Virus record (IMG/VR): IMGVR_UViG_3300009285_000602
Coordinates: 1-29,864 of that record
Source of the DNA: a virus
DNA: 29,864 bases
Strand: one strand, 5' to 3'
This document shows positions 1 through 29,864 of the stretch, one piece after another. Within the stretch, counting starts at the first letter, position 1. The number at the start of each line of letters is the position of its first letter. Both the position numbers and the translations under genes were made by a program. Below the pieces are notes generated by a model. That model saw nothing but the letters and a program-made list of their open reading frames with translations. It did no database searches and was not told the origin of the DNA.

Positions 1-739
1 CCGCCGCCCCGCCCGCCACACCCGCCGTTACTGATACTGTCGGGCTGCTACCGCCCGTCAGCCCCGCGCCGCTGCCGGTCACGGTCCCGATATCCGTATA
101 CGCGAGCGTCCCATCATCCGTGCACCGGACGCCCCACGGGCCGCCAGCATCGCCCGTCACGTCCAGATTACCAACACCGCCAACATAGGCAAGCGCGGCG
201 AGCGCCACCGCTACATCGACAGCAGTGGCGTCGTACGCTATCGCCGCCGTGGTGTTGCCCCCCATAGTCAGTGTGAACGTGCCGCCCGTCGGCGAGCCCG
301 TCAACGTTATTTTGTAGAATGCACTCAGCGCACCGTATTCATGTAGCCCGCTCTGGGACCCAAGTTGGCCGAGGAGCCCTTCACACGTTACTACGAGCGT
401 AACCGCCCCGCCAGCATCGTGCGTAAGTTCCCGTTTCCAAATACGGAACCGGTCTACTAGCGCACCCGTCGCGTCATACAGCCAGATGCAGTTATCGAAC
501 GCGAGGCTCCCGGATATCGCGTCTGTGAACGGATAGGTAAACGTCAACCTACTCGGTTCGTTGGCTGCCTGTTCCCATTTCCCGCTGCCCCAGAATGGCA
601 ATCGCGCGACCAGGTCATCCGAGGAATCCCGGAGTTCGAGCAAGTACAGGTCTGGTACGATTTCTGCCGTAGCTGCCGCCGCCCCGGCAACGCCGAAAAT
701 GTCGCTGCCCCACAGGTCTCGGCCCCACATCGTCGGCAT
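1..739 (-). CDS. Tail-tip / minor tail protein, C-terminally truncated by window edge
   Basis: The frame is open from an ATG at 739 to the left edge, giving at least 246 codons without a stop. The start follows the upstream stop directly (TGATATG) and has a GGGGAG sequence about 10 nt upstream. The first ~130 residues are mixed, with many Trp and Asp. From about residue 145 there is a Gly/Thr/Ala-rich beta-sandwich-like segment (TFTLTMGGNTTAAIAYDATA, later GGPWGV and LTGGSSPTVSVTAG). This resembles a repeat domain common in phage tail and adhesin proteins. It is the last gene of the visible tail operon, downstream of Dit, where tail-tip or receptor-binding proteins usually sit. The exact role cannot be set because the C-terminus is missing. 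Confidence 0.75.
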   Translation of the reverse strand, partial: MPTMWGRDLWGSDIFGVAGAAAATAEIVPDLYLLELRDSSDDLVARLPFWGSGKWEQAANEPSRLTFTYPFTDAISGSLAFDNCIWLYDATGALVDRFRIWKRELTHDAGGAVTLVVTCEGLLGQLGSQSGLHEYGALSAFYKITLTGSPTGGTFTLTMGGNTTAAIAYDATAVDVAVALAALAYVGGVGNLDVTGDAGGPWGVRCTDDGTLAYTDIGTVTGSGAGLTGGSSPTVSVTAGVAGGAA

Positions 740-740
740 A

Positions 741-890
741 TCACCATTCTCCCCGGTCCATTTGCTCCTCGATGAACCGCCGGATTTTCCGGCCACAGGA
801 TTTGCAATGTCGTCGCCGGCCTTGCCGCTTCACCCGCGCAGGATGACGCAGGAGGCGTTCCGCTTCAGCGGCGGTATCGTCATCTTCCAT
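741..890 (-). CDS. Small basic protein with one CxxC motif
   Basis: A 49-residue protein: acidic start (MEDDD), basic middle, then HCKSCGRKIRRFIEEQ. A single Cys-x-x-Cys with a preceding His could bind zinc or pair in a dimer, but no complete zinc ribbon is present. It lies between two tail genes and its stop sits one base before the next start, so it is probably translated with the tail operon. The start is uncertain: a perfect GGAGG lies immediately before the ATG, closer than is usual, and no other in-frame ATG is near. Function unknown. Confidence 0.5.
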   Translation of the reverse strand: MEDDDTAAEAERLLRHPARVKRQGRRRHCKSCGRKIRRFIEEQMDRGEW

Positions 891-936
891 CCCTCCGAAA
901 ACAACAGGACGGCCCGGTTCCGCCCCGCTGGTGGGC

Positions 937-1656
937 TTATAGATAGGTTCTAGCATCGGTGATATATCCGTTCGTACTGTCATCCGTGTTTTTGATACTA
1001 ACCATGCCGACGCGACAGTAAATTTGAGCCACGCCCATCGCGTCCGCCGAGGCGCTCGGCGCGGACGGCGAACCGGCTTCCGTGCCCGCAACAATTTCGA
1101 CGTTCCCGTCTGCGTCAATTTGCACAAGGTCTATCCGGGGATTCGTGACGGGCGCGGATATCGCGGCGCTGTCCGTGGCTACAGTTAGGTAGACAGGAAA
1201 CCCGTTGACGTATGCCGCGCCCGTGCCCATCGTAACGGCCATACTAACTGGCGTGGTGGCGATCACCGCGAGATTACTCGTGCCGTCGCTTGGTTGCACG
1301 CCGTCCGCGTCACCGCCCGCAAGCGCGTTCGTCAGCCGTTCAAGCGTCCGCAACCGGGTCTGTATCTGTGACACGATGCTGGCGAACACATTGGCCTGCA
1401 CCGTGTCACCGATATAATGAGCTACGCGCGACGTGCCCTCCAGCCCCCGGTTTGCAAGCGCGGATATCGTGAACTCGTCCGTAGACCGCGACGCCACTTC
1501 AACGATTTCCGCGTTGATCGCTATTCGCATCGGAAATGAACTGCCGAACGACGCGCCCTCACCCGTCGCGACGTTGAACGTCAACGCCGTCGCGGTCATG
1601 TTCGCGGATAATGTGCTTTCCGCGTTGTTTTTTGCTACCAGCCAATCAGTGCCCAT
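937..1656 (-). CDS. Tail/baseplate structural protein
   Basis: A 239-residue protein starting one base after the Dit stop. The N-terminal ~90 residues alternate Thr/Ala/Val strands, then a turn-rich part (ANRGLEGTSRVAHYIGDTV). This matches a small beta domain often seen at the start of phage baseplate or fibre-attachment proteins. The C-terminal half contains TGAAYVNGFPVYL and NPRIDLVQIDADGN, the pattern of upper-baseplate or fibre-connector proteins. A virion structural role at the tail tip is inferred from content and position next to Dit. No enzymatic motif was seen. Confidence 0.6.
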   Translation of the reverse strand: MGTDWLVAKNNAESTLSANMTATALTFNVATGEGASFGSSFPMRIAINAEIVEVASRSTDEFTISALANRGLEGTSRVAHYIGDTVQANVFASIVSQIQTRLRTLERLTNALAGGDADGVQPSDGTSNLAVIATTPVSMAVTMGTGAAYVNGFPVYLTVATDSAAISAPVTNPRIDLVQIDADGNVEIVAGTEAGSPSAPSASADAMGVAQIYCRVGMVSIKNTDDSTNGYITDARTYL

Positions 1657-1657
1657 C

Positions 1658-2461
1658 TCATAAACTCCTTGCCCGATATGCGATTGTCAACGAACCTGCC
1701 ACCAGCCCCGTCAGGCTACACGCATTTGCGCTGCCACCCGTCAACAACGGGAACTCCGCCGACGCACCCAGCCCGCTCATAGCGTTACCCCAAGACACTC
1801 CGCCATTCGTACTGAGTTCTACATATTGCCGTTCGCTATCAATCCGCAACCGGTCGTTTTGCGCGAGGTTGCCGCCCCAGTTCAACGTCTCGCTGCGCGT
1901 AGTGTTCACAAGCGCTACGCTCGTTACCGTCGTGCTGTCCGTGTTGATAATGGTCCACACCGGTTCCGTCGCGAGATTGCCCGCGACCACGCCCGCCGCC
2001 GGAACGTTGAACGTTTCCGGGGAACTGTCTACCGTCACGCTCTGACTCGTTGAGCTCGCGGCCACCCGATACCCGTCCGCACACAGAAAGTTGAATTGGC
2101 CGGATACGGCGCAGTTTCCTTGTGGCTGCAACATCACCTGACCGTTTAATACGGCGTACCAGGCCCAACCGTCAAAGGCGTCTATCGTCAACAGCTTTTC
2201 CCCGTTCGCGGGATTCATCACGGCCATGATCGCGTCGAGTTGGGTCAGTAACGTGGCCCTGCTGGTAGCCGTTACATACCAGTCAAGCGAGAATCGGATA
2301 GGCTCAAAATACGTGCCTTGCACCGCCGCGCCGGACCGCCCGCCATATGGCGTTACCTGTTGACGGATATCGGACATGATCTGCATGGGATGCCCCGTCA
2401 CCGTTAGCCCATAGGAACCACCACTAAGGTCCGTGCTATTGTATGTCAACGAGTTTGACAT
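1658..2461 (-). CDS. Distal tail protein (Dit-like)
   Basis: A 267-residue protein directly downstream of the tape measure gene, the standard place for Dit in siphophages. The N-terminus (MSNSLTYNSTDLSGGSYGLTV) and the following segment with PIRFSLDWYV and an ANGEKLLTI loop fit the SPP1 gp19.1/Dit N-terminal beta-barrel domain, which forms hexameric rings at the tail end. The C-terminal ~120 residues look like a beta-sandwich, as in Dit proteins with an added galectin-like domain. Call rests on order plus overall pattern. Confidence 0.75.
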   Translation of the reverse strand: MSNSLTYNSTDLSGGSYGLTVTGHPMQIMSDIRQQVTPYGGRSGAAVQGTYFEPIRFSLDWYVTATSRATLLTQLDAIMAVMNPANGEKLLTIDAFDGWAWYAVLNGQVMLQPQGNCAVSGQFNFLCADGYRVAASSTSQSVTVDSSPETFNVPAAGVVAGNLATEPVWTIINTDSTTVTSVALVNTTRSETLNWGGNLAQNDRLRIDSERQYVELSTNGGVSWGNAMSGLGASAEFPLLTGGSANACSLTGLVAGSLTIAYRARSL

Positions 2462-2465
2462 GCCT

Positions 2466-4298
2466 CTACGCTCCCTGCATGATTGCCGTAGACAGCCCGC
2501 GATTCGACAACCGGACTTCCATCATGTCGCTTAGTTGCCGCACAAAATAGTCAGCCGTGCCACGGTCAGCGATGTTGATTGTGCCTATGTTCAACGTCCG
2601 GCCCCCGCCCCCGCCCGCACCGTCCGCTACCGCCTGTTTCATATCAGGGTAGGACATGATCCGTGTGCCGATGGGGAACGCCGCGACTTCCGGCCCCCGT
2701 TCGCCAACCATCGCCATTTGCCAATCACCGCCAACCGTACCGCCGCCACGATAACCTGGCAATCCAATAACACCGCCGAGCGCCTGACCACCAGCCTGTC
2801 CCGCCGCGAACGCGTTCGCGCCCGCGATTGCTTGGTCGATTGGTACACCCCACGCATTTGCCCAACCGAGCGACGCAGTCATCCAGTATTCCGCCGTTTT
2901 CCCCGCCTGCGCGAGGTCATAAAGCCTCATGGCGAGCCAGCCAGTTACATCCATTGCGCTCATTGTTGCAGTCGCGTAGTTGTACTGCGCATCTGTCACA
3001 CCAATGACCGCCGCGCGATTATCATTGTAGAGACCCGTCAGATATCCAGTCCGTTCCGCCGCCGTCATCTGCGCCATGGCTACCTCGTCAATAGCTATCC
3101 CGTGTTCGCGGAGTATCTCGATAGTCCGCAGGTCCGCCGCGTCTCCCGCTTTTTGCGCCGCAGTCGCCTCGGCGGCGGCTCGATGCGCGTTTCGGATCTC
3201 GGCAATCCATTTGAGAATGAGCGTGGTAGCGCCCGCAATAGCAATCCCGACACCAACCGTGGATAACGCGAACGCCGCGAGTCCGCCACCGCCGACAATG
3301 CCCGAGGCTAGTCCCGCCGCCGCGCCAGTCCCGCCCAACAACCCCGTCAACGAATGGAATGCAACCAACAACGGCGACATGAGTTTCATCATCGTACCGA
3401 GGGCTAATGACAACGCGCCAAGCGGCCCGACGATAGCTACCACGGTTTTTACTAGCCCTTCATTTCGAGAAATCCAATCCGCGATAGATTTAATTGTGTT
3501 CAAGATCGCGGGAATGTACTGTGTCATCATTTGAGCAATGAGAGGTCCCGTCTGTATCATCACGCCCTGCGCCGCGTATTTCAGATCGTTCATTGTATCA
3601 CCGAACTGGTCTGCTGCCGCCGCCCCCTCCTTCGTAAATACGATGCCGAGTTCATGCGCCCGCGCGCGCATTTGATCAAGGCCCGCAGCGCCGTTATCGA
3701 GCATACCGAGTAATTGCGTGCCGCTTTTACCAAACATCTGAACGGCCAACGCGCTCCGTTCTGATTCGCTTGACACACTCGCTAGCGCGCGCATCATTGT
3801 GAGCAACTGATTTTCTGGTGTTTGTCCTTTCAACGCATCAAGATTAATGCCTAGTTTTTGCGCCGCCTCGGCAAATCCCTTTGCCTCGATTTCTCCCGCA
3901 GACATGGCCTGCTCCAAAGACTTACCCGATGCAGCCGCTTCCTGCTGTTTCTGACTAGCTTTCGCAACCGCGTCGGCTCCTGCCTCCATCCCCACCTGCA
4001 TTTTGCGAACTGCCGCTTCTACGGCATCGAGGGACGTGCCGCCCTGTTCTGCCGCGTACCTAAATTCGCTTAACGCAACCGTCCCCATGCCGGTCCGTTG
4101 CGACATATCGTAAATGGCGCTACCGGCATCTGACCAGTAATTAACCGTGCCGCCAAGCGCCCCGGTAATCGCGGCGCCCAACCCTATCATCGCGGTGCTG
4201 GTCGTGGAAATTAGCTGCTTGCTTTTTTCTAGTTCATTCGCAAGGTCTTTGCTATCGCCACCGATTCGCCATATCACGTCACCAGCGTCTACCGGCAT
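2466..4298 (-). CDS. Tape measure protein
   Basis: A 610-residue protein, the longest tail gene, located between the tail chaperones and Dit as tape measures are. It starts with a short soluble region (MPVDAGDVIWRIGGDSKDL), followed by long Ala/Gln/Glu-rich helical stretches. Two hydrophobic segments follow, around residues 285-320 (VAIVGPLGALSLALGTMM) and 325-365 (GGGGLAAFALSTVGVG onward). These may act as membrane segments during DNA ejection. The C-terminal region is Gly-rich, then has an NIADRGTADYFVRQL tail. At about 1.5 angstrom per residue the tail would be roughly 90 nm. No lysozyme or peptidase motif was noticed. Confidence 0.9.
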   Translation of the reverse strand: MPVDAGDVIWRIGGDSKDLANELEKSKQLISTTSTAMIGLGAAITGALGGTVNYWSDAGSAIYDMSQRTGMGTVALSEFRYAAEQGGTSLDAVEAAVRKMQVGMEAGADAVAKASQKQQEAAASGKSLEQAMSAGEIEAKGFAEAAQKLGINLDALKGQTPENQLLTMMRALASVSSESERSALAVQMFGKSGTQLLGMLDNGAAGLDQMRARAHELGIVFTKEGAAAADQFGDTMNDLKYAAQGVMIQTGPLIAQMMTQYIPAILNTIKSIADWISRNEGLVKTVVAIVGPLGALSLALGTMMKLMSPLLVAFHSLTGLLGGTGAAAGLASGIVGGGGLAAFALSTVGVGIAIAGATTLILKWIAEIRNAHRAAAEATAAQKAGDAADLRTIEILREHGIAIDEVAMAQMTAAERTGYLTGLYNDNRAAVIGVTDAQYNYATATMSAMDVTGWLAMRLYDLAQAGKTAEYWMTASLGWANAWGVPIDQAIAGANAFAAGQAGGQALGGVIGLPGYRGGGTVGGDWQMAMVGERGPEVAAFPIGTRIMSYPDMKQAVADGAGGGGGRTLNIGTINIADRGTADYFVRQLSDMMEVRLSNRGLSTAIMQGA

Positions 4299-4314
4299 TG
4301 TTCACCTCACTGTA

Positions 4315-4596
4315 CTATTGATAGGACCGCGTAACTGTCCGCGAACCATCACCATGTTCTTGAATGACCGGCTTCATGTCTCGATGTTTGTCGAATCCTT
4401 TTCGTTCATCCGTCAAAAATCTGAATGCCAACCATATCTGAGGCCATGTCCATGTCTGGCCGAGCACAATAGGGTCCACGTGAAATGACCGCGACATCTG
4501 CAATCTCACAACCGTGAGGTCTTCGCCCCGGTATTCAATTGCGCGCGTTCGTTCAGCGCGCGAATCACTTCCATCTGCAACGTGGACGTAACTAAA
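4315..4596 (-). CDS. Tail assembly chaperone, -1 frameshift extension (T part of G-T)
   Basis: This is the -1 frame relative to the upstream chaperone gene and is open from the slippery site at 4599-4593 to a stop at 4315. Frameshifting would add 93 residues and make a 232-residue G-T protein. The joined part reads naturally across the overlap (IEYRGEDLTVVRLQMSRSF), then has TWTWPQIWLAFRFL. In many siphophages the G-T fusion binds the tape measure and recruits tail tube protein while G alone is made in excess. A free product from a GTG at 4509 (64 residues, GTGA overlap) is possible but less likely. Confidence 0.75.
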   Translation of the reverse strand, partial: FSYVHVADGSDSRAERTRAIEYRGEDLTVVRLQMSRSFHVDPIVLGQTWTWPQIWLAFRFLTDERKGFDKHRDMKPVIQEHGDGSRTVTRSYQ

Positions 4597-5012
4597 AAAG
4601 GGTCAGTATATTGCATAAGCTTGTAAAACGCGCCCGCTAACTGAATCTCCGTTGAATTGGCGATCACTTCGGGAGTGAAGACCGCCGCGCTATATTCAGC
4701 CAGCGCCGCGTGCATCCGTAAGCGCCGGTCTTCCTGGACGCTTCGGCATTTCGCAAGCGTGCCGCACACGGTCTCGTTGAGTTCGTTCGCCCGCGCTTCA
4801 TTCCGTTCATTATTTCGCGCAATAACGGTCCGCGTATAACACGCATCGAACCACGCGATCTGGTCCGTCAACGAGTCCACTTCGCGGGCGCGCGCAGCCC
4901 ACGTCTCCGCTTTATTCGCGGGCAATAATGGCGTCTCGATTGCAATTCCATTCAACTCATACAAGAACACTGGCGCATTAGAGCGCAACACCGATTCAGG
5001 AATATCAAACAT
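4506..5012 (-). CDS. Tail assembly chaperone G
   Basis: A 168-residue, mostly helical protein between the major tail protein and the tape measure. This position and the overlapping downstream frame are the hallmark of tail assembly chaperones. The N-terminus (MFDIPESVLRS) leads into a domain rich in Ala, Glu and Arg. Codons 139-140 are TTT TTA and form a classic slippery heptamer with the preceding T, so a fraction of ribosomes should shift to -1 and make the longer G-T form. Assignment rests on order and the slippery site rather than sequence similarity. Confidence 0.8.
   Translation of the reverse strand: MFDIPESVLRSNAPVFLYELNGIAIETPLLPANKAETWAARAREVDSLTDQIAWFDACYTRTVIARNNERNEARANELNETVCGTLAKCRSVQEDRRLRMHAALAEYSAAVFTPEVIANSTEIQLAGAFYKLMQYTDPFLVTSTLQMEVIRALNERAQLNTGAKTSRL
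4593..4599 (-). promoter_or_regulatory. Programmed -1 frameshift site T TTT TTA
   Basis: On the minus strand the heptamer T TTT TTA lies in the correct zero-frame phase (last T of CCT, then TTT TTA). Slipping by -1 re-pairs both tRNAs with TTT. The -1 frame is then open for 94 codons including the stop. This is the same heptamer used by HIV-1 and is a known type in phage tail chaperones. No stimulatory structure was assessed. Confidence 0.8.
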
Positions 5013-5039
5013 CGGAATCTCCTTTTCTGTCCTGCGTGT

Positions 5040-5576
5040 TTACGCCTGATACCAGTGCCGTTGACACGCCGCGCCCGTCGCACCCTTGTACGGACGAATC
5101 GTTACGGAAGTTTTCATCGGTTCCTTGATGCTGCCGGGTTCCGTAACCATTTCTACATCGCAGTTCGGATAGTAATCCAGCCGCCGTCCGTTGATCTCGA
5201 CGCATACGGAACGCCGCGTATTCGTTGCGGTCCGGCTGCCAACGTGGCTGACCATGGACATATTCGAGTCCAACGTCAACAACGCCTCACTGGCGTCATA
5301 GCATATGAATGCTATCGAGTCGACGTACTCGTTGATGACTCCGCCATTCTCCGGTTCCATCGACAGGGGCGGATGAATGGTATAGTCGTTCCGCTTCTCG
5401 GACTGTTTTACCGCGCTATCATCGAGATCAGCATCGTCCGTGAATTGGCCAATACTCCCGATGGTCACCCAACTACCCCAACTCGCGACGTTACTGCCTT
5501 TTGCAGGGATTGTCGGATGCGCAGCTTCCGCCGCCGTCGCGATTGCGATTTTGTTTACTACACTCGTTTCAGCCAT
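5040..5576 (-). CDS. Major tail protein (tail tube)
   Basis: A 178-residue protein upstream of the tail chaperones and downstream of the tail terminator-type gene, the usual place of the tube subunit. The N-terminus (MAETSVVNKIAIATAAEAAH) is followed by beta-rich sequence, with an acidic loop (FTDDADLDDSAVKQ) and strands that fit the tube-protein fold. It should form the stacked hexameric rings of the tail. Identified by synteny and length, with no diagnostic motif. Confidence 0.7.
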   Translation of the reverse strand: MAETSVVNKIAIATAAEAAHPTIPAKGSNVASWGSWVTIGSIGQFTDDADLDDSAVKQSEKRNDYTIHPPLSMEPENGGVINEYVDSIAFICYDASEALLTLDSNMSMVSHVGSRTATNTRRSVCVEINGRRLDYYPNCDVEMVTEPGSIKEPMKTSVTIRPYKGATGAACQRHWYQA

Positions 5577-5587
5577 TTCTCGTCTCC

Positions 5588-5995
5588 TTAGTTATTCGTG
5601 AGCACACGAAACTTTGCTATGTGAACAGGCCACCCGGATTCTGGTTCAGGTGGTCCTTGGAACGCCGTAATGAGGTGAGCGCGAAACATGAACCGGCTGT
5701 TCTTTGTGCCGGTCGCGCCATGAAGTCTGTCGAAAAGCGCCGCGAACACCGCGCGCGCATCAGAATAGGATGCCGTACCACCGTAACATTTGAACGTGAA
5801 CACGGTATCGAGCGCCGAGCCCGCCACATTGGCCGCGCTCTGGGTCTCCGGGTGAAAGATGATCGCCGCCACCGTGTTGTTCCAGGACTCTTTCGGCGGT
5901 TTGACAGGACACCAGACGCGCGTTGAACACAGCGTGTAGAGCGACGTGCTGGCAGTCACCAGCCAATCCCGGATCAATGTCACTTCATCTGTCAT
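5588..5995 (-). CDS. Tail terminator / tail completion protein
   Basis: A 135-residue protein starting MTDEVTLIRDWLVTASTSL, with a central strand-rich part (DTVFTFKCYGGTASYSDARAV) and a helix containing AALFDRLHG. The size, the N-terminal helix and the position just before the major tail protein suit the lambda gpU/SPP1 gp17 class, which caps the growing tail. Its start overlaps the stop of the upstream HK97-gp10-like gene by 4 nt. Similarity to a named family was not established. Confidence 0.6.
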   Translation of the reverse strand: MTDEVTLIRDWLVTASTSLYTLCSTRVWCPVKPPKESWNNTVAAIIFHPETQSAANVAGSALDTVFTFKCYGGTASYSDARAVFAALFDRLHGATGTKNSRFMFRAHLITAFQGPPEPESGWPVHIAKFRVLTNN

Positions 5996-6330
5996 ACTAA
6001 TGCCCTATTCGCTTCTATCCGCCGCCGGGTTGCCTCCATAGCAATCTGATACGACGGTGCTAGAAACGGTTGCGCGGCCATTTTCGATGTGCCAAACTCA
6101 ACGTATGCCCCGTATCCGGTTTCGGTTTTCACGGTCACCCAGTTCTCGCCGGAGTTCATTGCAATTGAACGCATCAGATTCCCGGTATCTACTGGAACCG
6201 GCGGGCTTTTTTTCGCCTCGTTCAACATTACCTCGCCGAGATATTTGAGGTCCAAAGCCGTGGCGCGCGCGATGATTGCCAGCGCCTCTTTTGTTTTGTC
6301 CCGTACCTCTGCGTATTTGTCTGCTGCCAT
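5992..6330 (-). CDS. HK97 gp10-like neck/tail protein
   Basis: A 112-residue protein with the recognisable gp10-family core: VPVDTGNLMRSI around residues 44-55, YGAYVEFGTSKM and QPFLAPSYQIA. The N-terminal helix is rich in Ala, Glu and Lys. HK97 gp10-like proteins sit in the head-tail interface region of siphophages and help join or complete the tail. It follows the stopper-type gene and overlaps the next gene by 4 nt (ATGA), so the connector genes are translationally linked. Confidence 0.8.
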   Translation of the reverse strand: MAADKYAEVRDKTKEALAIIARATALDLKYLGEVMLNEAKKSPPVPVDTGNLMRSIAMNSGENWVTVKTETGYGAYVEFGTSKMAAQPFLAPSYQIAMEATRRRIEANRALV

Positions 6331-6336
6331 GGTTGC

Positions 6337-6690
6337 CTACCCTGCCGATACCCCGGCAATGCACTGCACGTCGCAAAGAATACCAATCGTGCGCGTAATA
6401 CGCGGTTCGCCAACAATCAGAAATTCAACTGCTGGTGAAAGCGCTGTGCCATTTTTATGTGTTAGCTTGAGCCGGTTACTCGCCGATATCGTTGTTTGCA
6501 ATGCCAGCCGGATTTTGCCGTTCGTGATTTCCGCGCCCGTGCCTTCTGGTATTTCCCGGCTAGCGGCCTGTGTATACCGGCAGCGGACCGCCGTCGCGGC
6601 ATATGTCCATGCGTTAGTTGGCTCAACGCCCGACGGCGTAGCCTGGGAACCTATCAGACACGTGTCCCGGAGGTTGCCTTGATACGCCAT
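6337..6690 (-). CDS. Head closure / stopper-type connector protein
   Basis: A 117-residue protein if it begins at the ATG at 6690, which shares one base with the upstream stop (TGATG), a typical reinitiation arrangement. In-frame GTG codons at 6696 and 6693 are alternatives. The sequence is beta-rich (WTYAATAVRCRYTQ, GKIRLALQTTISASNRLKL, VEFLIVGEPRITRTIGIL). This suits small head-completion or stopper proteins that plug the portal and bind the tail. Placement between the adaptor-like gene and the gp10-like gene is the main evidence. Confidence 0.55.
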   Translation of the reverse strand: MAYQGNLRDTCLIGSQATPSGVEPTNAWTYAATAVRCRYTQAASREIPEGTGAEITNGKIRLALQTTISASNRLKLTHKNGTALSPAVEFLIVGEPRITRTIGILCDVQCIAGVSAG

Positions 6691-7373
6691 CACCACATCC
6701 TCCGCCGTTGCTGTAATATATGTTTCACGCGCGGATCAATATCTGCGTCCGTTACGCTCGTGTCATACGCTATAGCCGCTTGTGCTGCCCCCTCGAAACC
6801 GAGCCGGTTATACAAATGCTCAACGATCAGCGCCGTCGCGCGAATCAGCCCGTTGTCCGCCGCCATACCAGGCGCTTCTACGCCTCCGTACTGTGGCGAT
6901 AGGCCCATCGCGCGTGCTACGATGTTGTAGGTAGTTTCATAACTATTGCCGACCTTGATGGAACTCCGCTCACCGTACTGACCGCTAGTAACCGTGTAGT
7001 ACGTGCCATACGCGCAAGACACTTCCGTCGGCTCGTATACGCTGTCAATACCGCACGCCCGGATTTGCGTCTGAACTTCCGCCGCCGTGGCCGCGCCAGT
7101 CGTGCAATTCGCGAGCGTAATCTCGACCTGGTAGAACCCCGAACCGTTCACGGACAACACCAGAATGTTCGATGCAAGCGCCGTCAGGTTCGTGCTCGGC
7201 GTTGCGCGGCCCTGCGAATACCCTTGTGTCAACACTGGGAATGCGGGAAGCGAACAATAGCGGATCACATATTCGATTGCCGTGTCCACCAGACGGCTGA
7301 CATACGTCGCGTTGTTCGTGCTGATTTCGGGGTTCTGTTGAACCAACGCGAGCACTTCGCTATTCGCACTCAT
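6690..7373 (-). CDS. Head-tail connector (adaptor, gp6-like)
   Basis: A 227-residue protein from the ATG at 7373, chosen because it makes an ATGA overlap with the upstream stop. The frame also extends 21 codons further upstream. An N-terminal helix (SEVLALVQQNPEI, YVSRLVDTAIEYVIRYC) resembles the helical core of gp6/gp15-type adaptors that ring the portal. A beta-rich insert in the middle (TYYTVTSGQYGERSSIKVG) is larger than in minimal adaptors. The C-terminal helices end in HILQQRRRMW. Adaptor role is inferred from fold-like pattern and order. Confidence 0.6.
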   Translation of the reverse strand: MSANSEVLALVQQNPEISTNNATYVSRLVDTAIEYVIRYCSLPAFPVLTQGYSQGRATPSTNLTALASNILVLSVNGSGFYQVEITLANCTTGAATAAEVQTQIRACGIDSVYEPTEVSCAYGTYYTVTSGQYGERSSIKVGNSYETTYNIVARAMGLSPQYGGVEAPGMAADNGLIRATALIVEHLYNRLGFEGAAQAAIAYDTSVTDADIDPRVKHILQQRRRMW

Positions 7374-8008
7374 ACCGATTCTCCCATAGGCCGCTGAAAT
7401 ACGTAGGACAGAATATCCTCGCGTCCGCACGCACATTCCGCGTCATTCGTTTCAAGGCACCGGAACCCGTGCCAATCCATGAACATCTGGAATCCGGCGT
7501 CCGTGAAGTACATCCAATGCTCGTTGCGCTTGAGATGTTTCCATTCCTGCACCCGCGTGATGTCCCGGATGATCGGCATGGACACAAATACGTGTTGGTT
7601 GCCAATCCGATTAAGCACAGTTTCCGGTTGCGGGATATGCTCAAGCGAATCCCAGAACGTAAAACCCATCACGTCATCGAGACTGTCAACATACGGGTTG
7701 CGCAGTTTGCCGTTCTGCATGAGCCATTTAAGCGCGGACGGGTCCACATCGAATCCTATCGCGTTCCCGTGCGCACGAATAAACTCCGCGCCGCCCACGC
7801 CGATATCCAGAACCAACCCGCTCGTGTATTTCTGTACGAGCGCACACCGGGTCTCGTTTAGGCACTGGCCCACTTTCGTCAGCGCCATGTGCTGATGTTC
7901 CTCAAAATACCCGGATTGTTTGGCGTGATGTACCGGCAGAAACGCCGCGCCCTGTTCTGGAAACACCTGGAGCTCGACTTCACGCAGCGCGGCAACGTAG
8001 TTATTCAT
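7370..8008 (-). CDS. Class I SAM-dependent methyltransferase
   Basis: A 212-residue protein with motif I VLDIGVGGAEFI (about residues 66-77), an acidic post-motif II strand (AIGFDVDPSA) and the motif IV-like FWDSLEHIPQPETVL, typical of the Methyltransf_23 type that often methylates sugars or small molecules. Start has GGAGG 6 nt upstream. It overlaps the preceding beta-propeller gene by 8 nt and the following connector by 4 nt, so it belongs to the late operon. With the adjacent glycosyltransferase it may methylate a glycan, but this is inference. A protein or DNA target cannot be excluded. Confidence 0.8.
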   Translation of the reverse strand: MNNYVAALREVELQVFPEQGAAFLPVHHAKQSGYFEEHQHMALTKVGQCLNETRCALVQKYTSGLVLDIGVGGAEFIRAHGNAIGFDVDPSALKWLMQNGKLRNPYVDSLDDVMGFTFWDSLEHIPQPETVLNRIGNQHVFVSMPIIRDITRVQEWKHLKRNEHWMYFTDAGFQMFMDWHGFRCLETNDAECACGREDILSYVFQRPMGESV

Positions 8009-8843
8009 TGGCAGCCTCCGCCATATCGAGTTCCACGAATGCCATTTGGAACGGACGCGGCATAGGCAACTCTTCCGCGATGTTCCAATCGTTGTCCGCT
8101 ACCACCACACCGCCGTCGTGCGTGAATACAAACCGCTCGCCGATCCGGCGTATTTGCTTTACCCACTCGAACTGGTTCAACAGTTTTCTGTCGCCCACTA
8201 CCACGCCGCGCCGCGTGCCGTATATCAAAGTGCCGCCGTCTAGAATGGGTGAGTGAAGCCCCTCATCTGGTACGTTCGCTACCACCTCAAATCCGGTTTG
8301 TCCCGGCACAATCCGCATCACCCAGTGCCGCTTCATGGCCGCCGTGAGAATCCCGCCGTTATGGACAACAGCGGAATTGAAGTGCAGGGAGTCCGGCACG
8401 CAGTAGTCTCGCCCGGATATCACCCGGTCCCGCCACCGGTCTGTCCTATCAAACCACGGGCTTGGTTCACACAACCCGTTCGCGTGCGCCCACCATTCCC
8501 ACACCGTCTCGCCTTGCTCGTTCACAAGCACGAACGCGTCGAGCCCCGCGCTGCATATCAGAATGTTCTCGTCAAACTGGACCGCCGCGTGCGGCCCGTA
8601 AATGAGCGGATGAAACATATCAACGAGACAGGCTTGACCGTCTCGCGTCCATCGCTGAAACCTGCCACGGCCTAGCAGAATCAGGTCATTGTTGTACTCG
8701 CCAATACTCAGAATCTTCCGAGCCCGGCTCGCGGGAGGCACGGGCGGGATAGCGTCATGGTATGTCACGCTGCCTATACCATCCCCTTCCACGCGGACCG
8801 CCTGGTCGAGCGGGTCCTGTAACACGGCCCACATGCTGGTCAT
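8001..8843 (-). CDS. Beta-propeller-like protein, possibly arylsulfotransferase-like
   Basis: A 280-residue protein with repeated beta-strand blocks ending in Trp/Asp turns (ILLGRGRFQRWTRDG, GETVWEWWAHANG, PDSLHFNSAVVHNGGI, RFVFTHDGGVVVADND). The WEWW followed by DSLHFNSAVV resembles the propeller core of bacterial arylsulfotransferase-like proteins, where a His in a similar place is catalytic. No signal peptide is visible, unlike periplasmic ASST. It overlaps the upstream glycosyltransferase gene by 4 nt (ATGA). A structural propeller or a carbohydrate-binding role is equally possible. Confidence 0.5.
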   Translation of the reverse strand: MTSMWAVLQDPLDQAVRVEGDGIGSVTYHDAIPPVPPASRARKILSIGEYNNDLILLGRGRFQRWTRDGQACLVDMFHPLIYGPHAAVQFDENILICSAGLDAFVLVNEQGETVWEWWAHANGLCEPSPWFDRTDRWRDRVISGRDYCVPDSLHFNSAVVHNGGILTAAMKRHWVMRIVPGQTGFEVVANVPDEGLHSPILDGGTLIYGTRRGVVVGDRKLLNQFEWVKQIRRIGERFVFTHDGGVVVADNDWNIAEELPMPRPFQMAFVELDMAEAANE

Positions 8844-11800
8844 TTGAGCGCCCCCCGCAGTTTGCCCACTATAGCCTCTGGCGTAGCGTCAGGCGAGCCA
8901 AACAAAATAGGATGATACAAGCCCTCGGCGAGCGTGTCCGGCGCAACCCAGGCCGTCTGGAACCGTTTATCAAACCCGTGGCTATGCCATATTGCCTCAC
9001 GCATCCAGAACATCACCGTCGGCACTCGGAAATGAGTTGCCATAATCGGGAGGCCGCTGGGGAAACCAACGAATGCGCGACTCTGTTTTATCAGGGCGAG
9101 ACAGTTCGCTACGTCAGTTTTCCCGGCGGCCTCCCAGTAGAATGCCGGGACCGCACCCGGCTTGTGGTCCGCGACGTAAATCGCCCGCGCAAAATCCATG
9201 TCCCATTCCGCCGCTAACATCACCGGCAGGCATCCGGTTTGTTCGCGGAGCAACCGGCCTAGCGCAATCCAATGGTCAGCGGTAAACGCGCCGCCGTTCC
9301 AGTTCGCGTTCGCGCCAATGCTCGACGCATAACAGCATACTAACGTTCCGCCAACTGCCTGCCGGATGCCGTCAGCGTTCGCCAAGGCTGTATCAGGTAA
9401 CCGCACCTCATAATCCCAGTTCATCCGGTATTCCGGGAACGCATCCTCGATACGCACGCCCGATTCGAGCGGGCTGTTCGCGTCGATTAAGAAATCCGTG
9501 TTCGGCGGGATACCGGCATCGCGCCGAATCCATTCACGCTCAGCATAGGGTTTATGCCACTGCCAGCCGAACGCATATTTCGCGGGGTCCACCTGTACCA
9601 CGTCATCAACGAACGGGAGCAACCGCAGGAACTCGATGCTGTAGGTGTGCCGCCAATCTACGTTGACGGCTACCGTTAGCCGTTCGATGTTATGCCGTTT
9701 ACGGAACGACTCCAGGAACAGCGCGATCCAATGGATATCCCCGATGCCCGGCGGGATCGCGACGATCACGGCCTGCGACACGGAGGCCCGCGCCTGAAGT
9801 TCTGCAACCCGTTCCACAACGAGTCCCGGCTCGATGCGTTTATTGCACTCGTGGTCCATTTCGCCACAATGGCAGAACGGTTCCGGGGCTGCCCACGCAC
9901 ACCGGTTAAGGCCCATAACCGGGTCCAGGATAATGTCAGGTTTGGCGCAGCCGCCGAACACGCAGAGCGTTGGCGTTCGTATCGCGATGCCCAAAAGGAG
10001 AAAGAGGCTCGGATACGTAACTATCATGTCAGCCAACTGCGCCAAACCAAACACAGTAATCAAAGGAAGTTCGCCCTGTTCAAAACGAGTGTCGATACCG
10101 GTCACATCCGCCGTGAAAACCTCATTCCCATCACTGACATCAGCGAGTGAGATAACGTGGTACTGTCCCGCTACCGCGTCCACAGCCTCCTGGAAATGTT
10201 CGGGCGCGGGGTTCCGCGACTCGCACGGCCATGCCGCGCGAACGGCAGGCCGGTGTATGAGGCAAATCGGTTTGCCCTGAGTGTCGAGCGCATCGAGCAC
10301 GCGCCGGGCCGCCACCAGCCACTCGCGCTTAACGGGGAACTCGAAAGCGTAAGCGTTGCCGACAGCCGCCCGGCACGCGGACGCTACGGTCCCGCGCGGG
10401 TCATGCCATTGTGTCCGCCACGTTCGCCGGTCAACCGGCTCCGGCGGTTCCGCTTCGAGCGCAATAGGACGCGCCTGCGGAATGTCCCAGTAGAGTTCCG
10501 GGCACGGCGTTAGCACATACACCCGCTCGTATTTCTCCGCCAGATGCCGGACGTAGGGCCGCTGGTGCAGGTTGTCGCCAATGCCCGCGTACCCCTGAAC
10601 TTGGGCCGCCGGATACCTGCACGGCTGCGTCCGCGTACGGAATGAATCAAACGCGCCCAATAACCGCTGGTCATCAATCGCCTTCTGACAGTCGTGGTCT
10701 GGCCGGAGACACTCGCACGTCGGCGCAGGCGCTGCATAGGCGTGCAGGTCCAGCCCCATCTTGTCATCGAGAATGAAATCCGGGCCGATAAGCCCGCCCC
10801 AAACCGTGAACGTGGGACATCGGGCCGCGATGCCCGCCACCATGCCCAGCGTCGGCGTAGTGATCTGCATATCAGCCAGAGACAGCAACCCGAAGTACGC
10901 TTGCAGACTGAGTTCGCCGTGGTCAAAACACACATCGAAGCCGTGTACGTCGCCGTCAAACCACTCTTCGCCCTCAGCTATGTCTGCTACCGACACGAAG
11001 AAATACTGGTCTCGGTAGTGGCCCATCAGATTCTGGAAATAACAGGCCAACGGATTGCGCGCAGGACACGGCCATTCCGTTCGTAGAGTGGGCCGTCGGA
11101 CCACGCAGATAGGCTTTTGGATCTGGATGTCCGCAAGATACTTTTTCGCTTCGGCAATCCACTCAGGCTTGATCGGCAGCGTCATCGCGTTGTCTGGCGA
11201 GTAGTCCGCGAACATCGCGTCGCGCCGTTCCTGATTGCCAGGTCCACCAGCCGTCAACACATAATAAGACGGTCTCGATACCGGAATGCCCGCCGGACGC
11301 GGGGTCCATGTTGACGTGGGATAGGCCGCCGAATGTTTGGTCTGGGTACGAAACGGATTGTCCATCGGCACGAATCGAAGTCCCGGAATGTCGTGATAAA
11401 CAAACGGGCACGGCGTTTGAACATAAACTTCATCATACCGTTTCGTGAGCGCGCGGACCTTGGGCCGCTGTAGCAGATTGTCACCGAACCCTTGCATCCC
11501 TGACACAAATATGCGGGTCGGTTCACGCTGTTTGATTTGCGGCTGACCGCGCAATACTGCCCGCGACGTGCGAAGGGTCCGGCGCACCGCGCCAAGCGCC
11601 GCCGCCAGCCCGTTCAACGCCTGCCCCGGATTCAACAGCGAGACGGACGCGCTGCCGGATTCAAAATCCGTCCGTGTCAATCCCATGCCGTCGTTCGAGT
11701 CGTTGTAGTATGAAAACGCCACGTAGTCATACTGTGACGGCACCGTTTCTTGAAACGTGCTTTCTAACAACCCGCGCGACCAGACAGCCATTGTTGGCAC

Positions 11801-11998
11801 GCGATAGGTTGATGCGATAACATTCCCCACTTCGCCTAGCGGTTCACATACAACCGCAACATCGCATGGTTCTCGGTCCCCTGACCGAAACCGAGCAACG
11901 TTACGCGACCGCGCCTCATGGCCCGCAGCGCGAACGCCACGGGCCACGAGGTCCACGGTCGGTGAACTAGTGTCGCCATACACGAGGAACAGAGCCAC
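8840..11998 (-). CDS. Large protein with three GT9 (heptosyltransferase)-like domains
   Basis: A 1052-residue protein with a GTG start (AGGG about 8 nt upstream), right after the major capsid gene. Residues 1-150 are a separate Rossmann-like region. Domain 1 (162-440) and domain 2 (466-735) are clear duplicates: GMQGFGDNLLQRP versus GYAGIGDNLHQRP, and LLSLADMQITTPTLGM versus LAQLADMIVTYPSLFL. Each is followed by a Cys motif (CECLRPDHDC at 428-437, CHCGEMDHEC at 709-718). Domain 3 (742-1052) starts IPPGIGDIHW and has the GT9-like end DVANCLALIKQSRAFVGFPS then RVPTVMFW. GT9 enzymes are GT-B folds that transfer heptose from ADP-heptose. Acceptor unknown; activity of each domain is unproven. Confidence 0.75.
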   Translation of the reverse strand: MALFLVYGDTSSPTVDLVARGVRAAGHEARSRNVARFRSGDREPCDVAVVCEPLGEVGNVIASTYRVPTMAVWSRGLLESTFQETVPSQYDYVAFSYYNDSNDGMGLTRTDFESGSASVSLLNPGQALNGLAAALGAVRRTLRTSRAVLRGQPQIKQREPTRIFVSGMQGFGDNLLQRPKVRALTKRYDEVYVQTPCPFVYHDIPGLRFVPMDNPFRTQTKHSAAYPTSTWTPRPAGIPVSRPSYYVLTAGGPGNQERRDAMFADYSPDNAMTLPIKPEWIAEAKKYLADIQIQKPICVVRRPTLRTEWPCPARNPLACYFQNLMGHYRDQYFFVSVADIAEGEEWFDGDVHGFDVCFDHGELSLQAYFGLLSLADMQITTPTLGMVAGIAARCPTFTVWGGLIGPDFILDDKMGLDLHAYAAPAPTCECLRPDHDCQKAIDDQRLLGAFDSFRTRTQPCRYPAAQVQGYAGIGDNLHQRPYVRHLAEKYERVYVLTPCPELYWDIPQARPIALEAEPPEPVDRRTWRTQWHDPRGTVASACRAAVGNAYAFEFPVKREWLVAARRVLDALDTQGKPICLIHRPAVRAAWPCESRNPAPEHFQEAVDAVAGQYHVISLADVSDGNEVFTADVTGIDTRFEQGELPLITVFGLAQLADMIVTYPSLFLLLGIAIRTPTLCVFGGCAKPDIILDPVMGLNRCAWAAPEPFCHCGEMDHECNKRIEPGLVVERVAELQARASVSQAVIVAIPPGIGDIHWIALFLESFRKRHNIERLTVAVNVDWRHTYSIEFLRLLPFVDDVVQVDPAKYAFGWQWHKPYAEREWIRRDAGIPPNTDFLIDANSPLESGVRIEDAFPEYRMNWDYEVRLPDTALANADGIRQAVGGTLVCCYASSIGANANWNGGAFTADHWIALGRLLREQTGCLPVMLAAEWDMDFARAIYVADHKPGAVPAFYWEAAGKTDVANCLALIKQSRAFVGFPSGLPIMATHFRVPTVMFWMREAIWHSHGFDKRFQTAWVAPDTLAEGLYHPILFGSPDATPEAIVGKLRGALK

Positions 11999-12023
11999 GT
12001 GTCAGCCCTCATTTCCTCGTCCG

Positions 12024-13010
12024 TTAGGTTACGATAATCCGAACGCCAGCACAGTCTTTGTAACTCGCAGCAACTTTGTCCCAGTTGGTTGTCGTGGCTA
12101 CTGCCGCGTCCGTCGGGTTTGCCCCGCCGTTCCCGGTGTCCCACGCAAACCCCTTGACTTCGACCGTGTAGTCGAATTCAAATTGCGAACGCATCACTAA
12201 TTGCTCATTGCCGGATATCAGTTGTGCAAATACCGTGTCCGCATAAGGGTCAACTACGGTAACGGCATCTGACACAAGGCCCAACACGTTATATGTGTCT
12301 GTCCCTGTGCCGTTCGCATCGAGCAATGCACTATTATCCGTCACTAGCACAGGCCGTCCTAACGACGCTGGGGTCCCGCCGTAGATCACTGCGTCCGCGA
12401 TGTTCGTAATCTTGTCGGTAATGGCCTGCTTCACTAAGTCATAATACGGCTTAGAGTGCATAACCCAGCACACGACTTTGCTGGCGGCATCGCCCATTTT
12501 CTGGAGACCGGATGCGAGATGGCCATGAGTAAGTGTAGTGGTACTCTGGAGGTTGCCAGAATACGTGAGGTCCGCGCCGACGTGTTCGATAGCCGCCTCA
12601 ACAGCTAACAGTGCCGCAGTGATTTGGTCGTTGAGCTTATCTTCCTGATATTCACGGCCCATTTTGACCGCGAACGCGCCCTCGTTCTCGCCAATCACTT
12701 TCAGCGCGCCGAGCGCGTTATCGACCGGCCCCCATTTCCGGTTACGTTTCACGCCGATAAACTCGCCTTGAGTTATCGACAATGCGGTCGCAGCCGCCGT
12801 AGCCGTCATGTCCCGGCGTGTCACCGGATTCGACACGCGCTTCCAGAACGCCTGTTTGCTATATTGTCCCAAAGACGCTTTGGAAATCAATCGGATAGCG
12901 CCTGACGATGCGCCGTTGAACAGACTCAGATTCGTGTCGAGAGATTCCAACATTCCGCCTTGGAATTCGTTCTCGTATACTTTCAAGTCGCCTAGTACCG
13001 TAGCTGCCAT
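12024..13010 (-). CDS. Major capsid protein
   Basis: A 328-residue protein directly downstream of the scaffold gene and preceded by AAAGGCGG. The N-terminus (LGDLKVYENEFQGGMLESLDTNLSLFNGASSGAI) followed by YSKQAFWKRV matches a family of phage major capsid proteins of this length with the HK97-type fold. Later features include WVMHSKPYYDLVKQAITDKI and LGRPVLVTDN, typical of the spine helix and A-domain region. With no protease recognised nearby, assembly is probably by a separate scaffold. It would form the icosahedral head. Confidence 0.85.
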   Translation of the reverse strand: MAATVLGDLKVYENEFQGGMLESLDTNLSLFNGASSGAIRLISKASLGQYSKQAFWKRVSNPVTRRDMTATAAATALSITQGEFIGVKRNRKWGPVDNALGALKVIGENEGAFAVKMGREYQEDKLNDQITAALLAVEAAIEHVGADLTYSGNLQSTTTLTHGHLASGLQKMGDAASKVVCWVMHSKPYYDLVKQAITDKITNIADAVIYGGTPASLGRPVLVTDNSALLDANGTGTDTYNVLGLVSDAVTVVDPYADTVFAQLISGNEQLVMRSQFEFDYTVEVKGFAWDTGNGGANPTDAAVATTTNWDKVAASYKDCAGVRIIVT

Positions 13011-13045
13011 GATAATCCGCCTTTCTGTCTGGCGGAACTAGCAGA

Positions 13046-13729
13046 TTAACCGGCGCGCGCCGCGTTCAGTTTTTTCTTGCTGTCCCGGTCCAGAATTTCG
13101 CGATACGAGGCGAGTCCATGCGTTTTGATGAACTCTGCCTTTTTCGTATCGTTGTCCAGGTCCGCAAGAGTAAGAGCGTTTCCGACTGCGCCCTTCGGCG
13201 GCGCTCCCGACGCGAGCCGCTCAGCTACCTGTTTTTCAACAAGCGCATTTACGACTCCCTGAAAAGATTCGAGCTTCGTGTTGATCTCCGTCAACTCGCC
13301 TGGAAGAGACATAAACAGGTCGCGGACTGCTGGCTCCATAACCTTCTGTTTATCGAGCAACTGGGTGATATGAATCTGCCGTTCCATCGTGGTGAGTTTC
13401 GCTTCGGCTTCCGCCGCGCGTTTTGCCATGAGTTCAGCATACTCTTTGTCTTTCCCATCCTCGATAAGCTTCGCTTCCTCGGCTTTCCGTTTCGTATCGG
13501 CCTTGATTCGTTCCTCGGCCTCCGCGAGTTCGCGCTGATGCCGTTTTTCAATCGCAGCCAAGCGCGTCGTAAAGGTGCTCTCGATCAACGACTGGATGCT
13601 GTCCGCGTGTTTCTCGCGAAACGCCTCAAACTCCGCCGCCGTTTTCTCATTCACGGGTTCAGTGGATCTCTTGTCAGGGCTTTTCTTTTCGTCTTTCTGT
13701 TCGGATGCAGATTTCTCTTGATCGGACAT
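13046..13729 (-). CDS. Scaffolding protein
   Basis: A 227-residue, highly charged, coiled-coil-like protein immediately upstream of the major capsid gene. The ATG at 13729 (MSDQEKSASEQKDEKK) is chosen because AAGGAAAT lies just upstream; the frame is open further but that part is leader sequence. Long Glu/Lys/Ala runs (RHQRELAEAEERIKADTKRK, KAEEAKLIEDGKDKEY) form helices. The C-terminal region ends with ILDRDSKKKLN, where scaffold proteins usually carry a basic capsid-binding tail. It would direct capsid shell assembly and then leave the head. Confidence 0.85.
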   Translation of the reverse strand: MSDQEKSASEQKDEKKSPDKRSTEPVNEKTAAEFEAFREKHADSIQSLIESTFTTRLAAIEKRHQRELAEAEERIKADTKRKAEEAKLIEDGKDKEYAELMAKRAAEAEAKLTTMERQIHITQLLDKQKVMEPAVRDLFMSLPGELTEINTKLESFQGVVNALVEKQVAERLASGAPPKGAVGNALTLADLDNDTKKAEFIKTHGLASYREILDRDSKKKLNAARAG

Positions 13730-13774
13730 TTTGATTTCCTTTGCGTTTGACCGCCGCCGCGTATGGGCTATGTT

Positions 13775-13868
13775 GCCCTGACGGTAACGCCGCCGAGTCG
13801 CCGTTGATAGACCGTTCAACGATAAACGTGTGGGCGATAGGCCCTGACGGTTACGCCGCCGAGTCGCC
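13775..13868 (-). repeat. Two 28-nt direct repeats in the scaffold leader
   Basis: Copies at 13775-13802 and 13841-13868 differ at one base (GCCCTGACGG, then TAACGC or TTACGC, then CGCCGAGTCGCC on the plus strand). Similarity extends about 15 nt further on one side, so the unit is about 45 nt with a period of 66 nt. The second copy is framed by GGGCGA (13832-13837) and TCGCCC (13864-13869), which can pair. The repeats lie in the untranslated leader between the putative late promoter and the scaffold ribosome binding site. Confidence 0.7.
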
Positions 13869-13890
13869 CCATGCTCGCCATGGAGAAGCG

Positions 13891-13907
13891 GGCCTCACGC
13901 CGAGGCC
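13891..13907 (-). other. GC-rich hairpin near the 5' end of the scaffold leader
   Basis: GGCCTC and GAGGCC flank a 5-nt loop, giving a perfect 6-bp hairpin. It lies just after the predicted transcription start (about 13914), where it could protect the mRNA 5' end. No T-run follows on either strand, so it is not a good terminator. Confidence 0.4.
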
Positions 13908-13920
13908 ACTTAACGGCAAC

Positions 13921-13949
13921 ACCCTAACACAGATTATCCGCATTGTCAA
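13921..13949 (-). promoter_or_regulatory. Putative sigma70-like promoter for scaffold/capsid genes
   Basis: On the minus strand TTGACA (13949-13944), a 17-nt spacer and TAGGGT (13926-13921). The -10 is weak but preceded by TG at the extended -10 position (TGTTAGGGT). It overlaps the stop of the upstream HExxH gene and would start the scaffold-capsid transcript with a leader of about 185 nt. Confidence 0.5.
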
Positions 13950-14284
13950 GCGCTTTCATTTTCGCCCTTACTAGCCGTGAGACAGGAATAATCTATCAGC
14001 GCATGGATAATCTCATGCCACAGCGTTTCCGTTTTGACCTGCGGATCAAGCCGAGTGCAGATAGAAATCTGTGCTGTATCATAATCAATACGCCCGTCCA
14101 CCGGCCTAGCATCGCCATACGCGCCTGGCGATAACACAATGTCCTTTTCGAGAATACGGAAATCGTGCGGGCTAATGTGCACGCGCGGCTGGCAGGCGTA
14201 CCCCTCTGCAATCCACGGATTGTCCCGCAACACGCCCAACACGCCCCGCGCCAGCACGTCAACAATCTTTTCTTCGTGCGTCAT
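13946..14284 (-). CDS. Small HExxH zinc-metallopeptidase-like protein
   Basis: A 112-residue protein with TLWHEIIHALIDYS near the C-terminus (about residues 87-100), a zinc-binding HExxH helix. Upstream is the pattern of a family common in phages: a first helix, a strand with a Pro/His-containing turn (HISPHDFRILEKDIVL) and an acidic loop before a strand (GRIDYDTAQISICTRL). It overlaps the MuF-type gene by 4 nt (ATGA). Its place in the head cluster could suggest a maturation role, but proteins of this family also occur elsewhere in phages and a third zinc ligand is not obvious. Function unproven. Confidence 0.65.
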   Translation of the reverse strand: MTHEEKIVDVLARGVLGVLRDNPWIAEGYACQPRVHISPHDFRILEKDIVLSPGAYGDARPVDGRIDYDTAQISICTRLDPQVKTETLWHEIIHALIDYSCLTASKGENESA

Positions 14285-16068
14285 TCACTCGCTCCCGCTG
14301 CCGCCGCTTCTGCCAATTGCTGTGCGTCCCATTCCTCTTTTCGCTGTTCCGCATACTCGTCCATATCATCCCGAATATCCTCGAACTTAGTGTACGACAC
14401 GCTGCACCGGCAATTGCTTGATACGCATCCGTTGACAATGTATAATGAGCTATCAGATTGGAGGTCATAGACATGCCCACAAAAGTGTCGCAGACGTGTG
14501 AACAGGATACGTGTCGTCGTTATCAAGCCGGAGAACGATTGCAGGATATCGCGGATGTGCTCGGAATTTCCAAACCCTGTATTGAAAATATTCTCCGGCG
14601 CAACAACATCCCCCGAAACAGGTGGCACCAACTCATGCCTATCGAGGATGTTGTCCGCAGATACTCTGCGGGTGAATCCGAATTGTCCCTCAGCAAAACT
14701 CTTGACGTATCCAGGTCTGTGATCCGCAGGATATTGCTGCAAACTCGCATCCCCATTCGCAGCGGTTCGGATGCTAACCGGTTGCGCTTCGCGCGCATGA
14801 CGCCGCAGGAACGCCACGCCCTCGCGGCGAATGCCCACTCCGCCGTCCGTGGCTCCACGCAAAGCGAAGAGCATCGAATGAAGATCGCTAAAACGCGAGA
14901 AATGGAAACCATCGGAAGTGTCCCAATTGAAGATTATCTTGCTGAATGTTTGCGCGGTAACGGGATTGGCGTCATTCAACAAAAAGCCGTTGGGCGCTAC
15001 AATATTGACATTGCCATTACAGAAAGCCGCATCGCCGTGGAGATATTCGGGGGAGGCTGGCACAACAGCGGAAGACATTTGCGGCGATATAGAAAGCGCT
15101 GTGATTACCTGCTCAATAGTGGGTGGCTGCCAGTTATTATCTGGATTGATGCTCGAAGATTCCCCTTGGGTGATGGGGCAATTCAATATCTCATCGGCCT
15201 CGATGAGGCTCTTCGCCGCGGCGAATCCATCAGGCGTCAAGAACATGTGATTCGGGGTAACGGAGATAACGCGCCCATCAAATAGGCCGATATCAACGAT
15301 GTCGCCCTCATAGAATGCCTGCACGCCACATAATATGCCAGGAGCGATAACGCGCGTATCGCCCAAGACGCAGCTCGGATGTGCTGGCGACTGACTGTCC
15401 CCAGACGCGAACGCTTCGTCCACGTCTATCGCCCCTTGTTCCTCATTTCCCCGGCAAATGTCGCATACCCGTTCGTCATCGGTAGCGCGCCACGCCTTCC
15501 ACTTGTCCTCCCGCGCGTGCGCCTCGACGCTGCGCGCTTCGCTCTGCGCGGTTGCCGTCTCGGTAACGGCAATGGTCTCCCGCCGGTCTTTCAGGAGCGA
15601 CCGGTAGAACGTTTCAGCCATGGACTGGACTTCGGCATCGGTCCTGCTTGACCGTTCTAACTCCGCGACATATTTCAGATACTGAGCCTGCCGGTTAGAG
15701 TCCAAGCCCACGACCTGTTCGAGTTGGCGTGCAATAGCATACGGATGTTTACCGTCCGCCATGCCCTGGGCAATGGTCGCGGCCACGCTTTTGAGTTCCG
15801 TTTGGACCAGCCCGCGAATCAGCGTATCGGCTTGGATTCGCGCCGCGTCCGTAGCCATTTGCTGGGCTTTTCGCAGCGCTACAGGACTCGCGTCACCCGT
15901 GATCGCCGCACGATACTGGTCATACAGCGCCGCCTCAATATCCGCCCCGATGCCCTGCGTTGACGCCACAAGCGCGTCAATCCATTCGCTCATCTCGGCA
16001 ACCTGCGCGCGGGCAAATTCAGCCGACAGCAGTTCTGCGGCCAACCCGCGAATCTCGTTGTCCGTCAT
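14281..16068 (-). CDS. MuF-type minor head protein precursor interrupted by an intein
   Basis: A 595-residue ORF downstream of the portal gene. The host protein is residues 1-232 plus 553-595 (275 residues after splicing): an Ala/Glu/Arg helical N-terminus, then the MuF C-terminal signature KWKAWRATDDERVCDICRGNEEQG and, after joining, HPSCRCSVSY. The Cys pairs and His are the conserved zinc-like cluster of SPP1 gp7/Mu gpF proteins, which bind the portal and enter the head. The insertion lies exactly between HPS and CRC. Without splicing the conserved motif would be broken, so splicing is probably needed for function. The frame is intact throughout. Confidence 0.9.
   Translation of the reverse strand: MTDNEIRGLAAELLSAEFARAQVAEMSEWIDALVASTQGIGADIEAALYDQYRAAITGDASPVALRKAQQMATDAARIQADTLIRGLVQTELKSVAATIAQGMADGKHPYAIARQLEQVVGLDSNRQAQYLKYVAELERSSRTDAEVQSMAETFYRSLLKDRRETIAVTETATAQSEARSVEAHAREDKWKAWRATDDERVCDICRGNEEQGAIDVDEAFASGDSQSPAHPSCVLGDTRVIAPGILCGVQAFYEGDIVDIGLFDGRVISVTPNHMFLTPDGFAAAKSLIEADEILNCPITQGESSSINPDNNWQPPTIEQVITALSISPQMSSAVVPASPEYLHGDAAFCNGNVNIVAPNGFLLNDANPVTAQTFSKIIFNWDTSDGFHFSRFSDLHSMLFALRGATDGGVGIRREGVAFLRRHAREAQPVSIRTAANGDASLQQYPADHRPGYVKSFAEGQFGFTRRVSADNILDRHELVPPVSGDVVAPENIFNTGFGNSEHIRDILQSFSGLITTTRILFTRLRHFCGHVYDLQSDSSLYIVNGCVSSNCRCSVSYTKFEDIRDDMDEYAEQRKEEWDAQQLAEAAAAGASE
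14418..14446 (+). promoter_or_regulatory. Promoter for the antisense homing endonuclease
   Basis: TTGATA (14418-14423), a 17-nt spacer and a perfect TATAAT (14441-14446) on the plus strand. Transcription would start near 14453, followed by GGAGG at 14460-14464 and ATG at 14473. The promoter lies within the codons for the intein's blocks F and G, read on the other strand. Confidence 0.75.
14473..15285 (+). CDS. Vsr/EDxHD-type homing endonuclease encoded antisense within the intein
   Basis: A 270-residue protein and the only convincing plus-strand gene. ATG at 14473 has GGAGG 8 nt upstream and a promoter before that. Residues ~5-50 and ~55-95 are two helix-turn-helix units (RLQDIADVLGISKPCIENIL, SELSLSKTLDVSRSVIRRIL). 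A basic linker follows. The C-terminal nuclease core has an early Glu (IEDYLAE, ~153), YNIDIAI (Asp179), IAVEIFGGGWH (Glu190, His197) and RCDYL (Asp211), as in Vsr-like PD-(D/E)XK homing endonucleases such as the I-Bth0305I group. It lies entirely inside the intein coding region. It probably cuts intein-free alleles to spread the intein. Confidence 0.85.
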   Translation: MPTKVSQTCEQDTCRRYQAGERLQDIADVLGISKPCIENILRRNNIPRNRWHQLMPIEDVVRRYSAGESELSLSKTLDVSRSVIRRILLQTRIPIRSGSDANRLRFARMTPQERHALAANAHSAVRGSTQSEEHRMKIAKTREMETIGSVPIEDYLAECLRGNGIGVIQQKAVGRYNIDIAITESRIAVEIFGGGWHNSGRHLRRYRKRCDYLLNSGWLPVIIWIDARRFPLGDGAIQYLIGLDEALRRGESIRRQEHVIRGNGDNAPIK

Positions 16069-16071
16069 TGC

Positions 16072-17577
16072 CTACCCCGCTGCCTCAGCCGGTCGTTGCC
16101 GTTCCACAATTCGCTGCATAGTCGAATCTTTTGTCAACGTGCCAATCGCCGCCTGGCCCAGCGTCATGATCGCTTTTTCCATGACCGGTCCCATGTTTTT
16201 CGCGGCCATGTCCATCATAGCCTGTTGTTCAACAGCTTGTTGTGTCGGCGTCTTGATAGCATTCAACTGCCGCTGCTCGTGCTCCGTGTTGAACGCTTCC
16301 AGTTCCGCCGCCGGGTCCTCAATACTATGCAACAACCGCAACCGCGTTCCGTGCGATACGATGTCCTGCAACGCGCCAATGGACTGCCACTCCTCGAGTT
16401 CGTTTACGGGTATCGAGAAACCAATGTTCATATCATAATCTACGATCTGCGGCAACCCCTGTTTCTCCTGCATCGCGTTGATCAAATCCACACGGCACTT
16501 CATGCACCGCTTGAGATACTGTATCATTGCGTTAGCTGTCTCGTTCATTGGCGTAAACATTAGTTTAAGCGCTATTCCGCTGGTCGCGCCGGTCGCGCCA
16601 GCGATGTTCGCCACGTCAGGAACTTCCATCATCAGATGAATAGCTTCCCTCGTTCGCTTGAGCCGTTCCGTGATTCGGGCAACGTCCGTCTGCCGTGTCA
16701 GGTAGAAAGCGTCCGCATCGCCCGCGCCAGATAACGGGAGCATCCGGCTCTTGTTGATGACGGATTCATGCTGTTTCACCCAGTCCGCGTCATACCCTTT
16801 GATCACAAGCATCGCGTCAACGATCTGACGGATGTCATCACCGCTGGCGCTGTCAATCGAATTCCATTCATCCGTCTGCGACCGCACCGCCGCGCTGATA
16901 AGCGACTCCCGCAGTTCGTTGACGCACCATTCCACAACCGGCACGCGGCCGTAGAAATGTTCTACGGGGTCCTTCGTCAACGTCCAGTTGTTCGGCGATT
17001 TCCCAGACGAAGAGTACTCCGCGATGATCGCATCCGTGTACACGGTCACGATATCAAGCGAGTCCGCGAGCGCCGCGCCCTGATGGATCGTCCCTGCCGG
17101 TATGGTCACCCGGCGGATCGCCGCCACCACATCCTCGTTGCTGTCATAGACCACCGCCCATTCGAGCGGGTCATAGTTCGCTATCTGTATCCCGCCCGCA
17201 TCCGGGTCAAAATAATGGAGCTCAATTCCGCGCCCGTTTATCAGCACGTCCCGCAGGATGTCAACGTCGATGGCGTCAATCATAACCCGCCGCGCGATAT
17301 CCGCGTAGACCTCGATGCCCAGTTTCGCCAGTTCGTCTTCTGCGTTGCGCGCAGTAACTTTATAAGGTTTTCGCGTCATCGCGCCGACATAGCGGTTCAC
17401 TCCGTACCGAGGCCAGTTCGTGACGTTCTCGCTTTTTTTCGAGCCGTCCGCGTACCGTTCGTTCTTGCCGACAATCGTATGTTTACCAGAGTAGTAGCCC
17501 TGGCATTTCGCCATTTCACTGCGGACCATCACCTGCCGGTCCCACAGGTCCAGCGCTTGAGTTATCGAGAGTTCCAT
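16072..17577 (-). CDS. Portal protein (SPP1 gp6-like)
   Basis: A 501-residue protein between the large terminase and the MuF-type gene. The N-terminus (QALDLWDRQVMVRSEMAKCQGYYSGKH) and the following NRYVGAMTRKPYKVTA fit the SPP1 gp6 portal family, as does the LIISAAVRSQTDEWNSIDSAS-type stem region near residue 225. The later helix MNETANAMIQYLKRCMK and the Gln/Glu-rich C-terminus fit the crown. Twelve copies would form the DNA channel at one vertex, bind terminase during packaging and later the adaptor ring. Confidence 0.85.
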   Translation of the reverse strand: MELSITQALDLWDRQVMVRSEMAKCQGYYSGKHTIVGKNERYADGSKKSENVTNWPRYGVNRYVGAMTRKPYKVTARNAEDELAKLGIEVYADIARRVMIDAIDVDILRDVLINGRGIELHYFDPDAGGIQIANYDPLEWAVVYDSNEDVVAAIRRVTIPAGTIHQGAALADSLDIVTVYTDAIIAEYSSSGKSPNNWTLTKDPVEHFYGRVPVVEWCVNELRESLISAAVRSQTDEWNSIDSASGDDIRQIVDAMLVIKGYDADWVKQHESVINKSRMLPLSGAGDADAFYLTRQTDVARITERLKRTREAIHLMMEVPDVANIAGATGATSGIALKLMFTPMNETANAMIQYLKRCMKCRVDLINAMQEKQGLPQIVDYDMNIGFSIPVNELEEWQSIGALQDIVSHGTRLRLLHSIEDPAAELEAFNTEHEQRQLNAIKTPTQQAVEQQAMMDMAAKNMGPVMEKAIMTLGQAAIGTLTKDSTMQRIVERQRPAEAAG

Positions 17578-17587
17578 ATCCGCCTCC

Positions 17588-18913
17588 TCAAAATCCTAAC
17601 GCCGCGCGGTCCATACCCGCGAGATTCGGCTTGTTTCGCAGCAAGTCCGTCATTCCAATCACATACGAGTCTAACCGGTTTGGACTGGCCTCGTTAACCG
17701 CGCCCGTATAACTACACAGTTCCTCTTCGAGTTGCGCGAACGTTCCGATATGATGAATCCGGCGATGCTGGGCTTGGGCCGCGACGTATTCCGCCCTCAC
17801 CATTTTCCCTTTGACGGATGGAATGCCACGGAGCGGAATCGAGTACCGCCCTCGCCCCATCTCCCGAAACGTTGACACGATAGTGTGTTCCACCATCTCG
17901 CCGCCCTGGTTCGTCTCGTAGAGGATTTCTGAGGCGTGCCACTGGTCGAATAGCAAGACGGCTATCCGGGCCCATTCACCGGGCGAACCGTGCAAACTGC
18001 CGTCTGCCAACAGATACCCGTGACCGTCAACACCGAGGCCCGTAACCGTGATGCCCGCCTCGTCTCCCGCCTTCGAGCACGTCGGGTCTACCGTGACAAC
18101 CACCCTCCGCATTTCCGGCGCAGTCAACACACGGGCGGCGTCGATCTCCGCGCGTTTCCACAACGCGCCCGGAATGTCTTCGTCATCCTGCGCCAGTATC
18201 TCATGGCCGTGCGCTTCCGTAGTCATCTCAGCCGCGATATCCGCCAGCGCTTGTTCGCTGATGTACGGGTTCTCGTGGCTCGTGAAGTGGAACGCGGCCC
18301 ACCGGCCCGATGTGTCAGCTGCGGCCCGCTTGTACATCTTGGCGGCGTACCGCGGGTCTGTCGCGCGAGACAGCGCGCGCGACTTCCGGCTCGGCGGCGT
18401 GTAGATGAACACAGCGTCGCCGTCGTTGTCCAGAAGCATTGGCGCGCCAACGTCTTCCCACGCCGTCTCAGACATCAGCTGCAACTCGTCGAGGATCAAC
18501 ACGTCCGCGTAGTCTCCCCGGAGCGTGTCCGCGTTGAACGCGGTTTTTGCGCGAATGCGTTGGCGCGTACCAGGCCGGGTTATCGTGTGCATCCCTTCGT
18601 TTTTGATATACAGTTCCGCTTCGATAGGTTCATGCAACGCGCGTTTCACTTCAAACCAGAACGCATCGACCTGTTCCTGGGTCGGCACCGCGTACAGAAC
18701 GCGGTGGCCGTCCAGAAATGCTTTCACGGCGAGCACCGCGACCCCAACCGTTTTTCCTCCCCGTCGGCCTGCACGTACCACTTTCCGCTTGGCGGGCGAG
18801 TCGATAAATTCCGCCTGCTTCGGATGCGGCTGACGAAGCCGGACCGTGTACACGCGCTCGCCTGCCGGCGGCCGCGTCTCAAGCGCCGCTGACATGTCCG
18901 TCCCCAGTCTCAT
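17588..18913 (-). CDS. terL: Terminase large subunit
   Basis: A 441-residue packaging motor. The ATPase domain has Walker A (RAGRRGGKTVG, about residues 47-57) and Walker B (DVLILDELQLM). The nuclease domain has the first acidic strand (VVVTVDPTCS), a middle motif (EILYETNQGGE) and the C-terminal Asp (SPNRLDSYVIGMTDLL). Together these are the standard TerL order. It overlaps the small subunit gene by 35 nt. A second ATG at 18895 (MSAALETRPP), preceded by GGGGAC, may be the true start. It cuts and threads phage DNA into the prohead at the portal. Confidence 0.95.
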   Translation of the reverse strand: MRLGTDMSAALETRPPAGERVYTVRLRQPHPKQAEFIDSPAKRKVVRAGRRGGKTVGVAVLAVKAFLDGHRVLYAVPTQEQVDAFWFEVKRALHEPIEAELYIKNEGMHTITRPGTRQRIRAKTAFNADTLRGDYADVLILDELQLMSETAWEDVGAPMLLDNDGDAVFIYTPPSRKSRALSRATDPRYAAKMYKRAAADTSGRWAAFHFTSHENPYISEQALADIAAEMTTEAHGHEILAQDDEDIPGALWKRAEIDAARVLTAPEMRRVVVTVDPTCSKAGDEAGITVTGLGVDGHGYLLADGSLHGSPGEWARIAVLLFDQWHASEILYETNQGGEMVEHTIVSTFREMGRGRYSIPLRGIPSVKGKMVRAEYVAAQAQHRRIHHIGTFAQLEEELCSYTGAVNEASPNRLDSYVIGMTDLLRNKPNLAGMDRAALGF

Positions 18914-19310
18914 AGACTACCCGTATGACCGCCTCCGCACCGTCTATACCAGTGACCTCATTCCGCATCGTGTCCCGCTGTCCCAGCGTCTGTTTGCCAA
19001 GCCAAATCAACATCGTTTTATCGCCTTGCATGGCAAGCGCAAACTGTTTGCGGCGCAAAGACATACGACCTTCCCCTTTGCCTTTTTCAATAAGTGCGGA
19101 AATTTCTGGCTGCCCATTTTTCAACTCGCCAAAATGAGCCGGCGTCATATTCAGCGCCCACGCGATTTCCTCTTGGGTACACTGAATCATGGCGAGTTTT
19201 TGGACTAGTTCTAAATCAATCGGCTTAGACGGACGGCCTCGCCCGCGCTGCGTAGCAGATACGCCAACGGGCGTATCCGCCGTGACAGGTTTTCGTTTCA
19301 CGTGGGCCAT
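18879..19310 (-). CDS. terS: Terminase small subunit
   Basis: A 143-residue protein directly upstream of terL. A basic N-terminus leads to a helix-turn-helix (LVQKLAMIQCTQEEIAWALN then TPAHFGELKNG, about residues 35-68). A central helix follows, KGKGEGRMSLRRKQFALAMQ, then KTMLIWLGKQTLGQRD. This matches the common small-terminase pattern of a DNA-binding domain plus oligomerisation region. It recognises the packaging site and activates TerL. A strong promoter ends only 6 nt before the ATG, so the mRNA may be nearly leaderless. Confidence 0.85.
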   Translation of the reverse strand: MAHVKRKPVTADTPVGVSATQRGRGRPSKPIDLELVQKLAMIQCTQEEIAWALNMTPAHFGELKNGQPEISALIEKGKGEGRMSLRRKQFALAMQGDKTMLIWLGKQTLGQRDTMRNEVTGIDGAEAVIRVVYETGDGHVSGA

Positions 19311-19316
19311 ACGGCC

Positions 19317-19345
19317 ATATTACACGGACGGACGCAGGTTGTCAA
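19317..19345 (-). promoter_or_regulatory. Sigma70-like promoter for terminase / late genes
   Basis: On the minus strand TTGACA (19345-19340), 17-nt spacer and TAATAT (19322-19317). The predicted start falls at or within a base or two of the terS ATG at 19310, leaving little or no room for a Shine-Dalgarno. Confidence 0.65.
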
Positions 19346-19351
19346 GCGCCG

Positions 19352-20200
19352 TTATTGATCACTCCAGCCCTGACGCGCACAAAGAAGAGCCCGGAATTCT
19401 TGTCCTCGATAATGACAATCCATCGCGTAAACGGATTTGCCATACACTTCCAACCCGCCAACGCTTTTCCCCTGAGACCTATTTGTTGTCAACAGCCAAT
19501 CTCGCAATTTAAGCGGCTGACTGGGCGCACCTTGACTTGGACCAGCAAACAAGTGCATTCCAAACACTTCAGCAAGCACCTTGTTGCGAAGGGAATACTC
19601 CGATAACGCTAGTAATACTGGTGCTGACGAAACGCCTCGCATCTTCGCCGGAAACCGACACGCAACCCAAACGAATTCAGGATGACGATCAATGCTTGTA
19701 GTCACGTCATCTAGCGGCATAGCCCTGCCACTCTGAAAGTTTATTAAGCTAGTAACGGTTTTCACTGCGCTTTTTGTCAATCCCACTAGCGACTGAGCGA
19801 GTTCTGGACAATACGGTAGCAGATCGGGGATACTACGGGGCGTGTTACTGTCAATATACCGTGCCAAGCGCCGTCCCGTTCGTACTCCAACGACTTGAGA
19901 TATGCCTGTTTTTGATATCGCCAATAACGTATGCATACCATTTACACGATGACCGCGAGAATCAAATTCAACCCTCGCGGTTTCTGGGTCCCAGGTTCCT
20001 CTGTTAATATGTGCTATCAAATGACTTAAACGCTGCTTGATACTCCTATCCATCACAGACAACTTCAACCACCTATCCGCAAGGTCTTTATCACAGAGCA
20101 CGAAAAGAATACGATCTGGCCGCCATTCGGTTCGATCAATACTACTTCCTTCCAAAGCCGTTAACGGATTATCCGGCCTGGTACCTCGTATCATATTCAT
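19352..20200 (-). CDS. ParB/DGQHR-like domain protein
   Basis: A 282-residue protein if it starts at the ATG at 20200; 20194 is an alternative, with purine-rich ribosome binding sequence fitting either. The frame runs further upstream but only through repeat DNA. Residues ~65-110 read as GTWDPETARVEFDSRGHRVN then GMHTLLAISKTG, the pattern of phage proteins with a ParB-like DGQHR motif, here changed to NGMHT. The rest is helical with no recognised domain (LADRWLKLSVMDRSIKQRL near the N-terminus). Related proteins are common in phages and are thought to bind DNA or nucleotides. The altered motif may mean lost catalysis. It precedes the terminase promoter. Confidence 0.55.
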   Translation of the reverse strand: MNMIRGTRPDNPLTALEGSSIDRTEWRPDRILFVLCDKDLADRWLKLSVMDRSIKQRLSHLIAHINRGTWDPETARVEFDSRGHRVNGMHTLLAISKTGISQVVGVRTGRRLARYIDSNTPRSIPDLLPYCPELAQSLVGLTKSAVKTVTSLINFQSGRAMPLDDVTTSIDRHPEFVWVACRFPAKMRGVSSAPVLLALSEYSLRNKVLAEVFGMHLFAGPSQGAPSQPLKLRDWLLTTNRSQGKSVGGLEVYGKSVYAMDCHYRGQEFRALLCARQGWSDQ

Positions 20201-20233
20201 TTCCTTAACCCTTCCTTTTTCTTTTCTGTTTCC

Positions 20234-20470
20234 TGCGTGGCCGTGCAAAGCCGCGCCTGTCCCATCCGCTCCGATCCACTCCGTGCTGCGCCCGCGTCGC
20301 CGTGCCGTGCCAATCCCGTCCGTGCCGGTCCCGTCCAATCCGTGCCCTTCCTTGCCTGCGTCACCGTGCAAAGCCCATCCTATCCGATCCCGTCCATTCC
20401 CCTCCGCTCCATGCCACGCCTGCGTCGCCGTGCAGAGCCCATCCTATCCGATCCGTGCCGAGCCGGGCCT
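20234..20470 (-). repeat. Pentamer-periodic (GGNNN) repeat array A
   Basis: No convincing gene; reading frames crossing it arise from the repeat. On the plus strand it is mostly NNNCC pentamers, interrupted by a 13-nt anchor (consensus TGCGTCRCCGTGC) starting at 20234, 20293, 20357 and 20421. Distances are 59, 64 and 64 nt, all 4 modulo 5. It lies between the Cys-rich protein gene and the ParB-like gene and just upstream of the latter's ribosome binding site. On the transcribed-sense strand the series GGN3GGN3GGN3GG fits a two-layer G-quadruplex consensus. Confidence 0.85.
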
Positions 20471-20849
20471 ATCCTGCCGCACGCGGCCCGCGCGGTTTTC
20501 CTTTCGGCCAACCGCGATGTTTACGGCCAGAAGCTACCACTTCGGATGGAACGCATTCCTCCGCAACCGTTACAACACCGTCTGGCCCGCGCGTTATAAT
20601 GTCAATCCCCTCCTCTGGAATAGGGGGTGCGCCAACACTTTCGCGGGCCGCCGTGGCCACTACATCAACTCGCAATTGGCCTTGTTGCGCACCGCGACGG
20701 CATTTAGGACACTGACACGCCACCGGCTTTCCAGTGCCCGCGCCGCCATCCCGCGAGTACGAACGCGCCGCGCACGGCTGACACAGCGTCTGTCCATTCA
20801 CTTCGCACACATCACTCGCTCGTTTACACCACGCACAGATTCCCATCAT
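20469..20849 (-). CDS. Small Cys-rich (zinc-ribbon-like) protein
   Basis: A 126-residue protein from the ATG at 20849, with AAAGGAGA 8 nt upstream and a 4-nt ATGA overlap with the HAD gene. The N-terminal half has four Cys pairs or near pairs: CAWC (about residues 5-8), CQPC and CQCPKC near residue 50, which could hold one or two zinc ions. The C-terminal half is acidic then basic and Pro/Gly-rich (RKHRGWPKGKPRGPRAAG), a tail that may contact nucleic acid. No family recognised. Its last codons touch repeat array A. Confidence 0.6.
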   Translation of the reverse strand: MMGICAWCKRASDVCEVNGQTLCQPCAARSYSRDGGAGTGKPVACQCPKCRRGAQQGQLRVDVVATAARESVGAPPIPEEGIDIITRGPDGVVTVAEECVPSEVVASGRKHRGWPKGKPRGPRAAG

Positions 20850-21193
20850 TTGTTGATTCTCCTTTCGATTTCCGGCCAATCCGGGATCCAAAAAACACTC
20901 GTGTCATCGAGCGATATGTCACACGGCGGTTTGCCAAAAATCAACGCGTCGAATTCGAGGCCCCATTCCCGTAGCTGGTCAGCGGTTTCACGTTTACGAC
21001 AGGCCTCAATTGCCGCCGCGTATCCACAATACCGGTTCATATACCGGGCCGTATGCACAACGACGCGATGCCCGGCACGGCGCGCCCGATTCATAACGTC
21101 AATCGCGTCCTGGATAGGCTTCGCGCGTTCATACGCGCCGCGCGTGTCCGTGCACAGAACACCGTCGATATCCACAACTATCTCTCTAATCAT
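20846..21193 (-). CDS. Small HAD-superfamily phosphatase
   Basis: A 115-residue protein. The ATG at 21193 is chosen because AAGGA lies about 9 nt upstream, formed by the end of the transaldolase gene 5 nt away. HAD motif I is VDIDGVLCTD at the N-terminus (nucleophile and acid/base Asp), motif II is HTAR, and a Lys and acidic pair appear in FGKPPCDISLDD. It is much smaller than GmhB (about 190 residues) and resembles short HAD proteins in capsule and sugar clusters. In this cassette it is the best candidate for removing the C7 phosphate of heptose-1,7-bisphosphate. Substrate is inferred from neighbours only. Confidence 0.75.
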   Translation of the reverse strand: MIREIVVDIDGVLCTDTRGAYERAKPIQDAIDVMNRARRAGHRVVVHTARYMNRYCGYAAAIEACRKRETADQLREWGLEFDALIFGKPPCDISLDDTSVFWIPDWPEIERRINK

Positions 21194-21198
21194 GTCAA

Positions 21199-21939
21199 CT
21201 ATTCCTTCGGCCCACTTAGCCATGCCCGAATATCCTTATCGAACCCTTCCACGCTCGCGTCCGTGCCGGGGTGCATTGCCATGCCATTGATCACAGTTTC
21301 GCTAGCCGTCACGATGTGGGCGCCAGCCATAAACGCCGAGGAACCATCGCGCGCCGTCCGAATACTCCCCGCGATGATTTCTGAATCCGCCCTATCCTGG
21401 TCCAACATGAGTCTCAATTCTCGCACCGCGTCCTCTGGACATTCCGTATCAGGCGTTACGTTCGCCAAATACCTGTCCATCGCACGGCACCAAAACAGGC
21501 TGATATATTTCGCGCGCGCACATTGCGCGAGAATCCCCTGTTCAACGCTGAAAATACACGTCGCGTTCACAGCGAGACCGTCTGCCGTCAACTCAGAAAT
21601 CACGTCCACATACGACACACCGCGGTAAGAAATTGGTATCTTGATAACCGGGCCAAAACACTTTTCCTCAATCAGCACATCGTAAATGTCATGCGCCGCG
21701 TCCACCATTGTGCTTTTATCAAGCGTCAGCACTTCGACACTCAAGGTCTCAAACTTGTCCACGTTCGCATGTTCTCGAATCGCATCACATACGCGCCGAA
21801 GCCCAGCCTCATAAGATTCCGTCTTTACCGTCTTCGCCATCAGCGACGGGTTCGTCGTTACGCCGGAAATTGGTCCGCGCCCACGGTTCAACACGCGGGC
21901 GATCACGTCCGGGTCCGCTGAATCAAGAAACAGTTTCAT
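21199..21939 (-). CDS. talC: Transaldolase (TalC/FSA type)
   Basis: A 246-residue protein with a good AGGAG 6 nt before the ATG. Hallmarks of the small transaldolase/fructose-6-phosphate aldolase group are MKLFLDSADPDVI at the start, GVTTNPSLMAKT (about residues 26-37), the Schiff-base lysine strand VIKIPIS and NATCIFSVEQ. The length is somewhat above the usual ~215-220. Transaldolase interconverts sedoheptulose-7-phosphate plus glyceraldehyde-3-phosphate with erythrose-4-phosphate plus fructose-6-phosphate. TalC is a known auxiliary gene in cyanophages. Here the sugar kinase and adenylyltransferase neighbours suggest it supplies sedoheptulose-7-phosphate. Confidence 0.85.
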   Translation of the reverse strand: MKLFLDSADPDVIARVLNRGRGPISGVTTNPSLMAKTVKTESYEAGLRRVCDAIREHANVDKFETLSVEVLTLDKSTMVDAAHDIYDVLIEEKCFGPVIKIPISYRGVSYVDVISELTADGLAVNATCIFSVEQGILAQCARAKYISLFWCRAMDRYLANVTPDTECPEDAVRELRLMLDQDRADSEIIAGSIRTARDGSSAFMAGAHIVTASETVINGMAMHPGTDASVEGFDKDIRAWLSGPKE

Positions 21940-21951
21940 ATCATTCTCCTT

Positions 21952-21984
21952 TCATTTGTCTACCGTTTCCTCTTTGCTGTTCAT
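21952..21984 (-). CDS. Possible 10-codon leader peptide before the transaldolase
   Basis: Minus-strand ATG at 21984 with AGGAG just upstream, then ten codons (MNSKEETVDK) and a TGA. The start region (AGGAGAATGACATGAA) nearly duplicates that of the transaldolase (AGGAGAATGATATGAA), so it may be a duplicated initiation region or a small regulatory peptide. No other support. Confidence 0.3.
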   Translation of the reverse strand: MNSKEETVDK

Positions 21985-21994
21985 GTCATTCTCC

Positions 21995-22426
21995 TCAGTT
22001 CTCCAGCTTACGCATACGATCCAACGTCTCGCGCGCGTCCTGTGTCCGTCCATCTACAATCAAATACGAATCCCGCGCCGAATCCGGCGTGCTCGTTTCG
22101 ATGATAACACAACCCGATTCGCCAGTAACGCTCTGATGCACCATGCCGCGCGGAATGTTGATCGTATCGCCCGCGCGCAGCGGAACCGCATTGTCACAAG
22201 CGCGACCAACGCGGAATATCACAACCACCCCACCTTCGAGCACATAGTAAGATTCGCTTTTGACCAGATGGTATTCCATGCTACCGACGGCCCACGGCGT
22301 CATCCGCAGGATTTTCGAGGTGTACGCGCCGGTATCAATCACCGTTGTGATACCACCCCAGTACTTTATTTCTTCCGCCGCCCGCGTGGGTTTTGGAACG
22401 TCGCTCTCTCTGAATCCAAATGACAT
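21995..22426 (-). CDS. Cupin, sugar-phosphate isomerase-like
   Basis: A 143-residue single-domain cupin. The first cupin motif appears as MEYHLVKSESYYVLEGGVVV (His, Glu ligands; around residues 50-69) and the second as LRAGDTINIPRGMVHQSV (around 82-99), followed by VIIETSTPDS, a feature of phosphomannose-isomerase-type and sugar-lyase cupins. The start has AAGGA upstream and lies 1 nt after the kinase stop. In a sugar-nucleotide cassette it may isomerise or epimerise a sugar phosphate or ADP-sugar. Substrate unknown. Confidence 0.75.
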   Translation of the reverse strand: MSFGFRESDVPKPTRAAEEIKYWGGITTVIDTGAYTSKILRMTPWAVGSMEYHLVKSESYYVLEGGVVVIFRVGRACDNAVPLRAGDTINIPRGMVHQSVTGESGCVIIETSTPDSARDSYLIVDGRTQDARETLDRMRKLEN

Positions 22427-22427
22427 A

Positions 22428-23297
22428 TCACACCATCCTTTCTAGGAAATCCCCTAGTGTTGGCGGGTTCGGCCCGCGCGTCAGACACGCAAGGCCAGCC
22501 CATACGTTTGCCATTCTCACCGCCTTATCTACACCCAACGAGTTCCATGTTGCCGCTAACATCGCGATAAACGCATCGCCAGCGCCACAGGTATCTACCG
22601 CTCCATCACCTAACTCAATCGCCGCGACGTGCTGCGTGCCTGCATCAGTACACACATCCGCACCGAGCGCGCCGCGTGTCACTACGACCGCCGACCGCGC
22701 GCGCAGGACTTGCACGCGCCCTAGCCGGTCAATAACGTCGCGCGCTTCTCTCTCGTTCAACACAAACACGTCCGCGCCCGTGTACCACTCATGGTTGCCC
22801 GCGTTCTGGCTCATTTGCGACGCGACAAACAAAGTTTTGTTTTGCACATGACATTCCCCCACAATCCGCTCCGCTAGTGGCCGCGTTAGCAAGCCGTGCC
22901 GATAGTCGGCCACGATCACTACATCAGCCTCAGTAATACTATCAGTCAACCGTGCGTCAACGCATCGCTCACGTTCCGCGTCATCAAGAGCGCCTGTCCA
23001 ATCCTCGTCGATCTGGAGTAGCTTGTATCCGTCCACCCAGTATCGCCGCTTAATCATGCAGCAGTCGCGCGGCGTCGTTAGAAACTTGTGTTGAACACCG
23101 AGCGCTTCCAAGTTTCGCACAACAAGAGCCGCGCCGCCGAGCGTTGATTCTCGGCGTTCATACCGGGCGACAATGGTAGGCGTCTCCGCAGATATCCCTG
23201 CGGCTGTCGCGTAAATCGCCTCATCGCCTATGGCGTCGCCGACGACCACGATACGGACGCTTGGAAACACCTGTGCAATATCATACCCGTTTGTCAT
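22428..23297 (-). CDS. PfkB-family sugar kinase, HldE N-domain-like
   Basis: A 289-residue kinase. The ATG at 23297 has AGGGAG 8 nt upstream; the frame extends 9 codons further. It begins like heptose-7-phosphate kinases: VVVGDAIGDEAIYATAAGIS, then AETPTIVARYERRESTLGGA and KRRYWVDGYKLLQIDED. The PfkB signature DTCGAGDAFIA holds the catalytic Asp (about residues 235-245). Compared with HldE about 25 residues are missing before KRRYW. HldE-N phosphorylates C1 of D-glycero-D-manno-heptose-7-phosphate. It overlaps the upstream fusion gene by 17 nt. The heptose substrate is inferred from similarity and partners. Confidence 0.8.
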   Translation of the reverse strand: MTNGYDIAQVFPSVRIVVVGDAIGDEAIYATAAGISAETPTIVARYERRESTLGGAALVVRNLEALGVQHKFLTTPRDCCMIKRRYWVDGYKLLQIDEDWTGALDDAERERCVDARLTDSITEADVVIVADYRHGLLTRPLAERIVGECHVQNKTLFVASQMSQNAGNHEWYTGADVFVLNEREARDVIDRLGRVQVLRARSAVVVTRGALGADVCTDAGTQHVAAIELGDGAVDTCGAGDAFIAMLAATWNSLGVDKAVRMANVWAGLACLTRGPNPPTLGDFLERMV

Positions 23298-24153
23298 GGT
23301 CAACTCCCTTCCTGATTTGCTCAATCACACCCGTCGTACTTCGACCCTCAACCAAGGGAAATAACACGATTCGCACCGCGTCCGGCACGTTATCCCGCTG
23401 CCGTACCTGGGCCTCCGTCCATTCACCTCCTTTGACATACACATTCGGACGCACACTAGTCAACAGGGCTGTCGGAGATTGCTCACCAAACACAATCACC
23501 TCGTCTACATATCGTAATGATTCAAGCAATAGCCTCCGGTCCCGTTCGTTGTTAATGGGCCGGCACGGCCCCTTGATTGCGCGCACGGATTCGTCGTTAT
23601 TGATTCCCACCACCAAATACGAACCGAGACATTTCGCGAACTGCAACAGCCGGAGGTGGCCTTCATGCAGAATGTCGTAACAGCCCGTGGCGAGTACCGT
23701 TTTTCCGCACGGGTCCGCGTCAACGCGCCGGATGCGTTTTACATGACGACCCGCGCCGAAGTCCGCCGCGAGCCACGCCATTACGATATCCTTTATCTCT
23801 AGGAAATGGTTGTACCACGCCCCAAGACATAGGATGTTCGCATCGTTATGCTCACGGGACAGTTCTGCGCCACGTACCGACTGCACCTGAACGGCTCGCG
23901 CGCCTACCGTTTTGTTGGCGACAATACACATCCCTGCGCCCGTGCCACAGATTAGGATTCCCCGATCCGCGCCACCTGATACAACGATTTGCGCGACCTG
24001 CCGGGCATAGTCCACGTAGTCAACCCGTTCGCCCTTGCGGAACGGGCCGATGTCGATAGTCCGCACGTCCGGCATTGCCGCTAACGCGCTGACCAGAACG
24101 CTTTTCGCGGCATACCCATTATGGTCCGATGCCAAAACAATCAGCATTGCCAT
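23281..24153 (-). CDS. RpiB-like isomerase fused to HldE C-domain-like adenylyltransferase
   Basis: A 290-residue fusion. Residues 1-144 are RpiB/LacAB-like: LASDHNGYAAK (Asp10, His11), VDYVDYARQVA, ILICGTGAGMCIVANK (Cys69) and REHNDANILCLGAW. Residues 151-281 match the HldE adenylyltransferase domain: TGCYDILHEGHLRLL (HxGH), VVGINNDESVRAIKG, CRPINNERDR, RPNVYVKGGEW and EGRSTTGVIEQI. In E. coli this domain is fused to the kinase and makes ADP-heptose from heptose-1-phosphate. Here the kinase is the next gene and the fusion partner is an isomerase. The RpiB part might replace GmhA, but ribose-5-phosphate isomerase activity is equally possible. AAGGA lies 6 nt before the ATG. Confidence 0.88.
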   Translation of the reverse strand: MAMLIVLASDHNGYAAKSVLVSALAAMPDVRTIDIGPFRKGERVDYVDYARQVAQIVVSGGADRGILICGTGAGMCIVANKTVGARAVQVQSVRGAELSREHNDANILCLGAWYNHFLEIKDIVMAWLAADFGAGRHVKRIRRVDADPCGKTVLATGCYDILHEGHLRLLQFAKCLGSYLVVGINNDESVRAIKGPCRPINNERDRRLLLESLRYVDEVIVFGEQSPTALLTSVRPNVYVKGGEWTEAQVRQRDNVPDAVRIVLFPLVEGRSTTGVIEQIRKGVDHDKRV

Positions 24154-24172
24154 TCATTTCCTTTCGTTGTTC

Positions 24173-24246
24173 GTTACCGTGCCTTACCCGTCCGGTCCGG
24201 TCCGGTCCTCTCCGTTTCCGTCCGTGCTCACGTTGCCGTGCAAACG
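24173..24246 (-). repeat. Pentamer-periodic repeat array B
   Basis: A short member of the same family: runs of GGTCC pentamers (plus strand) between degenerate anchors GTTACCGTGCC and CGTTGCCGTGC. It lies directly upstream of the fusion gene and overlaps the C-terminal codons of the 69-residue upstream ORF. The sequence between array and start (CAACGAAAGGAAA, minus strand; plus 24157-24169) recurs exactly next to array D (24961-24973). Confidence 0.75.
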
Positions 24247-24393
24247 CTGCCGTTTCCCGGATATCGCACGCAGCCTCCCCGCGCCAAAATAGGCTGCCCG
24301 TTCCCGCGTCACCGTCACCTCAAAATCATCCCAATTAAACAGGGCAGCCGTGAGATTTTCCCTCGCAATCAGCACACGCTTTTTTGTATACAT
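24184..24393 (-). CDS. Small unknown protein running into array B
   Basis: A 69-residue protein from the ATG at 24393, with GGAG 8 nt upstream. It begins MYTKKRVLIARENLTAALFN and has WDDFEVTVTRERAAYFGAG in the middle. The last ~18 residues are encoded by repeat array B and are low in complexity, so the natural stop may have been lost and replaced by repeat sequence. No family recognised. Confidence 0.5.
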   Translation of the reverse strand: MYTKKRVLIARENLTAALFNWDDFEVTVTRERAAYFGAGRLRAISGKRQRLHGNVSTDGNGEDRTGPDG

Positions 24394-24410
24394 GTTTGCA
24401 TCTCCAGACC

Positions 24411-24450
24411 TTGCCAATCCCGTCCGCTCCGCTCCGCGCCTGCCATTCCT
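24411..24450 (-). repeat. Pentamer-periodic repeat fragment C
   Basis: Plus-strand TTGCC AATCC CGTCC GCTCC GCTCC GCGCC TGCC ATTCC, the same NNNCC pattern without a complete anchor. It lies in the gap between two small genes, again just upstream of a ribosome binding site. Confidence 0.6.
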
Positions 24451-24955
24451 ATGCGGAAACAGAAAGCGGCAGCAACAACTGTTTCACGCGCCGCGCTTGG
24501 TCTTTCTCAGCGCGTTTGACAACCTTGTCCATCGCCGCGAATATCGGAGCCAACTGTTTTAGTTGACTATATTGGCGACGCACCCGCGTCAACTCCGCCA
24601 GTGCCTGAGAGAAATATTCCTCTTGCCACGCGGGCGTCCGCAATACGTCCAGAAACTCGCGGTATCCGCCACCCGGCTGCGCGTGGTCTGACGGTAAACT
24701 CACAAACACCTTCACCGGATCATCGCACTCCGTGATAACCTGGACATTCACGCGGATGATTTCCCGCGCTTGCCGCAACCGATGCTGATAGGCCGCTACC
24801 GTATCATCCCACTCAAACAAATCATGCAAAATATTCTTTTTCGCTTCGGCCCTGCGCAACACGTGTTCAGCGCATAACAACCCATCGTGTTCGCCAGCAA
24901 TGTCTCTTAATTCCGCCACAATCCGATCTCTGTCTACCGGTTTTTCCTCGCTCAT
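24449..24955 (-). CDS. Conserved helical phage protein of unknown function
   Basis: A 168-residue protein, mostly helical. It contains ILHDLFEWDDTVAAYQHRLR and QAREIIRVNVQVI (about residues 42-75), a pattern I associate with a widespread uncharacterised phage protein in early regions. The C-terminal part is a likely coiled coil (YFSQALAELTRVRRQYSQLK, KVVKRAEKDQARRVKQL). AAAGGAAA lies just upstream of the ATG in the sequence that also precedes the RpiB fusion. No catalytic motif. Confidence 0.7.
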   Translation of the reverse strand: MSEEKPVDRDRIVAELRDIAGEHDGLLCAEHVLRRAEAKKNILHDLFEWDDTVAAYQHRLRQAREIIRVNVQVITECDDPVKVFVSLPSDHAQPGGGYREFLDVLRTPAWQEEYFSQALAELTRVRRQYSQLKQLAPIFAAMDKVVKRAEKDQARRVKQLLLPLSVSA

Positions 24956-24979
24956 TTCCGTTTCCTTTCGTTGTCGTTT

Positions 24980-24995
24980 TGGTTCAACCGAACCA
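24980..24995 (-). other. Hairpin between array D and downstream gene
   Basis: TGGTTC and GAACCA flank AACC, giving a perfect 6-bp hairpin. It lies between array D and the ribosome binding site of the 168-residue protein. No T-run follows, so a terminator role is doubtful. Confidence 0.35.
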
Positions 24996-25403
24996 GTCCT
25001 GTCCTATCCGAATCATACCGTGCCTGCGTCACCGTGCCTTGCCGGTCCCTTCCGATCCGGTCCGCTCCCATCCGTACCTGCGTCGCCGTGCAGAGCCCTG
25101 CCTGGCCCCTCCGATCCGATCCGATCCACGCCTGCGTCACCGTGCCTTGCCGGTCCCTTCCGATCCGCTCCGCTCCGCTCCGTACCTGCGTCACCGTGCA
25201 GAGCCCTGCCTGGCCCCTCCGATCCCATCCGATCCACGCCTGCGTCACCGTGCCCGGCCCTGCCGCTCCGATCCGATCCATTCCACTCCGTTCCGTGCCT
25301 GCGTCACAGTGCAGGGCCTTGCCCATCCGATCCATTCCCGTCCCAGCCAGGCCTGGCCGCGCCTCTCCTATCCCTTCCGCTCCATGCCTGCGTCGCCGTG
25401 CAA
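24996..25403 (-). repeat. Pentamer-periodic (GGNNN) repeat array D
   Basis: The largest array, in a 450-nt gap without a convincing gene. Anchors (TGCGTCRCCGTGC, one with CAGTGC) start at 25025, 25079, 25133, 25187, 25241, 25300 and 25389. Spacings are 54, 54, 54, 54, 59 and 89 nt, all 4 modulo 5; between anchors the plus strand is NNNCC pentamers, often GATCC or GCTCC. Units 1+2 (25025-25132) and 3+4 (25133-25240) are a 108-bp tandem duplication with about five differences. ORFs crossing it are by-products of its composition. Confidence 0.9.
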
Positions 25404-25405
25404 CG

Positions 25406-25600
25406 CTACAACCACGCGGCCTTGCGAAAAATCACAGAGCGGGCTTTCGCGTCGAAACGATTTTGCACATAAGCCGTCGTTCCGCGAATGCGAAACGTCG
25501 CGGTTTTCCATCTCCGCCGTCCATCCTCAATATCATGCAGTTCCGCCCGTAATCGTTTCAACTCCTGTTCGATTTCCATTTCCCGTTTTACCGTATCCAT
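25406..25600 (-). CDS. Small protein with short segment related to the next upstream gene
   Basis: A 64-residue protein; AAGGA lies 9 nt before the ATG. The first half is a charged coiled coil (MDTVKREMEIEQELKRLRAE). The second half, FRIRGTTAYVQNRFDAKARS, closely resembles FNIRGNAPFVQNAFPEKARN in the 219-residue protein just upstream, suggesting a partial duplication. It stops 2 nt before array D begins. It may be a truncated paralogue or a small partner of that protein. Confidence 0.6.
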   Translation of the reverse strand: MDTVKREMEIEQELKRLRAELHDIEDGRRRWKTATFRIRGTTAYVQNRFDAKARSVIFRKAAWL

Positions 25601-25639
25601 CCGTCACATCCTTTCTAGTTCATCCCTTCTGCCGCACTA

Positions 25640-26299
25640 CTACCCAAGGATATCAAATGTGCCCCAGCCCATCCCGCACGACTTTTTGCTGTCAGGACGC
25701 CCCTCGCCAACACCCACCTGTATCCCAGCCCGCATAAGCAGATTTGCGCAATCTTGGAGGGTGAACAGGTCCGCATCGTATCGTACCCGGACGGTTGCCT
25801 CCCAACCTGGGTCCCACATCGGACGGGGCCGCAGATCAACCCCGCCCTTTTCAGGCCGCACATACATCTCAGAATAGTGCGGCTCGCCATTAGTGATCTT
25901 GACCAGCGGGTACCCGTCTCGCGAAAATCCGTCCGCGACGATGAATATCGCCTGTTTCGCGCGCGTCATCATGAACCCAACCGTTTTACATGCAGATACC
26001 ATGGCCGCCCGAAACGCTGACGCGGGAATACCCGCCCACCCATCCGTTGACACGTGTTTCGCGTTTTCATATGCCGCCTGGAAATCTTTCGGTTCCCTCT
26101 TCTTGCCCTTTTTGCCGGTGCTGCCTGCCTCCTGCGTCGCGCGAATCTCGTTCCGCGCTTTCTCCGGGAATGCGTTCTGCACAAACGGCGCATTGCCCCG
26201 GATGTTGAACTCGGCCACTTTGAAGTTCGGTGCGCCGATCACCAGATTCACATTCAACTGGTTCATTGTTTTCTCGCCTGACTCGTTTTTCTTACCCAT
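25640..26299 (-). CDS. Conserved phage protein, function unknown
   Basis: A 219-residue protein; AGGAG is 6 nt before the ATG, and the gene overlaps the upstream nuclease by 8 nt. Recognisable conserved parts are FNIRGNAPFVQNAFPEKAR (about residues 33-51), KHVSTDGWAGIPASAFRAAM with SACKTVGFMMTRAK, the middle PRPMWDPGW and the C-terminal QVGVGEGRPDSKKSCGMGWG. I recall this as a family present in many phages near replication and recombination genes, without an assigned role. The Gly-rich C-terminal motif may form a nucleic-acid or nucleotide-binding loop; that is speculation. Confidence 0.75.
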   Translation of the reverse strand: MGKKNESGEKTMNQLNVNLVIGAPNFKVAEFNIRGNAPFVQNAFPEKARNEIRATQEAGSTGKKGKKREPKDFQAAYENAKHVSTDGWAGIPASAFRAAMVSACKTVGFMMTRAKQAIFIVADGFSRDGYPLVKITNGEPHYSEMYVRPEKGGVDLRPRPMWDPGWEATVRVRYDADLFTLQDCANLLMRAGIQVGVGEGRPDSKKSCGMGWGTFDILG

Positions 26300-26633
26300 G
26301 TTCGTCTCCTTCTGTTTTTCGTTTCCCAGGATATCTCGTCAACCACGCTCTAACTCCTATCACGGCAAGACCATCGTCTATGCTGAAAACTTCGTATGCC
26401 GGGGAACCCCTCCATTCCGCGAAGAACCGCTTCTGCGCTTCTGTTTTAGTCCTATGAGACGGCGGCTTGCTACCGTCCTTGATCTCGATTTTGTAATCCA
26501 CTCCGTGAAACCCTACGAGCAAATCCGTCGGCGCGTGCAACACAATCACAGACGCGCCAGCCGCCCGGAGCGCATCAACAATCGCCTGCTGATTAGCGTC
26601 CTTCCGCCGCGCATATTTTGGAATAACCGTCAT
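26292..26633 (-). CDS. VRR-NUC-like PD-(D/E)XK nuclease
   Basis: A 113-residue protein with IPKYARRKDANQQAIVDALR (residues 4-23), then TDLLVGFHG (Asp) and YKIEIKDGSKPP (Glu-x-Lys), the catalytic triad spacing of small PD-(D/E)XK enzymes. The TEAQKRFFAEWRGSPAYEVF segment also fits the family, which includes VRR-NUC and Holliday-junction-resolving or structure-specific nucleases common in phages. It lies in the replication cluster and probably processes branched DNA. Confidence 0.75.
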   Translation of the reverse strand: MTVIPKYARRKDANQQAIVDALRAAGASVIVLHAPTDLLVGFHGVDYKIEIKDGSKPPSHRTKTEAQKRFFAEWRGSPAYEVFSIDDGLAVIGVRAWLTRYPGKRKTEGDEHG

Positions 26634-26642
26634 GACAACCTC

Positions 26643-26918
26643 CTAACCCGCAGCCCCTATTTCCGAGATAAACGCCTGAACGGCATTCTCCGCGCCGCGC
26701 CGCACCCCATCCGCGCAGATACCAGCGCCCTCGTCAATACTCACATAACCGAAAAATGTGTAAGGCGCTGAAACATGCCGTATTCCCGCCCCCCATCGCC
26801 ACGTATTATCACGCTCACTGTGATAATACCATGCCTCAATACACACATTCCCACTTGTGGCAAACACCGCCTCAAAACTCTCCGGGCGGGTTTCCTTCCA
26901 CGTTACATCCGTTTTCAT
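26643..26918 (-). CDS. Small phage protein of unknown function
   Basis: A 91-residue protein from the ATG at 26918, chosen for AAAGGAG 8 nt upstream; an in-frame ATG at 26936 is less well placed. The sequence alternates strands with many aromatics (FEAVFATSGNVCIEAWYYHS, TWRWGAGIRHV, YTFFGYVSIDEGAGICADGV), suggesting a small alpha+beta fold. No family was recognised. It sits between the helicase loader and the nuclease gene in the early operon. Confidence 0.6.
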   Translation of the reverse strand: MKTDVTWKETRPESFEAVFATSGNVCIEAWYYHSERDNTWRWGAGIRHVSAPYTFFGYVSIDEGAGICADGVRRGAENAVQAFISEIGAAG

Positions 26919-26961
26919 GTCGTTCGCTCCTTTCATTTTCAGACCAACGCATTCAATCTCC

Positions 26962-27012
26962 TCAAAATGGCACGCCTTCGCGCATACAACGATGACAAAT
27001 GTCTATCTCCAT
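26962..27012 (-). CDS. Possible 16-codon peptide after the helicase loader
   Basis: ATG at 27012, two bases after the loader stop and preceded by GAGGAG, encodes MEIDICHRCMREGVPF. The CHRC motif and the good ribosome binding site are notable, but at this length chance cannot be excluded. Confidence 0.35.
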   Translation of the reverse strand: MEIDICHRCMREGVPF

Positions 27013-27015
27013 TGC

Positions 27016-27804
27016 TTATCTCCTCAGCGACGGGCCGCCCATTTGAAGCACGTCGATTGGTAACAACCGCTCCATCATCGCACCGCCAACTGCCGGATTG
27101 TCAGATCGCAGTTCTCGGATACGTTCCGCAAACCGTGCGCCGGTGGAGTTCGCGGTAACAAGTGTTTTCATTTTTGCCCGGTATCGGTAGTCTAGGAGAT
27201 CGCGGAGGAGATCAATTCCTGACGCGCACCACGCAGGCGTATCCAGATCGTCTAGGAGCAGCACCTGTACCCGCCGATACGGAATCATCATTTCCGCGGC
27301 CTTGAACTGCGGCCCAGCCCGGTTAATCTCCACGGCGGATATTGCGGCAGCGGTTATCCCCTGGACAAGCACGCCAGAAATGACGCACTCGCACAGATAG
27401 GTTTTGCCAGTTCCCTTCGGGCCGCACACCCATAAATTCGGCGAGGAAAACGTCCACACCCGGCCCTGCGCCCATGCGTCGATATTTTGCCGCTCGTACT
27501 CCCGGTTGCTTTCGGCGAAGGTATGGGCCAGAGCCTCGCGCGAAAACAACCCCTTATCCACAGTATCACGTAACATGCGCTCCACCGAACGGGCATGTGA
27601 ACGTTCAGCTCCCGCGTGCTCACGGGCAACCGCACAGACAGCACACCGGTGACCCAAACGCAATACGTCGCGGCAGACAGGCTCGCGGGCGGCCCGTTCC
27701 AGCATCGTTGCCGCTTGCTCAGGGGAATAGTTTACCCGCCGTCCGCAATCCACGCACGGCTCAATCATGTTTGCCAGTTCAATCTGTTCCGCAGTCTGTT
27801 CCAT
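27016..27804 (-). CDS. DnaC/IstB-type helicase loader ATPase
   Basis: A 262-residue AAA+ protein. The N-terminal ~70 residues carry Cys pairs (CVDCGRR, HRCAVCAV) that may bind zinc. The ATPase core has Walker A LWVCGPKGTGKTYLCE (about residues 123-138) and Walker B VLLLDDLDTP, followed by LLRDLLDYRYRAKMKTLVTA and an N-rich sensor 1 (ANST). This matches DnaC/IstB-type loaders that deliver the host or phage replicative helicase to the origin. It follows the initiator gene directly, the usual pairing in phages that recruit a host helicase. Confidence 0.85.
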   Translation of the reverse strand: MEQTAEQIELANMIEPCVDCGRRVNYSPEQAATMLERAAREPVCRDVLRLGHRCAVCAVAREHAGAERSHARSVERMLRDTVDKGLFSREALAHTFAESNREYERQNIDAWAQGRVWTFSSPNLWVCGPKGTGKTYLCECVISGVLVQGITAAAISAVEINRAGPQFKAAEMMIPYRRVQVLLLDDLDTPAWCASGIDLLRDLLDYRYRAKMKTLVTANSTGARFAERIRELRSDNPAVGGAMMERLLPIDVLQMGGPSLRR

Positions 27805-27814
27805 TTTGTCCCCA

Positions 27815-28567
27815 TCAGAAGGTCACCGGGTCGCCGACGTACACGCCGTCGGCCTCACCCAGGGGCTTGGCCTTCCCGTTCCCATCATATCGCCCCTCCA
27901 AAATACGCAGCACGGTGTCGGGCCGCAGAAACCAATCAACATTTGCCAACCACCCGCGCGGCCCTTGCCCTCGGCAGAATGGCGCGTCCTTGATTTTAGA
28001 CAACGCGGCCTCCCAGCCCCCGCTAAACGTTAGGTCATTCATTCGCGCGCGAAACGCCCGTAACCGTTTCGCTGTCATCTCGCGCGCCGTTGACCAGCCC
28101 TGAGAAGACGCTACCTCATTCCATGTTTTCAGAAACGACGCAGGTCCAAGTTTGGGCTCGACGCCTGGCAGGTCAACGGGTTCCGTTGACAAGTGTTGTG
28201 TCTTCACAACACTAATATCTTCTTCTGTCTCTGTCTCTGTCTCTGTCTCTGTCTTAGTGCAAGCATCTGCTAGCAAGCGCAAGCATTTGCTAGCATCAAC
28301 CAGAAAGCCTGTACGAATAAGTTCTGTAAAGTCAACAGGGCTGCGGAGATGCGCCATTTCCTTGATGTATTCTGGTTTGTTCGGAACACGTCCCTCGTTT
28401 CTCGATGCCACCATCATGCACACAACTGCTAGTAGTTTGCTAGCATCTGCTAGCATCACCCATTCCTCGGACATCAGGGTTGTATAATGGAGCTTGATCC
28501 AGGGCGGATTCCGTTTTGTATAGTGCTGATATTCGCGCCATTTAGGAATGTAAAACCATTCAATCAT
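27815..28567 (-). CDS. Replication initiator / replisome organiser
   Basis: A 250-residue protein with AGGAGG 6 nt before the ATG. The N-terminal ~100 residues (MIEWFYIPKWREYQHYTKRN, WIKLHYTTLMSEEWVMLADA) look like the winged-helix domain of phage replisome organisers. A flexible linker with a Thr-Glu repeat follows. The C-terminal ~110 residues (ASFLKTWNEVASSQGWSTAR, MTAKRLRAFRARM, WLANVDWFLRPDTVLRILEG) resemble the DnaT/primosome-type domain that contacts the helicase loader. Together with the loader encoded next it should open the origin, which may lie within this gene. Confidence 0.75.
   Translation of the reverse strand: MIEWFYIPKWREYQHYTKRNPPWIKLHYTTLMSEEWVMLADASKLLAVVCMMVASRNEGRVPNKPEYIKEMAHLRSPVDFTELIRTGFLVDASKCLRLLADACTKTETETETETEEDISVVKTQHLSTEPVDLPGVEPKLGPASFLKTWNEVASSQGWSTAREMTAKRLRAFRARMNDLTFSGGWEAALSKIKDAPFCRGQGPRGWLANVDWFLRPDTVLRILEGRYDGNGKAKPLGEADGVYVGDPVTF
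28225..28254 (-). repeat. Hexanucleotide microsatellite (CTGTCT x5)
   Basis: Five perfect plus-strand CTGTCT units encode alternating Thr-Glu in the linker of the replication initiator. Units of six bases change length without shifting frame, so linker length could vary by slippage. Confidence 0.85.
28268..28295. repeat. Iteron-like palindromes, pair 1
   Basis: TGCTAGCA at 28268-28275 and 28288-28295, spaced 20 nt, about two helical turns. The motif is its own reverse complement. It lies within the replication initiator gene. Confidence 0.45.
28427..28455. repeat. Iteron-like palindromes, cluster 2
   Basis: TGCTAGTA at 28427-28434 and TGCTAGCA at 28438-28445 and 28448-28455, spaced 11 and 10 nt, one helical turn apart on the same DNA face. 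Together with pair 1 these could be initiator binding sites, as in lambda where the origin lies inside gene O. Confidence 0.5.
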
Positions 28568-28584
28568 AACCTGCCTCCTAGAAA

Positions 28585-28670
28585 TGAATCAGCCCGGCAA
28601 GCTGGACAACGAAGGATGTTGCGGTGAGAACCGAAACGTTCGTTACTTGCCGGGCTGAAGGTTAGATTCA
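28585..28670 (-). ncRNA. Structured leader RNA upstream of the replication initiator
   Basis: A perfect 12-bp stem (28590-28601 with 28646-28657) is extended by a further 5 bp (28585-28589 with 28666-28670) across an 8-nt bulge. Inside are three small hairpins, including one with a GAGA loop (CGGT-GAGA-ACCG on the plus strand). The element starts about 22 nt after the predicted transcription start and ends 5 nt before AGGAGG, so refolding could affect translation of the initiator gene. No known riboswitch class recognised. Confidence 0.55.
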
Positions 28671-28698
28671 TGGTTGCATCCTATCGTTGTCCTTTTTC

Positions 28699-28727
28699 AT
28701 CTTACACCTATCGGCGCGGAATGTCAA
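28699..28727 (-). promoter_or_regulatory. Sigma70-like promoter for the replication operon
   Basis: On the minus strand TTGACA (28727-28722), a 17-nt spacer and TAAGAT (28704-28699), giving a start near 28692. The -35 overlaps the stop of the upstream small gene. It lies directly before the structured leader and the initiator gene. Confidence 0.65.
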
Positions 28728-28939
28728 TCACTTTGTTTGTGCGTTGTCAAAAACGCATAGGCAGCCGCCTTGACACCTTCTCTCTCAATAACATTCCCAA
28801 TACTTAATGGTCCGAGTGCGTCAGAAATGCTAAACGGTTCGTCGTACACTTTGACACCCAGCACCTTGACAACGATGCGCGAGCCAGTGCCGTCTAGAGG
28901 CACGTCCGCATACACTTCACTCTGAAGCTTAACCTTCAT
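28724..28939 (-). CDS. Small protein of unknown function
   Basis: A 71-residue protein from the ATG at 28939, which overlaps the upstream stop as ATGA and has GAGAGG about 10 nt upstream. It starts with a beta-rich segment (MKVKLQSEVYADVPLDGTG, IVVKVLGVKVYDEP) and ends with helices. No family recognised. It is the last gene before the replication promoter. Confidence 0.55.
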   Translation of the reverse strand: MKVKLQSEVYADVPLDGTGSRIVVKVLGVKVYDEPFSISDALGPLSIGNVIEREGVKAAAYAFLTTHKQSD

Positions 28940-29220
28940 TTTGACAGATCCTCTCTCATGGCCCATTCGGGCTGTGTCCGGGCTGTATTCCAACCCCAAC
29001 GGGTCCTCGTCTCGCGCGACAACCGGCGAGCCGCTGCGAATGACGCGGTAGCCTGGGCGTACTGCCTCGCATTCAACTGAAGCACACGGCGCCGCGTGCC
29101 GTCCTGATACTCGACGACAGCCTCGTACACCGTGCGCGCGCCTACTGCGTACGCGAAACTACGCACACGCCACGGCTCGCGCACTAGCCGTTGAATCACC
29201 GTTCGTTCGATGACTTTCAT
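28936..29220 (-). CDS. Small basic protein of unknown function
   Basis: A 94-residue protein with AGGAG 6 nt before the ATG and 4-nt overlaps with both neighbours. Basic overall (ERTVIQRLVREPWRVRSFAY, then TRRRVLQLNARQYAQATASF and ARRLSRETRTRWGWN), suggesting nucleic-acid binding, but no domain was recognised. Confidence 0.55.
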   Translation of the reverse strand: MKVIERTVIQRLVREPWRVRSFAYAVGARTVYEAVVEYQDGTRRRVLQLNARQYAQATASFAAARRLSRETRTRWGWNTARTQPEWAMREDLSK

Positions 29221-29390
29221 TTGCCGCTCCTGTTTGTTTGGGTTGTTATAGGTCCGCTAGCTGCGCCAAACCGTGTTTTTCCTGTTATGGCTACTAGCCA
29301 CCCGCGTGCATCGCGTACCACCGTCACGGTCATTCCGCGCCACCGATATAGCGCCGCCGTCATGCCGACCGGCATTGGTTTCTGATTCAT
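29217..29390 (-). CDS. Very small protein of unknown function
   Basis: A 57-residue protein from the ATG at 29390, which forms an ATGA overlap with the upstream stop and has AAAGGAAA upstream. The core (ALYRWRGMTVTVVRDARGWL) looks like a small beta hairpin domain. Function unknown. Confidence 0.5.
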   Translation of the reverse strand: MNQKPMPVGMTAALYRWRGMTVTVVRDARGWLVAITGKTRFGAASGPITTQTNRSGK

Positions 29391-29864
29391 GTTTTTCCTT
29401 TCTTCGCACGTCCAGTCGCCGACAGTTCGCGCCGAAGCAGGTCCAGAAGCGCCTCTTGTTCCGTTGCCGTCAACGTGGTCCACAAGCGCCCCTGCGTGTA
29501 GGGAAAACAAAACGAATCAAAATGGTCACCGCCCCATCCCAGATGTGAGACAACGGTCAGTATTTCGTCGTAGAGTTTTTTCGCGCGCGGCGAAGCGGGC
29601 CGTTCTGGCCCGCCCTCAAAAGGGAGCGGGTCTTCCCCCTCGCCCGCGTTATCCGCATCCGCGACAACTTCGCCGCTCCGTTGCTTCCACTCTTTCGACT
29701 CGTGGATCAAATCCAGAACCCAATCGGGCGTCCCGTCCGGTATCGCTGTACTATCCTCAAACGAGAACGAACGCAGCGGGTTCTCCGCTGTTCGTTTTGG
29801 AATACTCTTAAATAGCGGCATGACATGCCCAACGTTGGCGTAAATGCGTCCATCTTTTCCCGGC
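29387..29864 (-). CDS. Conserved phage replication-region protein, N-terminally truncated by window edge
   Basis: The frame is open to the right edge: 14 codons precede the ATG at 29821 and read naturally (GKDGRIYANVGHVMPLFKS), so 29821 is probably internal. The segment DGRIYANVGHVMPLFKS followed by TAENPLRSFSFEDS and a TPDWVLDLIHESKEWKQ helix matches a protein I recall from many phage early regions, possibly a single-strand DNA-binding or recombination accessory protein. The C-terminus is acidic then basic (LLRRELSATGRAKKGKT). Functional assignment is weak. Confidence 0.6.
   Translation of the reverse strand, partial: PGKDGRIYANVGHVMPLFKSIPKRTAENPLRSFSFEDSTAIPDGTPDWVLDLIHESKEWKQRSGEVVADADNAGEGEDPLPFEGGPERPASPRAKKLYDEILTVVSHLGWGGDHFDSFCFPYTQGRLWTTLTATEQEALLDLLRRELSATGRAKKGKT

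Follow-up and report, generated by a model that had tools for sequence, protein, structure and literature searches.

A MuF Intein of Phages with a Probable Homing Endonuclease Gene on the Strand Opposite Its Coding Sequence

The MuF Locus and Its Genomic Context

The window analyzed here (the whole 29,864-nucleotide stretch of IMG/VR virus record IMGVR_UViG_3300009285_000602) is a tailed-phage sequence with minus-strand genes for the terminase (17588–18913), portal (16072–17577), major head protein (12024–13010), and tape measure (2466–4298). Between the portal and major head protein genes lies a continuous minus-strand ORF of 595 aa (14281–16068) encoding a MuF-type head morphogenesis precursor, which consists of an N-extein (15373–16068), an intein of 320 aa (14413–15372; MuF residues 233–552), and a C-extein (14281–14412), all on the minus strand. 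Residues 94–233 of the precursor matched Pfam Phage_Mu_F (E = 1.4e-6), and a match to the head protein family phrog_15127 (E = 6.3e-30) spanned the intein. Within the intein coding sequence, on the plus strand, lies a gene (14473–15285; 270 aa plus stop) for a putative homing endonuclease (HEN). An intein-bearing MuF in Salmonella phage NBSal007 is annotated as an NAD+-asparagine ADP-ribosyltransferase.

No tRNA or Rfam elements were found in the window. A sugar-phosphate cassette (20846–24153) encodes a HAD-like hydrolase, a transaldolase, a cupin, a PfkB kinase, and an RpiB-cytidylyltransferase fusion, and resembles a pathway of the ADP-heptose type. Adjoining the head genes, a 1052-residue ORF (8840–11998) had no Pfam match; by eye, segments resembling family 9 glycosyltransferases recur in it. 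Gene-poor parts of the window carry tandem repeats with units of 54/108 bp and 15 bp (25018–25338 and 20300–20336), and two plus-strand ORFs opposite the portal and terminase genes (16768–17697, 309 aa; 17990–18892, 300 aa) are probably codon-bias shadows.

The Intein and the Antisense Gene

The intein begins with Cys1, preceded by AHPS, and ends with Asn320, followed by CRC, the first residue of which is Cys+1. Block B (TPNHMFLTPDG, residues 39–49; 15226–15258, minus strand) is overlapped by the C-terminal region of HEN. A motif of the form P...EDFHGDG, present in the window as PASPEYLHGDA (residues 105–115; 15028–15060, minus strand), is antisense to the HEN catalytic motif. Block F (GHVYDLQSDSSLY, residues 299–311; 14440–14478, minus strand) was placed from alignments and showed intein-level constraint in the column test described below, and block G (VNGCVSSN, residues 313–320; 14413–14436, minus strand) ends with an Asn320 that is invariant in the alignments. 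Among related inteins, Cys1 was present in 122 of 124 and the terminal Asn in all 124, frequencies that are partly due to the construction of the profile search; among the 184 distinct full-length inteins collected in total, CxC begins the C-extein in 150 and HPx precedes the intein in 122. The window intein alone scored weakly against the Intein_splicing family PF14890 (E = 0.08), and a direct search of the window with PF14890 misses the intein, which reflects a limit of sensitivity and not absence; 34 of 36 aligned inteins matched this family (best E = 3.5e-14).

The AlphaFold2 model of the intein is confident at residues ~1–65, 85–130, and 285–320, while pLDDT is mostly <50 for residues 134–266. 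The model has a HINT fold, matching the Mtu RecA mini-intein with Z = 13.0 (rmsd 1.6 over 106 residues), and its top 50 structure matches are inteins and hedgehog domains. The layout of the intein and HEN models thus suggests two folded intein ends joined by a disordered linker (residues ~134–280; 14533–14973, minus strand), which is the antisense reading of the HEN helix-turn-helix and middle regions; the HEN nuclease core lies opposite the EDFHGDG region.

The HEN frame is open upstream to a TTG at 14458, and the ATG at 14473 is the likely start. Two helix-turn-helix units (model residues ~7–43 and ~57–90; 14491–14742, plus strand) correspond to HTH_23 and HTH_58, and a nuclease core follows with E153, YN-x-D179, and E190-IFGGGW-H197 in the 270-aa numbering (14929–15063, plus strand). 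In Pfam, the frame matched REase_MTES_1575 (E = 2.5e-7) and HTH_23 (E = 2.3e-6), while Vsr and DUF559 scored weakly; the helix-turn-helix units are similar to the structure of a CRISPR-repeat-binding protein (2lvs; E = 3.4e-7). Across 85 sequences, N177, D179, and E190 were invariant, and E153 and H197 were conserved in at least 90%; no counterpart of the final Asp found in Vsr-type active sites could be recognized in the alignment. The AlphaFold2 model of HEN is confident throughout (mean pLDDT 93.7) and resembles Vsr (1cw0; Z = 11.2, rmsd 2.7 over 116 residues), the endonuclease-like protein 3hrl (Z = 10.6), and I-Bth0305I (3r3p; Z = 9.9, rmsd 3.1 over 96 residues; profile match E = 0.006); Foldseek assigned the Vsr-type fold with probability 1.00. 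Matches of the HEN model or profile to mitoribosome and stathmin PDB entries were dropped, as they likely reflect chance or helical similarity. A free-standing relative of the HEN core (E = 4e-10) is located between tRNA genes in Rhizobium phage RHph_TM39 (1555–2097), where it is annotated as a homing endonuclease; it may serve as an outgroup.

A sequence-only reading of this DNA had placed an intein with blocks A, B, F, and G at 14413–15372 in a continuous minus-strand ORF, inserted at an HPS/CRC site of a MuF-type protein, and had described a 270-residue plus-strand ORF wholly inside it. Re-examination of the ORF and its translation gave the same coordinates; the AHPS/CRC flanks and the Pfam MuF domain in the extein agree with the proposed insertion site, the blocks are conserved across relatives together with the terminal Asn and Cys+1, and the plus-strand ORF is unbroken (14458–15285), with 270 aa from the ATG. 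Its two helix-turn-helix units were recovered as the HTH_23 and HTH_58 domains, and the Vsr/EDxHD-like core that it had proposed is supported at the level of the fold by the matches to Vsr and I-Bth0305I; of the EDxHD-type catalytic residues, E153, D179, E190, and H197 are conserved, while the last Asp of Vsr was not seen. Endonuclease codons do run under those of blocks B and F, as had been noted: the C-terminal region of HEN overlaps block B, and its start lies opposite the block F His. This placement of the start, the exact register of the codons, the internal promoter and Shine-Dalgarno site, and the broad occurrence among cultured phages go beyond what that reading had anticipated.

Selection on the Two Strands

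ORF length alone is no proof of a HEN gene, because the window has further plus-strand ORFs (300, 309, and 417 aa) opposite or near genes. Stop and resampling tests were based on 94 non-redundant loci, with expectations drawn from the codon usage of each locus itself. The HEN frame contained no antisense-stop codons (TTA, CTA, or TCA) in the 94 loci (519 expected), and the intein frame under HEN likewise contained none (686 expected). Stops were absent from all 25,943 codons of the HEN frame, as compared to 20.2 per 1000 when the strand opposite the N-exteins of these genes was read in the same register; the other two frames in the overlap presented 28.8 and 62.0 stops per 1000 codons. For the resampling, one protein was kept and its synonymous codons were redrawn from own-locus usage without creating stops (20 resamples per locus). 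When the HEN protein was kept, the intein-strand profile score fell from 232 to 124 bits; when the intein protein was kept, the HEN profile score fell from 292 to 91 bits. In both directions, the observed score was above every one of the 20 resamples in 94 of 94 loci, and the same held for 58 of 58 loci outside the profile training set.

The column test identified intein constraint beyond the HEN shadow at block B, the EDFHGDG motif, and block F. In block B, T39, N41, H42, T46, and G49 were 97–100% conserved, far above the shadow, and in the EDFHGDG region H112, G113, and D114 were 91–97% conserved; the Val codon opposite H112 is GTG in 87 of 94 loci. Across linker residues ~135–280, intein identity was 0.167, as compared to 0.160 for the HEN shadow, while HEN itself is constrained there. 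In the overlap, a comparison of 22 independent close pairs showed that the most favoured changes were those silent in both proteins and that changes altering both were depleted; in the last 20 intein residues, which lie beyond HEN, the close pairs presented 89 intein-synonymous changes as compared to 2 of the opposite class. The resampling shows that selection acts on both proteins, namely on the whole of HEN and on the splicing parts of the intein; the column test and the close pairs agree, with both proteins constrained in the overlap and the intein alone outside HEN. The ~145 residues in the middle of the intein amount to no more than a stop-free linker that is predicted to be disordered. 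A codon-level test on both strands in related phages, which the sequence-only reading had proposed, thus gave dual constraint in the overlap; its view that both strands of ~810 bp encode functional protein stands for HEN throughout and for intein residues ~1–130 and ~285–320, which are selected or confidently folded, and does not stand for residues ~134–280, the linker.

Expression Signals of the Antisense Gene

A sigma70-like promoter was predicted on the plus strand (TTGATA-17-TATAAT; 14418–14446), with 11 of 12 consensus bases, inside the 3′ coding end of the intein and placed to drive HEN; a Shine-Dalgarno sequence (GGAGG; 14460–14464, plus strand), antisense to block F codons, is located 8 nt before the ATG. 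The complement of the block F His codon provides the HEN start, which is ATG, GTG, or TTG in 76 of 83 placeable loci. A Shine-Dalgarno core was found 4–11 nt upstream of the start in 65 of 76 loci, as compared to 16.8 expected when synonymous intein codons were redrawn (maximum 25 in 200 draws), and the block F Leu codon was CTC in 65 of 75 loci (18 expected). Of the 64 loci with enough sequence, 56 had a −10 element matching at least 5 of 6 bases, as compared to 21.6 expected; 30 had a perfect TATAAT (4.1 expected), and 21 had an extended −10 (3.6 expected). Most of these elements occupy either of two fixed positions within the intein 3′ end. On the strand opposite intein blocks F and G, the HEN start, its Shine-Dalgarno site, and the promoter signals are conserved.

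The host-type promoter suggests that HEN may be expressed early; the endonuclease-specific promoters of phage T4 are middle or late, not early (PMC2988022). At the commoner of the two promoter positions, the −35 element would fall in the C-extein, which is half of the presumed target, and one may speculate that HEN represses its own expression by analogy with I-TevI, for which self-repression has been described (PMC2988022).

Distribution and Annotation

Searching virus contigs with the nuclease yielded 48 loci, all 48 with an uninterrupted intein frame on the opposite strand; one of them (L036) had appeared intein-less by tblastn, an impression that was overturned when its translation revealed the intein. 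A search with the intein alignment yielded 80 loci, all 80 with HEN opposite, and two bacterial genomes (Ornatilinea and Micromonospora) likewise carry the intein with HEN opposite. Using the whole MuF-intein protein as query for related loci gave no match, because the exteins diverge fast. Two loci recovered with a mini-intein query (L255 and L256) were set aside as belonging to another intein family.

A scan for the intein-only motif EDFHGDG identified 109 inteins, 108 with an antisense HEN and one lacking it; the 108 comprise 100 full-length single-frame HENs, seven cut by contig ends, and one match over two ORFs. No HEN frame with internal stops was found in this motif-based set of 109, the partial ones being due to contig ends or the two-ORF match. 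A plus-strand frame routinely broken while the intein stays intact, which the sequence-only reading had named as contrary to it, was thus looked for and not seen; among all loci, which were found by sequence search, one full (L171) and one partial (Rhodococcus phage REQ3, L278) loss of HEN occurred, and HEN-less or broken versions are under-sampled because of this mode of recovery. In every locus measured, the intein and HEN share the same register, with codons exactly back to back. HEN was on the strand opposite the intein in every locus examined, never in the intein's own frame, and the intein was a single uninterrupted ORF in all full-length loci, its halves never in separate ORFs. Sequenced phages with HEN include 62 Salmonella phage records as well as Gordonia, Pseudomonas, Vibrio, Klebsiella, Acinetobacter, Aggregatibacter, and Mycobacterium phages.

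Mobility and Decay

The joined extein DNA of Salmonella phage PK2 matched 334 phage records. In the intein-free Jerseyvirus relatives SETP13, SE2, and f18SE, a single 1044-bp aligned piece crosses the joined site, and the MuF alleles of PK2, SGPC, and Jersey exceed the intein-free alleles by 816 bp, an exact presence/absence difference. An intein-free MuF whose alignment fails to resume at the +1 Cys, also named beforehand as a contrary case, was sought as well; the intein-free Jerseyvirus alleles align straight through. The inteins of E. coli phage Snoke (Kagunavirus) and Salmonella phage PK2 (Jerseyvirus) are 95.6% identical, as compared to 66% and 78% identity in the flanks, while Snoke and E. 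coli phage vB-Eco-KMB36 (KMB36) have flanks that are 91% and 87% identical and inteins that are 50% identical. The element has thus moved between phage genera, and these identities form the pattern that would be expected from repeated homing into one site.

In L171, HEN and the linker are gone and a 161-residue mini-intein with EDFHGDG is kept in MuF; the antisense frame contains stops, CTG occupies the position of the HEN start, and there is no TATAAT. In phage REQ3, where MuF is on the minus strand, the helix-turn-helix half of HEN is lost. The REQ3 intein seems to begin with Ala instead of Cys (HPN/AVLEGS, the slash marking the junction), possibly reflecting decay or an alternative splicing class.

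Interpretation and Alternative Explanations

The locus is very probably a mobile intein in a phage MuF gene whose homing endonuclease is a separate antisense gene within the intein coding sequence. Computational support covers intact, selected frames, their fixed register, start, Shine-Dalgarno, and promoter signals, the folds of both proteins, presence/absence polymorphism, and transfer between genera; from these we infer splicing, site-specific cleavage, promoter activity, and a timing benefit of a HEN untied from late structural expression. MuF mRNA would be translated through the entire intein, which would fold from its ends (residues ~1–130 and ~285–320) with the disordered linker between them and splice out. 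HEN would be transcribed in the opposite direction from its own sigma70-like promoter, yielding a free Vsr-fold protein with helix-turn-helix DNA-binding units that may recognize and cut the uninterrupted MuF site of a co-infecting phage; repair would then copy the intein together with the antisense HEN gene. MuF is a structural and presumably late protein, and an in-frame endonuclease would therefore be late too; an antisense HEN with its own host-type promoter would escape this schedule. It is also possible that HEN is a nicking enzyme or has an off-site target.

The plus-strand ORF might instead be a codon-bias shadow opposite a coding gene, a reading to which the other long antisense ORFs (300–417 aa) in the window lend some plausibility. 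The resampling and stop tests have already refuted it, and given the nuclease and helix-turn-helix domains, the confidently modelled fold, the lack of any stop across 94 divergent loci, and enriched start, Shine-Dalgarno, and promoter signals, its probability is practically nil. It is very improbable, too, that the minus-strand insert is not a splicing intein but an inserted endonuclease gene whose read-through is tolerated: although the window intein is weak in Pfam and its middle ~145 residues are unconstrained, blocks A, B, F, and G are conserved with the terminal Asn and Cys+1, the intein is constrained beyond the HEN shadow, its model has the Hint fold (Z = 13.0), and a mini-intein without HEN has been retained in MuF. 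Another reading is that the middle region of the intein is a functional domain as well, which would make the whole ~810 bp dual-functional. Weak residual constraint points that way, as HEN-synonymous changes in the close pairs were slightly poorer in intein-nonsynonymous ones, but with pLDDT mostly <50, identity at the level of the HEN shadow (0.167 vs. 0.160), and deletion of the region in L171, we consider a functional middle quite unlikely.

Both proteins could also be real without the antisense protein driving the homing of this intein, in which case HEN might act as a regulator, as a nickase, or as an endonuclease on another locus. Its Vsr relatives nick DNA at mismatches, its alignment does not show the last Asp typical of Vsr active sites, HEN has helix-turn-helix units, and its cleavage is predicted only. 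Against this, its catalytic residues are invariant or nearly so, fold and profile searches both list the homing endonuclease I-Bth0305I among their top matches, and HEN is tied to an intein that is polymorphic, moves horizontally, and occupies one exact site; we regard a role unrelated to homing as unlikely. Within the preferred reading of a mobile intein with an antisense homing endonuclease gene, we have moderate confidence in a more specific proposal, namely a self-contained bidirectional mobile gene, in which block G would double as promoter, block F as ribosome binding site and start, and the strand opposite block B and EDFHGDG as nuclease core, with the homing enzyme timed independently of the late capsid gene and possibly repressing itself via the half-site beside its promoter. 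The register makes it possible to design HEN-null mutations that have no or a mild effect on the intein, as well as promoter mutations that leave the intein protein unchanged, so that the hypothesis is directly testable.

Relation to Known Systems

As in canonical inteins, the splicing domain described here is located in a conserved gene, with the homing endonuclease between the N- and C-terminal splicing halves; in canonical inteins, however, the known endonucleases are made in frame, fused to the intein (PMC3943268), while here the endonuclease is a separate gene on the opposite strand. Like HEN, I-Bth0305I (EDxHD/Vsr-type), which is encoded by a group I intron, combines a Vsr-like nuclease fold with extra DNA-binding units, but the HEN gene is antisense inside an intein, and its EIFGGGWH core is placed by Pfam in MTES_1575. 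Dassa et al. in 2009 reportedly described split inteins with a free-standing Vsr-like endonuclease gene between the halves; in those systems the intein is halved and the endonuclease has its own gene, whereas here one continuous intein ORF runs through HEN, which is on the other strand. Homing genes on the strand opposite the host element, with their own expression, have been described for the Didymium L2066 and S956 rDNA group I introns (PMC9548176), which share with HEN the opposite strand and separate expression; because the host element there is a non-coding ribozyme intron, no two protein-coding frames overlap. T4 segD, a free-standing homing gene, is transcribed against capsid genes 23 and 24 (PMC2988022); it opposes head genes as HEN does but is intergenic, with no overlap and no intein.

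Inteins and Vsr-like homing nucleases are already known, as are group I introns with antisense homing genes; we found no report of an antisense endonuclease in an intein in the open-licence literature searched. In the present arrangement, an intein would carry its homing enzyme in a new manner, with expression apart from the host gene. The locus also documents unusually well how two folded proteins that are unrelated to each other are kept by selection on opposite strands, with codons back to back, in phages of very diverse hosts, and antisense gene overlap can be studied in it as in a natural testbed. For the ancestral aminoacyl-tRNA synthetases, the Rodin-Ohno hypothesis proposes that two enzymes were encoded on opposite strands (PMC10890426).

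Annotators have been advised to use extreme caution with embedded genes (PMC8785237). The present analysis exposes a missed gene in well-known cultured phages, including Jerseyvirus, Aaphi23, and Gordonia phages. The MuF inteins of Snoke (MK931441) and vB-Eco-KMB36 (OR525703) belong to the same family, occupy the same site, and are annotated as inteins, while the antisense endonuclease in these records is without annotation even though its frame is intact. HEN likewise lacks annotation in the other phage records examined, with the exception of PK2, where two nameless nested ORFs are given.

Follow-up and report, generated by a model that had tools for sequence, protein, structure and literature searches.

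An antisense endonuclease gene in a phage MuF intein, with its predicted promoter and start signals in the codons of the splicing blocks

Results and discussion

The MuF gene and its intein

The DNA analysed here, called the window throughout, is the 29,864-nucleotide stretch formed by positions 1 to 29,864 of IMG/VR virus record IMGVR_UViG_3300009285_000602. Its minus strand carries an intein-interrupted gene (14281-16068, 595-aa precursor) that is assigned to MuF-type head morphogenesis by matches to Pfam Phage_Mu_F (E 1.4e-6, slightly below the gathering score) and to the head protein phrog_15127 (E 6e-30), and by its context: terminase, portal, scaffold-like and capsid genes are on the same strand, with the MuF gene lying between the portal, scaffold-like and capsid genes. 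Directly upstream of ORF 18879-19310, the minus strand has at 19345-19317 a candidate promoter for the head cluster (TTGACA-N17-TAATAT, 10/12).

The intein itself has 320 residues and occupies 14413-15372 on the minus strand, as PAHPS/CVLGDT...TPNHMFLT...GHVYDLQSDSSLYIVNGCVSSN/CRC (slashes mark its two ends). It has the residues by which inteins are recognised, namely Cys or Ser at position 1, TxxH in block B, and a C-terminal Asn followed by Cys, Ser or Thr. C1, T39, H42 and N320 are invariant across 24 aligned inteins, and the +1 residue in the window is Cys. NCBIfam intein_Cterm matches under its cut-off (E 0.018), while a profile of the intein alignment (A4) matches solved inteins, best 2jmz (E 7.8e-12) and also 2imz (E 3.5e-9); the hhalign match of A4 with the N-part alignment (A2) is self-evident, because the two alignments overlap. 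Foldseek with the structure model places the intein 1dq3 first (E 3.2e-4). The model is confident mainly in its two predicted HINT halves, and nearly all of residues 129-269, which lie opposite the nuclease described below, have a pLDDT below 50. By its motifs, its HINT fold and homology, and its precise insertion site, the element is an intein, and is predicted to splice.

The endonuclease gene on the opposite strand

Antisense to the intein, codon on codon, the plus strand encodes an endonuclease of 270 residues (14473-15285), identified from its sequence, domains and predicted fold. Two helix-turn-helix units (approximately residues 7-43 and 57-90, 14491-14742) probably bind the target DNA; the Pfam HTH_23 match passes its cut-off, and the structure model shows helices there. 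They are followed by a predicted nuclease domain resembling Vsr and I-Bth0305I (approximately residues 150-250, 14920-15222), for which Pfam MTES_1575 gives a match under its cut-off (E 2.4e-7). The AlphaFold2 model, based on 26 aligned sequences, has a mean pLDDT of 91.3, and VIA-align superimposes the nuclease domain on Vsr (1cw0) with Z 10.8 and on I-Bth0305I (3r3p) with Z 9.8. Foldseek found no match to the nuclease at E 0.001 or better, the first match being I-Bth0305I (3r3p) at E 1.6e-3, and PADLOC gave no more than a weak match (E 0.0078). Among the 26 aligned relatives (A3), Y176, N177, D179, E190 and H197 are invariant. We predict a nuclease of the EDxHD/Vsr-like type, assigned by fold rather than by a residue-by-residue match to 3r3p.

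The gene spans block B to block F of the intein, so each of its ends is bound to a splicing motif. Block B (15238-15258) faces approximately residues 256-262 of the nuclease, and TPNHPILT of block B is encoded antisense to the conserved nuclease tail, which in relatives reads YRVIRGxG. Between the two ends, the nuclease motif PVAVEIFGGGWH has as its antisense counterpart the conserved intein stretch VPTxxEDFHGDG.

Relatives of the element

Relatives were collected through their nuclease or intein sequence, and the promoter was never a criterion. The set of 217 loci is made up of 48 first nuclease relatives on viral contigs, further loci from scans, phage records and bacterial contigs, and the window; some of the loci overlap on one contig. 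A scan of viral contigs with the nuclease alignment confirmed 504 of 538 candidates, of which the best 80 were kept (10 of these were already in the set), and a scan with the intein N-part (A2) gave 297 matches, again with the best 80 kept. Nuclease relatives occur in 125 of 50,697 phage records; 15 phage-record loci entered the set by nuclease match and one by MuF match. The scan of bacterial contigs yielded only 2 relatives.

All 48 first relatives are antisense to one covering open frame, and wherever the contig is complete enough this frame is a MuF gene with an intein. The nuclease is present in all 217 loci, and in 216 of them the in-register frame on the antisense strand stays open across the whole nuclease match, the exception being Acinetobacter phage IME285. 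Since one open frame runs unbroken across the nuclease, in the window as in 216/217 loci, a split intein or fractured gene is ruled out. No MuF intein without the nuclease was found in the best 80 of the 297 intein N-part matches, where the query motif overlaps the 3' end of the nuclease gene, so that absence is not implied. In the phage records examined the nuclease is mostly unannotated, Salmonella and E. coli phages included. The record of Salmonella phage vB_StyS-sam (L065:2521-3098) has, where the intein lies, small hypothetical CDSs on both strands that overlap the match to the nuclease, and some other records name the head gene NAD+--asparagine ADP-ribosyltransferase.

For the comparison of codons, 153 distinct C-terminal intein segments remained from the 217 loci after removal of 42 duplicates, of 21 segments with an unreadable block F (at contig edges, or with the variants VHN, VHT, VFT or VYT) and of one without block G. 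They were classified by the ending of block G as SSN (37, including the window), KN (that is VKN, 18), HN (79) and other (19). Gordonia and Idiomarinaceae phages (L050, L053 and L064) have the same layout, with block G ending in ARN/CRC; the penultimate residue is here Arg, again not His. In two loci with the same intein N-part, the frame is lost after block F in one (L045, VYDLRQPPH...) and continues in the other (L046, VYDLSTLST...SSNCRC); the loss may be either decay or a sequencing error.

Two proteins from the same bases

The overlap and its codon register can be read directly from the DNA. In the nuclease frame, the codons TTA, CTA and TCA correspond to stops in the intein frame. They are found in 0 of 38,511 nuclease codons against about 772 expected, compared with 12 of 298 codons in the free-standing relative of IME285, where the antisense frame is closed. 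This difference rules out a chance overlap of open frames. Between six close pairs, substitutions at nuclease codon positions 1, 2 and 3 number 67, 40 and 111, and the 168 changed codons give 81 amino-acid changes in the nuclease and 134 in the antisense intein linker, which makes the nuclease frame the better conserved of the two.

Alleles with and without the intein

In relatives of the window's element an exact empty site was found: PPAHPN/CRSTT is uninterrupted in L218 and flanks a 272-aa intein in L057, the flanks being 77-93% identical in this one comparison. Intein-bearing and intein-free alleles thus coexist in Jerseyvirus. A search with the Jerseyvirus MuF protein matched 446 phage records, 58 of them with at least 80% of the query covered; among the 60 matches listed, many others are in two pieces that cover about half of it. 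In Escherichia phage fEg-Eco06 (L220), an intein with an antisense nuclease sits at another cysteine of MuF (TSTT/C...VKN/CRARD), with TTGACT-N16-TATAAT followed by an ATG opposite block F. The annotation calls this protein 'minor head protein with inserted intein' and leaves the nuclease unannotated.

The nuclease relative of Acinetobacter phage IME285 (L060:455-1348) is free-standing and adjoins, in antisense orientation, a MuF gene. That gene is intact and intein-free, and its interpretation as a fractured gene was accordingly rejected; the free-standing nuclease is possibly an ancestor or a homing collaborator. It also provides an argument for regarding the nuclease in general as a decayed or free-standing gene within the intein that plays no part in spreading it. 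We consider this very unlikely, given that the five residues listed above are invariant in the 26 aligned relatives, that the gene lies opposite the MuF-intein frame in 216/217 loci, and that Jerseyvirus has both kinds of allele.

Promoter, Shine-Dalgarno sequence and start codon in the window

Upstream of the endonuclease, the preliminary description had reported TTGATA-N17-TATAAT on the plus strand, followed by GGAGG 8 nt before ATG, with the -10 box complementary to Ser-Leu-Tyr codons. All of these positions were confirmed. The -35 box TTGATA (14418-14423) is the complement of the block G codons GTA TCA AGC (Val-Ser-Ser), the -10 box TATAAT (14441-14446) of TCA TTA TAC (Ser-Leu-Tyr), and the Shine-Dalgarno sequence GGAGG (14460-14464) of GAC CTC CAA (Asp-Leu-Gln), while the start codon ATG (14473-14475) is the complement of the block F His codon CAT, in GHVYDL. 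The location of the -35 box in block G, and the fact that the start codon also complements a block F codon, are additions to that description. Since the last residue of the intein is the Asn at 14413-14415, the -35 box, the -10 box, the Shine-Dalgarno sequence and the start codon are all within the mobile intein.

Measured against the sigma70 consensus (TTGACA, 16-18 nt, TATAAT or an extended -10), the site has 11/12 matches and a 17-nt spacer. It is the only sigma70-like site with at least 11/12 matches on either strand of the 29,864 bases, compared with a mean of 0.04 such sites in 50 mononucleotide shuffles. Of the 8 promoter-like sites within 10-20 kb, where a total of 5.4 +- 2.5 is expected, it ranks first. 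With the intein protein fixed and codons redrawn from phage usage, a score of 11 has p = 0.005 (1000 draws, null mean 7.66). By sequence match, 14418-14446 is therefore a predicted sigma70-type promoter, from which the nuclease gene would be transcribed. The preliminary description suggested that the nuclease may be made mainly early, since antisense transcription would run against that of the late head genes; a host-type promoter of this kind facing the head-gene cluster fits that idea.

Synonymous sites across the relatives

The preliminary description proposed that the same bases serve the splicing blocks and the antisense signals, and it named free drift at synonymous positions as evidence to the contrary. 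The comparison was therefore run on the 153 segments, against a null in which the protein is fixed and each codon is drawn independently of the others, with the codon usage of the MuF extein and of adjacent frames. A strong promoter was defined as 10/12 matches, or 7/8 for an extended -10. The best match averages 11.32/12 in the SSN class against a null of 7.52 (19 perfect), 11.11/12 against 8.64 in the KN class (8 perfect), and 8.16 against 7.38 for the other endings. For the HN class the 12-match score is barely above its null (7.15 against 6.81, a small -35 excess) and a reading with a -35 box was set aside in favour of an extended -10, which scores 5.99/8 against 4.40 (18 perfect). Strong promoters are found in 90 of the 153 segments, where 10.2 are expected from the protein alone, in related sequences that stand for far fewer than 153 independent events: a FastTree of 148 nucleases (5 more were dropped), with few well-supported branches, requires 10 changes among the SSN, KN and HN classes. 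By class the strong promoters number 36/37 for SSN (1.5 expected), 18/18 for KN (3.3), 31/79 for HN (3.6) and 5/19 for the others (1.9). The 63 segments without one at this threshold are 48 of the 79 HN, 14 of the 19 others and the remaining SSN segment. Two controls, these segments read on the MuF strand and segments of the N-extein, gave 12-match z values of -2.6 to 4.5 compared with 25.7 for SSN.

The individual codons tell the same story. Under the -10 box, Leu is TTA in 27/31 SSN segments (2.8 expected) and 12/16 KN segments (1.6), and in SSN the codon preceding this Leu ends in A in 37/37 (5.8 expected); under the -35 box, Ser is TCA in 35/37 SSN segments (5.6). HN inteins use Ile ATA in 36/46 (5.9), Thr ACA in 27/40 (5.1) and Ala GCA in 7/8 (1.4). 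The third codon positions within the SSN boxes have uniformities of 0.95, 0.76, 0.81 and 1.00, above most of those outside. Some positions elsewhere in the segment are also off usage (Asn AAC at NG in 23/72 against 43.3, and TTA before Tyr in 3/6 HN), so the codon background cannot be called fully neutral. The two classes that have TTGACA build it from different residues and with an offset of one base, SSN from TCA AGC and KN from GTC AAG, which looks like convergence at the level of the DNA. The clear conclusion is that synonymous sites in the 153 inteins are biased towards promoter and Shine-Dalgarno bases; free drift was not seen at the promoter boxes, and the proposed double use of these bases is borne out.

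The signals for translation are favoured as well. Leu under the Shine-Dalgarno sequence is CTC in 110/136 relatives (32.1 expected), and GGAGG, GGAG, GAGG or AAGG is found in 119 of the 153 segments, the other 34 having no such match. In 118/153 a start codon (93 ATG, 22 GTG, 3 TTG) lies opposite the block F residue before VY[DN]L, which is usually His; in 18 the first start is two codons further on, in 10 it is one, three, four or five codons on, and in 7 there is none within the six codons tested. In 36/37 SSN loci the spacer is 17 nt and the distance from the end of the -10 box to the start position is 26 nt.

These observations bear on a different use of the promoter, in which it would be real and make a regulatory antisense RNA directed at the head gene, the frame downstream being incidental. 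A transcript from it would indeed oppose MuF transcription, in the window and in the relatives. Nevertheless we judge this less probable still than a nuclease without a role in spread, because the Shine-Dalgarno sequence and a single start position are favoured together with the boxes, the start is held at a fixed distance in the SSN loci, and of the two frames it is that of the nuclease which is conserved. Least probable of all is that the boxes simply follow from the intein protein and from A+T-rich codons, with no selection for a promoter: the A/T-rich residues of blocks F and G (Tyr, Asn, Ile, His) do lift the null (about 6.8-8.6/12) over the extein control (about 6.2-6.5), but the excess persists with the protein fixed and the codons randomised, the less-used TTA, ATA and TCA are strongly favoured at the places where a box calls for them, the two spellings of TTGACA come from different residues, and neither the other strand nor the extein has a comparable excess.

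A two-strand homing element

We consider it highly probable that the locus is a homing element coded on two strands, with a MuF intein on one and, on the other, an antisense homing endonuclease of the EDxHD/Vsr type whose promoter, Shine-Dalgarno sequence and start lie in the codons of blocks F and G. The sequences themselves show the overlap, its codon register, the bias at synonymous sites, the exact empty site and the predicted nuclease fold, whereas expression, splicing, cleavage, homing and timing are inferred. On this proposal, the intein would splice itself out of the MuF head protein, and the endonuclease would be expressed from the opposite strand between blocks B and F. The whole unit must move together, so the expression signals must sit inside the intein, and there the predicted signals are indeed found, carried by synonymous and partly by amino-acid choices in the two C-terminal blocks. 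Host RNA polymerase would make a short-leader endonuclease mRNA independently of head-gene transcription. The enzyme would then cleave, at ...HPN/CRC..., those MuF genes in co-infecting phages that lack the intein, and repair would copy the intein in. With spread and splicing on opposite strands, the endonuclease could be expressed without making head protein.

It is tempting to go further, and to suggest that the splicing motif itself was moulded by the requirement for a promoter on the antisense strand. The usual penultimate His would have been given up (SSN or VKN, not HN), and the block F His before VY[DN]L kept, since their codons spell the -35 box and the start. None of the 79 HN-ending segments reaches 10/12, compared with 54 of the 55 ending in SSN or KN. 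We offer this as a tentative idea, which is rather more likely to be wrong than right.

In the window, 63 bases hold at once a catalytic peptide motif, a predicted promoter, a ribosome-binding site and the start codon. The element offers a compact example of dual coding in nature that allows a clean test at synonymous sites, and is widespread in phages, including those of Salmonella and E. coli.

Comparison with known systems

Inteins are usually viewed as one-strand elements in which the endonuclease is part of the intein protein, an in-frame domain between blocks B and F. PI-PfuI (1dq3) and PI-MtuI (2imz) likewise have HINT halves flanking endonuclease sequence, at a conserved protein site. 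Here, in contrast, the opposite strand carries the endonuclease as an independent gene with its own predicted promoter, Shine-Dalgarno sequence and start, and the linker on the sense strand appears from the model to be mostly a low-confidence antisense shadow. The fractured genes of Dassa et al. 2009 reportedly combine split inteins with Vsr-like endonucleases, in a phage setting and with the endonuclease between the intein halves; in our element, the MuF-intein frame is continuous.

A MuF intein in Guernseyvirinae is already in print (PMC6776784, PMC8425127). The first of these papers describes, for E. coli phage Snoke and Salmonella phage LSPA1, an intein in a capsid morphogenesis gene. A nuclease relative is present at that gene in LSPA1, and this is the same gene as in the window and probably the same element; the words 'endonuclease', 'homing' and 'antisense' do not occur in the text of that paper. 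In searches of the open-licence PMC literature, neither an intein with an antisense endonuclease nor a promoter placed in splicing codons was found.

I-Bth0305I is a phage homing endonuclease, and its EDxHD family has been described (PMC3943268). The predicted fold of the nuclease domain is like that of I-Bth0305I and Vsr; the differences are that helix-turn-helix units precede the domain here, and that the host element is an intein, to which the gene is antisense. For nuclear group I introns of Didymium, PMC9548176 describes homing endonuclease genes antisense to the host element, for which a separate promoter was proposed. The antisense arrangement is thus shared with our element. The Didymium elements differ in that the host is an RNA intron in eukaryotic rDNA, into which the gene is inserted; there the two strands do not both encode protein, and no splicing peptide houses a promoter.
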